From positions 1 through 64,000 of the forward strand of contig RFFQ01000003.1 of the NCBI GenBank assembly GCA_003697105.1: a DNA stretch of 64,000 nucleotides. The letters are read 5' to 3'. This DNA is from Gemmatimonadota bacterium (GTDB lineage Bacteria; 4572-55; J002). Shown here piece after piece: positions 1 through 64,000 of this stretch; within the stretch, counting starts at the first letter, position 1; each line of letters begins with the position of its first letter. Under the pieces are notes generated by a model. The model ran no database searches. It saw only the letters and a list, made by a program, of their open reading frames with translations, and was not told the origin of the DNA. Position numbers and translations under genes: made by a program.

Positions 1-408
1 GATGAGGTGCCCATCAAAAAACGGGGTATTCCGTTTGTATCGGTGGATCATGAAAACGTGCGCTATGTGGCGGATGAGCAGGGTTGCCCGGATGTACCGA
101 AAGCAGGCAGTGCCGCGTATCCAGCACAACCAATCCAAATCCGGCAAGATGGCTCACACCAGTGGACACCAACCGGCAACACGGATCACCTTTCAGACCA
201 GTTAATTGGCGATACCTTATTTGATAATTGCCAGTTATCATTTGCGCGGGGCTATGAAGGAGCATACTATTTACGCAAATTGATGCTTGCCCAACCTGAT
301 ACACCGGATCAAATTCAATTTTTCTATTCTGGAAAAGGGGTCTTTCATAAGAACGTTCCCCGCCACCAGAAGCGCAAAATTGTGATGGTGGTAACATACA
401 AAGAGTAG
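1..408 (+). CDS. 3' end of an unrecognised protein (5' truncated by window)
   Basis: The frame is open from the first base of the window and ends at a TAG at 406-408, so the gene starts upstream and only its last 135 codons are visible. The fragment is soluble in character and shows no signal peptide or membrane segment. I do not recognise the family. A near-perfect intrinsic terminator follows 22 bases after the stop, which supports this being the real reading frame; the overlapping minus-strand frame runs through that terminator and is rejected. No function is proposed. Confidence 0.6.
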   Translation, partial: DEVPIKKRGIPFVSVDHENVRYVADEQGCPDVPKAGSAAYPAQPIQIRQDGSHQWTPTGNTDHLSDQLIGDTLFDNCQLSFARGYEGAYYLRKLMLAQPDTPDQIQFFYSGKGVFHKNVPRHQKRKIVMVVTYKE

Positions 409-430
409 CGTCACCGTTTTGGAGAGCGTA

Positions 431-469
431 AACCCCTGAATTCGGGCTGAATTCAGGGGTTCTTTTTTT
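431..469 (+). terminator. Rho-independent terminator
   Basis: A perfect 13-bp inverted repeat (431-443 with 449-461) encloses a 5-base loop and is followed directly by TCTTTTTTT. It terminates the truncated gene at the left edge and separates it from the convergent phosphohydrolase gene. Confidence 0.92.
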
Positions 470-511
470 GGGGATTACGGTAAAACACATCCTAAATACG
501 TATTCGTCCAT

Positions 512-1669
512 TTAGCATTGCAGAGTAATCAGCGGGACGTACATCTCCTGACTGCTGATCCCGCCATGATTTCCGGTCAGAAAATACTCATCTTCTCCCA
601 GCAGATAATCCCGCATCACATAATTATCCTTCATGGTCAAAACGTAATCACCCACCCGTTCCCACAACTTCGGATGGGGATCGCCTAAGCCGTACCAATT
701 TTGCCTGATAACATCTTCCCCATAGTGCAAATCGCACACGTCCGCAAAGTGATAGCGGACATATTGCTCAAATTGATCCACTTTAGACGGACGGACATAA
801 CAATAGGCGGTACGCGGTTCACCACAAAGTGGTAGCGCCAAGGTCTCCTGAAATTCAGGATGTTGGCGAATGTCAATAGTATGCGCTTTATCCGTATCAA
901 TCATGCCATGATCGGCAGTGATAATCACATGGGTATTTGTTCCTTTAAGAGAATCCAAAAAGGCGGTGAGCTTCTCATTCAGATCATTAAAATGGTAGGT
1001 CACCTCGGCGCTGGTGGTACCATGCTTATGGCATAGTCCATCATAGACGGGCCAATAAGCAAATATAAACTTTGGCTGGTCATTGGCGGTAAGTGCCTTT
1101 TTGACCTGCCGCAGATAGCCGACCAAGGTATTATATCCCAAGCGGTATGCCCCCTTACTGCTAGCAGCGGTTGTATCCGAATTTTTGATCCGGAGCGGGG
1201 TCACTAGCCACGATTCCCGTTGAATGCGTTCAAAAACGGTCTGTTGCACGGATATTTGAGGCGGGAAGACCTCTTTATGACTAAACGGGATACCCCCAAA
1301 CCGGGGTATCCAGCGCAATACGGTGGATACCATCCCCAGTTCTTTCAAATGCACGAACCAGCCGGTAATCCCATGTTGTTGGGGCGGCACTCCGGTAAAG
1401 TATGCCGTCATAGCGGCAGCAGTGGTGGAAGGAAAAACCGAGGTCATTTTGCCCCGTAAATGGCGATACAATACGCTGTTTTTGCCGTGAGTTGTTAAAT
1501 AATCATAGCCCACCCCGTCCAACAGAAGTATCAAAACGGTTTTGGACTCGCGAAGCGGTGTGAGGTCAAAATCCACTAGAGGTTGGTAGTCCGAGGTACC
1601 CCCAAGGGCATGAACCACACTACTCATCAGATTGACAATACTACCGTTGGTGTAATTAGGTAAATGCAT
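512..1669 (-). CDS. Alkaline-phosphatase-superfamily phosphodiesterase / nucleotide pyrophosphatase
   Basis: A 385-residue protein of the type I phosphodiesterase/nucleotide pyrophosphatase family, metal-dependent hydrolases of phosphoesters. Metal and nucleophile motifs appear in the family order: LLLDGVGYD near residue 50 (first Asp ligand), FPSTTAAAMTAYFTG near 80 (Thr nucleophile), HGITGW near 100, ADHGMIDT near 255 and GNHGG near 370. There is no signal peptide, so a cytoplasmic location is likely. The start is supported by AGGATACC upstream of the ATG. It is transcribed away from the Rrf2 regulator's terminator and appears monocistronic. Substrate cannot be told from sequence. Confidence 0.85.
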   Translation of the reverse strand: MHLPNYTNGSIVNLMSSVVHALGGTSDYQPLVDFDLTPLRESKTVLILLLDGVGYDYLTTHGKNSVLYRHLRGKMTSVFPSTTAAAMTAYFTGVPPQQHGITGWFVHLKELGMVSTVLRWIPRFGGIPFSHKEVFPPQISVQQTVFERIQRESWLVTPLRIKNSDTTAASSKGAYRLGYNTLVGYLRQVKKALTANDQPKFIFAYWPVYDGLCHKHGTTSAEVTYHFNDLNEKLTAFLDSLKGTNTHVIITADHGMIDTDKAHTIDIRQHPEFQETLALPLCGEPRTAYCYVRPSKVDQFEQYVRYHFADVCDLHYGEDVIRQNWYGLGDPHPKLWERVGDYVLTMKDNYVMRDYLLGEDEYFLTGNHGGISSQEMYVPLITLQC

Positions 1670-1755
1670 GTTGGTATCCTGATAAAATATCGGGTCATAT
1701 AAGGGGAAATGCCGTCAAGATAGACCGAAAACTCCGTGCCAACCTCAGAAAAACG

Positions 1756-1792
1756 AAAACGACCGTCCGGGCATCCTTCCGGAGATCGTTTT
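1756..1792 (-). terminator. Probable terminator of the Rrf2 gene
   Basis: An imperfect hairpin pairs 1756-1762 with 1786-1792 and 1766-1770 with 1779-1783. On the minus strand it is followed by TTCGTTTTT. It lies just downstream of the Rrf2 stop codon. The rest of the 1670-1821 gap shows no other feature. Confidence 0.55.
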
Positions 1793-1821
1793 ACGAGGCA
1801 TTTCATATTAGTTTTGCATAT

Positions 1822-2256
1822 TTACTCTGGGTGATCTTTTTTCCACTCGCTGACTTCAACAAACGTGGCTAAGTTCACATTCTCTAAATAGTTTCGGATG
1901 CGCTCCCGGAGTTCGGTGTAATTTTTATGAAGACTACAGGGCTCTTCATCGCTGCACACCGTCCAACCGATGGCACATGCATTAAACCGCGTTTCCAAAT
2001 CTTCATAAACATTTATCACCTGATAAAGTGTAATGGTTTCTGGGTCGCGGGCAAAGGAAAATCCGCCGTTGGGACCCTTAGTCGAATTTAGAATTTTCGC
2101 CTGCACCAATTGTTGCAGTAATTTGGATAAAAAGTGTTTCGGTATTTCTTCCTCTCGTGCGATTAACTCGCCTCGACACGGAGTCTGATCTTGGTTCCGG
2201 ACTAAAAATGACAGTGCCCGCAACGCATATTGGGTGGGTTTGGAAAACAGTAGCAT
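1822..2256 (-). CDS. Rrf2-family transcriptional regulator
   Basis: A 144-residue protein with the Rrf2 winged-helix fold. The N-terminal segment has the family hallmark SKPTQYALRAL, then the recognition region (ISKHFLSKLLQQLVQAKILNS-like) and the wing GPNGGFSFAR. Three cysteines near residues 93, 101 and 107 (NACAIGW, TVCSD, EPCSLH) match the C-x7-C-x5-C spacing that in IscR/NsrR-type members binds an iron-sulfur cluster, so an Fe-S-based sensor of iron, NO or redox state is plausible. The ATG is preceded by AGGAG. It stands alone, so its targets are unknown; an inverted repeat in its own upstream region suggests autoregulation. Confidence 0.93.
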   Translation of the reverse strand: MLLFSKPTQYALRALSFLVRNQDQTPCRGELIAREEEIPKHFLSKLLQQLVQAKILNSTKGPNGGFSFARDPETITLYQVINVYEDLETRFNACAIGWTVCSDEEPCSLHKNYTELRERIRNYLENVNLATFVEVSEWKKDHPE

Positions 2257-2266
2257 AGAATCTCCT

Positions 2267-2327
2267 ATGTACTAAGTGATTGATTTTTCTTAGAATAATA
2301 GTAGATTATAGAATAAAGTACATAACT
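2267..2327 (-). promoter_or_regulatory. Putative Rrf2 promoter with inverted repeat
   Basis: On the minus strand a perfect TATAAT lies at 2310-2305. An ATGTACT / AGTACAT inverted repeat (about 2268-2274 and 2317-2323) flanks it. The -35 match is poor. The repeat could be an autoregulatory operator of the Rrf2 protein; this is inference. Confidence 0.35.
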
Positions 2328-2362
2328 ATTCCCCTAGACCCATGTCAAGAATTTTTTAAACA

Positions 2363-2438
2363 AAAAAACGGATACAGAGCCGCCAGACGCTATTTTGCGG
2401 GGTAGAGTGCGTCATGCGAGCTACTGAATCCGTTTTTT
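2363..2438. terminator. Long bidirectional inverted repeat with terminal T/A runs
   Basis: An 11-bp perfect inverted repeat (2363-2373 with 2428-2438), A6CGGAT / ATCCGT6, encloses 54 bases containing smaller complementary blocks (CCGC/GCGG and GACGC/GCGTC). T runs lie at the 3' side on both strands. It sits downstream of the 106-residue membrane-protein gene and probably ends that operon. Confidence 0.5.
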
Positions 2439-2439
2439 C

Positions 2440-2519
2440 AGGAAGGAGGTCTCCGTCAAGCAGAGAGACGAGCTTGATGCACGTCAAGCCCATCTACCTG
2501 CCTCCGTGAACCTCCCGGT
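2440..2519. other. Structured non-coding stretch, possible RNA element
   Basis: Three nested complementary blocks lie between the stop codon at 2520 and the inverted repeat at 2363-2438: GGAGGT/ACCTCC (2445-2450 with 2510-2515), GTCTC/GAGAC (2449-2453 with 2465-2469) and GCTTGA/TCAAGC (2472-2477 with 2484-2489). They could form a multi-branched 3' UTR or a small RNA. I could not match it to any known RNA family. Confidence 0.3.
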
Positions 2520-2840
2520 TTAGCGAGCGTAGTCAAAATTTCGGTGAGGGTAATTTGCCGGGCGGGCTTTTGCACCCGGATAAGCACGAGATTGCCGTCG
2601 CTTTTTCGGTTGGCGTTGTGCCAAATAGGGATGATTCAGCGTGTCGGGTTGGTGATCGCGGTCATACGCAGTCGCCGCGAAAAAAATCCCTAGCATTCCG
2701 GCACCGCAAATTCCGGCATAGAGCATCATTTGTGGATGCCCATTAAAAACAAGCAACGTTACCACCAGCATAACACCGCCAAAAATGAAGGCAAGTACTA
2801 GATTACCCAAAACCGGATTTCGTTCAAATGTGCGAATCAT
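2520..2840 (-). CDS. Small membrane protein with basic tail, unknown function
   Basis: A 106-residue protein with two hydrophobic segments (about residues 11-31 and 38-57) followed by a long Arg/Lys/Pro-rich hydrophilic tail of about 45 residues. Its ATG overlaps the stop of the upstream gene by four bases (ATGA), so the two are translationally coupled and likely form one operon. I do not recognise the family. The basic tail could face the cytoplasm and contact nucleic acid or lipid head groups; this is only inferred from composition. Confidence 0.6.
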   Translation of the reverse strand: MIRTFERNPVLGNLVLAFIFGGVMLVVTLLVFNGHPQMMLYAGICGAGMLGIFFAATAYDRDHQPDTLNHPYLAQRQPKKRRQSRAYPGAKARPANYPHRNFDYAR

Positions 2841-4024
2841 ACAGGACTCCTTTCTGCTTCTGCTTGAATCAAATCAAGCATTTGAGATTTAGGGACATTC
2901 GCATACGTGGCATTGCCCCGTACATCAATTAAGTTTAAGTGTTTCAGATAATTATGACACCGATCCGCCTGTCCTTTACTGATACCAACCTTATCAGCAA
3001 CAGACCGCCGTCCTTGTAGCCGCCCACCTTTACCCATTTTACTAAACAGCCCCTCCACATAACGGGGTAAAATGGGAATCAAATCTTCAACATCATCCGT
3101 GAACGTTTCCGGCGTAGGTTCTTCAAAATAGAGGCGATTTTTTTTAGGGGTCTCACGGTCTGTATCAAACCGGAAAGCTCTTTCCATACGGGGTTCGGGT
3201 TCGTGTAGGTCATCTTCTTGATTATATTCTAAATAGTCCTCCGGCGCATGTTCGTATAAACGACCGCTACCATTTCCATTCAACTGGTGCGCTGCCGGAG
3301 GTTCAAATTGATCGTAATTGGGATCACCTTTGCGGGCATTCCGTTTGGCATGCGCCGGCCGGAATCTCGCCCCATTCGAGCGAAAAACATAGACCCCGGA
3401 GATGACCGCCACCAATTCGAGTAGAATACCATAGGTAGCGTTGATCCAGAGTTCGACCAGTTCGGGGTCCAGTCCACCAAAAAACTTGCCGAGTACCACA
3501 TACAACGCACTGCTGGCTTGTCCGGTGGAAGGGGTGTAACTTGCCAACTGTTGGGTGAGCTGGTTTTTTTGTGCCAGCAGGGCATTTGCCTCTTCCATCA
3601 ATTGCTGTTTGCGGGTATGGAAATTGGCGGGCATGTTGTTGGCGGTATGCTGAAGGTTGGCAATCTGGGTTTCCAGCCCTTCAATCTGGGACTGTAAACT
3701 GCGGAAGCCGGCGCTCTGTTGGGTCGCTATCGCTATTTTCTCCGCGTGTTGCACTTGAAGCCAGCCCAGCGTCCCGACAATGGACATCAAGGTGAGAATG
3801 ATTCCGACGATAAGCGCAAACAGGTCCCGGTTGACCACCCCGACCGCATGAAATACAATTTTGGCAGGCTCCAGAACCGTGGCCAGCCCCACCGCAATGA
3901 TCGTCGCAAACCCGGTAGTTGCCATCGAGGCAAGTAAATTGCAAGTGAAAATCCACGAAATTAAAAACGAACCGATAGAGACAAAAAATAAAATGGGCTG
4001 AAATAACCAATGACGCGTATCCAC
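2837..4024 (-). CDS. Membrane protein with coiled coil and C-terminal helix-turn-helix-like domain
   Basis: About 395 residues. I chose the GTG start at 4024 because GGAGGTG lies six bases before it; the longer frame to 4042 would begin with TTG upstream of that site. There are three hydrophobic segments in the first 110 residues, a heptad-like stretch (about 115-165), a further transmembrane segment near 195-215, then an acidic hydrophilic region. The last 80 residues carry a winged-helix-like sequence (RSVADKVGISKGQADRCHNYLKHLNLI). Such domain mixing is seen in plasmid- or element-borne proteins, but I do not recognise the family. Transcription is from the operator-bearing promoter at 4173-4222. 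Confidence 0.6.
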   Translation of the reverse strand: MDTRHWLFQPILFFVSIGSFLISWIFTCNLLASMATTGFATIIAVGLATVLEPAKIVFHAVGVVNRDLFALIVGIILTLMSIVGTLGWLQVQHAEKIAIATQQSAGFRSLQSQIEGLETQIANLQHTANNMPANFHTRKQQLMEEANALLAQKNQLTQQLASYTPSTGQASSALYVVLGKFFGGLDPELVELWINATYGILLELVAVISGVYVFRSNGARFRPAHAKRNARKGDPNYDQFEPPAAHQLNGNGSGRLYEHAPEDYLEYNQEDDLHEPEPRMERAFRFDTDRETPKKNRLYFEEPTPETFTDDVEDLIPILPRYVEGLFSKMGKGGRLQGRRSVADKVGISKGQADRCHNYLKHLNLIDVRGNATYANVPKSQMLDLIQAEAERSPV

Positions 4025-4118
4025 GACCCCACCTCCATTCAATAAGAAACCATTGACAAGGAGACCAAGCCCATATAGATTACCACCGAATCCAGCAGGC
4101 TTGCCTGTTGATTTTGCA

Positions 4119-4158
4119 AAACCGTGTGGATGAGGTCGCCAACCGTTTCACACGGTTT
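4119..4158. terminator. Leader hairpin / attenuator candidate
   Basis: A perfect 10-bp inverted repeat (AAACCGTGTG at 4119-4128, CACACGGTTT at 4149-4158) has a 20-base loop. It lies in the roughly 145-nt leader of the minus-strand operon, between its promoter and the 395-residue gene, where it could attenuate transcription. On the plus strand it is followed by TTCT. Confidence 0.4.
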
Positions 4159-4172
4159 TTCTATGCCGTAAC

Positions 4173-4222
4173 CTGTAATTATTTACAGGTGTAAATATAA
4201 CTGTATATATGTACAGTGTCAA
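4173..4222 (-). promoter_or_regulatory. Promoter with two CTGT-N8-ACAG operators
   Basis: On the minus strand TTGACA (4222-4217) and TATATT (4199-4194) are separated by exactly 17 bases. That spacer contains CTGTACATATATACAG (4216-4201). A second site of the same form, CTGTAAATAATTACAG (4188-4173), covers the expected start point. CTGT-N8-ACAG is the known gammaproteobacterial LexA box. A repressor bound at both sites would block the promoter. The regulator itself is not in the window. Confidence 0.75.
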
Positions 4223-4230
4223 GCTTTTTT

Positions 4231-4259
4231 TTGACCACGAACGGAGACGTATTTAAAAC
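4231..4259 (+). promoter_or_regulatory. Possible promoter of the histidine-kinase pair
   Basis: TTGACC (4231-4236) is followed after 17 bases by TAAAAC (4254-4259), about 40 bases before the kinase ATG. The -10 match is weak. It is divergent from the operator-bearing promoter. Confidence 0.35.
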
Positions 4260-4301
4260 TTTATTTATCAGCGTTTTACAACCATTTTATGTGAGCGCAT
4301 C

Positions 4302-7300
4302 ATGTCTGAACATATCCCGACTCATTGGCGGATTGGTCTAAACCTACCGGAAAACGTACAGCAACAGATACAGGAACTCTGTGTGGCAGAGTTCCCGTGG
4401 AAAATTGACTGGATAGAATCCCCGGCAGACCTCACAGAAATAGACATCATGATTCAGACCGGTCCCACAGAAGACTTCCTCCCGGCAAGTCTGCCGGTGC
4501 TTTATGTGCTCACTACCGAAAACGCCGGTGTACTCCGCCAGATTCAAAACCAGCCGCTGACCTATTATCTCTACCAAGATGAACTTTCTGCACGGAATCT
4601 GCAACGTGCCTTACAGACGCTCCTCAAATTTCGCCAATTGTATTTTAAGGATCAACTGGGGGACAAAACCGATGCCGACTTTCAAGCTATTTTTAATAAT
4701 AGTACGCAAGGATTCATCTTGGTCTCACCGGAGGGCATCATTCGGGCGGCAAATCCTACCGCCCATCACATGTCGGAACAGGTTTGGGGTAAAACGCTGC
4801 ATATCGGTTCACCGTTAGGGGACTACGCCCGTCCCGAAAATAAGGCAAGTTTCCGGGAATTGTTCCGCAAGGCACTTGCCGGAGAGACCACCATCATTGA
4901 ACGCAACATGCACGATATTCATGGCAACCCGAAATGGTTTGAGTTTACCTACTCGCCAGTTTGGGACCCCCATGAGGGTGTAGTCACCGGAGTCTGTTTT
5001 ACGGCACTTGATATTGATGATCGCAAACGGATGGAGAAAGCCGTTCAGGCCATCGCGGAATCGGCAGTGATTTTGGATGCGCAGGAATTTTTCCGCATCT
5101 GTGTATCGAGCCTCGCCGCCGCGTACAATACCAAATATGCGCTGATCGGTCTGTTCGTGGAGGGCTCCCGGGAACGGATTCGTACCTTAGCCTTTTGGGA
5201 TACCGATCATGTGGCAGAAAACTTTGAGTATGATTTGGCACACACCCCCTGCGAAAACGTGATCATGGAGCGTACCCCCCAATTGATTCCCCAAGACGTG
5301 CAAATCCAATTTCCCGAGGATCCATTAGCCGCTGATCTGAATGTGCAAAGTTATTTCGGGACCGCATTAGGTACTGCCGGACAAGAGGTACAAGGCATTT
5401 TAGCCGTAATGGATACTAAACCGCTCCGCATCGCCTCCTGGACAGAACCGGTGTTACGCATCTTTGCCAATCGCATCACCTTAGAACTGGAAAATGTCCG
5501 CACCCGATCCGCCTTGCAAGAAAGTGAAGAGATGTACCGCCAACTGATCGGCGCTCAAGGTGAGGGCTTAGCCATTGTGGATCAAAACGAAACGTTTATC
5601 TTTGCCAATCCGGCCGCAGAGAACATTTTTGGGGTGGATCCCAACACATTAGTAGGGCAAAATCTGCGTCAATTTACCACCGCCGAAACTTTCGCCATGC
5701 TCCAAAAACAGACCCGTTTGCGGAAAAAAGGTAAGAAAAACAGTTACACCGCCGATATCATCCAACCGAGCGGAGATGTGCGGCATTTACTGGTCACCGC
5801 AACGCTGTGGTTTGACGAGAACAACGGGCACTGGAAAGGCGCTTTGGCAATCTTTCGGGATGAAACCGATAGGCAATCTGCCGAGATTAAAATCCGCCGG
5901 AGTGAAGAAAAGTTTAAAACCCTCTTTGAGTCTGAACCCGCCGCCGTGCTACTGGAAAACGTCGACGGGAAAATCATTGACTGTAACACCTCAGCGATCA
6001 AGCTATTTAAATGCGAAAAATCCGCCCTTCTTCAGTGTACCGTGCAAGAATTAATCAGTGACAATTCCCCCCAACCGTATCCCCACACGCTTCATGGGGT
6101 CAAAAATTTCCTGCTAGATGTAGTGTGCCGGCGGCTAGATGGCACTGAATTTCCGGCAGAAGTGACCCTCAAGCAGATTAAAATCGATCAGGAGCCCTTT
6201 TTACTGACCGTCATTCGTGATATTACGGTACGCAAATCCGCCGAAGAAGCCCTTCGGGCCAGCGAACGGCGGTTACGGCGGCAACATCAAGTGCTGGTCA
6301 ATCTGGCGCGGGATGAGGCGATAGCGAGTGGTAATCTCAGTTTGGCATTGGAACGGATCGCCTCTTCGGCGGCACGAGCATTGGAGGTGGGGCGAGTAAG
6401 CATCTGGCTGTTTAACGAGAACCGCACCCAATTGCACTGTCTCCACCAATATCACGCCGATAAGGTTCAGGAAACAATTTTGGAACTCTCCATAATCGAT
6501 CATCCGCGCTATTTTGAAGCACTCAATCAAGAACGGGCACTGGTGGCTGATGATGTTTTTATGGACCCCCGGTTGAGTGAATTAGCAGCGAATTATTTCC
6601 ATCCGAATCAGGTAGCCGCGCTGATTCATGCCCCAATCCGGCTTGGGAATCGCCTTATGGGGGTTGTTTGTCACGAACATTTGCATCACTCCCGCCGCTG
6701 GACGTTGGATGAGCAAAATTTTGCCGGTTCGATGGCAGACTTGGTTGCCTTGGTGTTAGAAACCAACAACCGTAAACAGACCGCCGCCGCCCTTGCCGCG
6801 GAAAAGGAACGGCTGGCGGTAACGCTCCGCTCCATTGGGGATGGTGTGATTACCACAGACCTCGCCGGACGAATACTGATGCTGAATCCCATTGCCGAAA
6901 ACCTGACCGGCTGGCAGGAAGACGAAGCCCTCGGACAGTCAATCATGTCCGTGATGAACATCATTGACCCCATCACGGAACAGCCCTGTGAAAATCCGGT
7001 GGATCGGGTCTTAAAATCCGAGGATATTACCGTTGTGGAAGGACACCACGTGTTGATCTCCAAAGACGGAAAGCGCGCCGATATTGCCGATAGTGCCGCC
7101 CCCATTCGGGATACCAGTGGCAATATCATCGGGATCGTGGTCGTTTTCCGCGACATCACCGAATTTCAGCAATTGGAAAATGCCAAGATCAGCTTTTTGA
7201 ACACGATCAGCCACGAACTGCGCACCCCCCTCACCCCGATCATCGGTTATACGGAGTTGTTGCTCAGTATGGACATCTCCGAACGAGCAAAAGATTTTGT

Positions 7301-8309
7301 CCAACGGATTTCGGCGGCGGCGTACCGGGAACGCGATTTAGTGGAGGAAATTCTATCGATTGTCCGCTTTGAAAGTGGCGTAGATGCCTATCACTTTGAA
7401 AAAATGAACGCTTACACGGTTATTTCCGATGTTTGCCAAAATTGCCAAATGCTAGTCCGTAAGATGATCGAAGAGCGGCACAAAACGACAACGTATGACT
7501 ACCACTACACGATTTCGAACCAGCTCAAATCGATCCGGATAAACGTGGATAAAGAACCTTTCCAACAGGTGATAGAAAATCTCCTCACCAACGCCATTAA
7601 ATATTCTCCGCCAGACCGGCTCTCCCTGCAAGTCCACGCCGAACGGGCGAGTGATATGGTACAGATTTCCGTAATCGATCGGGGATTGGGTATTCCAGCC
7701 GCGGAACGCCATAAAATCTTTCAGCCTTTTTACCAGATTCGTAAGGGCAGTTTTGATGTTTCCGATGGCATCGGGCATGGGTTGGTCATTGTCAAACGCT
7801 ACGTGGAAGCACAGGGGGGCACCATTACGGTGGAAAGTGAGGAAGGTCAGGGTAGTACGTTTACGTTCACGGTGCCCATCGCGGAAGAACTCACCTCAAA
7901 CACCGCCATTGAGAAAATTTTACTCATTGAAGATGATCCCGAAACGGCAGATTTTATTGACGTGTTGCTCACGTCACATAATTATACCGTAACGACCGCC
8001 CCAACCGGTACAGATGGGTTAGTCTATCTGTCCCATGCGCTACCGGACATCATTATTCTGGATTTGCAACTGCCGGATATGGACGGGCAAGAGGTCATCG
8101 CCTATATGCAAGACCACGGTATTTCTATACCGGTAATTTTGTGCAGCGCCCAACCCCCGGAGGTGTTACAGCATGTGGCACAGCAAAGCCAACAACCTGT
8201 CCGGTGCATTTCCAAACCTTTTAATATCAATCAACTGGTACAGATGATTCACACCATTGAAGCGGATTATCACAATGCGGTCACTCAAACAGCGAAGGAG
8301 TACCGATGA
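4302..8309 (+). CDS. Multi-PAS/GAF hybrid sensor histidine kinase with C-terminal receiver
   Basis: A 1335-residue soluble hybrid kinase. Rough domains: an N-terminal receiver-like segment without clear phosphoacceptor (1-115), PAS (125-245), GAF (250-400), PAS (408-525), PAS (535-645), GAF (665-810), PAS (830-955), HisKA with phosphoacceptor His971 in SHELRTPLTP, HATPase_c (N box NLLTNAIKYS, G1 DRGLGIP, G2 GIGHGL; 1075-1195), and a REC domain with Asp1254 in LDLQLPDMDG. There are no membrane segments, so it senses cytoplasmic signals. It overlaps the next kinase by four bases and shares its core sequence, indicating duplication. No separate DNA-binding regulator is adjacent, so its phosphorelay partner is unknown. 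Confidence 0.93.
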   Translation: MSEHIPTHWRIGLNLPENVQQQIQELCVAEFPWKIDWIESPADLTEIDIMIQTGPTEDFLPASLPVLYVLTTENAGVLRQIQNQPLTYYLYQDELSARNLQRALQTLLKFRQLYFKDQLGDKTDADFQAIFNNSTQGFILVSPEGIIRAANPTAHHMSEQVWGKTLHIGSPLGDYARPENKASFRELFRKALAGETTIIERNMHDIHGNPKWFEFTYSPVWDPHEGVVTGVCFTALDIDDRKRMEKAVQAIAESAVILDAQEFFRICVSSLAAAYNTKYALIGLFVEGSRERIRTLAFWDTDHVAENFEYDLAHTPCENVIMERTPQLIPQDVQIQFPEDPLAADLNVQSYFGTALGTAGQEVQGILAVMDTKPLRIASWTEPVLRIFANRITLELENVRTRSALQESEEMYRQLIGAQGEGLAIVDQNETFIFANPAAENIFGVDPNTLVGQNLRQFTTAETFAMLQKQTRLRKKGKKNSYTADIIQPSGDVRHLLVTATLWFDENNGHWKGALAIFRDETDRQSAEIKIRRSEEKFKTLFESEPAAVLLENVDGKIIDCNTSAIKLFKCEKSALLQCTVQELISDNSPQPYPHTLHGVKNFLLDVVCRRLDGTEFPAEVTLKQIKIDQEPFLLTVIRDITVRKSAEEALRASERRLRRQHQVLVNLARDEAIASGNLSLALERIASSAARALEVGRVSIWLFNENRTQLHCLHQYHADKVQETILELSIIDHPRYFEALNQERALVADDVFMDPRLSELAANYFHPNQVAALIHAPIRLGNRLMGVVCHEHLHHSRRWTLDEQNFAGSMADLVALVLETNNRKQTAAALAAEKERLAVTLRSIGDGVITTDLAGRILMLNPIAENLTGWQEDEALGQSIMSVMNIIDPITEQPCENPVDRVLKSEDITVVEGHHVLISKDGKRADIADSAAPIRDTSGNIIGIVVVFRDITEFQQLENAKISFLNTISHELRTPLTPIIGYTELLLSMDISERAKDFVQRISAAAYRERDLVEEILSIVRFESGVDAYHFEKMNAYTVISDVCQNCQMLVRKMIEERHKTTTYDYHYTISNQLKSIRINVDKEPFQQVIENLLTNAIKYSPPDRLSLQVHAERASDMVQISVIDRGLGIPAAERHKIFQPFYQIRKGSFDVSDGIGHGLVIVKRYVEAQGGTITVESEEGQGSTFTFTVPIAEELTSNTAIEKILLIEDDPETADFIDVLLTSHNYTVTTAPTGTDGLVYLSHALPDIIILDLQLPDMDGQEVIAYMQDHGISIPVILCSAQPPEVLQHVAQQSQQPVRCISKPFNINQLVQMIHTIEADYHNAVTQTAKEYR

Positions 8310-10711
8310 GTTTGGATTGGTTGGCTCGAATCAAGGCTAAAATTGCTGCTGGGGCAGATGTCACGGCGGAGTTGGACCAACTGGCGGAGCGACTTAACAC
8401 CCTTGAACAGGAAAATCAGGAACTTCTTGCCACAGAACGCAAACTGGAAGAAGCTCTGAAAACCGCCTATCTTTTGGAACAAGAATTGATACGGGCAAAT
8501 ACCGCTCTAAAAACCTCCGAAGACAATCTAAGAGCCATTTTTAACAGTAGCTTACAAGCGTTTTTCCTCATTGACCGCAACTACCGCGTGCTGGCATTTA
8601 ACCGCATGGCAAATGAGTGGGCAAAATTGCTGTTCGAGCGGGAAATTCAGGAAGGTGACTTTATCTTAGATTTTATTCACGCCGATTTACACCCCGACTT
8701 TTTGGCGGATTTTGAATGTGTCTTACAGGGCGAACCCCTCCATCTGGATCGCAATATCATTTTGGTGGATAATGTTCATTCGTGGTTTCAGTACCATTAC
8801 GATCCGGTGATTGATGAGCAAGGACGGGTCAACCGGTTTTGTATGAGTTTTAAAGATATTAACGACCGTAAAGCGGCGCTGGAGAAAATCCGCCGCAGTG
8901 AGGAGCAATATCGTCGCTTTTTTGAGGAAGATTTAACTGGTGATTTCATCATCACCCTTGAGGGAAACCTGATTGATTGTAACCCGGCATTCCGGCAAAT
9001 GTTCGGGATACACTCCCCAACCGATCCCCGCTTACCATCCCTCTTCCAGCACCCACAAAATCAAACACAGTTCCAGATCTATTTGGACGTGATTCAAAAA
9101 GAAGGGAAACTGGAAAATTACGAACACGAATTGATGACACCCGACGATAAGCCGATTATCGTCATTGCCAATATCATTGGCGAGTACGACCATCTCAACC
9201 GCTTATTCCAATTGCGCGGATATCTGTTTGACATCACGGATCGCAAACGCGCCGAAGAGATGATGCAACGATTAGGGCGATTGGTGGATAGCTCCCTGAA
9301 CGAAATTTACGTCTTTGATGCCGAAACACTCTATTTCAAGCAAGTGAATCACGGAGCATTACGCAATTTGGGCTATTCCTTAGACCAATTACTCAATATG
9401 ACACCGTTACATCTCATGCCGGAGATGTCGCCCAAGCGCTTTGAAAATATCTTGACCACGTTGCGCACACAGGAACAACAATTGGTTTCGTTTGAAACCG
9501 TTCACGTCCGGCAGGATGGCTCCACATATCCGGTCGAAGTCCGCTTGCAACTCTCCCCCGCGGAACATCCCCCAGTCTTCATGGCAATTGTGCAGGATAT
9601 TACCGAACCCCAACGGCTGGAACAAGCGAAAAATAGCTTCCTGAACGCCATTAGTCATGAACTGCGAACCCCTCTAACCCCGATCATCGGCTACACCCAA
9701 TTGCTCCTCAAAATGAATCTCGGAGAACAGGCAGATTCATTCTTCCGGCAGATTCTGAAATCCGCCGAACGGGAACAAACATTGGTTGAAGAACTGATCG
9801 ACTTAGCCCAGTTGGAGCAAGGCGTTCGTCATTACGACTTGGAATTGGTCAACGCCTATAAATTTTTCTCTGAAATTATCGTCACCGGGGAATTGCTCGT
9901 GCGCGAAAAGGTCAAAGAACGCTATAAAACAGACCAGTTTCATTACCACTACACCTTATCGCCGCAACTCCGCTCCCAGCGGTTAAAAGTGGATAAATTT
10001 CGGATTCAATCCGTGATGGAAAATTTGCTCAATAATGCCCTTAAATATTCCTCTCCGGAGCAGATCGATATATCGATTTCGATCCAACTGGAGAAAGGTG
10101 AAATACATGTGGCAGTTTCCGATCGAGGCTGTGGAATTCCATCGCGCGAATTCACCAATATATTTCAACCCTTTTACCAGATTCGGAAAAAGAAATTTGA
10201 TGTTTCCGATGGTATTGGGCAGGGCTTAACCTTAGCAAAGCGCTACGTAGAGGGGCACGGCGGACGCATTTTTGTCGAAAGCGAAGTAGGATATGGTAGT
10301 ACCTTCACCTTCACCTTACCGGTGGTGCAGGAATTTGACCGACCCCGCGACATCCAGCGTATTTTGGTTGTGGAAGATGATTCCATTAATGCCTCTTACA
10401 TCCAATTCTTACTGGAAGAACACAACTATGCGGTGACATTGGTCTCCACCGGTCAGGATGCCATCTCTGCTCTGCAATCCGGTTCGTTTGATTTGGTGAT
10501 TTTAGATATTCAACTCCCCGACATGGATGGCAGTGACATTATTCAGTTTATCAAAGCAAAATATCCGCAGATGTTGGTTATCCTCTGTAGTGCCCAACCT
10601 AAAAAGAAACTCGCCAAGTGGGTTGAAGAAAGTACCATACCCATGCAGTATATCTCTAAACCCTTCAAGGCAGAAGAACTGCTTGATAAAATTGATATTT
10701 GGAAGCTATAG
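8306..10711 (+). CDS. PAS hybrid sensor histidine kinase with C-terminal receiver
   Basis: An 801-residue soluble kinase whose ATG overlaps the previous stop (ATGA), with GGAGTACC just upstream. It has a short N-terminal coiled coil (residues 1-70), three PAS domains (about 75-195, 200-315 and 325-440), HisKA with His451 in SHELRTPLTP, HATPase_c (NLLNNALKYS, DRGCGIP, GIGQGL) and a REC domain with Asp734 in LDIQLPDMDG. From the phosphoacceptor onward it closely parallels the upstream kinase, including the YHYT segment between the two ATPase halves. Co-expression suggests that the pair integrates different ligands into one output; this is inference. Confidence 0.92.
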   Translation: MSLDWLARIKAKIAAGADVTAELDQLAERLNTLEQENQELLATERKLEEALKTAYLLEQELIRANTALKTSEDNLRAIFNSSLQAFFLIDRNYRVLAFNRMANEWAKLLFEREIQEGDFILDFIHADLHPDFLADFECVLQGEPLHLDRNIILVDNVHSWFQYHYDPVIDEQGRVNRFCMSFKDINDRKAALEKIRRSEEQYRRFFEEDLTGDFIITLEGNLIDCNPAFRQMFGIHSPTDPRLPSLFQHPQNQTQFQIYLDVIQKEGKLENYEHELMTPDDKPIIVIANIIGEYDHLNRLFQLRGYLFDITDRKRAEEMMQRLGRLVDSSLNEIYVFDAETLYFKQVNHGALRNLGYSLDQLLNMTPLHLMPEMSPKRFENILTTLRTQEQQLVSFETVHVRQDGSTYPVEVRLQLSPAEHPPVFMAIVQDITEPQRLEQAKNSFLNAISHELRTPLTPIIGYTQLLLKMNLGEQADSFFRQILKSAEREQTLVEELIDLAQLEQGVRHYDLELVNAYKFFSEIIVTGELLVREKVKERYKTDQFHYHYTLSPQLRSQRLKVDKFRIQSVMENLLNNALKYSSPEQIDISISIQLEKGEIHVAVSDRGCGIPSREFTNIFQPFYQIRKKKFDVSDGIGQGLTLAKRYVEGHGGRIFVESEVGYGSTFTFTLPVVQEFDRPRDIQRILVVEDDSINASYIQFLLEEHNYAVTLVSTGQDAISALQSGSFDLVILDIQLPDMDGSDIIQFIKAKYPQMLVILCSAQPKKKLAKWVEESTIPMQYISKPFKAEELLDKIDIWKL

Positions 10712-10792
10712 CCCTTCCCAACTCGCTAGAAGTACCTCTTCACCACAAATATACGTGTGTATTTCATAACCTATTTAAGGAGATATGTATCA

Positions 10793-12367
10793 ATGCGGCA
10801 GTTTCAATCTGTTCTGTTGATCCTTTGGATCGGCTTCGCCACCCTGACCGTACCGGTGGAAGCCCAAATGTACCATCCACGCAGTGTTATGGAAGCGTTG
10901 GACACCGCCGGCGAAAACCGCACCGAACTAGAAGCCGTGCTAAATCACTATCTGAATGAAAACGACCCGCTAAAATTACTCGCCGCTTATTATCTCATCG
11001 AGAATATGGGAGACCATAGCTACGTCACCATTGCCCTATATGATAGTACAAAAGCGGAAGTGGATTATGAGGTGCTCGCTTACCCCAATTTTGATTCCCT
11101 GTTGGTGGAGTTAGAAGCCATCGAAACAGAACGGGGAGAATTGAATTTTGATCGCAAAGCGAAAATCTTAGACCGGGAGGTGATCACCGCCGAATATCTC
11201 ATTCAAAATATCGATCTGGCATTCCAAGCCTGGCATGAAAAGCCCTGGGCACGTTGGTTGACCTTTGCCCAATTTTGTGATTACGTTCTGCCGTATCGGG
11301 GAAGCAATGAACCGCTGGAAGCATGGCGCGCCTACTTTTTGAGCGAATTTGCAAATCTACCGGATCAATTGGACAATCCAACCGATCCGGTAGCGGCGGC
11401 TCAACAGATCAACAATGGTATTAAAAGCTGGTTCGGATTTGATGCCCGATTTTATTTGCACCCCACAGACCAAGGGTTGAGTGAAATGCAACAGAACAAA
11501 CTCGGACGTTGCGAAGATATGACGAATCTGACAATTTATGCCATGCGGGCGAATGGCTTAGCCGTGACCAGTGATTACACCCCGCATTGGGCAGATACCG
11601 GTAACAATCATGCTTGGAATGCGATTTTACTACCCAACGGCAACGTCGTTCCATTTATGGGGTGTGAGGCGAATCCGGGGGAATATCACCTGAACCATAA
11701 AGCGGCAAAGGTGTATCGTAAAATGTTTGCCGAACAGCCGCAAAATTTGGCATTCCTTAAACCGGAGTGGGAGGCCGTACCCCGCTGGCTTGCCGGCAAA
11801 AATTACATAGATGTCACTGCAGATTACACGGAGGTTTGTGATGTCACCCTCACCCTCACGCAACCCGTACCGGATAGCGTTACCTTCGCGTATCTCGGTG
11901 TTTTCAATGCTGGAGAGTGGCGGGCAATCCACTGGGGCAAAATCGAACCCGACCGGCAAGTGACATTCACCGATATGGGCAAAAATATCGCGTATATCCC
12001 GCTCTATTATGTGCATGAGGAGTTAATCCCGGCCGGTGTGCCATTTATTTTGCAAGAAGACAACACGATCCGTCCGTTGATCGCCGATACCACCCAAACC
12101 GCAACAGTCAAGTTGATTTCCACGACCCGCCGGGTGTTGGATCGCTCCACAGATGGCATTGAACAAACCTTTTTAACCCCAGATACGGAATACGAACTCT
12201 TTTACTGGCAAGATGAATGGGTTTCGCTGGGTACGCAAATCGCCACGGAGAAACCACTTTACTTTGAAGCGGTGCCCCACGGCGGTCTCTACTGGCTGGT
12301 GGAGAAGGATTCGCGAGAAGAAGAGCGTATTTTTACTATGGAAAACGGGAAGCAAATTTGGTGGTAG
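10793..12367 (+). CDS. Secreted transglutaminase-like protein
   Basis: 524 residues from the ATG at 10793, preceded by AAGGAG; the longer GTG frame at 10757 lacks a ribosome site. Residues 1-25 form a signal peptide ending VEAQ. A transglutaminase/papain-like core lies near residues 225-290, with LGRCEDMTN (catalytic Cys) and NNHAWNAI (catalytic His); the usual third acidic residue is not obvious after NGNVVPF. A beta-rich C-terminal region follows. The family is common in Bacteroidota as cell-surface or periplasmic proteins that may cross-link or hydrolyse peptide bonds. It follows the kinase pair by 80 bases and is separated from the next convergent gene by a terminator. Confidence 0.8.
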   Translation: MRQFQSVLLILWIGFATLTVPVEAQMYHPRSVMEALDTAGENRTELEAVLNHYLNENDPLKLLAAYYLIENMGDHSYVTIALYDSTKAEVDYEVLAYPNFDSLLVELEAIETERGELNFDRKAKILDREVITAEYLIQNIDLAFQAWHEKPWARWLTFAQFCDYVLPYRGSNEPLEAWRAYFLSEFANLPDQLDNPTDPVAAAQQINNGIKSWFGFDARFYLHPTDQGLSEMQQNKLGRCEDMTNLTIYAMRANGLAVTSDYTPHWADTGNNHAWNAILLPNGNVVPFMGCEANPGEYHLNHKAAKVYRKMFAEQPQNLAFLKPEWEAVPRWLAGKNYIDVTADYTEVCDVTLTLTQPVPDSVTFAYLGVFNAGEWRAIHWGKIEPDRQVTFTDMGKNIAYIPLYYVHEELIPAGVPFILQEDNTIRPLIADTTQTATVKLISTTRRVLDRSTDGIEQTFLTPDTEYELFYWQDEWVSLGTQIATEKPLYFEAVPHGGLYWLVEKDSREEERIFTMENGKQIWW

Positions 12368-12372
12368 ATCAA

Positions 12373-12402
12373 TTGCACGGGTAGCTTCCCGCAACTATTT
12401 TT
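12373..12402 (+). terminator. Terminator after transglutaminase-like gene
   Basis: TTGC-A-CGGG (12373-12381) pairs with CCCGCAA (12388-12394) around a 6-base loop, with one bulged A, and is followed by CTATTTTTG. It lies between two convergent genes. Confidence 0.6.
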
Positions 12403-12430
12403 GTATCCTCCCAACTATGAAAAGTCGGGA

Positions 12431-13444
12431 TCATTTCAGCAAAATCATATACTTAGATGCCGTATAGCGTTCGGTTTCAAGTTGGTACATATAGAGACCA
12501 CTACCCACCGGATGTCCTTGCTGATTCGTCCCATCCCAGAAAACCGAGTATTCACCCGCCGGTTGTGTCGTTTCGAGTAAGGTCTTAATCAATTTTCCAG
12601 AAACATCATAAACACTCAATTTGAGATGGCTAGGGTGAGATAAATCATACGGGATTTGGGTTACCGGATTGAAAGGATTAGGGTAGTTTTGGTGCAATAC
12701 ATGTGTTGGAGGTATCGTAACACCATGATGAATTGCAACATCCGTTTGGAGATCAACATCAATTTTACGAGCTTGATATACTTCATGAGTGGTGTCATTT
12801 TGGATAAACACAACCACCGCTAAATTTTCGGCATTCCAATCTTCGGCGAGGGTAAATGACCGGTCTATGGTTACCGATTCCCCGGCTTGTGAAATCGAAA
12901 GGGGTTCATTCGCCAATAAATCCCGCAAAACATGATCAAACTGACGATTGAAATAGAAAAGTGAATCCTCAATGACCGCAAAATGGACAAAAACATTTGT
13001 TGAATCTATCGATTCTTCCAGAGTGACGGTAGCAGTTATCAAGCCTTCTGTAGCACCAATGGTAGCCCTTAAATCCAGTACCATTGGGCTTGGAATTCCC
13101 AACCGCGCTTGGACTTCCGGGAGATAAACATCATAGATTGTTGGCCAAGCACCCAAAACGTGCCTTACACCGTCAAAATAGGTATTGGGCGTACCTTCTA
13201 GCCCGTAATACGCCACCCATCGTTCCGTACCTTCTGGGATTTCATAAATATCTTCAAAATGATATTTAATGGGTGCAACATTATATTCATCGAGCAACTG
13301 CTCGACCGCGGCATACGCGTATGTACATGTCGCTCACCACACCGCCGTTTGCATTTCGATCAACACCGTTCGCTCTGCCGAAAAACCGGTTTGACTGCTA
13401 AAGAACATAATGGACATAATCAAACACAAAATGAATTTACGCAT
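12431..13444 (-). CDS. Candidate selenoprotein: secreted thioredoxin-like UxxC protein with type IX sorting domain
   Basis: The frame runs from ATG 13444 (AAGGAG six bases upstream) to 12431, 337 residues if the single in-frame UGA at 13336-13334 is decoded. Residues 1-23 are a signal peptide. Then RTVLIEMQTAVW-U37-ATC40-TYAYAAVEQLL follows, which is the start of a thioredoxin fold with UGA in place of the first Cys of WCxxC. Later come beta-sandwich-like sequence and a C-terminal sorting domain (NYPNPFNP at about 252, GLYMYQL, ending MILLK). The upstream 36 codons and downstream frame have no independent start signal. It lies 21 bases after merA and so is probably in the mer operon. Alternatives: nonsense mutation or sequence error at a TGT/TGC codon. 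Confidence 0.75.
13289..13306 (-). promoter_or_regulatory. Candidate bacterial SECIS hairpin
   Basis: On the mRNA, GUCGAGC (13306-13300) pairs with GCUCGAU (13295-13289) over seven pairs (one G-U) around an AGUU loop. The loop begins 34 bases after the UGA and has G in its second position. Known bacterial SECIS rules place a small loop with an early G about 16-37 bases after the UGA, so the element fits. Confidence 0.6.
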
Positions 13445-13465
13445 GGTTGGCTCCTTATCTTTGAG

Positions 13466-15112
13466 TTACGACGCACAACAACTGAGTTTATTCACATCTT
13501 TTCCAAAGGTGATTGCCGCAAGCTTAATACCTTCAGAAAGCGTTAAATACGGGTGAAAAGTTGAAATAAGTTGCGTGACGGTAATACCAAATTTAATGGC
13601 TAACGCAACCTCCATAAGTAATTCACCACCCTCAGAAGCTAGGATTCTCGCCCCAATAAGCTGATCCGTATGTTTATCCCGAATAAGTTTGATGAAACCT
13701 CTGGTATCCCGAGCCGCTAAGGATCGAGGCACATAAGATAAAGGTAAAACGGCGACATCGGCTTCCATTCCCTGTTCTTTGGCTTGTTTTTCATCGAGTC
13801 CGACACCGGCAACTTGGGGGTCAGTAAAGATCACCCAAGGCAGCGCCGTATAATCTTGCCGGCGATTCGCGCCGGTAAGTGCATTTTCCGCCGCTAAAGC
13901 CCCCTCATAAGCGGCAGTATAAACAAACTGGTATCCGCCAATCACATCCCCAGCCCCATAGATATGAGAAACGGTTGTTCGTAAAGTATCATCTACCTTT
14001 AAAAATCCGTTTTCATCTAAATCAACACCGGCATTTTCGAGACCCAGACCGGTAGTATTTGGTCGGCGTCCGGTAGCAACCAGAAGATGTGATGCCGCAA
14101 ACGTCGTTTCCTCATGGTTGACCCTTGCTGTGATCGTGATCAAACCGTTCGATGATTGAGCGTGAGTTAAGGTAGCACCCGTAACCACCTGAATCCCTTC
14201 ATCCTGAAGGTAACGGGTTAATTCGTCGGTTAAATCGGCTGTTTCAGAGGGTAAAATACGAGATGAGCGTTGTAAAACCGTTACCTTTGTCCCCAATCGG
14301 GCAAACATTTGTGCCAGTTCCAAAGCAACGTAGCGACCCCCCAAAACAATTAATGATTCGGGTAATTCGTTTAACTCAAAAGCGGTTTCGTTTGTTAAAT
14401 AATTACAGGTTTCAAGACCCGGTATCGGTGGTATTGATGGCGCGGCGCCGGTAGCAATCAGTACTTTATCGGCTTTGACGCGTTCGCCATTGACTTCAAC
14501 GGTATCTGAAGAAATGAATTTACCTGTACCTGTAATATACCGGAAGTTGGGTAAATCAGAGACAACATCGGTATATTTCGCCTGTCTGAGGTTTTCCACC
14601 AACTCGGTTTTCTGTTGGATAATCGATTTAAAGTCCGTAACCCGGCTAGTCCCCTCAATACCCTGAAAGTGGTGATGGTTCGCCCGATAATGTGCCTCAG
14701 CCGCCCGAATTAACGTTTTAGAAGGCACACAACCCACATTCACACAGGTACCACCTATCGGGAGACCGTCGTTGATCAGGGTAACAGTCGCCCCCAGTTC
14801 ATTAGCTTTTAATGCCGCTGAAAACGCCGCTGAACCCCCTCCAATAATGACCAAATGTTGGCGGTGACCGTCACCCGTAAGTATATGGCTCGGATAACCC
14901 GCATCCGACACAACACTCGCTAGAGTGTCTGGATGTGTCTTTTCAGCATCATATATCACCGTTGCCTGTTTATGGGCTAAATCGACCACAGCAGATTGCA
15001 CCCCATCTACCGTTGCCAGTGCTTTTTCCACTTGCGAAGCACAGCTAGGACACGTTATACCTTCTACCTGTAAAATTGCACTTTGCTGGCGAGTCGTACA
15101 GCATGCTTCCAT
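13466..15112 (-). CDS. merA: Mercuric reductase with N-terminal heavy-metal-binding domain
   Basis: 548 residues. MerA reduces Hg(II) to volatile Hg(0) with NADPH through FAD. An N-terminal HMA domain has Cys21-x-x-Cys24 (GITCPSCASQ). The FAD motif GGGSAAFSAA is at 91-100, and the redox pair Cys123/Cys128 lies in GGTCVNVGCVPSK. The C-terminal vicinal pair Cys545-Cys546, which delivers Hg to the active site in the partner subunit, is present in LSCCAS. The C-terminal dimerisation domain is intact. It starts two bases after the merTP stop. The HMA domain carries a stretch nearly identical to that of MerTP. Confidence 0.97.
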   Translation of the reverse strand: MEACCTTRQQSAILQVEGITCPSCASQVEKALATVDGVQSAVVDLAHKQATVIYDAEKTHPDTLASVVSDAGYPSHILTGDGHRQHLVIIGGGSAAFSAALKANELGATVTLINDGLPIGGTCVNVGCVPSKTLIRAAEAHYRANHHHFQGIEGTSRVTDFKSIIQQKTELVENLRQAKYTDVVSDLPNFRYITGTGKFISSDTVEVNGERVKADKVLIATGAAPSIPPIPGLETCNYLTNETAFELNELPESLIVLGGRYVALELAQMFARLGTKVTVLQRSSRILPSETADLTDELTRYLQDEGIQVVTGATLTHAQSSNGLITITARVNHEETTFAASHLLVATGRRPNTTGLGLENAGVDLDENGFLKVDDTLRTTVSHIYGAGDVIGGYQFVYTAAYEGALAAENALTGANRRQDYTALPWVIFTDPQVAGVGLDEKQAKEQGMEADVAVLPLSYVPRSLAARDTRGFIKLIRDKHTDQLIGARILASEGGELLMEVALAIKFGITVTQLISTFHPYLTLSEGIKLAAITFGKDVNKLSCCAS

Positions 15113-15114
15113 TG

Positions 15115-15714
15115 TCAGTCTCCTTTATCGGTTAATACTTTGGCAGAATATCCGGCCTTTGCGATCGCCTCAACGAGCTCGGCGGGATGGACGTGGCGAT
15201 CATCATACGTCACCGTCGCCTGTTTATGGGCTAAATCGACCACGGCAGATTGTACTCCATCTATTTCGATCAAAGCATGCTGGACATGTGCCACACATCC
15301 GGCGCAGGTCATACCTTCCACAGATAACGTGACCTGAGCAAACGAAAGGTTCGATTCCACCGTATCTACCGGTCGAACAAATGCGCCACTGTAATACGGA
15401 AAGGTCACTAATCCGATAATCACAGGTGCAAGCACCCATAGAAGAATTTTATTGAGTTGGTGTGTTTTGGATGCGGTCTTGGTGTGACACCCACATGAAT
15501 CTGCATTCTTTGGTTTGCGGTAAACAATGTAAAACGCGGTGAGGAACAACCCAATGGTTAAACCGACAAAAAGAGGACGGTAGGGTTCTATCACACTGGC
15601 AAAACCCACACTACCAAACCCCAATAGCGTAACCGCCAACGGTAAAATACAACATGAGGAGGCGGCAACGGCGGCTACGACAGCACCGAGAATGGGAAGT
15701 TGGTCGAATTTCAT
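15115..15714 (-). CDS. merTP: MerT-MerP fusion mercury transporter
   Basis: 199 residues. The N-terminal part is MerT-like, with hydrophobic helices and the vicinal Cys pair SSCCILPLAV (Cys21-Cys22), a further cysteine group (DSCGCH) near residue 73, and a third helix near 90-105. The C-terminal half is a MerP-like HMA domain with GMTCAGC near 136. The fusion joins inner-membrane Hg(II) import with the mercury-binding domain that hands the ion on to MerA; such MerTP fusions are known in Bacteroidota. It lies immediately before merA in the same transcript. Confidence 0.93.
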   Translation of the reverse strand: MKFDQLPILGAVVAAVAASSCCILPLAVTLLGFGSVGFASVIEPYRPLFVGLTIGLFLTAFYIVYRKPKNADSCGCHTKTASKTHQLNKILLWVLAPVIIGLVTFPYYSGAFVRPVDTVESNLSFAQVTLSVEGMTCAGCVAHVQHALIEIDGVQSAVVDLAHKQATVTYDDRHVHPAELVEAIAKAGYSAKVLTDKGD

Positions 15715-15782
15715 GAAATACCCTCCTTGTAGATTATGGTTTTAGAATAGTTGTGACGGATGTCAGATCACTAGGAGGTCTC

Positions 15783-16037
15783 TCACGATTGTCGTAACAT
15801 CGTTGCTAAGGATTCTAGTTCATGTTCATGGGGGAGTCCAACAAGTACAACCGTTCCATTCACCACCAGAGAAGGAACTGCTTTCACGTCATATTGCGCG
15901 GCGAGAGCACAACAACTGCCATCCTTGCATTCTGAAGATCGGTGGACTTCAATTTCGACATCCGGAAAGTGATGATGAAGCCGTTGGAGCGTTTTGTCGC
16001 ACAAGGGACACTCCGCACTAAAGAATTCAACCTTCAT
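15783..16037 (-). CDS. Small thioredoxin/glutaredoxin-like protein of the mer operon
   Basis: 84 residues with a thioredoxin-type fold: beta strand MKVEFFSAE, redox motif Cys10-P-L-Cys13, a cis-Pro region VKAVPSLVVNG, and an extra cysteine group SECKDGSCC (37, 42, 43) that could bind metal. It has no signal peptide and is therefore cytoplasmic. It lies 13 bases after merR and before merTP, so it is co-regulated with mercury resistance. A role in keeping thiols reduced or carrying Hg(II) is inferred. Confidence 0.8.
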   Translation of the reverse strand: MKVEFFSAECPLCDKTLQRLHHHFPDVEIEVHRSSECKDGSCCALAAQYDVKAVPSLVVNGTVVLVGLPHEHELESLATMLRQS

Positions 16038-16049
16038 CGTTAAGCCTCC

Positions 16050-16454
16050 TTAACTGGGAGGTTCAAGAGCCTCCAAAATCGGGCAATCACTTGTATTTTT
16101 ACGATGTTCACAGCAGGTGACCAGCGTGGACAAGGTCTGTTTCATCCGCTGGAGAGACTGAATTTTCAGTTCAATATCCTGAATCTTTGCCTCTGCCAGA
16201 CTCTTAACCGACTCACACGCCACATCCGCATGAACCCGTAATGCCAGAAGTTCCGCGATTTCTTTGAGTGAGAAACCCAATTCTTGAGCATGTTTAATGA
16301 ATCGAATTCGTTTCACGGTATCTGACGTGTACTGGCGATAACCTGACTCCGAACGTAACGGTTTCGGAAGGAGTTCTTGGCGTTCGTAGTAACGAATCGT
16401 CTGAATATTGACTTGGGCTTGTTTGGCTACTTTGCCAATGGTTAAATATTTCAT
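16050..16454 (-). CDS. merR: MerR mercury-responsive regulator
   Basis: 134 residues. The N-terminal winged helix-turn-helix (TIGKVAKQAQVNIQTIRYYE) is typical of MerR proteins. The Hg(II) ligands of MerR (Cys82, Cys117 and Cys126 in Tn501) correspond to Cys80 (VACESVK), Cys114 or Cys115 (TCCEH) and Cys124 (TSDCPI). The spacing and the SCPILEAL-like tail identify a mercury rather than zinc or copper sensor. It is the first gene of the operon it controls, unlike the divergent arrangement in many Proteobacteria. Confidence 0.95.
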   Translation of the reverse strand: MKYLTIGKVAKQAQVNIQTIRYYERQELLPKPLRSESGYRQYTSDTVKRIRFIKHAQELGFSLKEIAELLALRVHADVACESVKSLAEAKIQDIELKIQSLQRMKQTLSTLVTCCEHRKNTSDCPILEALEPPS

Positions 16455-16470
16455 CGGATCACCACTTTAC

Positions 16471-16502
16471 AAAGTAAAGGTTATACTTAAGTATAGAGTC
16501 AA
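16471..16502 (-). promoter_or_regulatory. MerR-type operator/promoter of the mer operon
   Basis: On the minus strand TTGACT (16502-16497) is followed by the perfect palindrome TATACTTAAGTATA (16495-16482). A TACTTT or TTACTT -10 lies at a spacing of 20 or 19 bases. The overlong spacer with a central dyad is the hallmark of promoters activated by MerR-family twisting. The -10 is about 17 bases from the merR start codon, giving a very short leader. Confidence 0.85.
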
Positions 16503-16681
16503 GCGTTTTTTCGACCTGATAGCGTCGTTCACCGTCACTGGACTACTCCCAGCCTCAACAACGTGCTGTTTTTTGGATATTTGCCAAACAGACCAGTCTC
16601 CGGCATATCGGAGATGTCACAATGGTAGAATCGGACTGCCTGCCTGAAAAGCACCGGCAAGCCTGATTCGTACCCCCCAAT

Positions 16682-19600
16682 CTAGGTTACATCATGTTGA
16701 GAATGTTGAGAGATATTGAAATGAAATGTTGTCTCTTTAATCCAGCAATAGAGCGTGGGCACTACAAAGATGGTAATCACCACGACTAACATCCCACCAA
16801 ATGTCGGGATTGCCATTGGCACCATGATGTCGGACCCACGTCCGGTGGAGGTCAACACGGGCAACAGGGCGAGCACGGTTGTTGCCACGGTCATCAGTGC
16901 CGGGCGCACCCGGCGTTGGCCCGCTTCAATGGTGGCTTCCCGAATCGCATCGATGGATGCCGGAACGCGTTTGGCAAACGTCTGATCGAGATATGTAGCG
17001 ATAATCACCCCATCGTCACTGGCAATACCAAACAATGCCAAGAAACCAACCCACACCGCGACACTTAAATTGATCGGCTCAATCTGGAAAAGCTGGCGAA
17101 AGTCGATCCCAAAGAAGGAAAAATCCAAAAACCAGGACTGACCATACAGCCAAAGCAAAATAAACCCTCCAGACCACGCCACCAAAATCCCGGAGAAGAC
17201 GAGGGCGGTCGTGGAAATCGACTTAAATTGAAAATAGAGAATCAAAAAGATGATAAATAGCGCCACCGGTAGAATAACGGCCAGTTTTTTCTGTGCCCGA
17301 ATCTGGTTTTCGTAACTACCGGCAAAGCGATAGCTCACACCGGCGGGTATCTCAAATTCGCCGCTTTCAATCTTCGCTTGCAGATAGGCTTGTGCCTGTT
17401 CGACCACATCGACTTCCGCAAACCCCGGCTTTTTATCAAACGTGACATATCCGACTAAAAACGTATCTTCACTTTTGATCACCTGTGGACCCCGGACATA
17501 TTGGATCTCTGCCAGTTGCCCCAGGGGAATCTGAGTACCTCCCACGGCGGCCACTAAAATGTCTTTCAGGTCTTCAATGTCGTCCCGCAATTCGCGGAGG
17601 TATCGAACCCGCACGGGATAGCGTTCGCGTCCTTCGACCGTCATACTGACCGGCTTGCCGCCAATAGCGGTCTCAATCACATCCTGAACCTGTTTGACAT
17701 GGATACCGTACCGGGCGATTTTATCCCGGTCAATATGAATTTCCAGATACGGCTTACCGACAATCCGGTCTGCATTGACCGCCGCCGGCTCGATGGCGGG
17801 CACTTCCCGTAAAAATTGTTCGATCTGCAACGCCACGGTTTCAATCGTTTTGAGATCGGGACCCTTGATTTTGACCCCCATCGGCGCTCGCATCCCGCTT
17901 TGCAACATAACAATACGGGTGGCAATCGGTTGTAATTTAGGGGCTGAGGTCGTGCCGGGGATTTCCCCCGCCTTGACAATCTCATCCCAGATATCATCCG
18001 GGGATTGGATGCCCGTCCAGGCGCTCCGTCCCGGATTCAGCGCGGGGTCTAGGGCCGGGCGCCATAACCGGAACGGCTGACCGTGTTCATCGGGGATTAA
18101 CCGATTCTTTTCATCGCGCAGATACGTTCCCCGCACTCGATATGGCTCACCGTCAGGGGCAAGTAAGGGCGTACCAGACACATCCCGAAAATAATCATTT
18201 TTAGTCCGGTCATATTTAAATCGCACCCGCCGCCCGTGCTCATCTCGTAAATATTCCGGTTTGTAGTTAATGATCGTCTCGATCATGGAGATCGGGGCGG
18301 GGTCAAGCGGAGTTTCTGCCCGGCCGAGTTTCCCCACCGCCTGTTCCACTTCCGGGATGGCATAAAACGCCCGGTCCTGGAGTTGTATCACGTCAAGTAC
18401 CTCACCGATGGAAGCGTGCGGCATCGTGGTCGGCATGTACAAAAACGAGCCTTCATCAAGCGGCGGCATAAACTCCTTACCCAGTCCCGGAAATTGGTGC
18501 AACACCACAGAAACCGGCTTCCAGCGCTTGACCGGCTGGGGCAACCAGCCAAACAGAGCATCAAAACCCAACCAGATCAGCCCTCCAAATAACACAATCA
18601 GCGCCGGAAGGCTCAAAAAAAGAATCTTATGGTGCAAACACCACCGTAAAATGGAGGGATACGCCCGTTGAAAAAGCAGAAAAAAGGTCAGAAAGCCGCC
18701 GAGGATCATCCCCACAAAAAGAGTGTTCCACAGCAAACCGCGTTCAACCCCCAAAGGTAGCCAGTGCCGGGTGAGTAAAATCAGAACTACCAAAACCACC
18801 AGATAATGGGTTAAGTAAGGTGACCATTTATACAGGTAAGAAAGCCACTTTTGGCGGGGTTGAGCGACAGGGCGGACGTCTTGAATAAAACCATTGATAC
18901 CCATCAAGATCACCAACAACCCGATCCACAGATTCACCATAACGGCTAGGAAACATCCAAGCACTCCAATCAAACTATAGAACAGCCGCCGGACGTAAGC
19001 GCTACGCACCTTACCGGTAAATAACAGTTGCGCAAATGGCGGAATGATGGTCAACGCCACGATGATGGAGGCAAAAAGCGCAAACGTTTTGGTAAATGCC
19101 AGCGGCTTAAATAGCTTTCCTTCCGCCCCGATCATGGTAAAGACCGGCAAAAAGCTGACAATAGTCGTCGAAACAGCCGTGAGTACCGCCGAACCAACCT
19201 CCGTTGATGCCCGGTAGATAACCTCCAGACGCGGTTCGTCGGGATCGGCTTCATCCAAGTGTTTGAGGATATTCTCACAAATGACAATCCCCATATCGAC
19301 CATCGTCCCGATGGCAATCGCAATCCCGGACAGCGCAACAATGTTGGCATCGACTCCCGCATAGCGCATGGCAATGAAGCACATCAGCACGGCTAACGGG
19401 AGCAATCCGGAGATCAATATTGAACTACGTAAGTGCATCACCATCAGAATAACCACGATGATCGTAACCAGAATTTCGTCAGTGAGGGCACTTTCTAACG
19501 TGCCGAGGGTCTCATAGATCAAACCGGTACGATCATAAAACGGGACAATGGTGACTTGGCTTACGGTACCATCAGCAAGTGTTTTTTTCGGTAAGCCGGG

Positions 19601-20596
19601 GGCGATTTCCGCAATTTTTTGCTTCACATTCTGGATGGCTTCCAAGGGATTTTCGCCGTAACGCACCACGACCACCCCGCCAACGACTTCCGCCCCCTCT
19701 TTATCCAGTGCGCCCCGTCGTAGCGCAGGACCCAAACTGACATGCGCCACATTTTTGACCAGTACCGGCACCCCATCCACAGCTTTGACAACCGCTTTTT
19801 CCAGATCGGATAATGCCTTTACAAAACCAATCCCGCGGATTACATACTCCACTTTATTGATTTCGATGGTGCGAGCGCCGACATCCAAATTTGACATACG
19901 TACGGCATTAATCACGTCAGTAAGCGTGATGCCATAAGCACGCATGGCATCGGGGTCCACATCAATTTGATACTCCTGCACAAAACCACCAATCGACGCC
20001 ACTTCACTGACTCCTGCGGCAGATTGCAAGCCATATTTCACGTAAAAATCTTGAATGGTACGCAGTTCGTGCAAATCCCAACCGCCGGTCGGGTTTCCTT
20101 GCGGGTCGCGCCCTTCCAAGGTGTACCAAAAAACTTGTCCCAGTGCGGTGGCATCCGGACCAAGACCCGGACGAACCTCCGGGGGCAACGTGTTGGGGGG
20201 AAGACTGCTCAGTTTCTCTAAAATTCGGGAACGAGACCAGTAGAACTCCACATCTTCATCAAAAATGACATAAATTGTTGAAAAACCGAACATGGAGTAA
20301 CTCCGGATCGTCTTCACGCCGGGAATCCCGAGTAACGCAACGGTCAACGGATATGTCACTTGATCTTCCATATCCTGCGGCGAACGTCCCATCCATTCCG
20401 TAAAGACAATCTGCTGATTTTCACCGATGTCTGGGATGGCATCTACGGGCACGGGGTCCCGGGGCAACCCCCCCAGTTGCCAATCAAAGGGAGCCGTCAT
20501 CAATCCCCATCCGACAAAAAGGATGAGGACGAGGATAACCACAAATTTATTTTCTAAGCAAAATCGAATCAGGGTATCTAAAGGTGATGTTTTCAT
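16682..20596 (-). CDS. cusA: CusA/CzcA-family heavy-metal RND efflux pump
   Basis: 1304 residues, an inner-membrane proton-driven RND pump for monovalent or divalent heavy-metal ions. It begins with the usual first helix (FVVILVLILFVGW), followed by the porter segment DIGENQQIVFTEWMGRSPQDMEDQVTYP (long motif at residues 55-82), and has TM4 with GTMVDMGIVICEN. MLQSGMRAPMGVKI marks the metal-relay region, and Met-rich positions suggest Cu/Ag. It is about 250 residues longer than E. coli CusA because of extra hydrophobic segments near 530-660 and a hydrophilic insert near 770-890, as seen in Bacteroidota relatives. It lies at the 3' end of the efflux locus. Confidence 0.93.
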   Translation of the reverse strand: MKTSPLDTLIRFCLENKFVVILVLILFVGWGLMTAPFDWQLGGLPRDPVPVDAIPDIGENQQIVFTEWMGRSPQDMEDQVTYPLTVALLGIPGVKTIRSYSMFGFSTIYVIFDEDVEFYWSRSRILEKLSSLPPNTLPPEVRPGLGPDATALGQVFWYTLEGRDPQGNPTGGWDLHELRTIQDFYVKYGLQSAAGVSEVASIGGFVQEYQIDVDPDAMRAYGITLTDVINAVRMSNLDVGARTIEINKVEYVIRGIGFVKALSDLEKAVVKAVDGVPVLVKNVAHVSLGPALRRGALDKEGAEVVGGVVVVRYGENPLEAIQNVKQKIAEIAPGLPKKTLADGTVSQVTIVPFYDRTGLIYETLGTLESALTDEILVTIIVVILMVMHLRSSILISGLLPLAVLMCFIAMRYAGVDANIVALSGIAIAIGTMVDMGIVICENILKHLDEADPDEPRLEVIYRASTEVGSAVLTAVSTTIVSFLPVFTMIGAEGKLFKPLAFTKTFALFASIIVALTIIPPFAQLLFTGKVRSAYVRRLFYSLIGVLGCFLAVMVNLWIGLLVILMGINGFIQDVRPVAQPRQKWLSYLYKWSPYLTHYLVVLVVLILLTRHWLPLGVERGLLWNTLFVGMILGGFLTFFLLFQRAYPSILRWCLHHKILFLSLPALIVLFGGLIWLGFDALFGWLPQPVKRWKPVSVVLHQFPGLGKEFMPPLDEGSFLYMPTTMPHASIGEVLDVIQLQDRAFYAIPEVEQAVGKLGRAETPLDPAPISMIETIINYKPEYLRDEHGRRVRFKYDRTKNDYFRDVSGTPLLAPDGEPYRVRGTYLRDEKNRLIPDEHGQPFRLWRPALDPALNPGRSAWTGIQSPDDIWDEIVKAGEIPGTTSAPKLQPIATRIVMLQSGMRAPMGVKIKGPDLKTIETVALQIEQFLREVPAIEPAAVNADRIVGKPYLEIHIDRDKIARYGIHVKQVQDVIETAIGGKPVSMTVEGRERYPVRVRYLRELRDDIEDLKDILVAAVGGTQIPLGQLAEIQYVRGPQVIKSEDTFLVGYVTFDKKPGFAEVDVVEQAQAYLQAKIESGEFEIPAGVSYRFAGSYENQIRAQKKLAVILPVALFIIFLILYFQFKSISTTALVFSGILVAWSGGFILLWLYGQSWFLDFSFFGIDFRQLFQIEPINLSVAVWVGFLALFGIASDDGVIIATYLDQTFAKRVPASIDAIREATIEAGQRRVRPALMTVATTVLALLPVLTSTGRGSDIMVPMAIPTFGGMLVVVITIFVVPTLYCWIKETTFHFNISQHSQHDVT

Positions 20597-20744
20597 GAGG
20601 TTACATCCTATACTGACAAGGTGATAAAATCCGGGTATAATTCCGTTTCGCTAACCGGTTTGACACCCACACGGCAGTGAATCATGCCAACCCCAAACGT
20701 AAAAAGTGGTAGCGCGGCACAACCCACCGTGCCAGCAAGTTTGA

Positions 20745-22946
20745 TTAGCGTAGCAGGATCAACGGCTGCTGATCGACCTGGTCGTCCACCTGAAGTTGCA
20801 ACAGATAGAAGCCGCTCTTCACGGGCATTCCCTGTGAGTCAATCCCTCGCCAAATCAGGGAATAACGCCCTGCGGACTGGTGATACCGAAAAGATCGCCA
20901 TACCAAGCGACCCGTAGCATCATATATGTTAAGATACACACTTGCTGAGGTAGTGAGATCATAACAAATGGAGGTATGGGGATTGAAAGGGTTCGGGTAA
21001 CTTGGAAGCAACCGGAATCTTGCCGGAGTCCCGATGTTAGCCGGTGCCGGGTTAAGAGCAACCATCTCATCTTCAAACTGAAGAACCCGCAAGCCCGTCC
21101 CATAATTTCCAACCGTGACATAATCCCCGGAAACAGAAACTCCCACCAATTGACCCGGCGTATTAAAAAAGCCGGCTTCTTCAATGTGGAAGGGGTCACT
21201 CACATCAAAAACAACAAGCCCATCCCAATTGCAGGCGGCATAGGCAAAATCCCCCACAACATCCACCTGCCAGACATAATCTTCAACCAGATGGTGTCCC
21301 AATTCCACCGGTTCTTGATCCTGTTGAACATCGTAAATACGCAACCCCCCCTCCATCGCGCAGACATACGCTAAATTGCCCTGCACCTGAACGTCCCGCG
21401 CCACGCCGGGCGTTGCGGTTGAGCTAATCTCTTGTGGCAGGGTCGGATCACTGACATCAATGATCTGCAAATAACCCGTTAGAAAATCCGGTTGAATGAC
21501 TGCTAGATAAAGGCGGTCACCCGCTACATCTAACCCAAAAGCGCGGTGATCCGGTGGTAACGGGTATGACCCAACTTCCTGTGGATTTGCCGGATCGGAA
21601 ATATCAATCACCCGCACGCCCGCGGCATAAGCGGCAACATAGGCATAATCACCAGAGACATGAACATCCTTCGCCTGGTCCGGTAGGGCAACAGACCCGA
21701 TCTCAACCGGAGCCGCGGGATCGCTGACATCAATCAGATATAGGGCACTACCGGAATAATCGGGAGAATCTAACGTGAGATACGCCACCTGCCCTTCAAC
21801 CGTCACACCCCAAGAGAAACCTTCCGCCTCAAACTGGCCGGCAAGTCTGGGATGTGTGGGGTCAGCCAAGTCATAAATCAGCAGTCCACCGAAATAATCT
21901 GAGACATACGCTATTTGATCCCGGGTAAGCACATCCCAGGTATAAATCGGCGGCGTATATTGGGCAACTTCCTGAGGCGGAACGGGTTGAGAGTACCAGA
22001 ACACCCCATCTTGATAATCGGTAAAAACAAGAAGGTCATTTGTTACGTCAAGTCCGCGGGGTTCCGGTGTGTTTAACAAACCAACGGGATTAATATTCTG
22101 AAAATCTGAGATGTCTAGGAGATGGATTCCATCTGTTTGGGTTGAAACATAGGCGGCCGTTTCTCCCACCACAAGCTCGGTAGCACCGGGCAGATGGTAA
22201 AATCCCACTTCCAGAAGTAATTCTGGATTGGAAAAATCCACGATAGAGACACCCAATGCCGCATCTGCAATAAATACAAAGGAGTCTCTCACAAAAAGGG
22301 AGCGGGGAGTTTCCAATTGGGAAAAAACACCGATTTCCACCGGCATCTCAGGTGTAGTGAGGTCAAAAAGGTATAAGAATCCTCCGTCACCATCCGCTGC
22401 GAGAACAAAAAGCCGCTCATTTTGGGCGCTCACCCGCCCGACCGGTTCCGCCAGCGACAGGTAATCCAAAACCTGCGGATTCGCCGGATTGGAAACGTCC
22501 AAGATCGCCACATTTTGTTGTTCCACAACATAGGCGTACTGCCCGGCAACAGCGACATCAAAAATACGAGCTTCTGGATTAAAGGCGCCTACTTCCACCG
22601 GATTCAGCGGGTCTGAAACATCCACAATCCGCAAACCGGCACTTTGGGCGGCAATATAGAGCAAATGACCCTCTTGAACCATTGCGGTCGCACGCTGATT
22701 GAATGCCGGGTCGTGAAAGGTCGCTACCGATCGGGGTTGAAGCGGGTCGCTGAAATCAATCACCGAGAGTAAAAAATCGTTAGTGACATCCGCCAGCACA
22801 TACGCATACGGGTCATCTACAATCACGGAATGCGGTTGTCCGAGGGTGAGTTGCCCGACCGGCGTAACATTCCAACGGTCTTGGGCAACACCCACGGATG
22901 CGGCTATCATCAATAAAATCAACATACTAGAAAAACAAAAACGCAT
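20745..22946 (-). CDS. Secreted LVIVD-repeat beta-propeller protein with type IX sorting domain
   Basis: 733 residues from the ATG at 22946, which has GGGGG upstream (an ATG 12 bases earlier is possible). A signal peptide (residues 1-21) is followed by about 14 repeats of the form AYV..GL.I.DVSDP..P.E.G, the LVIVD repeat that builds beta-propellers. The last 80 residues are a sorting/FlgD-like domain (YPNPFNPHTSICYDL, SGFYLLQL, ending LILLR) for export across the outer membrane. It sits between cusB and cusA, so it may be co-expressed with metal efflux. Its role is unknown. Confidence 0.85.
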   Translation of the reverse strand: MRFCFSSMLILLMIAASVGVAQDRWNVTPVGQLTLGQPHSVIVDDPYAYVLADVTNDFLLSVIDFSDPLQPRSVATFHDPAFNQRATAMVQEGHLLYIAAQSAGLRIVDVSDPLNPVEVGAFNPEARIFDVAVAGQYAYVVEQQNVAILDVSNPANPQVLDYLSLAEPVGRVSAQNERLFVLAADGDGGFLYLFDLTTPEMPVEIGVFSQLETPRSLFVRDSFVFIADAALGVSIVDFSNPELLLEVGFYHLPGATELVVGETAAYVSTQTDGIHLLDISDFQNINPVGLLNTPEPRGLDVTNDLLVFTDYQDGVFWYSQPVPPQEVAQYTPPIYTWDVLTRDQIAYVSDYFGGLLIYDLADPTHPRLAGQFEAEGFSWGVTVEGQVAYLTLDSPDYSGSALYLIDVSDPAAPVEIGSVALPDQAKDVHVSGDYAYVAAYAAGVRVIDISDPANPQEVGSYPLPPDHRAFGLDVAGDRLYLAVIQPDFLTGYLQIIDVSDPTLPQEISSTATPGVARDVQVQGNLAYVCAMEGGLRIYDVQQDQEPVELGHHLVEDYVWQVDVVGDFAYAACNWDGLVVFDVSDPFHIEEAGFFNTPGQLVGVSVSGDYVTVGNYGTGLRVLQFEDEMVALNPAPANIGTPARFRLLPSYPNPFNPHTSICYDLTTSASVYLNIYDATGRLVWRSFRYHQSAGRYSLIWRGIDSQGMPVKSGFYLLQLQVDDQVDQQPLILLR

Positions 22947-23011
22947 GGATACCCCCATTAGTAGAAATGAATTTCACTATATACACACTTCGCCTTATCT
23001 TAACTTCATAA

Positions 23012-24784
23012 CTAAGGGATTATGGTTTCAATTTGTTCCCCACAGCGGAGCATCTGCGCACCAAAATAGGGATTTTCCACACCCGGTTTATTTTGCAACC
23101 AATCCGCCCCCTGGTCCCCGAATGCCATCGGGCAATGAAAAACCAACACCGGTTGAGTATCGCTAATGTCAAATTGTTTCGCCACGGAAATCAGTGTCGT
23201 GGAGAGTTTCTCAAACTTCGTACGGGCAATGTCGATAACAATGGCACGCGCTATACCGGCGGCGTTATCTTTTAGCACTGGTAAATGGCTCATCCATAGA
23301 TGGTGGGCGTCATCTTGTAACACGCTCATATCCACGTTTTCCAAAGCACGAGTCATGGCGTTTCCAGCGGCTTTGGCGTCCTCTAAATTATCATGACTGA
23401 GGGCTTGCTGTATCTCAAAATAGGCGGAAAACACGGCATCCAATTGGCGCTGAAACACGGGTGGTACTTCCAGCAATGAGGGGGGAGATGATGCCGCTAC
23501 CGGAGTCCTCGCCACCGGCATCTCCCCATGCTGATGGGCGGACGAGGTTGCACCCCCTTCTGGATTCATCATACTCGGTTTGGCAAGGATTTGCAACGCA
23601 CTATCAATCTTGAAGTTACCATAAGTGACAACGTGTTCACCTTCACCGAGTCCTCGCTTGACAATGTAGAAATCACCCACGCGGTCACCCAACACGATTT
23701 CGCGCCCTTCAAACACACCTTCTTGTTCGGGGTCTGCCACATACACAACGGCACGTTTCCCGGTAATCAAGGGTGCTGAAGCGGGGATAACCAGTGGGGG
23801 TCTTGTCGTGCTGGGATCGGCTTGGAGGAGGGCCCGCACGAACATTTCCGGCTTGAGCTTACCCTGTGGATTCGGAACACTCACCCGGAAGTTCACTGTG
23901 CGCGTGTGAGGATTTAAAATGGGGTCAATAAATTCAATATTCCCTGTAAATGACTCACCGGGATAGGCTTCGGTGGTCAATTCTACCGGCAACCCTTCAT
24001 GAATCCAGGATAAATCGGATTCATACGCCTCCAGCCAGACCCACAAATTGGAGAGGTCGGCTAAGGTGTAAATTTCGGTGCCCGTGTTGACATACATGCC
24101 TTCCACCGCATTCTTATGGGTCACGATACCGCTGGCGGGCGCTAACACCGTAATATGGTCTTCCGCCGAGCCTCGATCTTGGATGGCTTGAATCTGAGCG
24201 GCGGAGAGTCCAAATAGTTCTAGTTTTTTCCGGCTGGCATTCACCAGCACGTCAGACTTCAACCGTAATGCTTGCAAATACTCTTCTTGCAAGGTCAACA
24301 GCTTCGGGCTGTAAACATCCGCCACCGGTTGACCGTTGTTGACGGTGGTACCGGTAAAATCAATATGTAATTTGTCAATCCGGCCCGGGATCCAGGCGGT
24401 GATTTTGGTCAGGCGGGTTTCATCCACATCCAATTTACCGACCAGCCGTAGTTCTGCCGACAGCGCGCGGCGTTCCACGGGGGAGGTTTGAATGTGTGCC
24501 AATTTGATCGCCGCCGGTGAGAGTTTAATCTGGCGGGGATTGTCACTTTGATGGTCATCACCGGTGCTTACGGGGATCAGTTCCATGGCACAAATGGGGC
24601 ACAACCCCGGCTTGGGTTGGCGGATTTGGGGGTGCATGGAGCAGGTCCATTCCGTGACCGTGGCTGTGGATTCCGGCGCTGATATGGACGGTGCCGGACT
24701 CCCACCACCGCGGACGATAAAACCGGTGGTGAATGCCAAACCAACAAAAACCAGCAAAATTGCCCATTGTTTGCGGGTAAACAT
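23012..24784 (-). CDS. cusB: CusB-type periplasmic adaptor with metal-binding and DUF3347 domains
   Basis: 590 residues from the ATG at 24784, preceded by GAGGTGA; the longer frame starting at 24844 lacks a site. One N-terminal membrane anchor (VFVGLAFTTGFIV) is followed by a heavy-metal-binding motif (WTCSMHPQIRQPKPGLCPIC near residues 47-66), the barrel-sandwich and alpha-hairpin domains of RND membrane-fusion proteins, then a His-containing linker (SSAHQHGEM) and a C-terminal DUF3347 domain ending GEQIETIIP. It links CusA to the TolC-type channel and carries metal to the pump. Confidence 0.93.
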   Translation of the reverse strand: MFTRKQWAILLVFVGLAFTTGFIVRGGGSPAPSISAPESTATVTEWTCSMHPQIRQPKPGLCPICAMELIPVSTGDDHQSDNPRQIKLSPAAIKLAHIQTSPVERRALSAELRLVGKLDVDETRLTKITAWIPGRIDKLHIDFTGTTVNNGQPVADVYSPKLLTLQEEYLQALRLKSDVLVNASRKKLELFGLSAAQIQAIQDRGSAEDHITVLAPASGIVTHKNAVEGMYVNTGTEIYTLADLSNLWVWLEAYESDLSWIHEGLPVELTTEAYPGESFTGNIEFIDPILNPHTRTVNFRVSVPNPQGKLKPEMFVRALLQADPSTTRPPLVIPASAPLITGKRAVVYVADPEQEGVFEGREIVLGDRVGDFYIVKRGLGEGEHVVTYGNFKIDSALQILAKPSMMNPEGGATSSAHQHGEMPVARTPVAASSPPSLLEVPPVFQRQLDAVFSAYFEIQQALSHDNLEDAKAAGNAMTRALENVDMSVLQDDAHHLWMSHLPVLKDNAAGIARAIVIDIARTKFEKLSTTLISVAKQFDISDTQPVLVFHCPMAFGDQGADWLQNKPGVENPYFGAQMLRCGEQIETIIP

Positions 24785-24911
24785 GTAAATCACCTCACAG
24801 TTAGGAAGTTTAAAATAGGTCACAACGACCCCAAGAGAAGGCACAGCGAATCCAATACCGTCCTCATAGAGCCGGGCGAATTAAAGAAAATCACCTAAAC
24901 TGAGAGGGGAA

Positions 24912-25280
24912 TCAAATGATCAGAGGTGGCGAAAATCCGGGGAAAATTAGTGTGGGATACGGTATGGCGAGATCAGCGTAAGTGAGGGATTCCCAAGTGA
25001 CACATTGCAGGGAACTTTCAGGTTGAACACCAAGGGTAAAAATGGGGGAAAGTACCTGATCGGAGATCGATGGTTGCTCAACCAAGATATGGCAACAGGG
25101 AGTTTGCGCCAACCCGTCTGCGGTAGGGCGGGGAACGGCACAGCATGAGCTGGCATCACCCCCGGTATACACCTGCACCTCTTGAAAATCTCGCATCAGA
25201 CAGGTGTGATACTGCAATGGCAGCCCGAGGGTCGCAACACTGTAAATCAGAATAAAAATAAATGATACAGATTGACGCAT
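24912..25280 (-). CDS. HYC_CC_PP-like small secreted cysteine protein (copy 1)
   Basis: 122 residues with a signal peptide (1-20) and the pattern YHTC, SSCCA, TPCCH, then a Pro-rich C-terminus (FPGFSPPLII). This matches the HYC_CC_PP family that commonly accompanies heavy-metal efflux genes in Bacteroidota. The paired cysteines and the histidines could bind a soft metal in the periplasm. It lies upstream of cusB. A paralogue at 28635-29009 has the same order of motifs. Confidence 0.75.
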   Translation of the reverse strand: MRQSVSFIFILIYSVATLGLPLQYHTCLMRDFQEVQVYTGGDASSCCAVPRPTADGLAQTPCCHILVEQPSISDQVLSPIFTLGVQPESSLQCVTWESLTYADLAIPYPTLIFPGFSPPLII

Positions 25281-25294
25281 GAAAACTCCAAAGA

Positions 25295-25319
25295 AAGCGG
25301 CACAACACGTGCGCCGCTT
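25295..25319 (-). terminator. Weak intercistronic hairpin
   Basis: AAGCGGC (25295-25301) pairs with GCCGCTT (25313-25319) around 11 bases. The minus strand then reads TCTTTGGAGTTTT. It lies between the 38-residue peptide gene and the small cysteine protein and could be a partial terminator. Confidence 0.4.
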
Positions 25320-25326
25320 GCAGAAC

Positions 25327-25443
25327 CTACTTTTTCGGTTTATCCAACTGAGCGTTTAATTTCGCGTTCAGTGCGGCTTTTTTTCGCTTGAGATAGGCTT
25401 TGCGGCGTTTACGCTTACGGTGTACCCGGTGCGGTTTACTCAT
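25327..25443 (-). CDS. 38-residue highly basic peptide
   Basis: An ATG at 25443 is preceded by AAAGGAGGTGA, one of the best ribosome sites in the window, and the frame ends at TAG 25327. The product starts MSKPHRVHRKRKRRKAYLK and has about 19 Lys/Arg and 2 His, with no acidic residue before position 34. Its size and composition recall the short ribosomal-subunit proteins of the AURKAIP1/COX24 or bTHX type, but I cannot confirm the family. It lies between DUF302 and an HYC_CC_PP-like gene. Confidence 0.7.
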   Translation of the reverse strand: MSKPHRVHRKRKRRKAYLKRKKAALNAKLNAQLDKPKK

Positions 25444-25536
25444 AGTTCACCTCCTTTCCCGAACATAGAAGATAAGTAATTGACATCACTACAATTAAAT
25501 AAAATTCTGGAAAAGAGGCAAGGCTTAATTTACCGC

Positions 25537-25923
25537 TTACAGACGTTCAATAACCTTTTTCAGACGAGATTGCACCTCTTGGGCAACCGTCCCCAGTTGG
25601 TCGTTTTGTATGGCTTGCATCGAAGCCAACGGGTCAACGGCGGCAACCTCAATGCGACCATCATCCAATTGTTGGACAATTACATTACAGGGTAACATGG
25701 TGCCAATTTTATCCTCTGCCAACAGTGCCTTATGGGCAAACGGCGGGTTACAGGCGCCCAAAATACGGTAAGGACGGAAATCCACATCCAGTTTTTTCTT
25801 TAAGGTCGCCTTGACATCTATTTCGGTGAGAATACCAAATCCTTCTTTTTGGAGTTCTTCCGTAACCCGTTGTATCGCTTGATCAAACGTAGTATCTAAG
25901 ATCGTGTTAAAGTAGTAACTCAT
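25537..25923 (-). CDS. DUF302 family protein
   Basis: 128 residues matching the DUF302 layout: an N-terminal TFDQAIQRVTEELQKEGFGILTEID-type strand-helix (residues 12-36), the central segment YRILGACNPPFAHKAL with a conserved Cys, and LPCNVIVQQL with a second Cys. There is no signal peptide. These proteins are frequent beside metal-efflux and sulfur genes, and their biochemical function is unknown. It lies 14 bases downstream of the GNAT gene and is likely co-transcribed. Confidence 0.88.
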   Translation of the reverse strand: MSYYFNTILDTTFDQAIQRVTEELQKEGFGILTEIDVKATLKKKLDVDFRPYRILGACNPPFAHKALLAEDKIGTMLPCNVIVQQLDDGRIEVAAVDPLASMQAIQNDQLGTVAQEVQSRLKKVIERL

Positions 25924-25937
25924 TGATAAACCTCATA

Positions 25938-26528
25938 TTAGGCATTAGGGTTTAGAGTAGATTGAAGCCGTGCTTTGATCGGTTCCCACTCAGTAGCTAA
26001 GATACGGTAATAGACCGAATCCCGGTAGCGACCATCCGGTAAAATCATGTGATGGTGTAAAATCCCTTCTTGTTTCGCACCAAGCCGCTCAATTGCCCGC
26101 CGGGAACGGGTATTGAGTACATCCGTTTTGAATTCGACCCGGATGCAATTCCAGACCTCAAAGGCATGGGTCAGCATCAACCATTTTGCTTCGGTATTCA
26201 CGGCGGTGCGTTGAAATCGGGGTGTAATCCAGGTCCAGCCAATTTCGACGCGTCGGTGTTCCGGTGCGATATTACCAAAGCGAGTGGAACCAACAACCGT
26301 ATTGGTGGCGGTATGCACTGTGACAAAAGGCAACGCAACGCCTTGTGCTTGTTGGTCCAATGCCGCACTAACATAAGCCACCATATCTTCAGGGGTGGCG
26401 ACGATACTCGTCATATACTCCCATATTTCAGGGTAATTTGCCGCTTGGAACAGTGCCGGAATATGATCGCGCGTCAGTGGCTCTAACCGGACAAACGGCC
26501 CTTCCAAAATAACCGGTTCAATCTTCAT
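25938..26528 (-). CDS. GNAT N-acetyltransferase (RimJ/RimL-like)
   Basis: 196 residues. The RimJ/RimL-type GNAT fold is indicated by the N-terminal LEGPFVRLEPLTRDHIPALF, VEIGWTWITPRFQRTAVNTE (acetyl-CoA-binding strand and loop, residues 92-111) and AIERLGAKQEGILHHHM near residue 150. It probably acetylates a small molecule or an N-terminal amine; the substrate is unknown. It sits within the metal-efflux operon order without an obvious link to it. Confidence 0.85.
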   Translation of the reverse strand: MKIEPVILEGPFVRLEPLTRDHIPALFQAANYPEIWEYMTSIVATPEDMVAYVSAALDQQAQGVALPFVTVHTATNTVVGSTRFGNIAPEHRRVEIGWTWITPRFQRTAVNTEAKWLMLTHAFEVWNCIRVEFKTDVLNTRSRRAIERLGAKQEGILHHHMILPDGRYRDSVYYRILATEWEPIKARLQSTLNPNA

Positions 26529-26545
26529 AAATAAAACCGAAATCC

Positions 26546-26581
26546 TGCCGCCAGGATGATTTTAGCAACCTCCTGGCGGCA
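26546..26581. terminator. Perfect intercistronic inverted repeat
   Basis: An 11-bp perfect repeat (TGCCGCCAGGA at 26546-26556, TCCTGGCGGCA at 26571-26581) with a 14-base loop lies between the YHS protein stop and the GNAT start. On the minus strand it is followed only by GGATTTCGGTTTT, so it is a weak terminator or an mRNA-stabilising hairpin. Confidence 0.5.
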
Positions 26582-26589
26582 TAGATTAA

Positions 26590-27297
26590 TTAGTGGTTAT
26601 GCCCCGAATGGTCTGATTTACTCTTGGTATCATCCATTTTATGGGCTTCATCATGCTTCATACCCTCTTTTTGGGGTGCTTCGGCAAAGATAATACCTTC
26701 TGCTTCCAGTTCCGTCATTCGTTCTTCGGTCATTTTGGATTCACAACTGGCGCAACAAAAATAGACCCGCTTCCCGTTTATATCTTTATACACTTCCTTG
26801 TCGATGGGATTTCCCATGATCGGACACACCGATTGCAAATGTGCCACGGTAATGCCCTTATCCGCCATTTCTTTGGCATATTTATCAAAATTGGCTTCGA
26901 CATCTTTGTTGCAGTCGGCACAACAGGTGTAAATTCGTTGCCCATCTTTATCCACATACGAATTTTTATCAATTTCATGCCCGCTTATAGGGCAGGTGGT
27001 TTGTAATTTGACCCCGGTGTTGCCTTCTTCCGTACTCGCCTTTAATTTTTCCATATACTTATCGGGATTTGCTTCAAAGGCTTCTTTACAGTCGGCGCAA
27101 CAAAAATAGACCTTTTGCCCATTATGCATAACAAACACAGAGGGGTCAACCGCTTCACCACCAACGGGGCAAACTTTGTTAGTAACTTCTTCAGCGGGTT
27201 TAACGTCAGCTTGTTTTGCCAGAGCAATATCCGCCGAAAAAAGTGACAGGGAAAACGCGATGATCATCGCGAACAGAAGAAATTGAATTTTACGCAT
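26590..27297 (-). CDS. Triple-YHS-domain periplasmic metal-binding protein
   Basis: 235 residues from the ATG at 27297, preceded by AAGGAGG; the upstream extension overlaps the tolC-type gene and is rejected. A signal peptide ending IALA is followed by three YHS-type units, each with CP-x2-G and Y-x-CCA-x-C motifs (VCPVGGEAV/YFCCADC, TCPISGHEI/YTCCADC, VCPIMGNPI/YFCCASC). The tail is His-rich (DHSGHNH). YHS domains bind soft metals, so this is likely a periplasmic copper or silver buffer feeding the efflux system. Confidence 0.88.
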   Translation of the reverse strand: MRKIQFLLFAMIIAFSLSLFSADIALAKQADVKPAEEVTNKVCPVGGEAVDPSVFVMHNGQKVYFCCADCKEAFEANPDKYMEKLKASTEEGNTGVKLQTTCPISGHEIDKNSYVDKDGQRIYTCCADCNKDVEANFDKYAKEMADKGITVAHLQSVCPIMGNPIDKEVYKDINGKRVYFCCASCESKMTEERMTELEAEGIIFAEAPQKEGMKHDEAHKMDDTKSKSDHSGHNH

Positions 27298-27313
27298 GGT
27301 AAAATCCTCCTTT

Positions 27314-28552
27314 TTAAGGGGTGTGAGAAAGCGGGCGTCCCACAATTTTTTCCAATGACGCCCAAGTTTGGTAAAATTTAGAAAGTCTCGTAACATATTG
27401 TAATTGGTGTTCTCGCAATGCTTGCTCCGCCGAAATCAGCGTTAAAAAATCCACCAAATCGGTTTGATAAGCGGCAAGCGCCGCCGAGACCGTTTGCTCC
27501 GCTTGGGGTAGAATTTCCGTGCGGTATATCTCGATCTGCTCTTGAAGTGCGTTCAGTTCCGCCAGTGTGGCGTTAAATTCAGCCGCTAACCGGTCTTGTA
27601 TCACCTGTAATTCGGCATCCCGTTGCGCTTTTTTCTGGTGGGCACTACGGATACGAGCCGGTACATCTCCATTCGCCCACGGCAAAAACGGCAGGGTCAT
27701 GGAGAATCTGCCCATCCACGCATCGTCCATACCATTCATACGGGTGTAGCCCCCCATCAACGTAAAATCGGGTTTTGCCTGTAATTCCGCCAGATGAATA
27801 TCCACATCACTTTTCTTGATCTGCAATTGAGCGGCAACCAACAGGGGCTGGGTAGCAATGAGTTTTGGCGTCAGGTAATTGGGCACACGAGGAGATTCCG
27901 ACGGGACGGTTGTATGCTCCAACGGGGTTTCCACCGGACGGTGGAGGAGTTGATTCAATGTTGCCAATGCCGACTGTCGTTGCTGCTCCAACACCAAGCG
28001 AGCCGTTTTTAGTGCCGACTGTCGCGTTTGCGCTTGCAAAACATCCGCTTGTGATGCTTGGTCTGTTACATATTTTGCCGTTGCGACCTCCACAAATTGA
28101 GCGGCAAGTTGTTGCTGTTCCGCGTTAATCTCCAATGCCCGGTCCACTTGGTACAACTGATAATATGCTTGTTGCACCGCCGCCCGGACTTCCACCCGGC
28201 GCGCGTCGATCAGTGCATGTTGAACATTCGCCTTTGTTTCCGACTGCCGGCGCAGAGTCTTCAATTTACCCGGATAAGGAAACATTTGCTGTAACATAAA
28301 CATTACTTCGCGGGTGTCGCCTACATCTGCCGGATTAAGTGGCGTCCCCCGAAACTCGATCATAAACATCGGATCGGGGAGTTCCGAGACCGCGCGGGAT
28401 GTCTCCTGCGTTGCCTGGTACGTCGCTTCTACCGCTTGAATTTGGGGATTTACAGACAACGCCATCTCAATGAGTTCGTCTACGGATTGTCCATACAGCA
28501 CAGCGGGCGACATCATACTAATAAACACTATAAAAATCAATAGATTATTCAT
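27314..28552 (-). CDS. TolC/CusC-family outer-membrane efflux channel
   Basis: 412 residues with a signal peptide (1-21) and two OEP repeats rich in long amphipathic helices. The first repeat begins at SVDELIEMALSVNPQIQAVEATYQ (residues 23-46) and the second around TPKLIATQPLLVAAQLQI. It provides the outer-membrane duct for the CusA-CusB pump encoded downstream. It ends 16 bases before the start of the YHS gene. Confidence 0.92.
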   Translation of the reverse strand: MNNLLIFIVFISMMSPAVLYGQSVDELIEMALSVNPQIQAVEATYQATQETSRAVSELPDPMFMIEFRGTPLNPADVGDTREVMFMLQQMFPYPGKLKTLRRQSETKANVQHALIDARRVEVRAAVQQAYYQLYQVDRALEINAEQQQLAAQFVEVATAKYVTDQASQADVLQAQTRQSALKTARLVLEQQRQSALATLNQLLHRPVETPLEHTTVPSESPRVPNYLTPKLIATQPLLVAAQLQIKKSDVDIHLAELQAKPDFTLMGGYTRMNGMDDAWMGRFSMTLPFLPWANGDVPARIRSAHQKKAQRDAELQVIQDRLAAEFNATLAELNALQEQIEIYRTEILPQAEQTVSAALAAYQTDLVDFLTLISAEQALREHQLQYVTRLSKFYQTWASLEKIVGRPLSHTP

Positions 28553-28634
28553 GATTCAACCTGTTTTGGAATGAATAGAAATCGAACCGGTTTCAACCAG
28601 AATCCGAAAACCAGCCATCAACCAAACGGGTGAA

Positions 28635-29009
28635 TCAATTGAGCAGGGGTAAGTTTACAGGGGGAGAAATATTGAGGAGACGGACATCCATCGGAAGTTC
28701 CGGTAAAGTGATCTCCGGCAAATCATGGTCCACAAGCGCCAGTGTGGGGGAAGCAACTCCCATAAATTCAGCGGGAACGTTAAAGACAAACAGGTCTGTT
28801 GCCAGAAGATCGATAGCGAGATGGCAACAGGGTACTTTATTCCATCCATCCGCGGTGGTGGCTCCGGCACAACAGGATCGAACGGGGTGTCCCCACATCA
28901 TTTCTGTATCGATTCGCCCGCTCATATCACAGGTATGAACGGCAATCGAGACACCCAATAACGGGGTCAAAAAGACAACTAAGATGAAAAGAGTTACCAG
29001 TTTACGCAT
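28635..29009 (-). CDS. HYC_CC_PP-like small secreted cysteine protein (copy 2)
   Basis: 124 residues with a signal peptide and the ordered motifs VHTC, RSCCA, VPCCH and a C-terminal SPPVNLPLL. It is a divergent paralogue of the 24912-25280 protein. It is the first gene of the metal-efflux run. A TATAAT hexamer (29049-29044 on the minus strand) about 35 bases upstream may be part of the operon promoter, although the -35 is weak. Confidence 0.75.
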   Translation of the reverse strand: MRKLVTLFILVVFLTPLLGVSIAVHTCDMSGRIDTEMMWGHPVRSCCAGATTADGWNKVPCCHLAIDLLATDLFVFNVPAEFMGVASPTLALVDHDLPEITLPELPMDVRLLNISPPVNLPLLN

Positions 29010-29132
29010 GAGGACTTACCAACATAACGTGGTTAAGGCTTGAATTATAAAGCAAGCATACCCTCTTCGGATCACAATTTTATCACGTAGTCATCAAAAG
29101 TTGCACAATAGCACGTCTCATTACGGGGGGCA

Positions 29133-30167
29133 TCAGACCCATCCCTGACTTTTCAGAGTTTCGCCTTCAGCACTAATCACCAAGCCCTCGCAAGAGGGCA
29201 TTTGATTGATAAAATGGATACCCTGCTCTGGGGACATCACAAAGACGGTTGTAGATAATGCATCGGCTTCCATAACCGAACGTGCCCGCACGGAAACACT
29301 GGCATTCAACTGCGGGGATTTCCCGCTCACGGGGTTGACAATATGGTGGAATAGCTTCTCTTGATCGTAATAAATTTCATAATTTCCGGAGGTAGCCACC
29401 GCACCGTCATTCATGGCGAAAATTGCCGGGTAGTGTCCTTTTTTGGCGGGGTCTTCCACGGCAACCGTCCACGCATGAGCACCTTCTTTTTTCCCTTGCG
29501 TGATAATATCTCCACCCGCATTGATCAAGAAATGTTCAACCCCATATCGCCGGAGCACCGCCGCCGCCCGATCCACAATGTAGCCTTTCGCGATGCCATC
29601 CAAGGTGATACCCATACCCGGTTTGGCAAACCGAATCCCCGATATATCCCAGTGAATGTTACGTGCATCCACACGGGTTAAAACGGATTCCAATTCATCC
29701 CCGACCAACTGACCTTTTGTGGACTGAAACAGATCGACCAGTGGTAGTACCGTGATGTCAAATAAACCGTGGCTGAGCCGGTGATAGCGCAATGATTCCT
29801 GTACCAGATTCATCATTTCAGGTGGGGGATGATCCAGCGAACCCGTCTTGTTCAGGTGAAAAAGAGGGGAATCACTATCATGCCGACTCAAGATGGCACT
29901 CAGCCGGTCAATTTCGGCATACGCCTGGCCCATCGCCTCTTCTGCCCGTTGAGCAGAGGCATCAAAAAGGGTCATGGAGACGAACGTCCCCATCTGGATT
30001 CGATTATCGGCAACATGGTACAGTCTGCGGTTAAATTTAAAGAGACCGGTGGTGGCTTGTAACGTTCCACCAGCCGCCATACCAAGTGTTAAAACCCCGC
30101 AGGCTTTGAGGAACGTTCGCCGGTCCCATTGGAGATGTTGTGGATTACGATTTTCGGTTTCAGTCAT
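29133..30167 (-). CDS. apbE: FAD:protein FMN transferase (ApbE)
   Basis: 344 residues from the ATG at 30167; the longer frame is unsupported. A twin-arginine-like N-terminus (RRTFLKACGVLTLGM) points to export. ApbE features include MGTFVSMTLFD, DITVLPLVDLF, ITLDGIAKGYIVDRA, FLINAGGDI and the metal-binding HIVNPVSGKSP. ApbE attaches FMN to a Thr of RnfG, RnfD and NqrB/C-type subunits. It closes the rnf operon, which provides both targets: RnfG has DTITGAT and RnfD has ATTAATP. Confidence 0.94.
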   Translation of the reverse strand: MTETENRNPQHLQWDRRTFLKACGVLTLGMAAGGTLQATTGLFKFNRRLYHVADNRIQMGTFVSMTLFDASAQRAEEAMGQAYAEIDRLSAILSRHDSDSPLFHLNKTGSLDHPPPEMMNLVQESLRYHRLSHGLFDITVLPLVDLFQSTKGQLVGDELESVLTRVDARNIHWDISGIRFAKPGMGITLDGIAKGYIVDRAAAVLRRYGVEHFLINAGGDIITQGKKEGAHAWTVAVEDPAKKGHYPAIFAMNDGAVATSGNYEIYYDQEKLFHHIVNPVSGKSPQLNASVSVRARSVMEADALSTTVFVMSPEQGIHFINQMPSCEGLVISAEGETLKSQGWV

Positions 30168-30360
30168 GTTGAACCCACTCCATTTTCGAGTTATCAGATA
30201 CCGTATGGTCACATTTGTTCTTAAAAAAACAACTGAGGCACTCCTTGCGGAATAGCTCGGTGCAGCCCTTTGAGCCTTTGTGCGCCAGCAATTGAACACC
30301 CAACCAACTGATCATCAATAGCGGAATCAGGACTCCCGCCAAAAGGAAATGGTACAGCAT
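30160..30360 (-). CDS. Small membrane-anchored four-cysteine protein of the rnf operon
   Basis: 66 residues; its ATG at 30360 overlaps the rnfA stop by one base (TGATG), and its 3' end overlaps apbE. One N-terminal membrane helix (residues 5-25) is followed by Cys33, Cys41, Cys44 and Cys50 in a basic segment. The size, single helix and four cysteines recall NqrM (DUF539), which inserts iron into the cluster between NqrD and NqrE, homologues of RnfA and RnfE. Sequence similarity to NqrM is not evident, so a maturation role is inferred from position. Confidence 0.6.
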   Translation of the reverse strand: MLYHFLLAGVLIPLLMISWLGVQLLAHKGSKGCTELFRKECLSCFFKNKCDHTVSDNSKMEWVQHD

Positions 30361-30947
30361 CAACTACCACCCCCTAAGCCGGCAAAGCCCATGAACGCCA
30401 TGGAAAGAATACCCCCCACCAACAGCACAATGGCAATCCCTTTGACAATACTCGGTGTATCTGCCAGATCAAGCTCCTCGCGGATACCCGCCATCAGCAC
30501 CAGCGCCAAGGAAAACCCCGCCCCAGCACCCAGCGCAAAGAAGATAGACTGAACAAGATTATACTCCCGGCTGGTCTGAAAGAGTGCCAACCCTAAAATA
30601 GAACAGTTGGTGGTAATCAGCGGTAAGAAAATCCCTAATGCCCGAAAGAGTGCCGGGCTGAATTTTTTGATGAACATTTCCACTAATTGAACAGAGGAGG
30701 CAATCACAACGATATACGAAATCAAGCGCAAATAGGGTGCACCTATCGCTTCCAGCGCAATGTTTATCCCAAAAGCACACAGGGAACTGACCAACATCAC
30801 AAATGTGACAGCCATGCCCATCCGCGAAGCCGTCTCAATCTTACCAGAAACACCCAAAAAGGGGCAAATTCCGAGAAAATAACTCAAAACAAAGTTATTG
30901 ATCAAGGCGGCACTGATAAAAATAAATCCGGGCGAATCTACACTCAT
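30360..30947 (-). CDS. rnfA: Rnf complex subunit RnfA
   Basis: 195 residues with six membrane helices. The inner-half cluster-binding cysteines appear in YFLGICPFLGVS (residues 24-35) and TTNCSILG (near 112). With RnfE it forms the membrane-embedded [2Fe-2S] site that moves electrons across the membrane in the ferredoxin:NAD+ oxidoreductase, which pumps Na+ or H+. Its start overlaps the rnfE stop (ATGA). Confidence 0.95.
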   Translation of the reverse strand: MSVDSPGFIFISAALINNFVLSYFLGICPFLGVSGKIETASRMGMAVTFVMLVSSLCAFGINIALEAIGAPYLRLISYIVVIASSVQLVEMFIKKFSPALFRALGIFLPLITTNCSILGLALFQTSREYNLVQSIFFALGAGAGFSLALVLMAGIREELDLADTPSIVKGIAIVLLVGGILSMAFMGFAGLGGGS

Positions 30948-31564
30948 ACCTCACTCCTTTTCACGGATCGTTCCCGTAGCCATGCAAACAACATCAACCA
31001 GCCCCCGAGTACAAAAAAAGCGCCGCCGGGCAAGACCATAATCACCCACGGTTCAAAATTGGCAGGCATGACCCGGAAACCGGCAAAGGTACCGCTACCG
31101 AGGACTTCGCGCACCACACCGAGACTCAACACCGCTATGGTAAATCCGAAACCCATCCCCAGCGCATCCAAAATCGATTTGAATACCCCGTTTTTGGAAG
31201 CGAAAGCCTCTGCTCGGCCCAGAATGATGCAATTTACCACAATCAGCGAAATAAACGCGCCCAACGCTTTATGAACTTCCACACTGATTGCCTGAATGAG
31301 GTATTCCACAACGGTCACAAAGGTGGCAATAATCAAAATATAGGTAGCAATCCGTACCTGTTTGGGGATCAGCTTACGAATCAAGGAAACCGAGATATTG
31401 GACATCACCAGTACAAATGTGGTTGCTAAACCCATTGCCAGTGCATTAATGACAGAATTTGTCACCGCCAGCACCGGACACATTCCCAGCGCCATCACAA
31501 AAACGGGGTTTTCCTTCCAGATACCTTTCAAAAAAACATCCATGTTTTGCGGTTCTGCGGTCAT
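30944..31564 (-). CDS. rnfE: Rnf complex subunit RnfE
   Basis: 206 residues with six membrane helices. The signature segments NPVFVMALGMCPVLAVTNS (residues 18-36) and VNCIILGRAEAF carry the two cluster cysteines. It is the symmetric partner of RnfA. It starts 9 bases after rnfG. Confidence 0.95.
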   Translation of the reverse strand: MTAEPQNMDVFLKGIWKENPVFVMALGMCPVLAVTNSVINALAMGLATTFVLVMSNISVSLIRKLIPKQVRIATYILIIATFVTVVEYLIQAISVEVHKALGAFISLIVVNCIILGRAEAFASKNGVFKSILDALGMGFGFTIAVLSLGVVREVLGSGTFAGFRVMPANFEPWVIMVLPGGAFFVLGGWLMLFAWLRERSVKRSEV

Positions 31565-31573
31565 TTTTACCTC

Positions 31574-32278
31574 TCAATTTGCGGGGAAATCGGCCGTTTT
31601 CAACTGATCCAGATGGCGAGCAATGATGGGAATCACTTTCTCAGTACTGCTTCTGAGAATTTTGGAAACCGCGGTAGAGGAAATGGTCGCTCCCGTAATC
31701 GTATCAATCTGCCAAGGTTTATTCTTTTCCCCCGGCTTGACCCACTCAATAGGGTGAGTAATACGACTCTTATCCGGCGTCAGTGATACATCTAATGCTT
31801 CAAAATTCTTCAAAAAATGCGGGTCTTTTTCAATTTTATCACCCAGACCGGGGGTTTCCTTACTTTCCAGCACTTTCAACCCGATGATCGCCTCTTTTTC
31901 CGGTGAATAGCCATATACTAACCGGATCAACTCCTGAAAGCCTTGCCCGCTGGCGGCTACAGCGACACCCATCAAGTGATGGTCTTCCCCGTAACAGGCA
32001 TAAATTTGGGCATTCATTGCCGCTTCACCGGTGACTTCCACTAAATTGGAATCTTCAATTTTATAGGCGATCTTGTGCGTCGCACCTTTGATCACCTCAT
32101 TAAAAAGTGCTTTTTCCAGATACACCGCTTTGTTTTTATTGATAACCGGTAGGGTGAGCTGGTACGTCAGAACGATTAAAATTCCAGCTAAAAAACCGAC
32201 CCCACCCATAGCGGCAATCATGTGGAAACTACTTGCCTGCGGAACTTCTGAAATAGGTTGTGTTTGGATTTCTGCCAT
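31574..32278 (-). CDS. rnfG: Rnf complex subunit RnfG (covalent FMN)
   Basis: 234 residues. One N-terminal membrane helix (about residues 24-44) is followed by an external FMN-binding domain. The flavinylation motif is DTITGATISSTAV (residues 201-213), whose second Thr is the expected FMN attachment site for ApbE; the ETPGLGDKI motif is also present. It passes electrons between the RnfA/E site and RnfD. Confidence 0.95.
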   Translation of the reverse strand: MAEIQTQPISEVPQASSFHMIAAMGGVGFLAGILIVLTYQLTLPVINKNKAVYLEKALFNEVIKGATHKIAYKIEDSNLVEVTGEAAMNAQIYACYGEDHHLMGVAVAASGQGFQELIRLVYGYSPEKEAIIGLKVLESKETPGLGDKIEKDPHFLKNFEALDVSLTPDKSRITHPIEWVKPGEKNKPWQIDTITGATISSTAVSKILRSSTEKVIPIIARHLDQLKTADFPAN

Positions 32279-32282
32279 GACC

Positions 32283-32597
32283 TCAACCTACCGTTGTCTG
32301 TTTGATCAATGCCACATGATACGGGAACAGTTCACCCGTCATAATTCCTCGGGTGATTGCGGGGTCTTGGTTCATAAAGGCTTCTGCCGCTTCATCAGTT
32401 TCCGCCTCAAAGATCACAATCCCAAACGCATGTTTTGCCGCATTCAGGGTTCGACCGGCTAAAATTACCGTTCCGGCATCACAATGTGTTTTTAAGTGAT
32501 TAAAATGATCCGTAATAATTTGATTGTCAGCTTCCGTCCATGCCGAATCATCATGTAACCGCGGAATCAACGAAAGTTTATACAGATACTGGTTCAT
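32283..32597 (-). CDS. YciI-family protein inserted in the rnf operon
   Basis: 104 residues of the YciI (DABB-like) fold: YKLSLIPRLHDDSAWT, DHFNHLKTHCDAGTVILAGRT and the C-terminal pattern A.AF...DPAI..GI..GE..PYHVALI. Its ATG overlaps the rnfD stop, and rnfG follows 4 bases after its own end, so it is fully part of the transcript. YciI proteins are small putative enzymes without established substrate. Its place between rnfD and rnfG is not part of the usual rnf gene order. Confidence 0.85.
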   Translation of the reverse strand: MNQYLYKLSLIPRLHDDSAWTEADNQIITDHFNHLKTHCDAGTVILAGRTLNAAKHAFGIVIFEAETDEAAEAFMNQDPAITRGIMTGELFPYHVALIKQTTVG

Positions 32598-33595
32598 TGG
32601 GTCTCCTTCACCGCCCCGTAAATTCGGGGTTGGGTCAATCGATTAATGATCGGGGTAGCGGCATTCATCAATAAGATGGAATACATGACGCCTTCCGGCA
32701 AACCGCCAAACTCCCGGATGACAATCACCAAAATTCCGATTCCGATGCCAAAAATCCAGCAACCGAGCGGTGTTACCGGCGATGTTACCATATCGGTTGC
32801 CATAAAGACCGCTCCCAGCACCAATCCTCCCGAAAGCAGATGAAAGATCGCCGGTGGAAACGCCTCTGGGTTCAGAAGATGCAGTACAGACGCTAAAATA
32901 AAAACTGTGGCAAAAATGCTGACCGGAATCCGCCAGTTAAACAGGTTCCGCACCGCCAGATACAACCCCCCCATCAAAATAACAACGGCGCATGTCTCCC
33001 CTAAAGACCCCGCGGTATTGCCAAGAAAGAGTTCCATCATACCGGTCGGTTGGTTACCCCACTTCATCATTGCTAGCGGAGTTGCGGCGGTCGTGGCATC
33101 AATGCCGGTACTGGTCATAAATGGTAGCGCAAAATTTGCCCCGCGTACCTCCCAAAAACCACTAAAATTGCCTTGTGGACTCCACGTCGTCAGAGAAACC
33201 GGGAAAGCGGCTTGCAGAAAAGCACGCCCGACCAATGCCGGGTTGAACACATTATAGCCAATGCCACCAAAAATCAACTTTCCCAGCCCAATGGAAGCAA
33301 CCCCACCGACAAATGCCATCCATAACGGTATCCCCGGGGGTAAAGTTAATGCCAGTAGAATTCCGGTAATCATGGCACTCCCGTCCCGAATGGTACGTTG
33401 GGTAAAAACCCATTCGGTTAAGATCGCTCCAGCCACACATGCCCCGGTCACCAGCAGAGCACTAATTCCAAAATAGTACGTCGCTGCCAACACCACCGGA
33501 ACAAGGGTAAAGACAACCTGCCACATAATAAACGGAGTAGAGGTTGCATCCTTCAAAAACGGCGATGTCGAAAGCAATAAAGGTTGTGTTTTCAT
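32594..33595 (-). CDS. rnfD: Rnf complex subunit RnfD (covalent FMN)
   Basis: 333 residues from the ATG at 33595 (GGATAAG upstream), with about ten membrane helices. NPALVGRAFLQAAFP and the flavinylation segment GIDATTAATPLAMM (Thr acceptor) are characteristic. It works with RnfG as the membrane FMN carrier and ion-translocating subunit. It follows rnfC after a 70-base gap containing a short tandem repeat. Confidence 0.94.
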   Translation of the reverse strand: MKTQPLLLSTSPFLKDATSTPFIMWQVVFTLVPVVLAATYYFGISALLVTGACVAGAILTEWVFTQRTIRDGSAMITGILLALTLPPGIPLWMAFVGGVASIGLGKLIFGGIGYNVFNPALVGRAFLQAAFPVSLTTWSPQGNFSGFWEVRGANFALPFMTSTGIDATTAATPLAMMKWGNQPTGMMELFLGNTAGSLGETCAVVILMGGLYLAVRNLFNWRIPVSIFATVFILASVLHLLNPEAFPPAIFHLLSGGLVLGAVFMATDMVTSPVTPLGCWIFGIGIGILVIVIREFGGLPEGVMYSILLMNAATPIINRLTQPRIYGAVKETQ

Positions 33596-33619
33596 AAGGC
33601 TTATCCTGCATTCCACAAG

Positions 33620-33649
33620 ACGTCATTTATCATTACGTCATTCATCATT
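33620..33649. repeat. 15-bp tandem duplication in rnfC-rnfD gap
   Basis: ACGTCATTTATCATT (33620-33634) is immediately repeated as ACGTCATTCATCATT (33635-33649), with one mismatch. A CCCACTGCCAACTATTCACTG low-complexity stretch follows. It interrupts an otherwise tightly packed operon. Confidence 0.7.
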
Positions 33650-33665
33650 GCCCACTGCCAACTAT

Positions 33666-35015
33666 TCACTGTTTACGGGCTTGTTTTTCCCGGATCATCC
33701 CTTTGGCAACCCGGAAGCGTTGCACCAACGGAATATTTGAAGGACAGACGTACGAGCACGATCCGCACTCCACGCAATCCATCAAGTGATAATTTATCAT
33801 TTCTTCATACCGTTTGACCCGCGCCAGTTGGCCCAGCCGGCTGGGGTTAAGGAAAACCGGGCACGCCTCCACACAGCGAGAACAATGGATACACGCATAT
33901 TCATGGCGCGGACGGATGAGTTCTTCGGTCAGACAGACAACCCCAGAGGTACCTTTCATGACCGGCACATCGAGAAACACCTGCGGTGCACCCATCATGG
34001 GACCGCCAAACAAAATCTGACGGGTGTCATCGGTGATACCACCACAATAAGCGAGCAGATCGCTGAGTTTGGTGCCAATTGGCACGGTCAAATTTGCCGG
34101 ACGGTGGATACCCGGACCGGTTACGGTCACCACTCGCTCAATTAAGGGCTGGTTGAAGCGGACGAGATCACCAATCCCAGCCATCGTTCCCACATTATTG
34201 ACCACAACTTCGGCATCAATCGGCAATTTCCCACTCGGAACCTCCCGGTTAAGTACCGCCGTAATCAGCATTTTCTCCGCACCTTGGGGATATTTCGTCT
34301 GTACCGGCACCACTTCACAGTTTAAATCGGACGGCACGGTTGCTTGCAGACGTGAAATGGCATCGGGTTTATTGGTCTCCACGCCAATATAGGTTTTTTC
34401 CGCACCCAAAATCTTCATACAGACCCGGATACCCAGATAAATCGAATCGGTTTGTTCCAGCATCAGCCGGTGATCCGTCGTCAAGAACGGTTCGCACTCT
34501 GCCGCATTGACAATAAAAAATTTAGCGGTTTTTCCTTTAGGAGGGGTCAGTTTCACGTGCGTCGGAAATGCCGCCCCACCTAAGCCGACAAATCCACCGG
34601 ACTGAATAAACTGAACCAACTCTGGCGGGGACAGATGCTCCCAATCCAGTTGTTTTTCATTATAAAGCGTTTGGGGTGAGAAGGGGTCCCGCTCAATCAC
34701 AATCGATTCCACCATCTTGCCGGTGGGATGGTGGCGCAGTTCAATCCCTTTGATAGTACCCGTCACGGATGCGTGAAGTGGAACGGAAACAAAACCACTT
34801 GCCTCCGCAACCGGTTGCCCCCGAAAGACCTTATCCCCTGCCTTAACAATGGGTTTGGAGGGGGCGCCTAAATGCTGGCTCAGCGGCAAAACATATTCAT
34901 CCACAAATGGCATCCGCTCAATGGGTAAATCTTTGGTAAAATCTTTGTATTCAGAGGGATGAATCCCGTGCTTAAACGTTTTCGCCGGATTCAAAAAATG
35001 AAGTAGTGCCGTCAT
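33666..35015 (-). CDS. rnfC: Rnf complex subunit RnfC (NADH-binding, two 4Fe-4S)
   Basis: 449 residues from the ATG at 35015 (a TTG two codons earlier is unlikely). It is a NuoF-like subunit with SGGFVGLGGAAFPTHVKL (FMN loop, about residues 142-159) and NAAECEPFLTTDH. Two [4Fe-4S] motifs lie near the C-terminus, CIHCSRCVEACP and CVECGSCSYVCP. It is the NAD(H)-reacting peripheral subunit. It starts two bases after the SLC13 permease stop. Confidence 0.95.
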   Translation of the reverse strand: MTALLHFLNPAKTFKHGIHPSEYKDFTKDLPIERMPFVDEYVLPLSQHLGAPSKPIVKAGDKVFRGQPVAEASGFVSVPLHASVTGTIKGIELRHHPTGKMVESIVIERDPFSPQTLYNEKQLDWEHLSPPELVQFIQSGGFVGLGGAAFPTHVKLTPPKGKTAKFFIVNAAECEPFLTTDHRLMLEQTDSIYLGIRVCMKILGAEKTYIGVETNKPDAISRLQATVPSDLNCEVVPVQTKYPQGAEKMLITAVLNREVPSGKLPIDAEVVVNNVGTMAGIGDLVRFNQPLIERVVTVTGPGIHRPANLTVPIGTKLSDLLAYCGGITDDTRQILFGGPMMGAPQVFLDVPVMKGTSGVVCLTEELIRPRHEYACIHCSRCVEACPVFLNPSRLGQLARVKRYEEMINYHLMDCVECGSCSYVCPSNIPLVQRFRVAKGMIREKQARKQ

Positions 35016-35017
35016 AA

Positions 35018-36808
35018 TCAAAAAAACCAGAAATACGTGAAAAGAGTAACACCAATGCCGGTCATGACATTCATGGGAACACCAATTTTGAGAAAGTCAC
35101 GGAAGCAATAACCCCCCGGACCATAAACCATTAAATTCGTCTGGTAGCCAATCGGTGTAGCAAAACTAGCCGATGCCGCGATGGTCATCGGGATAACCAA
35201 CAATTTGGGATCAAAACTCAGGGTTTGTGCCGCTTCTAGGGCAATCGGGAACATGATCGCGGCGGCGGCGTTGTTGGTAATCATCTCTGTGTAAATACTG
35301 GTCAGAAAAAAAATCCCAGCAATAACTCCCACCGGACCAAAAAATGAGACGAGGTCAATCATGTGGGTTGAAATCCATGTTGCTAAACCGGAATTTTCCA
35401 ATGCCCGCCCGACACCAAAGGCAGACGCTATCGCCAACAACACCCCCCAATCCACCGATTTTTGAGCGGTCTCCACACTGATGATGCGCAACGCCACCAT
35501 CAATACTGCCGTACACGCCGCGGCTAACACCATGGGCATGATGCCGGTGGTTGCCACTAAAATCATCAATATCAGCAGTCCAAGCGCCAGATTTCCTTTC
35601 CATCTGGGCTTAGAGAAGACCTCCAAACTGGGTGAAACCAATAAAAAATCCGGCGAGTGGTACCAGCGGGCATCAAACCCCTTTTTGGACAAAATAAAGA
35701 GTGTATCACCCGGGCGAAAAACAATATCCCCCACTTTTTTGTTAATCCGGTGTCCGCTACGATGAATCGCCAGAATCACGGCATCAAACCGGCTGCGAAA
35801 GTTGCTTTCCCGCACAGATTGCCCCACCAGCGAGGAGCGTTCCGAAATGACCGCCTCATACGTATTCAGTTGGTCGGAGTCAAAATCGGCAAGGTTGAAC
35901 TCACTATCCCGCACCGCATACAAACCGTGCATTTTTTGCAGTTCGTAAATCGTCTCCGGCAATCCCGTAAAAAAGAGCCGGTCTTTCTCCAAAATAATCT
36001 CATCCGGTGCAACGGGCGCGATAATTTCGCCATCCCGAATAATCTGAAATAAAAATAAGCCCTGCAAATGGCGGAGTTTGGCATCATCAACGGTCTGGTT
36101 GAGTCCCGGGTAATCTGCCGAGACACTCATTTCTACCACAAATTCACGGGTGTGGTCACCCAAATCAACAATGGGGTCTTTCTTTGACGGCAATACAAAA
36201 TAGCTCACCAATGATAACCCGAACAACAAGATCACGGTCAGCGGCAAGCTGATTTTGGTGAGTTCAAAGAATGAAAACCCATCCAGCCCATGATCCAGCA
36301 ACATCCCATGCACCACTAGATTGGTGCTAGTGCCGATCAACGTACAAGTCCCCCCTAAAATTGCCGCGTACGAAAGCGGAATCAGGAACTTCGATGCCGG
36401 TTGGTCCATCCGTTTTGCCCAGTTTTTGACCACCGGAATCAACGTTGCCACAATGGGGGTGTTGTTCAGGAACGCCGACAGGGTTGCCACCGGTATCATC
36501 AACCGCAGATACCGTAAAACCGTGGGGGTCTGGCGGTCTCCGAGTAAACCGTAAATGAGTTTATCAAATGAACTGGAGCTTTGCAACGCCGTGCTGACCA
36601 CAAACAAAAACCCAACCGCCAACATGCCTTTGTTGGCGAATCCGGCAAATGCCTCATCCACACTAACGACACCCCCAATCGTCAATAAGAGCAGTGCCCC
36701 CAAGATCGTAATATCCGGTTTGAACAGCTCGGTTGCCAGCACAATAGTCATCAACAGCAGGATGAAGGCAGTGTACCAGAGTTCAAAATCCATGTTTTCA
36801 AGGAACAT
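35018..36808 (-). CDS. SLC13-family permease with paired RCK_C (TrkA-C) domains
   Basis: 596 residues. It has about eleven hydrophobic helices in two halves, NNTPIVATLIPVVKNWA (first hairpin) and EMITNNAAAAIMFPIALE (second), typical of the CitT/SLC13 family of Na+-coupled dicarboxylate or sulfate carriers. Two RCK_C domains occupy about residues 205-375 between the halves. It sits between the giant PFOR-like gene and rnfC with almost no gap. Import of a C4/C5 dicarboxylate to feed the 2-oxoacid oxidoreductases is an attractive inference, not shown. Confidence 0.85.
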   Translation of the reverse strand: MFLENMDFELWYTAFILLLMTIVLATELFKPDITILGALLLLTIGGVVSVDEAFAGFANKGMLAVGFLFVVSTALQSSSSFDKLIYGLLGDRQTPTVLRYLRLMIPVATLSAFLNNTPIVATLIPVVKNWAKRMDQPASKFLIPLSYAAILGGTCTLIGTSTNLVVHGMLLDHGLDGFSFFELTKISLPLTVILLFGLSLVSYFVLPSKKDPIVDLGDHTREFVVEMSVSADYPGLNQTVDDAKLRHLQGLFLFQIIRDGEIIAPVAPDEIILEKDRLFFTGLPETIYELQKMHGLYAVRDSEFNLADFDSDQLNTYEAVISERSSLVGQSVRESNFRSRFDAVILAIHRSGHRINKKVGDIVFRPGDTLFILSKKGFDARWYHSPDFLLVSPSLEVFSKPRWKGNLALGLLILMILVATTGIMPMVLAAACTAVLMVALRIISVETAQKSVDWGVLLAIASAFGVGRALENSGLATWISTHMIDLVSFFGPVGVIAGIFFLTSIYTEMITNNAAAAIMFPIALEAAQTLSFDPKLLVIPMTIAASASFATPIGYQTNLMVYGPGGYCFRDFLKIGVPMNVMTGIGVTLFTYFWFF

Positions 36809-36813
36809 CTAAT

Positions 36814-39800
36814 TTAAGTGTGATCACCATTACCCGCTAACGTTAGCAGGTACTCCCGGAAACTGGCACGGAAATTCGGGTCGTTGCCCACATACGCCAT
36901 CAATTTTCGGCGTAGCCGATCCAGATAAATTTGCCCGTGTTGTTGGTCAAGAGTGGCGAGCTGGGCTTCATAATCCGCAATTAAAGCGGCTTTTTCCTGC
37001 TCAAACTGATCGATCATTTCGCGTTTCGCCTGTTCGATGATCTGCTCATTTGCCGGGGAATAAATTCCGGCTAATTCCTGCAATAGTCGCCAAAAGCGGT
37101 GTCTATCTTCAATTTCTGCAATAAGTTGTGGCGAAAGCAACGCCCGTAATTTCTCACCATTCTGAGTGGTAAACATCACGTAAGCGGCATAATACGCCCG
37201 ATCCGCCACCGGAAGTTGTAGATAATCTGCTAGGGGTAATTGATTTTGATCCCATTGCTGTTTTGGCAAAAGATTGATTTGCGACCGGAACCGGGCTTCT
37301 GTTAGGGCAAAATCGGCGAATGTTAAGCCATTAAACAGATCAGACTCCACTGCTGGATTGCCCGCCAGATTCAATACCGGTTGTCCCGGCGGGTACGTAA
37401 ACACCGGAAACGTCCGGCTTTCCACCGCCAAGCGCCCTTGAGCAAACACCTGATCCGGAGCAATCCCATGGCTCGCCGGTTCGGGAGTGTAAATATTCAA
37501 AACCGCGGGACCGTCCCACAGCACCGCATCCCTCACCCCTTTGAGCAAATGACCGGGAGTCCCGACACTACTTTGCACCACATAGACTCCGCGGTGCATT
37601 AGCGCCAGCAAGCCAAATTCCCGCCGGTACCGCCGTGCCGCGAAACTCGCGCCGTTAGACTGCCCGCCAGTTGCCGTGAAGCCCTGTGTATCCAGCAGCA
37701 CTATCTTGACCGGCAGGTGGCTTGCCATCAGGCGGGAAACCGCTTCAAATCCGGCTTCACCGAGTGCGCCATCACCCCCGACTACCAGTAGCGGCGGGCA
37801 CAATTCCCGCTCTGCCGGACTAAAATCTTTGATGCTAAACTGCGCAAAAAAGGCATCGTGTTCTGCGGCACGATAAGCATCATCAAGTTCTAACTCCGCC
37901 TGCCGGATAACCTTAAACGTCTCCGCCATTTTGCGTTGAATGCCTGCTAGCAAGCCTTCCGCCACAGCGGCGGCATCACCGTACCCTTGATTCGCCCATG
38001 GAAACGGAAACGGATTGTAGGGATACGTGCCCCCCCAAAAGAGTACACTACCCGTAGCTAACGCCATTGCCAACCGCGCCCGGCCGTCACCGTTAAAACC
38101 GGTTTGATACCGTTGCTGAAGGTCGATCAACTGTTGCCGCAAGTTTGTTAATCGTTCCAGTTGGCGTTTATCCAATTGGGGGAGCGGCGCATCGGTCGCC
38201 AACGCCACTAGCGTTTGGGGGTCAATGTGTTTTTGTTCCAATGCGGCGAGTTTTTTCCCAAACAGGTCAAAGTCATTGATATGGAGGGAATGGGTCATCT
38301 TCCCCTGTAATTTCAACTCGATCTGGTTCACCAGATCGGATAATCTTGCGCGGAACTGTTCGATTCTGGGCTGCATAACGGCTTCAATGGCAGCCGCCAC
38401 CAGATGAATGGCAATTTTAGACCCACTACCGGGGAAGGCACCATCCCCACCGATCAGCGAATGGTACACTTTCGGGTTTAACAAGCGGTAACCTTCGGTT
38501 TGGAGGTCGTCTTTATCGATCAGCGCTTCAATCTGATCCGTTGAGGGGGCGGGTAACTGCCGTAAAAAGTCACCCTGCCGTTGTGCCGATTCTAACCGTT
38601 CCGCAGTCTGGGCGACCATCTCAATTGCATTTTCGGGGCAAACCGCCGCACACAAGCCACACATTTTACAGGCTTGCGGGTCCACCGCTATCGTGAGAAG
38701 ACCTTGCCGAAACGAGGTAAACGGGAAACCGGCAACCTCACCCCGCAATTGATTGAAATCATGCTGAATCGCTGCTTGTTGGTCCCCTTTCAAGTTCATC
38801 AGGGACATCAGCTTGTCGAACGCTTGCTGTAACAGGACATCGACCGTTGCCAACTCGCTGGAATTCGCTTTATCAAGGATTTTCTGAGCTTGCTTTGCCA
38901 GATGATCTGCCATGCGTTGAAGTTGAATCATCGACTCGCCACGTGCCTGACATGCTTTGATCCCCGTTTGAATGATGGAACCAATATGTTGCGCCGTTAC
39001 GGGTAGCGCCATATCGGGGCAGGTGGTCCAGCAGAGGTTACAGCCGGTACACCGGCAATGATCAATCTGCGGGAGTTGGGTGCAATACGCACTCATATCA
39101 CGAAACGCCGCACTGCGTGCCGGAATGACGCCTGCCGCTACAAACGGGTCGGGCAGCGCCTGATCCGGTTGCGCCGTTTCATAAAAATAACCCACCGAAT
39201 CCCAAAAACGGGCTAAATCTGGCAGTTTGCCATCGGGTTGGCTGACCTGCTTCACCGTCCAAGGGGGTGCCGGTTCAAATATGCCCACCCCTTCATGATC
39301 GGGCATCGCTTGCCAGTCCAAAGGCTGTACCATTTCTGCACCGTGGATCATCATCTTGAAATTGAGGTCAATCACCTTTTTGGATTTCCCAAACTGTGCT
39401 TCTAATTGGCGGCGATAATGCCCGCGTAGCGGCTCTAAATCATCAGCGGAGAAATCCTCACAGACCTTAAAAAACGCCCCGATCAAGGCTTGATTTGCTA
39501 ACCGGTCATCATACCGCCCATCTGCCGCCATCGATTGTAAAATGTGCTGGGCATTGATCAGGTAAATACGGGCGTTTAACGCCTTGACCTGCCGCTTGAC
39601 TTTATCCGGCAGGCGTAACCAAAGTTGGTCGGGAGTCTGTTCAGATTGTACCAGTAGGATACCGTTTTCCTTGAGATGGGCAAAATTAGCGGCATTATGA
39701 AAAAGCGTGGTGTGGGAAAAGAGAATCGCATCCACTTTATCGGACACATGTTTGGGGGTAGTATCCTCATCGGAATGTAAAATCGTGTAAATTGTGGGTT

Positions 39801-41370
39801 GCATGGACTGGTTGGGACCGTATTCTGGGTAGGTTCGGATGTGCCAATTTTTGGCATCCGCCAAGGTTCGTGCCAAGACGGTGCCGGCAAGCGTTCCTCC
39901 GGCACCGGCAATGGAATAAAGTTGGAATGCCCGGAAGGTTTTGGGTTCTTTTTTCAGATGGAGGTCACCGGTCAGGCTGAATCGATCCAAGCCCGGATAA
40001 TCCCGGTGCATCACCTGCTGTAACGTTTCCAGCATCGGGAATCGCACACCATCTTGCCGGAAGGTAAGCCCGAGGTAAAATTTGCGTTTTTGCGCCCCTT
40101 TGGGAGTCATGTTGCGGAAGGTGGCGACAAGATCACCAAACTGCGGATTTCGTCCGCCAATACCATATATACCGGTGTAAAACTGGGGTCGATCTTTGAG
40201 GTGGCGGTACACCGCATGGTCTGGGTACACCGGATGTTGCGGTCGGAGACCATTTTCAAGTGCTTTGTCCACCGCGGCGCGAACTTCCCGGAGCAGGGGC
40301 AGGTCTTCTGCCAACGGCTGGTCAACCCGTTCCAATACGGTGACGGCGGTTTTCCCTTTCAAGAAGTGGGTCAGCAAGTCCCCCGGAAACGGGCGAAACA
40401 CACTCAGATTGATCACCCCCGCTTTGATATGTTCGTGCTGGCGCAGGTAATCCGCCGCCGCTTCGGCATCTTCGACCACAGAGCCTTGAGCAATGATCAC
40501 GTAATCCGCATCCTCAATTTTGTAGCCAGAGGCGCGTTGGTAGTAGCGGGCAGTTAGTTCGGCAAACTCTGCCATCGCCTGATCCATAAATTGGGCAACA
40601 TGATCGAAGAAAAACGGTCGTTGGGCGGCAATTGCACGGAAAAAACTATCTTGATCGTGTACCGTGCCGATTCCCAACGGGCGATCCAGATCGAACCATT
40701 CCGGGATACGGCGGCGTTTATCGCCAAAGATCATCTTTTGGGCTGGGGTGGGTGTTGGAATCAGGTCATGAGCCGTTCCGAGAAATTCGCGCACCAAATC
40801 TGCCGGGGGGAGCTGGATCGTTTGGACGGAATGGCTGGTATAGTAGCTATCCTGAGCCACAATACCGGGGTTAAGCGCCAGTTCCGCCACGCGATGAGCA
40901 ATCAAGGCAAAATCAACGGCTTCTTGTACATTTTTCGCAAACATCTGGAAGGCGCCGGTATCTGCCACCGCATGATAATCATCGTGCCCGCCATGTAAGG
41001 TATTGGCGTGCTTGGCAATCGCCCGGCAAGTCAGGTTGATCACATAACTGAGCCGCTTCCCTACCGCCGCAAAAAGCGACTCGTGCATTTCGGCGAGCGT
41101 ACTACCGCTGGTAAAGGTGGTGGATCGTAACCCGACCAGCGAAAAACCCGCCAGCGTACCGGCAACGGAACGCCCACTACCCGCCTCCCGAAAAATAAGT
41201 GCCCCTTCCTGTAAGGGAGCGGCTAATTGGGCGGTGTTCGGCACCGGGAACATCCCGGCGGCATCGCTCGCTAATTTTTCGACCCGAAGGACGGCAGTAT
41301 GTCCATCCAGCGCGATTTTTTGCCCGTTAAAACGGGGTTCTTTTTTGGTTTTGGATTTATTAAATAGCAT
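36814..41370 (-). CDS. Giant PFOR-like protein with lost catalytic motifs but two 4Fe-4S clusters
   Basis: About 1518 residues from ATG 41370 (a TTG at 41385 is the alternative). The domain order follows pyruvate:ferredoxin oxidoreductase (NifJ): domain I (20-240), II (240-410), gamma (430-640), Fd-like region with CTGCNLCWTTCP and CKMCGLCAAVCP, and a C-terminal TPP-like domain. Several functional positions are changed: YPITPSSP reads MFPVPNTAQ, the EGGAAG Glu motif reads AGSGRSVAG, NTGGQ reads TATGGQ, and the cysteines of the proximal cluster (CxGCGET, ATGC) are absent although GDG remains. It may relay electrons without decarboxylating. The C-terminal coiled coil is extra. Confidence 0.8.
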   Translation of the reverse strand: MLFNKSKTKKEPRFNGQKIALDGHTAVLRVEKLASDAAGMFPVPNTAQLAAPLQEGALIFREAGSGRSVAGTLAGFSLVGLRSTTFTSGSTLAEMHESLFAAVGKRLSYVINLTCRAIAKHANTLHGGHDDYHAVADTGAFQMFAKNVQEAVDFALIAHRVAELALNPGIVAQDSYYTSHSVQTIQLPPADLVREFLGTAHDLIPTPTPAQKMIFGDKRRRIPEWFDLDRPLGIGTVHDQDSFFRAIAAQRPFFFDHVAQFMDQAMAEFAELTARYYQRASGYKIEDADYVIIAQGSVVEDAEAAADYLRQHEHIKAGVINLSVFRPFPGDLLTHFLKGKTAVTVLERVDQPLAEDLPLLREVRAAVDKALENGLRPQHPVYPDHAVYRHLKDRPQFYTGIYGIGGRNPQFGDLVATFRNMTPKGAQKRKFYLGLTFRQDGVRFPMLETLQQVMHRDYPGLDRFSLTGDLHLKKEPKTFRAFQLYSIAGAGGTLAGTVLARTLADAKNWHIRTYPEYGPNQSMQPTIYTILHSDEDTTPKHVSDKVDAILFSHTTLFHNAANFAHLKENGILLVQSEQTPDQLWLRLPDKVKRQVKALNARIYLINAQHILQSMAADGRYDDRLANQALIGAFFKVCEDFSADDLEPLRGHYRRQLEAQFGKSKKVIDLNFKMMIHGAEMVQPLDWQAMPDHEGVGIFEPAPPWTVKQVSQPDGKLPDLARFWDSVGYFYETAQPDQALPDPFVAAGVIPARSAAFRDMSAYCTQLPQIDHCRCTGCNLCWTTCPDMALPVTAQHIGSIIQTGIKACQARGESMIQLQRMADHLAKQAQKILDKANSSELATVDVLLQQAFDKLMSLMNLKGDQQAAIQHDFNQLRGEVAGFPFTSFRQGLLTIAVDPQACKMCGLCAAVCPENAIEMVAQTAERLESAQRQGDFLRQLPAPSTDQIEALIDKDDLQTEGYRLLNPKVYHSLIGGDGAFPGSGSKIAIHLVAAAIEAVMQPRIEQFRARLSDLVNQIELKLQGKMTHSLHINDFDLFGKKLAALEQKHIDPQTLVALATDAPLPQLDKRQLERLTNLRQQLIDLQQRYQTGFNGDGRARLAMALATGSVLFWGGTYPYNPFPFPWANQGYGDAAAVAEGLLAGIQRKMAETFKVIRQAELELDDAYRAAEHDAFFAQFSIKDFSPAERELCPPLLVVGGDGALGEAGFEAVSRLMASHLPVKIVLLDTQGFTATGGQSNGASFAARRYRREFGLLALMHRGVYVVQSSVGTPGHLLKGVRDAVLWDGPAVLNIYTPEPASHGIAPDQVFAQGRLAVESRTFPVFTYPPGQPVLNLAGNPAVESDLFNGLTFADFALTEARFRSQINLLPKQQWDQNQLPLADYLQLPVADRAYYAAYVMFTTQNGEKLRALLSPQLIAEIEDRHRFWRLLQELAGIYSPANEQIIEQAKREMIDQFEQEKAALIADYEAQLATLDQQHGQIYLDRLRRKLMAYVGNDPNFRASFREYLLTLAGNGDHT

Positions 41371-41505
41371 CGATCCGGTATCCAATATATCTCTAAATAT
41401 ACGAATGAGTTCAAGAATTGGGGCGGTTAAGCCACCTCATGGTATGATCATCAAAAAACCTTATGTTTTTAGACTGCTATGGCAACACACCTTCTTATAA
41501 GAGTA

Positions 41506-41938
41506 CTCTCGGATGTGTAACTATTTGAGGTTATGGGTCTTAAAATTCAGGTTTCAGCAGTTGCAATACACAAAAATTTAAATCACCACATCTCTCGGAT
41601 GTTTCTTCCGAGAGTTCTCCGCACAGGAGAGCCGGCTGGCCTTCCCCCCGATGTCAGGGGGATTAAGGGGGGGTCAAACATCCTCCCCTCTTGCGGTTCC
41701 AACGCGCCTCCGCGCAGGAGAGCCAACACGGTCATGGTAGAGACGTTGCAGTGCAACGTCTCTACCAGTTCCACACCGTCGAACAGGTGAATGCCCTCTA
41801 ACGATCACGATCAGGTCGAACGCTCCTGCTTTGACCCTCATTTTTTAAAACCGACACGGTCAAAGACGAATTGTCGCTGTCGCGAGAAACAGAATGAAGC
41901 ACTACTCTGGCAATACTCTCGGAAGAAACATCCGAGAG
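41506..41938. repeat. Mosaic of short palindromic repeats
   Basis: CTCTCGGATGTTTCTTCCGAGAG (23 bp, 41592-41614) recurs as its exact reverse complement at 41916-41938. Each copy is itself a hairpin. A partial copy (CTCTCGGATGT) lies at 41506-41516. A 17-bp near-identical direct repeat CTCCGCRCAGGAGAGCC occurs at 41617-41633 and 41708-41724. No gene is credible between 41371 and 42010; small open frames there read through the palindromes. Confidence 0.8.
41736..41766. repeat. 31-bp REP-like palindrome
   Basis: GGTAGAGACGTTGCA (41736-41750) and its reverse complement (41752-41766) are separated by one base. Palindromes of this sequence type recur in many environmental bacterial genomes as dispersed repeats. 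It is nested inside the repeat mosaic. Confidence 0.8.
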
Positions 41939-41944
41939 TTCTCC

Positions 41945-42016
41945 TTATAACGACAAAGCTCACCTGCCGCTTTGGTGCGCAGCGGAAAAGCGGTCAGGTG
42001 CAGCGCCTTGTTAGCC
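41945..42016 (-). other. attC-like recombination site
   Basis: On the minus strand the 72 bases begin with GGCTAAC (R'' like) and end with GTTATAA (R' like). Inside, CACCTG-A-CCGCTTT pairs with AAAGCGG-CAGGTG, leaving one extrahelical A. That imperfect palindrome, with one bulged base in one arm, is the recognition signature of integron attC sites. The methyltransferase stop codon lies inside the R'' box, the usual tight spacing between cassette gene and attC. Both core boxes deviate slightly from RYYYAAC and GTTRRRY. Confidence 0.75.
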
Positions 42017-42928
42017 ATTATATGTTGATCCCTTTCCAAACAGCGTTAATTGTGTCGCTATCGGCGATTTCTTCTCCTCGTATGTAGGCACAAAATTCGT
42101 GACAAGCGCCTCAAGCATCGGATTTCTGTTTTTTTCCCTTGCTCCAACATGGTAAAAGTGATCTTTGGTGAGAACATTGTACCCACTCCAAAACATTGCA
42201 ATAAACTGGTTTGCTCTAAACTCATTTCCATGCCACGTGGAGAGAATAAACCGAGCTTCTGTCTCCCCAAGAAGCTTTGCTAGTTGCCGTTCATGTTCCT
42301 CGTCCCACCCGTTAAAATAATCCGTATGACGAGCGATATATGGAGGGTCGCAATACAGCAGATCGCTAGGCAATGCTTCAGCAATTGTCTCGGAGTAATC
42401 CTGGCAACGGAACTCGTAATCACCTAAGACACAAGCGTCTGCAACCATTTGAACTTGATTGACTATCTTTGTGATATAGGCCTGCGCGAAACGATTTGGC
42501 TTTCGACAGAATGGAACATTGAATTCGCCCTTGCGATTGAAACGAATCATTCCGTTAAAACATGCCCTGTTCAAAAAAAGGAAATCGAGAGGATTACCGT
42601 AACGGTTGAATCTTTGTCGAACTGAGTAATAATGCTCTCCTTCAGAGCGTAGTAATTCTGCGCCTTCTCTCTCGAGAAATTCCCTCGTGATTGCAGCAGT
42701 TATCTCACCCTTGGCGACTGCTTGGTAAAAATTGATGACGTGTGGGTTTGAGTCTGCTAGCAATGCCTTTCGGGGTCTCACATTGAAGGCCACGACGCCT
42801 GACCCCATAAACGGCTCAATCCAGCGACCGTCAAAATCGGAAGGGATAATAGCTTTTATCCAAGGAACTAATTTCGTCTTGATCCCTTGACACTTTATTG
42901 GTGGCACCAGTATTCGCTGACTGCTCAT
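42011..42928 (-). CDS. D12-class N6-adenine DNA methyltransferase (EcoRV-type modification)
   Basis: 305 residues of the Dam/D12 methyltransferase family. The AdoMet motif is [10 protein letters not shown] (residues 40-49), the catalytic motif is YCDPPY (near 195), and [15 protein letters not shown] marks the N-terminus. It methylates adenine in duplex DNA. With the adjacent EcoRV-like endonuclease the expected target is GATATC, inferred from the partner. Its ATG overlaps the endonuclease stop (ATGA), so the two are coupled. Its own stop lies in the attC-like site. Confidence 0.92.
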
Positions 42929-43779
42929 GGTTGGTTATTCCTTGGGACAATAAGCGACGGATCTCCTCCGCGATATTTCACAAAATCAACAAGTGATGTA
43001 ATCTTCCGGCTTTTCCCATCCGGGCCTCTGGTGAGGATCTTTCCATAATTCATCCAGTAATCGTCAAACCACTCCTCGCCCAGCTTTGAGAACATACCAT
43101 TACCAGACAGGATATCGTCGATGCGCTGGATGCTTCCGATATTGGCTGTATTTCCGGACCCACCTTTGTCGCCAGCGATTCGCCATTTCTCGGCAACGAA
43201 AAACTGGATATTTGATATGACGGAGGTGATGGAGTGCAATTGCTCAATAGGATACGAACGTGTCTCGTCAATAGAAGCCCCGTCAGAGCGATCATAGATA
43301 ATACCTAAGCAGAAATGTCCAGAATAGCTTCCGTAAGGAAACTGTATGTTCTTGGTGCTTGTTCGGTCCTGGAAATATTTGCCATGCGATCCAAGAGTGA
43401 ATCCGTTGCAAAGCCAAGGCTTATCCGGAAGGCGATAGGTCGTCTTAAAGTCAACAGCAAACCGCACTGAATCATCTTGTTTGGAGACAAATGATATGTC
43501 CGGGTAGTAATTCTGATGCTCAGCGAGAACGAGGGCGAATCCATGATCTCCAGCAAAGGCAAGGATTCGAGGGAAGAGGTGGATTTCAAGGATCTTGGAG
43601 ACAATCTTGGTGTCAGACGAAATCGTATAAACGTTCCGAAATGTGTCGATGAATCCCTTGACTGTCCACTGACCGTCGTCCGTGCTTACGTGTCCCGTAA
43701 GGGTGCCTGCAAGCTCTTTTAGCGCTTTTTCGAATTCTGCTCTCGTCATTGCTTGTGATCTCTTTCTTATGGCTAACAT
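42925..43779 (-). CDS. EcoRV-like type II restriction endonuclease
   Basis: 284 residues from ATG 43779 (AAGGAT upstream; the longer TTG frame is unlikely). It aligns with EcoRV over most of its length: [18 protein letters not shown] matches SDTKVLSTIFELFSRPII, the catalytic PD...DxK is Pro93-Asp94...Asp110-Phe-Lys112 ([15 protein letters not shown]), and the DNA-contacting R-loop [11 protein letters not shown] matches EcoRV GSGNTTNIGSI. EcoRV cuts GATATC to blunt ends; conservation of the loop suggests the same site. The N-terminal 35 residues are longer than in EcoRV (245 residues). Confidence 0.93.
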
Positions 43780-43837
43780 GATGAATATCCTTAGAAAACC
43801 ACGCAAAAACAATGGCGCACCTTATGTATGGACTCAA

Positions 43838-43844
43838 ATTTAAC
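43838..43844 (-). other. Cassette insertion core site (GTTAAAT)
   Basis: This heptamer fits GTTRRRY and overlaps the TAA stop of the ATP-grasp gene. If it is the 5' cassette boundary, removing the cassette would join ATTTATTG to TTATAAGGAG and the ATP-grasp frame would read on for about 15 more codons, implying that insertion trimmed its C-terminus. Confidence 0.4.
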
Positions 43845-45066
43845 AATAAATCCGGATGGTATCGATGATGAACCGGGCAGCATCCATGACTTCTTGGTAA
43901 TCCGTACCGCGTACAAAAATGTTGCTCTCACCGACATAGCTGTGTTGCCTCAAAGTGCCCACCGGCGCAATATCTTCTGCCACGATCAAGTGCCCCACGG
44001 TCTGGTGGACTTTTTCTAAGCCATAGATTTCCTGAATGTGTTGCCCACTGCCTTGTGCCCGTAAAAAGCAAATCGCCACATCGTACAACCGGGGTTGGTC
44101 GGGACGTAAATCAGTTTGACCGAAAACCATGGTTTTACCCCATTCCGCATATAGGTTGATGTCATGCCCATAGTTGTGCAGACCTAAAATGCGGTCACCG
44201 GAGGGGCGCGCCGCAATTTCACTGACATAAATATCGCCGGTTTTCCGATGACGAAACCATTCCATGTGGGTAATAGAGGTATCCAGCCCTAAAGCGTTAA
44301 TGGTTGCCACGCCGGCTTGGCGCAGGTCGGCGTATTCCTCGCTGTCGGGGTGATCTTTGGCAAAACTGTAAATCGATTGAATCCACGAGTTATTCATCGC
44401 GTGGAGCGGATTCGGTTCATAGTGCGTCATAGAGTAGAAATGAATCTGACCGTCAATGGTAATGGTATCAAAAGAACCTTCTTCCCCATCAATAAATTGC
44501 TCCAACATGACGGGATAGCGAGAAAGTTGCTCTAAATTACAATGCGCTTGCAATTCCGCCCAACTGTTGATTAAAAATGTAGAGATAGTACCCGCCCCGC
44601 GCACCGGCTTGAGCACCACCGGAAAACCATGCGTTTCTACGAAGGCTTCTGCCGCGGAATAAGAGTCAATTTGTTGAAATGCGGTACACCGGATGCCATG
44701 TTCTCGCAGGATTTCCTTCATGTAAGCCTTATCGCGAAATCGTCGCGCCATTTCGGTGTGCATACCCGGCAGATGGAACTGCTCCCGCAATTGAGAGATC
44801 GGCAGTTGAAGTTCCTCCAAGATATTGAGTAGTGCGTGAATCTCATATTCATCTTGGAGATCGGCAATCGCTTGTTCCAGTTGACGATAATCGAGCGCAT
44901 TCTGCACCGAATATACCTCATCAAACAGATTCAAACTTGCCAGATAGTCGGTTCGATCTGCACTGAGTGCAATCAGATTGAGGTCGGGTAACTGCCGGAG
45001 CGGATAGATAAAGCGAAGCGTCATTTCGCCAAAATGGGGTGAATAAAATACGACGTTGCGTCTCAT
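43840..45066 (-). CDS. ATP-grasp domain ligase, unknown substrate
   Basis: 408 residues from ATG 45066, preceded by AAGGAGGG. A preATP-grasp Rossmann-like domain (RRNVVFYSPHFGEMTLRF) is followed by the ATP-grasp fold: KAYMKEILREHGI, GFPVVLKPVRGAG (P-loop-like), YPVMLEQFIDGEEGSFD, and the Mg ligands in HMEWF/YVSEIAARPSGDR. Related enzymes join a carboxylate to an amine or thiol through an acylphosphate. It lies between a small unknown gene and the RM cassette inside the OFOR-Rnf cluster. Its C-terminus may have been altered by the cassette insertion. Confidence 0.85.
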   Translation of the reverse strand: MRRNVVFYSPHFGEMTLRFIYPLRQLPDLNLIALSADRTDYLASLNLFDEVYSVQNALDYRQLEQAIADLQDEYEIHALLNILEELQLPISQLREQFHLPGMHTEMARRFRDKAYMKEILREHGIRCTAFQQIDSYSAAEAFVETHGFPVVLKPVRGAGTISTFLINSWAELQAHCNLEQLSRYPVMLEQFIDGEEGSFDTITIDGQIHFYSMTHYEPNPLHAMNNSWIQSIYSFAKDHPDSEEYADLRQAGVATINALGLDTSITHMEWFRHRKTGDIYVSEIAARPSGDRILGLHNYGHDINLYAEWGKTMVFGQTDLRPDQPRLYDVAICFLRAQGSGQHIQEIYGLEKVHQTVGHLIVAEDIAPVGTLRQHSYVGESNIFVRGTDYQEVMDAARFIIDTIRIYC

Positions 45067-45076
45067 AGAACCCTCC

Positions 45077-45274
45077 TTACTCCCCCACCGGACGAATGAC
45101 AATTTCCTCTGACGGCTCTAACCCGATCACTTGTTGCACATTGACGGTTTCCAGCGCCTCATCTTTTACCTCAAAGACGATCTGTTGACCCTCCGCCAAC
45201 CGGATATAAATCGCTTTGGGGTTTTCGATTTCAGTCGGCTGAAAATCTTGATCGACAATAGTTACGGTAAACAT
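45077..45274 (-). CDS. Small acidic protein, unknown function
   Basis: 65 residues from ATG 45274 with GGGAGGTG upstream (GTG at 45280 is possible). It is beta-rich and acidic (QDFQPTEIENPKAIYIRL, VIGLEPSEEIVIRPVGE), without cysteines or membrane segments. It sits between rnfB and the ATP-grasp gene with gaps of 21 and 10 bases, so it belongs to the operon. I do not recognise the family. Confidence 0.65.
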   Translation of the reverse strand: MFTVTIVDQDFQPTEIENPKAIYIRLAEGQQIVFEVKDEALETVNVQQVIGLEPSEEIVIRPVGE

Positions 45275-45295
45275 CGGCACGCACCTCCCTTTAGA

Positions 45296-46150
45296 TTAAT
45301 GAACGTGTTCCTGTTTTGGCTTGGCAAAATCAGTCTTCGCCCACAATTCAGGCATTTGCTGACCTTCAATCCAGACGATAGCTTGGGTGGGACAGCGATA
45401 GGTCGCAATGGGGGTCTGCAACTCCATTTTAAGCATATTCAGCACGGGGATGTTGTTTTCCATGGTGAGCAAGCCTTCCGGCGCATCGGCGACACAGCGC
45501 CCGCAAGCGGTACAGGCTACCTGACATTGTGCCAGGGCTTGGTCACCCTCCAGTTGGGATTTACACTGAACCACCAGACACCGGCTGACCGGATAGAGTT
45601 CAAACAGGTCTTTGGGGCAGGCGCGGACACAATCCCCACAGGCAGTACATTTCGCCACATCGACAATGGGCAAGCCGGTATCCGACATGCGGATGGCATC
45701 AAAGGTACAAGCATCAAAGCAATCCCCCAGCCCCAGACAACCATAGGTACATGCTTTGGATCCCCCCGTGACGACCGCCGCCGCCCGGCAAGAGGAATAC
45801 CCCTCGTAAGTACCGACCTGATACGCGACATCCGCACCTCCGGCACAGAGCAACCGGGCAACTTTACGCTCGGCTTCACCTGCATCGATTCCCAGATAGG
45901 TGGCAATATAAGTTGCCGTTTCGGCACCGCCGACCGGGCACTGGCTCGGTTTGACTGCCCCCTCTACCACGCTCTCGGCAAAGGCACGGCAGCCGGCAAG
46001 CCCGCAAGCGCCGCAATTGGCGCCGGGCAGATAATCTGCCACCACCTCAATGCGAGGGTCTTCATACACCTTCAATTTGGAGTTGGCAATCACCAACACA
46101 ATTGCCAGCGCCACACTCAGTCCTGAAATAAATCCAATGGCTGTAATCAT
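45296..46150 (-). CDS. rnfB: Rnf complex subunit RnfB (ferredoxin-like)
   Basis: 284 residues from ATG 46150 with GAGGG eight bases upstream. An N-terminal membrane helix precedes a 4Fe-4S domain with GANCGACGLAGCRAFAE (residues 43-59), then further cysteine groups (CTYGCLGLGDCFDAC, CTACGDCVRACP, CTACGRCVADAP). It accepts electrons from ferredoxin for transfer into the complex. Here it is separated from rnfCDGEA by about 10 kb and lies next to the OFOR genes, an arrangement suggesting direct electron delivery from the OFOR proteins. Confidence 0.93.
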   Translation of the reverse strand: MITAIGFISGLSVALAIVLVIANSKLKVYEDPRIEVVADYLPGANCGACGLAGCRAFAESVVEGAVKPSQCPVGGAETATYIATYLGIDAGEAERKVARLLCAGGADVAYQVGTYEGYSSCRAAAVVTGGSKACTYGCLGLGDCFDACTFDAIRMSDTGLPIVDVAKCTACGDCVRACPKDLFELYPVSRCLVVQCKSQLEGDQALAQCQVACTACGRCVADAPEGLLTMENNIPVLNMLKMELQTPIATYRCPTQAIVWIEGQQMPELWAKTDFAKPKQEHVH

Positions 46151-46162
46151 CCCGCGCACCCT

Positions 46163-48472
46163 CTAGTTAAATTTTTCTGCCCGTTTCATCAGGTCTTCTA
46201 AGCCTTCTTCATTCGGGTTTTTCGGTTTACCGGGATGGATAATATGCACGGGGCAGTTTTCTGCCGCCTCCACCAATTGGCGGAAGGTTCCGGCAGTCGC
46301 ATCCTTGATAATGGCTTGTTTATTTTCATCATAGGCAAACATCTTGTTGTTTTTGTTGATACACTCATTGCATGAGGTACATAGCGGGGTATCAATATAC
46401 GGTTCATCAAAGGTGATGGCTTCTTCTTCGGGTTCTTCTTCTGCCGCCGGTTCAGAAGCAGAAGGTGTTTCTTCTGTTTTTGTAGGGGGTTTGGGCGGAG
46501 CGGTGGCAGGCGTAGTAACCGGAGCAAACGTCGCCATCCCGGAACTTTCACTCAAAAGACCGCTGGCGATCTTATCAATAATCACCTTGGTCAGTTCACC
46601 CACGTTTTGATCCATTTCCGCTTGATATTTGGCTTCCAGAGCTTGCAATTCTTGAGCTTTTTCAGCCGCGAGTCGCTCTTTTTCGGCTTCGATTGCCGCG
46701 TTGACGTAGGAGTTGTTAATACCGCCCAATTCCTGCAACAGGTTCCAGCGAGTCAGGCACAATCGAGTTTTGGCAACCATCTCGCGGCTCACCACTGCCC
46801 GAAATAGCGAGCCTTCCGCATCAACTAACAGTAGATACGGTACTTTATCCCGGGCTTCCGCACCATCCATCGCCATAAATGTTGAGAGCGGCACCATATT
46901 TTCCACCCAATCCGTTTGGGGAACCGGTAAAAAATGGTTCGCGAACCGGGTATCCATCGCGGCAAAATGGGCATAGGTAAAGTTCATTTCACGGGTATGT
47001 TCTTCCTCACCGTCGGTATAAGTAACCTCGGCAAGTGACCAGTGCCGTTCCGGTTGGGGGGTGGAAGTAACATCAAAACGGGATGCCCAGGTAGTACCGT
47101 GACCGGGATGGTACAAAAAAGCGGGAAATGCACGCGACTCAACGGCAACCGCCGCCCGTAAGTACGGACTCAAAAGGGGAATATGAGCCGAGTTACCGAC
47201 GTAGATACAAAACAGCGCCGGTCCAGCATACGCTAGCCCATCAGTACCGCCATGAAATAAGCGCTCAATATTGGAATTGGTGGTCTGCCAAACAAACGCA
47301 GAGCCTAACGCCGTTGCCATTTGCGCCCAATGATGCGCTACATCACTCACCCGCAGTAACATTTTGATGCGCTGGTTTGAATCTAAAATATCCAGTAACG
47401 CCGCTTGGTCCTCCCCGGTTAAATCATCACTGCTCACATCCACCAATACCGGCGGGCAGATATTCAATTCTTCAGGGGTGAGGTCTGTGAGGTCAAAATC
47501 TGCAAAAAGGGGATCGAACGTTTCTTCCTTATATTTATTTTGGCTTTCTAAGACGCCGATACGATACCACTTAAAAAATTCGACCATAGATTTCATTTGG
47601 GTGGCGTAAATCGTTTTGGCAGAGGCAAAATCATGGACGAGTAATTCCGCCGGGGGGACATTTCCATAAATTCTTTTCATTTGATTGAGTTTTTCAATGG
47701 TAGTCTGGATACGCTCCCGGCGTGTGGCAGGTAAGGTTGTTTGGATATGCCCTTGCCGGAGAATCTGCGAAAGGGTATTAAAATCGACATCATTTGTGCC
47801 CATTGAATCTCGCAAGCGTTCTGGATTTGCTTCCTCCATTTTTTCCTCATCGACCCGCAGGATGTCCGTCAATTGGCGGATTAACGCTTCGATTTCTTCC
47901 CGCACGGGGCGTCCTTTTTCCCGCCAGTAGAACTGCCACACATGCCAGAGCAACTGTGACAGCGTATGCTCATCGCATGAAATAACCTTTCCATCAAGCT
48001 GAAGCGCATCCGTAGCGTGTTGAAGTCCGGTCGTGGCGATTTCACGCTTGCGAGAATCCGGAATTTGAGCACAGACGTGTTCCACGGCGGCATTCCATAA
48101 CTCTGAGAGCCTTCCCGAACCGGCTTCTGCGACTTGAGATTTAATGTCCGCCTCCACGCGATACAATTGGCGGCGCAAAATTTCGGCTTCATCTCCGGTA
48201 CCGACAACCTGCGTAACCAGATCATCGATCACCCGCATTAAGGAATGCACCACTCCGCCCGCCTGCCCGGTCTCCCCAGGGGCTACCGGTTCATCTAACA
48301 GTACCAGCGGGTAATCGTACCGGATGTGGAGTGGGTTGATTTGATGGTATTGGGCAATCATCACCGGCATCAGTTGATGCTCGCCCAGTGGGGGGGTCTT
48401 ACTCCCTTTGCGATAAAACGTTTGCATATCGTGCCAGGTTATTTTGCCACGTTTTGGATCATGTTCCGGCAT
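46163..48472 (-). CDS. Truncated PFOR-like protein with C-terminal ferredoxin motif
   Basis: 769 residues. Residues about 320-620 are homologous to the C-terminal TPP-like half of the 1518-residue protein: FDLTDLTPEELNICPPVLVD matches FSIKDFSPAERELCPPLLVV, and WNLLQELGGI matches WRLLQELAGI. GDG and NTGGQ are both gone. A coiled coil and a Pro/Thr/Glu-rich linker follow, then a ferredoxin-like end with CTSCNECINKNNKMF and a distal Cys-Pro (ENCPVHII). It is very unlikely to bind thiamine diphosphate and more likely plays a structural or electron-relay role. It lies between korB and rnfB. Confidence 0.8.
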   Translation of the reverse strand: MPEHDPKRGKITWHDMQTFYRKGSKTPPLGEHQLMPVMIAQYHQINPLHIRYDYPLVLLDEPVAPGETGQAGGVVHSLMRVIDDLVTQVVGTGDEAEILRRQLYRVEADIKSQVAEAGSGRLSELWNAAVEHVCAQIPDSRKREIATTGLQHATDALQLDGKVISCDEHTLSQLLWHVWQFYWREKGRPVREEIEALIRQLTDILRVDEEKMEEANPERLRDSMGTNDVDFNTLSQILRQGHIQTTLPATRRERIQTTIEKLNQMKRIYGNVPPAELLVHDFASAKTIYATQMKSMVEFFKWYRIGVLESQNKYKEETFDPLFADFDLTDLTPEELNICPPVLVDVSSDDLTGEDQAALLDILDSNQRIKMLLRVSDVAHHWAQMATALGSAFVWQTTNSNIERLFHGGTDGLAYAGPALFCIYVGNSAHIPLLSPYLRAAVAVESRAFPAFLYHPGHGTTWASRFDVTSTPQPERHWSLAEVTYTDGEEEHTREMNFTYAHFAAMDTRFANHFLPVPQTDWVENMVPLSTFMAMDGAEARDKVPYLLLVDAEGSLFRAVVSREMVAKTRLCLTRWNLLQELGGINNSYVNAAIEAEKERLAAEKAQELQALEAKYQAEMDQNVGELTKVIIDKIASGLLSESSGMATFAPVTTPATAPPKPPTKTEETPSASEPAAEEEPEEEAITFDEPYIDTPLCTSCNECINKNNKMFAYDENKQAIIKDATAGTFRQLVEAAENCPVHIIHPGKPKNPNEEGLEDLMKRAEKFN

Positions 48473-48515
48473 TTTTTCCTCATCACAAGAATAGAAAAAT
48501 GACTAATGCTAAAGG

Positions 48516-49493
48516 TTAGGCGACTTTTTCGGCTTGGGGCACTACACTAAATTTATCAAATTCAGCTTCCAAATTTTCGCGAAGACGGTCAATGGTCATC
48601 ACGTGTTTGGGACGCCGTAGTTCACAATATTGACGGACTTGGGGGTTATGGTACAACAGACCAATCGGTACATGTTCGCGGTCTTCCGCCAATTCGCGCG
48701 CCCGATGAATATTACTTGGATCATGTTCGATTTGCCGTTTGTAAATTCGCGCCATTGTATCATCAAGGACCATTCCGTTTTCATGGACAAGCATTTCCAT
48801 CCGGTCTGGGTTGGTGATCATGGGGTCAAAATGGGTGGGGGCAAATGCGGGGCAACGCTGCAAAATGCGGATAAACGCAAAGCCGGGATGGTGATAGGCT
48901 TTTTCGATCAATTGGGCTAACAAACTGGGCATCCATTCCGCTACTTGTGCCACAAAGGAAACGTTGGTAATCCCCAACGTGACGGTCAGGGGATTCAGGG
49001 CTCGCATATACGCCCCCCGGGGTGTCGTGTTGGTCTTGAACCCTTCCGGGGTCGTTGGCGAGCTTTGTAATTTTGTTAAGCCATAGAGATTGTTATCGTG
49101 GACCATTACGACCATGCGCATATTCATCCGTACCGCATGAATCCAGTGAGCCGTTCCAATACTGAAGCAGTCGCCATCACCGGTATTGACAAAAATGTGC
49201 AAATCCGGGCGACGAATGCGAATGCCTTGAGCAATGGGAAATGCTCTACCATGCAAGCCATGAAACCCGTAGGTTTTCATATAGTGGGGGAACCGGCTAG
49301 AACAGCCAATACCGGAAACAAACACCGTTTTTTCAGGCGGTAATTGTTCATCTCGGCAGAGCTTTTGGACTGCCGTTAAAATGGCACTATCCCCGCACCC
49401 CGGACACCAACGGGGAATATTACTTTGGTAATCTTCCATGCGGTAATATTCATGGTCTAATTCCGGTATGCTATCCAATTGGAAACCAAACAT
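48516..49493 (-). CDS. korB: 2-oxoacid:ferredoxin oxidoreductase beta subunit
   Basis: 325 residues. It is the thiamine-diphosphate-binding subunit, with RWCPGCGDSAIL (cluster Cys), GIGCSSRFPHY, and the TPP motif from TGDGDCFSIG to DNNLYGLTKLQSSPT; GDGD and NN are intact. A C-terminal extension carries FDKFSVVPQ. With the gamma-alpha subunit at 51656-53548 it should form an active enzyme for 2-oxoglutarate or a related 2-oxoacid, with reduced ferredoxin as product. Confidence 0.93.
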   Translation of the reverse strand: MFGFQLDSIPELDHEYYRMEDYQSNIPRWCPGCGDSAILTAVQKLCRDEQLPPEKTVFVSGIGCSSRFPHYMKTYGFHGLHGRAFPIAQGIRIRRPDLHIFVNTGDGDCFSIGTAHWIHAVRMNMRMVVMVHDNNLYGLTKLQSSPTTPEGFKTNTTPRGAYMRALNPLTVTLGITNVSFVAQVAEWMPSLLAQLIEKAYHHPGFAFIRILQRCPAFAPTHFDPMITNPDRMEMLVHENGMVLDDTMARIYKRQIEHDPSNIHRARELAEDREHVPIGLLYHNPQVRQYCELRRPKHVMTIDRLRENLEAEFDKFSVVPQAEKVA

Positions 49494-49509
49494 GACGGTT
49501 CTCCTTCCT

Positions 49510-51636
49510 TTATTTCAGATGGTCAATCTGTTCATCAATCATTTTACGAATATCTTTTGCTTTGAAAGCCATTCCGGTGGCACTCGACCAACTCTCAATA
49601 TCGATTAAATATCGTGCCCGCAACAACACTGCCAAACTGGAAAATCGACGATTTTGAGCATTGATCAGCTCATCTTCTGGATCATCTGAGTAATTCAATT
49701 CCACAGCGACAACGCGTTTGAAGCGGGTTAGAATCTCACCGATACCACCGGGCAAGGGTTGGATAAATTTAAGATGCAACGCCGAGACCTTCAATCCATC
49801 TGCTTGAGCTTGTTTCACGGCGTCAGCAATAGCGGCTTGGGTACTTCCCCACCCCACGAGGAGGAGGTCACCTTCTGGTTCGCCGGTCACCGGTGGGGTT
49901 TTTAGAGTGTGTTGGAATGCCGCCAGTTTCAAACTACGTGCTCGGAGGCTTTCTGCCACAACTTTGGGTTTAACGGTCATTTCGGAGGCTTGATCGTGGG
50001 TCATTGCGGTAACGGTGTGCATTCCGCCCGGTTGACCCGGCAAAATACGCGGCGATAAACCGGTCTGGGCATCCCACAGGTATGGCTTTTGACCCGTTTC
50101 TACCGGACGCAAATCCAGCTTGGTTTCCAACACGGCTTCACTGACCACCGGTCGAGCAAAGGTCGCTTTGGTTTTTACCAAATCCGCATCGGGAAGAACA
50201 ATCACCGGCAAGCGGAATTTTTCGGCAATTTGCCGCGCTTCAATCAGGGTATAGTAACAATCTTCCACAGAGGTCGGTGCGATAACGACACGAGGTGAAT
50301 CCCCGTTGCCCCCATAGATCGAGAGCATCAAATCGCCCTGTTCCACTTTGATGGGCATCCCGACACTCGGTCCCGCCCGTTGCACATCCACCACGACCAA
50401 CGGAATTTCCGCCATGGAGGCAAGGGCAATACCTTCTGATTTTAGGAGCATACCCGGGCTGGAGGTAATGGTCGCCGCGCATTTACCGGCATAGGACGCC
50501 CCTAGGGCAAATGAACACGCGGCAATCTCATCTTCTGCCTGATGCAGCACCCCGCCCACATTTTCATAAACACGAGCCAGATATTGCACCGTGCTGGTGG
50601 CCGGGCGAATCGGATATACGGCGCATACCTCCATACCAGACGCCATCAAACCGAGCGCAAGTGCCTCGCTGCCTTTCAGTTCCAGTAACCCGTCTTCGGT
50701 TTGAAAGCGATCAAATTCGGCTTCAATACCTTCACGAATCCGTTGGGGCGTAAAGGTGTCCTGAGGCGCCATTAAATCTTCGTAGCAGGGCTGGGTTTTA
50801 TCCTGATACAAAATGCCAATCGGAATAAGGTCGGTACGGTAGGCAAGTTCAAAAGCTCCGGTTAAATCCCGCGGGTTGTGTTCCTGTTGGTGTTTGAGGA
50901 TACGTTTTAGGGCGGGGTCGGGATGAATCCCATCCGGATGAGTGAGGAGTAACAAGCGATTCGGGTCTGGGTTGAGGTGTTCCTGTGAAAAGCGAGCACA
51001 GCGCTGCAAAATGCGGATGAATGAAAACCCTTTATGGTGGTATGCTTGCCGGATGACGTCATATAAGACTGCCGGCATCCACTCCGCCACTTGCGCGACA
51101 AAGGACGGGCGGTTTGATAACGCGATGGCTAACGGGTTCAGCGGTGGGAGTTTCATCCCGTGCGGGGTGGAATCCGTGACCAAACCGGTGGGTGCTGTCG
51201 GAGAGGCTTCGGTTTTAATTTCCCCATAGATATGGTTATCATGAATGAGTGCCACCATATCCATGTTGTAGCGCATGGCGTGTATCCAATGTCCGGCACC
51301 GATGCTGAACGTATCCATATCTCCCATTGCCACAAAAACATGGAGGTCGGGACGGCGAATTTTAATACCTTCCGCAATCGGGAAACCTCGCCCATGCAAG
51401 CCGTGAAAACCATAGGTCTTGACATACAGTGGAAATTGGCTGGCACAGCCGGCACCGGAGACAAACACCACGTTTTCTGGAGCCAGTTGTTCATCCCGCA
51501 TCACTTTTTGGATTGCCGTGAGTACAGCATGGTCACCACAGCCGGGACACCACTTGGGTTTCTGGCGGAGATAATCCTCTAGGCTGTAATAATCCTCATC
51601 GACATGGATCATACGATCCAGATTCACTCCAAACAT
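49510..51636 (-). CDS. Beta-alpha fused OFOR paralogue with altered TPP and substrate motifs
   Basis: 708 residues: a KorB-like domain (1-320) fused to a KorA-like domain (325-705). Compared with the neighbouring canonical subunits, GDGD reads GDMD, DNNLYGLTK reads DNHIYGEIK, YPITPATS reads YPIRPATS, TSGPG reads TSSPG and GGPSTGLPT reads AGPSVGMPI. The cluster motif WCPGCGD remains. So the fold and one iron-sulfur cluster persist, while TPP and carboxylate contacts are changed. It could be a non-catalytic partner or have different chemistry. It lies between korA and korB in one transcript. Confidence 0.85.
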   Translation of the reverse strand: MFGVNLDRMIHVDEDYYSLEDYLRQKPKWCPGCGDHAVLTAIQKVMRDEQLAPENVVFVSGAGCASQFPLYVKTYGFHGLHGRGFPIAEGIKIRRPDLHVFVAMGDMDTFSIGAGHWIHAMRYNMDMVALIHDNHIYGEIKTEASPTAPTGLVTDSTPHGMKLPPLNPLAIALSNRPSFVAQVAEWMPAVLYDVIRQAYHHKGFSFIRILQRCARFSQEHLNPDPNRLLLLTHPDGIHPDPALKRILKHQQEHNPRDLTGAFELAYRTDLIPIGILYQDKTQPCYEDLMAPQDTFTPQRIREGIEAEFDRFQTEDGLLELKGSEALALGLMASGMEVCAVYPIRPATSTVQYLARVYENVGGVLHQAEDEIAACSFALGASYAGKCAATITSSPGMLLKSEGIALASMAEIPLVVVDVQRAGPSVGMPIKVEQGDLMLSIYGGNGDSPRVVIAPTSVEDCYYTLIEARQIAEKFRLPVIVLPDADLVKTKATFARPVVSEAVLETKLDLRPVETGQKPYLWDAQTGLSPRILPGQPGGMHTVTAMTHDQASEMTVKPKVVAESLRARSLKLAAFQHTLKTPPVTGEPEGDLLLVGWGSTQAAIADAVKQAQADGLKVSALHLKFIQPLPGGIGEILTRFKRVVAVELNYSDDPEDELINAQNRRFSSLAVLLRARYLIDIESWSSATGMAFKAKDIRKMIDEQIDHLK

Positions 51637-51655
51637 CAGATATCCCCTTTTCGTT

Positions 51656-53548
51656 TTAGGGCGTCGCGAAACGCTCCCGGATCATCTGTTCAATATCACC
51701 CGGTTTCATGGGTTGGCCATACACATTTGACCACGAATCTACATCCACCAGATACCGCGCCCGGAGTAACCACGCTAAATTGGAATAACGACGATTATCG
51801 GCGGTAAAAAAATCATCTTTGGGATCAGAATAGTTAATTTCCACACAGATAGTCTGTTTGAATTTACGCAGAATATCACCAATTCCCGATGCCATCGGTT
51901 GGAGGAACTTGAGGTGCAAGGAGGAGACACTTAACCCATCCTTCCGCACCCGCATGACCGCTTCTTCAATAGCGCCTTTGGTGCTTCCCCACCCTAAAAT
52001 AAGCAGGTCACCGCCTTCCGGATCGCCCATCACTTGCGGTGTTTTTAATGTTTTTTGGAACGCGGCTAACTTACGGCTCCGCGCTTCACACCCCGCCTGA
52101 TTGATCCAGTTGTCATACGCCACTTTACTATTTTGATCATGCGCCAAACCGGTAACGGTGTGCATTCCATTCGGTCGCCCCGGTATAAAGCGCTCCGACA
52201 GACCGGTCACCGGGTCCCAATCATACGGTTTTTTGCCTTCGGGAACGGGCGATTGGTCGATTGGCGGCGCGACCCAATCTTCATTAAATTTAGGACGAGG
52301 GAAGAGTTGCTGACCCGTTGCCAGATTCGCATCAGACAGCACAATCACCGGCATCCGGAAGGTTTCAGCAATTTTACGTGCTGTAATGATGGAATAAAAG
52401 CAGTCTTCAATGGTTGCGGGAGCCATCACAATTTTGGGAGCATCCCCCGGCTCCCCGAAAATGACCGAGAGCAAATCCCCTTGCTCCACTTTGGTGGGCA
52501 AACCGGTACTGGGACCCCCCCGCTGAACATCGACCAGCACTAATGGAATTTCTGCCATCACTGCCAAACCAATCAACTCCGTTTTGAGGGCTTTTCCGGG
52601 ACCGGAAGTAATAGTCACCGCGCACTTGCCTGCATACGATGCCCCGATAGCAAACGCACACGCGGCGATCTCATCTTCCGCCTGATGAACAACTCCGCCA
52701 ACATTCTCAAATACATCGCTCAGATAATGCGAAGCCGATGTTGCCGGCGTGATCGGGTACATAGCGCAAACTTCCATCCCCGATGCCATTACCCCCAATC
52801 CGATAGCGATATTCCCGTTGACCACAATCTGCGGCTCGTCAATATGGGCAGAAGGCACATTAAAACAAACATCCAAATTTGCCTCTGCCCAATTATAACC
52901 GGCTTCTAAAAGTTGAATATTCGCCTCAATCACCTTTTGGCTCTTTTTCTGAAAGGTAAATTCAATCTGATCCCGCGCGAGTTGAAGATCGCGTTGGTAA
53001 ATGCTACACAGCATTCCCAGAACAAACATATTCTTTCCTTTACGTGGATTTTCGACGATCTTCAAGCACTCTGTTTCCATCGGAATTTCTTTTACCTGAT
53101 ACCCATCCTCTTCCAGTTGGGCAACGGTTTGCGTATATAGACGAACCACCTCGGGGTCATGATGGTCGCGCCACATGCTTTCCAATAAGATGATCGCACC
53201 GGGTTTCAGATTCCCCGATTGTACTCGCCCCAACAGCACTTGCTCGTTAAACGCCACCACTAAATCCGCTTGATCTCCTGCATTAGTAACGCTAAAAGAA
53301 CCAATACGAATCCGATTCCCACTCGCACCCGCAATACTGCGTGGCGGCGGCTGAATTTCAGCCGGAATAATCTCAACCGTCCAGATTCCGTTACCCATTT
53401 TGGCACAGATCGCCCCAAAAGATTGCGCGGCTTTCTGTGCCCCTTCCCCGGAGTCACTCACGATCTCAACAATATGTTCAGGCACGTCGACGATATGTTT
53501 CCCTGTTCCAGTTGTCTCTCGCGCGGAATCTGTCACATTTACAGACAT
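51656..53548 (-). CDS. korA: 2-oxoacid:ferredoxin oxidoreductase gamma-alpha fused subunit
   Basis: 630 residues. An N-terminal gamma domain (residues 28-215) with GNRIRIGSFSVTNAGDQADL and FNEQVLLG is fused to an alpha domain. The alpha domain keeps YPITPATS (near 265), HQAEDEIAA, TSGPG and QRGGPSTGLPTK, the standard substrate and TPP contacts. It is the first gene of the cluster, divergent from hoxF, and pairs with korB. Confidence 0.93.
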   Translation of the reverse strand: MSVNVTDSARETTGTGKHIVDVPEHIVEIVSDSGEGAQKAAQSFGAICAKMGNGIWTVEIIPAEIQPPPRSIAGASGNRIRIGSFSVTNAGDQADLVVAFNEQVLLGRVQSGNLKPGAIILLESMWRDHHDPEVVRLYTQTVAQLEEDGYQVKEIPMETECLKIVENPRKGKNMFVLGMLCSIYQRDLQLARDQIEFTFQKKSQKVIEANIQLLEAGYNWAEANLDVCFNVPSAHIDEPQIVVNGNIAIGLGVMASGMEVCAMYPITPATSASHYLSDVFENVGGVVHQAEDEIAACAFAIGASYAGKCAVTITSGPGKALKTELIGLAVMAEIPLVLVDVQRGGPSTGLPTKVEQGDLLSVIFGEPGDAPKIVMAPATIEDCFYSIITARKIAETFRMPVIVLSDANLATGQQLFPRPKFNEDWVAPPIDQSPVPEGKKPYDWDPVTGLSERFIPGRPNGMHTVTGLAHDQNSKVAYDNWINQAGCEARSRKLAAFQKTLKTPQVMGDPEGGDLLILGWGSTKGAIEEAVMRVRKDGLSVSSLHLKFLQPMASGIGDILRKFKQTICVEINYSDPKDDFFTADNRRYSNLAWLLRARYLVDVDSWSNVYGQPMKPGDIEQMIRERFATP

Positions 53549-54035
53549 AGTTTTAATCCCTTTCGCCCTAAATAAACCTGTTTAAAATTCATAACACTTT
53601 AACTTGATGATAAAATCTTACCCAAAATTCAATGAAAGGAGGTAAGAATTAGGGTAATATATACAATTTCAAGCTAATGGCAAGAGAAAAAAAGAGTAAA
53701 GTATCCATTTATGATAGGAAAATCCACAAAACTCAAGCAATAGCCTCTCCCGATTAACCCGATTTCCAAAAATGTGAGCCGCGGGTGGAACCTTTGTGGC
53801 ACATCCCGCCCCCTAAAATTAGGGCGGTAACAAAACAGTTTACTTAAATTAAAAATATAAATAGATACATTCTTAAATTATTCAAATTGGTATTGACATT
53901 AACATGGAAATTACCTATTATACGAACGTTATAAAGACAAATTTATCTATTATTCTTTAATACCTATTTTTATTCCCTGTCGTTTCATAATAAACCCAAA
54001 TTTATATCGTACTTATATCATAAGGTGGTGATGTT
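53549..54035. other. AT-rich divergent intergenic region
   Basis: This 487-base gap separates the divergent korA and hoxF genes. A consensus promoter for hoxF lies at 53893-53921. The stretch 53820-54000 is strongly AT-rich. I see no gene. The minus-strand promoter for the OFOR-Rnf cluster must lie here, but no clear hexamer pair stood out. Confidence 0.6.
53893..53921 (+). promoter_or_regulatory. Consensus sigma-70-type promoter of the hox operon
   Basis: TTGACA (53893-53898) and TATTAT (53916-53921) are separated by exactly 17 bases. A leader of about 107 bases follows to the hoxF ATG, which is preceded by AAGGTGGTGA. Confidence 0.82.
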
Positions 54036-55901
54036 ATGGATACCTTTGTACAGGAGGTTCTCGAAGCCTATCAGCGAGACAAGACTCGGCTGATGGACAT
54101 TCTGATCGATATTCAGGCACAATTTGGCTACATTCCGCCAGCGGTGGTCGGTCAAATTGCGGAGGCGCTACAGGTCTCTCGCGTGGATGTCGAACAGACG
54201 TTATCATTTTATCACTTTTTTTCTACCACCCCAAGGGGTGAGTACGCCATTTATCTCAACAACAGCGTTGTTGCCAACATGATGGGGCGAGCAAAGATTG
54301 CCAAAACATTCGAGGACGAACTCGGTTGTAAATTTGGCGAGGTCACCCCGGATGGCAAAGTGGGGCTGTTCGAGACGGCATGTATTGGCATGAGTGATCA
54401 GGAGCCAGCGGCACTGATCAATGGTGTGGTTTTCCCAAATTTAACCCCGTTTCGGGTACGGGAAATTGTTCGTGACATCAAAGCGGGCAAATCCCCGGAA
54501 GAGATGCTGACCGCAAGTTATGGTGACGGACAAAACAGCTCGCCATTGATCAAAGCGGTTGTTCAAAACCATATCTACAAAAAAGGTCCGGTGCTTTCAG
54601 ACGATTACCAACCGGGAGAAGCCCTGAAAAAGATTGTCCAGATGACACCGGAAGCGGTGATTGAGGAGGTGAAAGCCTCCAACCTACGCGGGCGCGGCGG
54701 CGCCGGCTTCCCAACGGGATTGAAATGGGAATTTTGCCGGAAATTCCCCAGCAAGCAGCGGTATATCTTCTGCAATGCAGATGAAGGCGAACCGGGCACT
54801 TTCAAGGATCGGGTCATCCTCACGGAACGGGCACAGTTGCTGTTGGAAGGCATGGCAATTGCCGGATATGCCGTTGGTGCTACCCAAGGCATCCTTTATG
54901 TCCGTTACGAATATAAATATTTGCAAAAGCATTTGGAAGAGATGATCCGTATAGGTCACGAAAAAGGGTATCTGGGTCAAAATATCGGCGGTAAAGAAGG
55001 ATTCGATTTCGACGTTCGGATTCAGTTTGGTGCCGGTGCGTATGTCTGCGGTGAGGAATCCGCACTGATTGAATCCGCCGAGGGCAAACGGGGTGAACCG
55101 CGGGATCGTCCTCCATTTCCGGTTGAAAAGGGTTATCTGGATCAGCCAACGGTGGTCAATAATGTGGAAACCCTCTGTTCGGTGGTTAAAATCATTTTGA
55201 ATGGCGGCAGTTGGTATCGTTCTTTTGGGACAGAAGCCTCAACCGGTACGAAAGTTCTGAGTGTCTCGGGAGATTGCCGGTATCCCGGCATCTACGAGGT
55301 GGAATGGGGCTTTAGCGTGAACGACATTCTCGATATGGTCGGTGCCGACGTTGAGGACGTCCAAGCCGTACAAGTAGGCGGTCCCTCCGGAGCCTGCATT
55401 GGTCCCGATGAATTTGATCGCATTCTGTGCTATGCCGATCTGGCCACGGGCGGATCCATGATCATCTTTAACCACCGCCGGGATTTACTCCGCGAGGTGA
55501 TCCTGAATTTCACCAACTTCTTCATTGAAGAATCCTGCGGATCGTGCGTGCCGTGCCGGATGCTGAGTGTCATCATGCGCGATAAACTGCTCAAAATTCT
55601 AAATGGGCATGGAGTATATCAGGACTTAATCGATTTGGAAGAATGGGGTAAAATCATGAAGGCGAATCGTTGCGGGTTAGGACAAACCGCTCCCCGACCT
55701 ATCCTGACCAGCTTGAAGAATTTCCGGCACTTGTACGAAGAACGGCTTCAGGATAAAGATTTTGACAGTGGTTTTGATCTGGAAGCAGCGATTAAAGATG
55801 CCTGTGAAGCCACCCAACGAACCCCCCACCTGCATAAACCCGAACGTCAAGAAACCGCTTATGAAAATGAACTTGTCGGTGCGATAGGAGACCTATTATG
55901 A
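54036..55901 (+). CDS. hoxF: NAD-reducing hydrogenase diaphorase subunit HoxF (NuoE-NuoF fusion)
   Basis: 621 residues. An N-terminal NuoE-like domain (1-155) is fused to NuoF with the FMN loop RGRGGAGFPTGLKW (near 223), NADH motif GAGAYVCGEESALIES (near 333), and [4Fe-4S] ligands ESCGSCVPC plus the distal Cys in NRCGLGQTA. In the NuoE-like part the [2Fe-2S] cysteines are mostly gone: the first pair reads NNSVVANMMGRA and only one Cys remains in ETACIGMSDQ. It transfers electrons between NAD(H) and the hydrogenase module. It begins a four-gene operon. Confidence 0.93.
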   Translation: MDTFVQEVLEAYQRDKTRLMDILIDIQAQFGYIPPAVVGQIAEALQVSRVDVEQTLSFYHFFSTTPRGEYAIYLNNSVVANMMGRAKIAKTFEDELGCKFGEVTPDGKVGLFETACIGMSDQEPAALINGVVFPNLTPFRVREIVRDIKAGKSPEEMLTASYGDGQNSSPLIKAVVQNHIYKKGPVLSDDYQPGEALKKIVQMTPEAVIEEVKASNLRGRGGAGFPTGLKWEFCRKFPSKQRYIFCNADEGEPGTFKDRVILTERAQLLLEGMAIAGYAVGATQGILYVRYEYKYLQKHLEEMIRIGHEKGYLGQNIGGKEGFDFDVRIQFGAGAYVCGEESALIESAEGKRGEPRDRPPFPVEKGYLDQPTVVNNVETLCSVVKIILNGGSWYRSFGTEASTGTKVLSVSGDCRYPGIYEVEWGFSVNDILDMVGADVEDVQAVQVGGPSGACIGPDEFDRILCYADLATGGSMIIFNHRRDLLREVILNFTNFFIEESCGSCVPCRMLSVIMRDKLLKILNGHGVYQDLIDLEEWGKIMKANRCGLGQTAPRPILTSLKNFRHLYEERLQDKDFDSGFDLEAAIKDACEATQRTPHLHKPERQETAYENELVGAIGDLL

Positions 55902-56596
55902 GCGTAGTTAAATTTATCATCGATGGTGTGGAATGTATCGCGGAAAAAGGCGAGTATCTCCTTCAAGCCGCTCGCCAAAATGGAATCTATATCCCTTCAC
56001 TGTGCCATCTGGAGGGCTACAAACCCCGCGGTTCGTGCCGCATCTGCAACGTAAAAGTCAATGGACGGCTCATGACCGCCTGCACAACACCGGTCGCCGA
56101 CGGTATGGACATTGAAAACGATACCCCAGAATTACGAGATATCCGTACCGCCATCTTGGAAATTTTATTTGTAGAGGGCAACCATTTCTGCCCCGCGTGT
56201 GAACGCAGTGGCAATTGCGAACTACAAGCACAAATTTATCGCCACCAAATCATGGCACCCCGTTTCCCCTTCCAATTTCCGGATCGGGATGTGGACGCCT
56301 CCCATCCTAATATTTTGAAGGATTACAATCGATGTATCCTTTGCAAACGGTGTATTCGGGCAATTAAAGATGAAAATGGAAAGAGCTTTTTCGCCTTTAA
56401 AAAACGGAGTCACAAAGTGGAGATCAGCATGGATCCAACCATGAAAGAGAACCTAACCGAGGAACTCGCCCAACGCGCCATGGAAGTGTGCCCGGTGGGA
56501 GCGCTCCTGCGTAAGGAGAAAGGATACGATACCCCCATCGGCAAACGTAAATATGACAAACAACCGATTGGCAGCGAGATCGAAACCGCAAAATAA
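55898..56596 (+). CDS. hoxU: Hydrogenase diaphorase subunit HoxU
   Basis: 232 residues, the NuoG-N-like ferredoxin subunit. A [2Fe-2S] domain has CHLEGYKPRGSCRICNV, a His-Cys3 cluster motif is GNHFCPACERSGNCELQ, and a [4Fe-4S] motif CILCKRCIRA has a distal MEVCPVGAL. It links HoxF to HoxY. Its ATG overlaps the hoxF stop by four bases. Confidence 0.94.
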   Translation: MSVVKFIIDGVECIAEKGEYLLQAARQNGIYIPSLCHLEGYKPRGSCRICNVKVNGRLMTACTTPVADGMDIENDTPELRDIRTAILEILFVEGNHFCPACERSGNCELQAQIYRHQIMAPRFPFQFPDRDVDASHPNILKDYNRCILCKRCIRAIKDENGKSFFAFKKRSHKVEISMDPTMKENLTEELAQRAMEVCPVGALLRKEKGYDTPIGKRKYDKQPIGSEIETAK

Positions 56597-56610
56597 AAGG
56601 AGATAGAACG

Positions 56611-57159
56611 ATGAGTAAACCTGTGGTTGCCACAACATCTCTGGCGGGCTGTTTTGGCTGTCATATGTCGATTTTGGATATTGATGAACGCATCTTAGAC
56701 CTGATCGAACTGGTTGAATTTGATAAATCTCCCATAAATGACATCAAAACATTTAGCCGGGAATGTGATATTGGCTTGATCGAAGGCGGATGTTGCAACA
56801 GTGAAAACGTGGAAGTCCTGCGGGATTTCCGCAAACATTGTAAAACTCTAATTCTGGTGGGAGAATGCGCCATCATGGGTGGACTGCCAGCACTGCGAAA
56901 CAACATCCCCATCAAGGAATGTCTGGAAGAAGCATATCTCAACAGCCCGTCCGTCACTGAGAACGAAGAACGGATTATCCCTAACGATGACGAATTACCG
57001 ATTATTCTCAATAAAGTATATCCGTGTCAAGAAATCGTTAAAATCGATTATTATCTGCCCGGTTGTCCACCCCGCGCCGACCTCATCTGGGAAACGCTAG
57101 TGGCACTGATTGAAGGCAGAAAACCCAAATTAGACTATGAACTCATAAAATATGATTAG
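56611..57159 (+). CDS. hoxY: [NiFe]-hydrogenase small subunit HoxY
   Basis: 182 residues. The proximal [4Fe-4S] ligands are in AGCFGCHMS (residues 13-21), VGECAIMGG and LPGCPPRAD. The short single-cluster form is typical of group 3 (NAD-linked) hydrogenases. AAGGAG lies upstream of the ATG, and 14 bases separate it from hoxU. Confidence 0.95.
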   Translation: MSKPVVATTSLAGCFGCHMSILDIDERILDLIELVEFDKSPINDIKTFSRECDIGLIEGGCCNSENVEVLRDFRKHCKTLILVGECAIMGGLPALRNNIPIKECLEEAYLNSPSVTENEERIIPNDDELPIILNKVYPCQEIVKIDYYLPGCPPRADLIWETLVALIEGRKPKLDYELIKYD

Positions 57160-57172
57160 GCATTAGGATTTA

Positions 57173-57237
57173 GGAATTAGGGATTCAGGATTTAGGACTC
57201 AGGATTTAGGGTTTCCTAACTCCTAATCCCTAATTCC
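57173..57237. repeat. TTAGGATT-like low-complexity repeat with inverted ends
   Basis: The hoxY-hoxH gap holds several variants of TTAGGA(T/A)T, with an 11-bp inverted repeat GGAATTAGGGA (57173-57183) and TCCCTAATTCC (57227-57237). It could form a hairpin between the two hydrogenase subunits. Repeats with this text-like structure look like an inserted element. Confidence 0.65.
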
Positions 57238-57253
57238 GAATCAGGAGGAAATC

Positions 57254-58699
57254 ATGGGAAAGAAAATTACCATTGAACCCGTTACGAGAGTGGAAGGACA
57301 CGGCAAAGTGACCATCCATTTGGATGATAACGGGAATGTTACCGAAACGCGATTGCATATTGTTGAGTTTCGCGGCTTTGAACGATTTGTTCAGGGTCGC
57401 CCTTACTGGGAGATGCCGGTACTGGTACAACGTCTGTGTGGCATTTGCCCGGTAAGCCACCATCTTGCCGCCGCAAAGGCACTCGATGTCATTGTAGGCG
57501 CACCCCAATTGAGCGCTGTGGGCGAAAAAATGCGTCGCTTAATGCACTATGGGCAGATATTTCAGTCCCATGCGTTGCACTTTTTCCATCTTGCCTCCCC
57601 AGACCTGCTCTTCGGGATTGGCGGTGATCCGCTCAAGCGAAATGTCATTGGGGTGGCACTGGAACACAAAGATCTTGCGACAATGGGTGTCCTGATGCGT
57701 AAATTTGGTCAGGAAATCATTCAAGTTACCGCGGGTAAGAAAATCCACGGCACCGGTGCCATTCCGGGGGGGATCAACAAAAATTTATCAATTGAAGAGC
57801 GCGATCGCTTTTTAGTCGGCAAGCCGGGTTACAATATCGACCAAATGATTGAATGGTCGCAGGCGGCGCTCGAATTTTTCAAGAGTTACCACGCCGAACA
57901 CCGCGCTTTTATTGATCATTTTGCCGAATTTCCGTCCAGTCACCTGAGCTTGGTGCGAGAAGACGGCGCCCTCGACCTCTATCATGGTGTGTTGCGGGCA
58001 GTGGACGCCAACGGCAAGCGCATTCTGGACGATGTGGATTATCAGAATTATCTGGATTACATCAGCGAGGAAGTGCGTAGTTGGAGCTATATGAAGTTTC
58101 CGTATCTGCGCGAATTTGGCAAAAAGGAAGGTTGGTATCGGGTGGGTCCGTTGGCGCGGCTCAACACCTGTGACTTTATCCCGACACCCTTAGCACAGCA
58201 GGAATTTGAGACCTTCCGCGCCTATACCCACGGCAAACCGAATAACATGTCCATGCACATGCACTGGGCGCGGCTGATCGAGACCCTTCACGCGGCAGAA
58301 GTGATGCGCGATTTGCTGAATGATCCCGATCTGCAAAATGAGGATCTGGTGGTGAAAGGCAAAAAGACAAACGAAGGTGTCGGCTTGATCGAAGCACCCC
58401 GCGGTACACTCTTTCACCATTATAAGATCAATGAAAATGATCAAATTGAGATGGCAAATTTGATCGTCTCCACCACCAACAACAATCAACCGATGAATGT
58501 TGCCGTGGAACAGGTCGCCAAAGAGATGATTTCCGGGCAAAAAGAAGTAACCGAAGGCATGCTGAACGCGGTGGAAGTCGCGATTCGGGCATATGACCCG
58601 TGCCTCAGTTGTGCGACCCATGCAATGGGTCAGATGCCACTGGAAATTTCCCTGTACGACGCCAACGATCAGTTGATCGACCGGAAAATGAGTCATTAA
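57254..58699 (+). CDS. hoxH: [NiFe]-hydrogenase large subunit HoxH
   Basis: 481 residues. The N-terminal L1 motif RLCGICPVSHH holds Cys62 and Cys65; the C-terminal L2 motif DPCLSCATH holds Cys450 and Cys453. These four cysteines bind the Ni-Fe centre. After His456 there is a 25-residue tail, the part removed by the maturation endopeptidase (HoxW type), which is not in the window. Group 3d bidirectional hydrogenase is indicated by the HoxFUYH set. Confidence 0.96.
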   Translation: MGKKITIEPVTRVEGHGKVTIHLDDNGNVTETRLHIVEFRGFERFVQGRPYWEMPVLVQRLCGICPVSHHLAAAKALDVIVGAPQLSAVGEKMRRLMHYGQIFQSHALHFFHLASPDLLFGIGGDPLKRNVIGVALEHKDLATMGVLMRKFGQEIIQVTAGKKIHGTGAIPGGINKNLSIEERDRFLVGKPGYNIDQMIEWSQAALEFFKSYHAEHRAFIDHFAEFPSSHLSLVREDGALDLYHGVLRAVDANGKRILDDVDYQNYLDYISEEVRSWSYMKFPYLREFGKKEGWYRVGPLARLNTCDFIPTPLAQQEFETFRAYTHGKPNNMSMHMHWARLIETLHAAEVMRDLLNDPDLQNEDLVVKGKKTNEGVGLIEAPRGTLFHHYKINENDQIEMANLIVSTTNNNQPMNVAVEQVAKEMISGQKEVTEGMLNAVEVAIRAYDPCLSCATHAMGQMPLEISLYDANDQLIDRKMSH

Positions 58700-58793
58700 C
58701 CATAATTGGGGGTTCATGTGTGCACGTTCTAAAGAGCGTCGCCCATGTGAAATCAATTCAACCCTAATTAACTATAAGTAAAAGGAGTACAAA

Positions 58794-59780
58794 ATGGACT
58801 TATCCACAACGTACATGGGTTTAAAACTGAAAAACCCGCTGGTGGTGAGCAGTTCCCCAATTACCGCAAAGATTGAAACCATTTGGGAATGCGCCGATCG
58901 TGGCGCGGGAGCAGTTGTCTTAAAATCCCTATTTGAGGAGCAAATCGTCGCTGAGATTAAGGCGCGGTTGAGTAAGGAAGAGATGTTCTTCTGGTATCCC
59001 GAAGCAATGGATCATGTGAGTACCATTTCCCGCGGACAAGGAGTCAAAAACTATTTGCGGTTGATCGAAAAAGCCAAACAACACACGAATATCCCGATCA
59101 TTGCCAGTATCAACTGTATCACCCCCAACGAATGGACTTATATTGCCCGCGAACTCGAAAATTCCGGGGCGGATGGGTTGGAGTTGAATATCGGGAAATT
59201 AGCCTCCGATGATCAAGACCCCGGCGCCAAAACGGAGCGCTACATTGAAATTATTGAAGCCGTAAAAACCGAGGTTAAACTGCCCATTGCCGTCAAGATT
59301 GGACCCTACTTCTCCAATCTGACTTACACCGTGAACAAACTGTGCCACTCTGGGATTAACGCGGTGGTGTTGTTCAATCGATTTTACCGCCCAGATATCG
59401 ACATCAACAAGCTCACCTTAATCGAATCCAGCGCATTAAGCGCCCCAGAGGAACTCTTACAATCCCTGCGCTGGATTGCGCTCCTTTCCAACAAGGTGGA
59501 ATGTGATCTGGCCGCCTCGACCGGCATCCATGATTATGATGGCGTAGTCAAACAACTGCTTGCCGGCGCCAACGCAACGTATCTGTGTACCACGTTACTC
59601 AAAAACGGGATCGATTACCTCCAGACGATATTGATCGGGTTGGAACGCTGGATGGCACAACACAACTTTGAAACCATCAGCGAATTCAAAGGGCTGATCA
59701 GCAAGCGCCATAACCTAACCCCAGAATTTGTGCGGGTGCAATACATGAAAAAATCCACCGAAGAGGTGGCGTTGTACTAA
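58794..59780 (+). CDS. Dihydroorotate-dehydrogenase-like FMN protein
   Basis: 328 residues of a TIM-barrel flavoprotein related to dihydroorotate dehydrogenase: MGLKLKNPLVVSSSPITAKIE at the N-terminus (residues 8-28), ASINCITPNEW, GADGLELNIG, LPIAVKIGPYF and the phosphate-binding TGIHDYDGVVKQLLAGA. AAGGAG precedes the ATG. Such genes often accompany OFOR/PFOR genes. It lies 94 bases after hoxH and ends at a strong terminator, so it probably belongs to the hox transcript. It is unlikely to serve pyrimidine synthesis here. Confidence 0.88.
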   Translation: MDLSTTYMGLKLKNPLVVSSSPITAKIETIWECADRGAGAVVLKSLFEEQIVAEIKARLSKEEMFFWYPEAMDHVSTISRGQGVKNYLRLIEKAKQHTNIPIIASINCITPNEWTYIARELENSGADGLELNIGKLASDDQDPGAKTERYIEIIEAVKTEVKLPIAVKIGPYFSNLTYTVNKLCHSGINAVVLFNRFYRPDIDINKLTLIESSALSAPEELLQSLRWIALLSNKVECDLAASTGIHDYDGVVKQLLAGANATYLCTTLLKNGIDYLQTILIGLERWMAQHNFETISEFKGLISKRHNLTPEFVRVQYMKKSTEEVALY

Positions 59781-59803
59781 ATTCGCACCCTGTACAGCAT
59801 AGA

Positions 59804-59844
59804 AAAACCCCGTTGAGGAGTGAATCTTGCCTCAACGGGGTTTT
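59804..59844. terminator. Bidirectional Rho-independent terminator
   Basis: A perfect 15-bp stem (59804-59818 with 59830-59844) with an 11-base loop is flanked by A and T runs on both strands. It ends the hox operon on the plus strand and the OsmC gene on the minus strand. Confidence 0.92.
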
Positions 59845-59856
59845 TTGTGGTATGGG

Positions 59857-60264
59857 TTACTCGGCTTCGCTAATTTGATAAGAACTGGTGATTGTTGCCG
59901 CCTTACCCAACATGGCACTTGCTGAGCAGTAGGCGGTTTCAGAGAGTTCAATCGCGCGTTCAACAGCTTTTTCACTGATTTCCTTGCCGGTAATGTGATA
60001 TTCAATGTGAATATCCGTATAAATTTTGGGGTGATTTTCTGCCCGTTTTCCTGAGACGCTCACCCGGAAATCGGTCACATGCTGCCGTTTTTTCTGCAGG
60101 ATCGAGATCACATCCATCGCGGTGCATCCGGCTAGCCCCACCAGCAACATCTCCAGTGGGCGAGCACCGGCACCATCGGGACCATCCAGCACAATCCCGT
60201 GCCCAGAACCCGTTTGCGCCAGAAATTGCAACCCTTCCATCCATTTGACTTCTACGTTTGACAT
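59857..60264 (-). CDS. OsmC/Ohr-family peroxiredoxin-like protein
   Basis: 135 residues from ATG 60264, preceded by GGAGAGGAG. The OsmC fold has the first reactive Cys in LAGCTAMDVISIL (near residue 48) and a second in ETAYCSASAML (near 114). OsmC proteins reduce organic hydroperoxides. It is convergent with the hox operon and shares its terminator. Confidence 0.92.
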   Translation of the reverse strand: MSNVEVKWMEGLQFLAQTGSGHGIVLDGPDGAGARPLEMLLVGLAGCTAMDVISILQKKRQHVTDFRVSVSGKRAENHPKIYTDIHIEYHITGKEISEKAVERAIELSETAYCSASAMLGKAATITSSYQISEAE

Positions 60265-60518
60265 AACTCCTCTCCTTGATAGAGTTAAGTAGTGATGATT
60301 ATCCGTTTGTAATTGGGCATCGATGGATGATGTCACTCATCGCCCCAACGATCCCGATCTGCATCTGCTCCAGTAAACCAAAGATGTAGTCATAATAACC
60401 TCCTAATGTAATGAAGTGTGTAGTTATTTTCTTAACTATGTAATGAAATTTACCCAAATGGATTTCATTCTCACCGAGTAAACACGGAAAAATCAACAGA
60501 AAAGTCAACCCTAATCAA
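60265..60518. other. Intergenic gap, no supported gene
   Basis: The gap lies between OsmC and the FadL-type gene. A minus-strand frame of up to 69 codons exists and has AGGAGG near 60396-60401, but no convincing start or family. I leave it unannotated. Confidence 0.5.
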
Positions 60519-60546
60519 ATAAAAAACCCGGAGAATCTGACGGGTT
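60519..60546 (-). terminator. Terminator after FadL-type gene
   Basis: On the minus strand AACCCG (60546-60541) pairs with CGGGTT (60530-60525), followed by TTTTATTT. It lies 30 bases beyond the stop of the FadL-type gene. Confidence 0.7.
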
Positions 60547-60575
60547 CAATATTCATTCTATGTTGTAGAATCAGA

Positions 60576-62144
60576 TTAAAACCGAAGTGTACCAGACATA
60601 TGCACGACATCTTCACCGAGTTCATTGGTACAACTATTGTACTCGTTGGCGATAGTAGAACCATTAGACTCCAGTTCGTTAGCAAAGACCTTTTCGTAAG
60701 CCATATCAACTTGAAACATACCGTTGAAATTATATCCCAAACCAAATGTTAGATGGTTCTCGACGATTGCCGGAAAAATTGGAATCACCGTTTCCGCGGG
60801 TACCGGATTTTTGGCATAATTAAACCCGGTGCGCACTGCCAGATTTGGGGTAGCCCAGAATTCCAGCCCCATAGCAACCACCAGTTGATTATCCCAGTTC
60901 ATGGGCATTTCCAACGTCATGCTGCCATCTGGTGTACCCATCATAGTGTTGATATTAGAATTATCTCCGTTGGAAAAGTGCATCACAAATTCTTTCATGG
61001 TATCTTCCCAATTGATCCAGTGGACATCGGTGGCGATAATCAAGCGATCATTGGGGGCATATGCCACCCCAAAACCAAATTCCTGAGGCCAGGAAAAGTC
61101 AATATCAACATCGTACATGGCTTTCATGCCAAGGCTCATATCAATCCCCATATCACTTAATTGCTGCATGACACCTTGCTGCGCCATTTGTAATTCCTGT
61201 TCGGTCGGATTCATCGGGTCTTGCACCACTCCATCTTGCGACATTTGCACTAATGCACCCATCACCATCCGTTCGTAGGCATTATTGAATTGAGCAGTCA
61301 TATCCATGCCAGCTTCCCCGGAAAAATCCAACGTGGATTTCATGGTATAGCTGGCGCCCACGCGAAGTTTATCTGTCACTTTGTACTGAATTCCCAGTTT
61401 CCCGCCCCAACCGGTGGCGGTAACAGCATCGTCCATATCTGCATACGCAGTAACTTCATCAAAGTCTAAACCGCCTTGTTCCATCGGCGCACCAAACATA
61501 TCACCAAAAGTCATTCCATTTCCGCCGGGCACTTCACCCAGCATCGCACTCGGTGGCAGGCTGTACGGCATCTACATTTCCATTTGGGCATAGCCAAAAT
61601 TGAGTGCAAAACCGATAGAAAAATCAGGTGTAAATTGATACGCTACCGTCGGAGCAAGCTTCATGTAGCCAATATTAGAGTGGTATTCCTGACCCACATG
61701 ATCATCCTGTGTGGTTGGATTTCCATCAGACGCACAAAAGATATCGTGCTTAACATCATTATAGGTTGCCCCCATCCCTCCTTGGGCATAAAAGCCAATA
61801 CCAAATGCGAACTTGCTATCCGCCTGATTGTAAACATAGCCAAACGATGGTAGTGGAAAGGTTTCGCTGTCCGCATCAAGATTGTTCAATTCGTTTTCAA
61901 AATGAACGGAAGGCATCAACAAACCAAGGCTCAAATCCAGTTGTTGACCGGTAATGGTGCTAATCCCGGCAGGGTTGGTATTCATCAAATGAGTGTCATT
62001 ATTCATAGCGAAAGATGCGCCGCCCATCGCTGACATTCGTGCGCCGTAGCCAATCATATTCATCCCGTTAGTTGCAAAAGCAGTCTGAACCGTGAAAAGT
62101 AAGACAATGACAAGAATTGCAACCGATACAACTCGTGAGTTCAT
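60576..62144 (-). pseudogene. FadL-type outer-membrane transport protein interrupted by an in-frame TAG
   Basis: One continuous frame of 522 codons from ATG 62144 (GAGGAG upstream) to 60576 contains a single TAG at 61574-61572, codon 191. Before it come a signal peptide (1-25) and the FadL N-terminal signature TNGMNMIGYGARMSAMGGAS (residues 26-45). After it, the beta-barrel continues to a terminal Phe (HMSGTLRF), as expected for an outer-membrane protein. FadL-family proteins take up hydrophobic compounds. Either the copy is broken by a point mutation (CAG or AAG to TAG), or the TAG is an error or is suppressed. Confidence 0.8.
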
Positions 62145-62263
62145 TATAAACTCCTCTCTGTAGAGTAAGATATGAATAAATGTGTATGTTACTACTTCGA
62201 TAAAACGATATAAACGTAATTCAGTTCACTGCTAAGGAATAAGAATCAATTAACGTTCCGTAT

Positions 62264-62303
62264 CATTGCAAGCGACCGTATCAGGACAATGCCTCGCAAT
62301 GAC
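62264..62303. repeat. Dispersed-type palindrome TCATTGC...GCAATGA
   Basis: Arms TCATTGC (62264-62270) and GCAATGA (62297-62303) enclose AAGCGACCGT...TGCCTC. Read on the minus strand it gives GGTCATTGCGAGG, resembling a REP-like repeat found scattered in many bacterial genomes. It lies in the 178-base gap upstream of the FadL-type gene. Confidence 0.6.
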
Positions 62304-62322
62304 CGTTTCTCAACACCTGTTC

Positions 62323-62796
62323 CTAAGTAAAAATAATCGAAGCCCCTTGAGATTTTTCATAAAATTCGCCGACAGTGATAATATCATCCACTTCATCACA
62401 AAAATCGTCCTTTGTCAGGTGGAACATTTCCACTGTTGCTTTGCAGGCATAGATTTCAGCCCCGGAATCATGGATCATTTCCAAAAATTCACTCACCGGT
62501 GGAATATCCAGTTTGTCCATCTCTTTTTTCATCATGGCGGTTGCCAGTGCCGACATCCCCGGCATCATCCCAATGAGTGTTGGGATATGCAGCGCCGGAT
62601 TGCCAACGGTGGCAACTTTCAGGTGATCCATCCGTTTCCGAATGATTGCATCCAGCCCGAAAAAGGTGAAAAACAGATTGGCTTCGATCCCTTCCATCCG
62701 GGCACCATTTGCCATAATCAAACCCGGATAGACCCCCTCTAACGATCCCTTCGACACAATAATTGAGACCTTCTCAATTGCACCATTTTCTGCCAT
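62323..62796 (-). CDS. DsrE/DsrF-like sulfur-relay family protein
   Basis: 157 residues from ATG 62796, preceded by GGAGGA. The DsrE-like fold is indicated by KVSIIVSKGSLEGVYPGLIM, the variable loop FFTFFGLDAI, MSALATAMMKKEM and the C-terminal DSGAEIYACKATVEMF with a conserved Cys. Members take part in persulfide transfer. It is the last of the four-gene sulfur group. Confidence 0.88.
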   Translation of the reverse strand: MAENGAIEKVSIIVSKGSLEGVYPGLIMANGARMEGIEANLFFTFFGLDAIIRKRMDHLKVATVGNPALHIPTLIGMMPGMSALATAMMKKEMDKLDIPPVSEFLEMIHDSGAEIYACKATVEMFHLTKDDFCDEVDDIITVGEFYEKSQGASIIFT

Positions 62797-62859
62797 GGTT
62801 GAATCCTCCATTAACGTGGAAAACAAAAACAGACTCCGCGGAATCTGTTCACTCAAATA

Positions 62860-63177
62860 TTAGACACATCCTTTTGGTTTACCTAAACCAGCCGCTTTAG
62901 CCGCTTTTTTCGCCGGACCCTTCGGAAAAAGATCATACAACTCTTTTGTAGGAATCCCACCTTGATTTTTAATACGCCGCATGGTCGGAATTTGTCCTTT
63001 TTCAAAGAAATCCGAGCGCATAAAATGGATAACCTTCCAATGTCGTTCGGTCAATTCATCAATACCTTCTTCTTTGGCGAGTTCTGGCGCCATTTCTTCC
63101 GTCCAATCTTCTGGATTGACTAAAAATCCATCGGCATCGACTTCTACGGTTTTACCGGCATACGTTTTAGTAGGCAT
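62860..63177 (-). CDS. TusE/DsrC/DsvC-family sulfur carrier
   Basis: 105 residues with VDADGFLVNPEDWTEEMAP and the C-terminal arm GLGKPKGCV, whose penultimate Cys104 is the persulfide-carrying CysA. The second DsrC cysteine about ten residues earlier (CysB) is replaced: the arm reads KKAAKAAG. That makes it TusE/RspA-like rather than the dissimilatory DsrC that forms a trisulfide. It sits between DUF1641 and DsrE-like genes. Confidence 0.92.
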   Translation of the reverse strand: MPTKTYAGKTVEVDADGFLVNPEDWTEEMAPELAKEEGIDELTERHWKVIHFMRSDFFEKGQIPTMRRIKNQGGIPTKELYDLFPKGPAKKAAKAAGLGKPKGCV

Positions 63178-63189
63178 GGTGTAATCTCC

Positions 63190-63918
63190 TTAATGTGAGT
63201 TAGAATGAGTGTTAGAATGAGTTACGTGGGTTGGGTGATGATGACCCAGCCCTTTTAATACATGGATTAAAACCGTCAGTCCCCGTTTCACTTCCGGATC
63301 GCCCATTTGCTTGAGCAGACCCACGGTGGATATTTTTTCGTGTTCTACCGTTTCTTCAGCTTCCCGGTAGAGTTCCGCAATGGTATCTGCCGTTTCGATC
63401 ATATCCGGTTGGGTGTAGTTCCGAATAGTATTAAGGATCGAAACAATATTTTGGCGCAATAACCGCACATCTTGTGGTGTAAAGTTTGTTACGATTTCAT
63501 CGAAAATCTGTACGGATTCTCGCAAGAATTCAAAATAGCCTTTGCGGTCAAATTCATCGAGGATTTCCAACCACTCGTTGAACATCTGTTTGCTGAGTGG
63601 TTTTAAATCTTCAAACAGATCGGCAGCACTTTCCACCTGATCCAGCATGTGAGTCAGATTACGAGTATTGCGCAGTAACTTTTTACCAAGGAAGATCAAA
63701 TCCGCCGTATCAAAATACCCGGCAACATCATCAAGTTCCTCAATAGCCGCATTGAAAGCATCTTTGCCGATCAGGGTCAAATCTGCCTGAAGTTCCTTCA
63801 ATTCGCGTTTGCGGCGTTGTTCCTGCCGGATGTAATCCATAATCACATCCAACTTTTGGTTGATGCCAGCCAACACATCACTTTGGGTTAATTGCTGATC
63901 GAATGTGGTCTGTTCCAT
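63190..63918 (-). CDS. DUF1641 domain protein
   Basis: 242 residues, largely helical, with an N-terminal coiled-coil region and the segment GDPEVKRGLTVLIHVLKGLG typical of DUF1641, ending in a His-rich tail (GHHHPTHVTHSNTHSNSH). DUF1641 genes are regularly found beside sulfide:quinone-oxidoreductase-like flavoproteins, DsrE and TusE genes, as here. Function unknown. Confidence 0.88.
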   Translation of the reverse strand: MEQTTFDQQLTQSDVLAGINQKLDVIMDYIRQEQRRKRELKELQADLTLIGKDAFNAAIEELDDVAGYFDTADLIFLGKKLLRNTRNLTHMLDQVESAADLFEDLKPLSKQMFNEWLEILDEFDRKGYFEFLRESVQIFDEIVTNFTPQDVRLLRQNIVSILNTIRNYTQPDMIETADTIAELYREAEETVEHEKISTVGLLKQMGDPEVKRGLTVLIHVLKGLGHHHPTHVTHSNTHSNSH

Positions 63919-63921
63919 CGG

Positions 63922-64000
63922 TTACCCCCTTTTCTTGCCCGCCATGAGCATTTGGGATTCAATCGGGAGTTCTGCCCCTTTCAGAAGAAGATTCCAGTAC
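63922..64000 (-). CDS. C-terminus of a probable SQR-like FAD oxidoreductase (truncated)
   Basis: Only the last 25 codons are in the window, ending at TAA 63924-63922 just before the DUF1641 start. They read YWNLLLKGAELPIESQM then LMAGKKRG. This resembles the C-terminus of NAD(P)/FAD-dependent sulfide:quinone-reductase-like proteins, and the neighbourhood agrees. The identification rests on a very short piece. Confidence 0.5.
   Translation of the reverse strand, partial: YWNLLLKGAELPIESQMLMAGKKRG

Follow-up and report, generated by a model that had tools for sequence, protein, structure and literature searches.

The window, that is, the whole stretch of 64,000 nucleotides analysed here, belongs to the genome of an uncultured bacterium (G000; 4.18 Mb, 97% complete). 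On its minus strand lies a gene that contains an in-frame UGA codon and carries the following features.

12431 to 13444, minus strand: gene for an Omp28/HBP35-like thioredoxin with a type IX sorting tail, read as containing selenocysteine (Sec); 337 residues, terminal stop UGA
13334 to 13336, minus strand: UGA codon, very probably read as selenocysteine 37 in WUATC, from the reading and the alignment of homologues
13376 to 13444, minus strand: predicted signal peptide, residues 1-23, from the translation read by eye (basic N-terminus, hydrophobic stretch, SA/ER boundary)
13451 to 13456, minus strand: ribosome binding site AAGGAG, from the sequence 5' of ATG 13444

From ATG 13444 the minus frame reads MRKFILCLIMSIMFFSSQTGFSAERTVLIEMQTAVW-UGA-ATC-TYAYAAVEQLL... 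and runs through 300 codons between the UGA at 13336-13334 and the terminal UGA at 12433-12431, the former occupying the first position of a UxxC motif (TAVW-U-AT-C). A preliminary description had placed the in-frame UGA in this very frame, and its coordinates are exact; the good ribosome site it had claimed is found as AAGGAG, the signal peptide is likewise predicted, the resolving Cys40 is kept in WUATC, and the 300 codons do lead to a type IX sorting domain. It had also warned that the gene would be called from an internal codon and its active site missed, which is what the standard ORF list does by opening the gene at TTG 13297. The main product could then be a short one, translated from internal starts past the UGA and devoid of the thioredoxin motif, in keeping with the 288-residue frame opened by that TTG and with the 29 and 27 kDa products of HBP35 (PMC2907840); yet UxxC is conserved and the short form lacks the signal peptide, so that its type IX tail would not be usable, and a mainly short product is very improbable.

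As to its domains, the protein matches the Omp28 family (PF11551) with 51.9 bits against a gathering score of 34.9, and FlgD_ig, a FlgD-like/type IX tail, with 46.4 bits; its C-terminal sorting domain reaches 30.8 bits with TIGR04183 (cut-off 23) and 24.2 bits with Pfam PF18962, slightly under the cut-off of 27. The structure model (mean pLDDT 86) places Sec37 directly before helix 38-53, as in thioredoxins, and Pro86 ahead of the strand that follows. Structural comparison ranks HBP35 of Porphyromonas gingivalis first (PDB 5y1a; Z 23.2, rmsd 2.5, 209 residues), with both the thioredoxin and the following beta domain superposing; next come the Agrobacterium protein 2axo (Z 18.6) and Omp28 (2r2c, Z 10.7), while the tail aligns with that of PorU (Z 10.1). 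HBP35 also shares the type IX C-terminal domain, but it carries Cys48/Cys51, binds hemin, is 18% identical in sequence and has no known mer linkage. Omp28 of P. gingivalis, for its part, has been described as a lipoprotein of the outer membrane, whereas the window protein combines a type IX tail with a Sec motif. HBP35 is a surface-exposed thioredoxin whose reduction of insulin needs both active-site cysteines (PMC2907840). PorU sortase, the one component of the type IX system that was searched for, is encoded in G000 (649.9 bits, cut-off 420). The HBP35-like fold in the model, the type IX tail and PorU together make a surface thiol/selenol-disulfide oxidoreductase acting like HBP35 the most likely assignment, and the window protein would thus be surface-located and redox-active.

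The profile of the family finds members in 44 of 192 genomes. G000 itself holds four Sec members, three of them outside the mer genes described below, as well as ordinary Cys forms; the paralogues of the window gene are these.

C186:39467: UGA paralogue TATWUVYC, UGA in the same column as in the window gene
2 kb beyond C186:39467: UGA paralogue TSTTUPVC, UGA in the same column
C185:163: UGA paralogue TADWUTYC, UGA in the same column
C186, at 34.5 kb: Cys paralogue TGAWCQNC, ordinary Cys
Adjoining the TSTTUPVC gene: Cys paralogue TSTTCPPC, ordinary Cys

Outside G000, UGA homologues occur in 17 genomes, and every full-length homologue interrupted by a single in-frame stop has TGA there; the aligned TGA falls within the CxxC motif, at the first Cys save for a few displaced by one column, and the UGA forms of G192, G121 and G178, checked individually, have it in UxxC. 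The position that the preliminary description had identified as the attacking Cys is therefore one at which homologues carry either Cys or UGA. The sole other genome of the phylum in the sample, G001, has Cys forms only. In a tree that leaves out the C186:39467 paralogue, Sec and Cys forms are mixed, with 13 changes between them, at least 8 of which are forced by well-supported branches; Sec and Cys have thus been exchanged many times. Moreover, selA exceeds its cut-off in 17 of 17 tested genomes with UGA forms vs 7 of 18 Cys-only genomes, some of the latter having weak or partial family matches alone (Fisher p 7.6e-5). No relatives were found when plasmid records were searched for the Sec domain, and a contig search with the full window protein retrieved mostly type IX tails.

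The UGA might still be a nonsense mutation or an assembly error in a true Cys gene, hence a pseudogene or a misread, for the record is a draft assembly in 199 contigs. However, the same motif carries UGA in three paralogues and in homologues of 17 other genomes, which makes a sequencing error or chance nonsense very unlikely, as the preliminary description had judged of a random nonsense codon from the window alone. Constraint also persists 3' of the UGA, where substitutions amount to 27-40% at codon positions 1 and 2 vs 56-65% at position 3, and this counts against a pseudogene. A mutated or misassembled Cys gene is, on these grounds, highly improbable.

Two further observations concern the same family. 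Within an Omp28/type IX gene cluster (L124:7355-15706, corresponding to C186:37355-45706), the motifs TTVGNELC, WUVYC, TTUPVC and TTCPPC stand as a natural side-by-side series of degenerate (TTVGNELC, motif lost), Sec, Sec and Cys forms. In L165 (G135:C176), L045 and L050 the motif varies, the UGA being shifted or the resolving Cys lost: one variant is CGUA, and two Cloacimonadota have DCUGVDG / DCUGPDG-like motifs, a pair that is gapped in the alignment; these variants possibly reflect a different Sec chemistry.

The machinery for Sec insertion, whose genes the preliminary description had proposed to look for, is encoded in G000: selC encodes a tRNA-Sec over the Rfam cut-off with anticodon UCA, and selB (383.8 bits, cut-off 242), selA (585 bits, cut-off 268) and selD (356 bits, cut-off 125) are all present. 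UGA lies inside several frames of G000, which could also be expected of a changed genetic code with UGA as a sense codon everywhere; against it, UGA remains an ordinary stop that ends 13 of the window's 38 long open frames as well as the Sec gene itself (12433-12431), the tRNA-Sec with its UCA anticodon is there together with SelA, SelB and SelD, and the residue found opposite the in-frame UGA in the alignment is Cys rather than Trp or Gly. A changed code is thus the least credible of the readings considered. Separately, selD of G000 (C12:941-1864, L012) is a selenoprotein gene itself, its in-frame UGA lying in CAGUASK at the active site, the known Sec position of SelD.

Downstream of the UGA, within the coding region, two hairpins can be drawn.

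13289 to 13306, minus strand: putative SECIS element of the bacterial type, a hairpin with a 7 bp stem whose apical loop AGUU starts 34 nt past the UGA, -10.3 kcal/mol
13307 to 13319, minus strand: second, weaker hairpin with a 4 bp CGCG stem, between the UGA and the main hairpin

The published bacterial model takes a loop of 3-9 nt with G in one of the first two positions, a stem of 4-16 bp, a spacing of 16-37 nt and an energy of -7.5 kcal/mol or lower (PMC13188914). The hairpin at 13289-13306 satisfies this model, a SECIS search having been suggested in the preliminary description, and 2% of its own synonymous recodings fold equally well. In a comparison at -7.5 kcal/mol of UGA genes with Cys genes, and of both with their synonymous recodings, the model was passed by 15/24 UGA genes vs 4/33 Cys genes and by 10-14% of the recodings; in their ranks against recodings, UGA and Cys genes differ with p 4e-6. 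The main hairpin is common to six UGA genes from four genomes, in which four of its seven pairs have changed on both sides; 95% of cells are paired, falling to 14-45% if the partner is slid by 1-3 columns, a count favoured by the six genes having been chosen for their common loop. A seventh gene, from G192, was found later with the same CAGUUG loop, stem and place. This covariation is a further argument against a nonsense mutation or assembly error. The second hairpin, with 79% of cells paired across the six genes, competes with the main one, and in the minimum-energy structure of the 56 nt the pairing is a different one; a scan of 12000-17000 with Rfam gave no matches.

The reading frame, the Sec/Cys pairing, the Sec machinery, the SECIS candidate, the fold and the gene order are all computational observations, in the light of which the UGA at 13336-13334 is very probably read as selenocysteine, the product being a secreted Omp28/HBP35-type thioredoxin-fold protein into which selenium would actually be incorporated. 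In such a scheme, SelA, SelB, tRNA-Sec and SelD of the organism would recode the UGA under the guidance of a SECIS hairpin within the coding region. The product would comprise the signal peptide, a thioredoxin domain with WUATC, an Omp28-like beta domain and the type IX C-terminal domain, the last of which would direct its export to the cell surface. Once displayed, Sec37 would attack a disulfide through its selenolate, and Cys40 would resolve the selenenylsulfide.

This kind of selenoprotein is already known, a fact that the preliminary description left out. GOS_C was described in 2008 as a family with a Trx-like fold, UxxC and 74 Sec sequences (PMC2398784), and a 2026 inventory lists it as NF045500, 'Omp28-related selenoprotein', also with UxxC (PMC13188914). 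The thioredoxin-like fold, the UxxC motif and the occurrence of Sec/Cys pairs are common to these accounts and to the window protein; their accessible text makes no mention of a mer linkage or of a type IX tail (PMC2398784, PMC13188914). NF045500 is the best NCBIfam match of the window protein, but its score of 78.9 bits stays well under the cut-off of 200, and the protein is therefore filed as a bacterial selenoprotein related to GOS_C, outside the called membership of NF045500; the UGA paralogues in G000 score 60-74 bits against the same cut-off.

The new part is the mer linkage, an unusual one, which was likewise absent from the preliminary description: the window Sec gene closes a mer operon, the other parts of which are listed here.

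13466 to 15112, minus strand: merA, mercuric reductase with an N-terminal HMA domain (TIGR02053 574.7 bits, cut-off 454)
15115 to 15714, minus strand: merT/merP fusion-like mercury transporter (MerT 58.7, HMA 75.9; NF033556 138 bits, under the cut-off of 180)
15783 to 16037, minus strand: small thioredoxin-like protein with CPLC, ordinary Cys (Thioredoxin_3 38.8 bits)
16050 to 16454, minus strand: merR-type regulator (MerR TIGR02051 144 bits, under the cut-off of 150.85)
16483 to 16502, minus strand: MerR-type operator/promoter TTGACTCTATACTTAAGTAT before merR (one match; 0 in 100 shuffles)

The operator motif is the pattern known from mer promoters. All genes lie on the same strand in the order merR-trx-merTP-merA-Sec gene, with gaps of 12, 68, 2 and 21 nt, and a convergent gene at 10757-12367 ends the operon; the shared strand, the short gaps and the common MerR-type promoter all agree with the Sec gene being a component of it. 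With its gene in last position behind merA, the Sec protein is probably co-expressed with the mer proteins. None of the mer genes beside it has an in-frame UGA, and MerTP and MerA keep their Cys.

Other features of this neighbourhood are worth recording. For a mer operon, the location of the small thioredoxin-like CPLC gene, flanked by merR and merTP, is unusual. A 63-nt direct repeat (14947-15009 / 15201-15263, 90% identical) corresponds to the same HMA piece in merA and merTP and points to a recent duplication or gene conversion within the operon. Immediately upstream lies a CusCBA-like heavy-metal efflux island (16682-28552, minus strand), which encodes OEP, a TRASH/YHS protein, CusB with a heavy-metal-binding domain, an LVIVD protein with a FlgD-like tail, and CusA.

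Beyond G000 the linkage is not seen in the genomes and neighbourhoods searched. Among 35 genomes searched, merA exceeds its cut-off in the window genome alone, and no merA orthologue was found in the fetched neighbourhoods of other family members; a weak match in L125 was rejected as a dihydrolipoyl dehydrogenase-like gene. The open-access literature searched yielded no paper joining selenocysteine, or mer, with type IX secretion. The mercury-handling selenoproteins named in the inventory, namely a MerT-type transport protein, the UxxU metal-binding protein NF041115, SaoL and HgcA/HgcB, have other folds and places than the window protein, none being a secreted thioredoxin behind merA (PMC13188914).

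What the spot behind merA means is the point on which the readings part. The gene may encode a selenoprotein and yet be a member of a multi-copy family that landed by the mer operon without consequence, which is compatible with the Sec reading and competes with a mercury role alone. Four Sec members in G000, three of them outside mer, and a linkage found in one genome speak for such a landing; the same strand, the 21 nt from merA, the last place before the convergent neighbour and the MerR-type operator before merR speak against it, as does the stronger binding of methylmercury by selenols than by thiols (PMC7602710), an affinity that makes a mercury role chemically sensible. A meaningless landing comes close to an even chance. 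The Sec paralogues outside mer indicate that the core role of the family is not mercury, and together with the linkage of merA in one genome they leave a mercury role of the window protein on the doubtful side.

Were there such a role, the likeliest one beside the mer genes would be the protection or repair of surface thiols under mercury stress, or else the retention of Hg(II) on the cell surface. A role in mercury defence at the surface is plausible, on the evidence of one genome. Tentatively, the window protein may be a mercury-induced surface selenoprotein forming the outer line of the mer system, whose Sec37/Cys40 pair would bind Hg(II) or free blocked thiols before import by MerTP for MerA. 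No described mer operon is known to include an outer surface selenoprotein of this function.

When gene calling is blind to UGA, the active site goes unseen in an entire group of secreted thioredoxins, four such genes being present in G000 alone, none of which reaches the NCBI family cut-off. Selenium chemistry is hereby suggested at the cell surface, a place where it has hardly been looked at so far, and the merA neighbourhood suggests that this surface chemistry is tied to mercury, whose affinity for selenium is very high.
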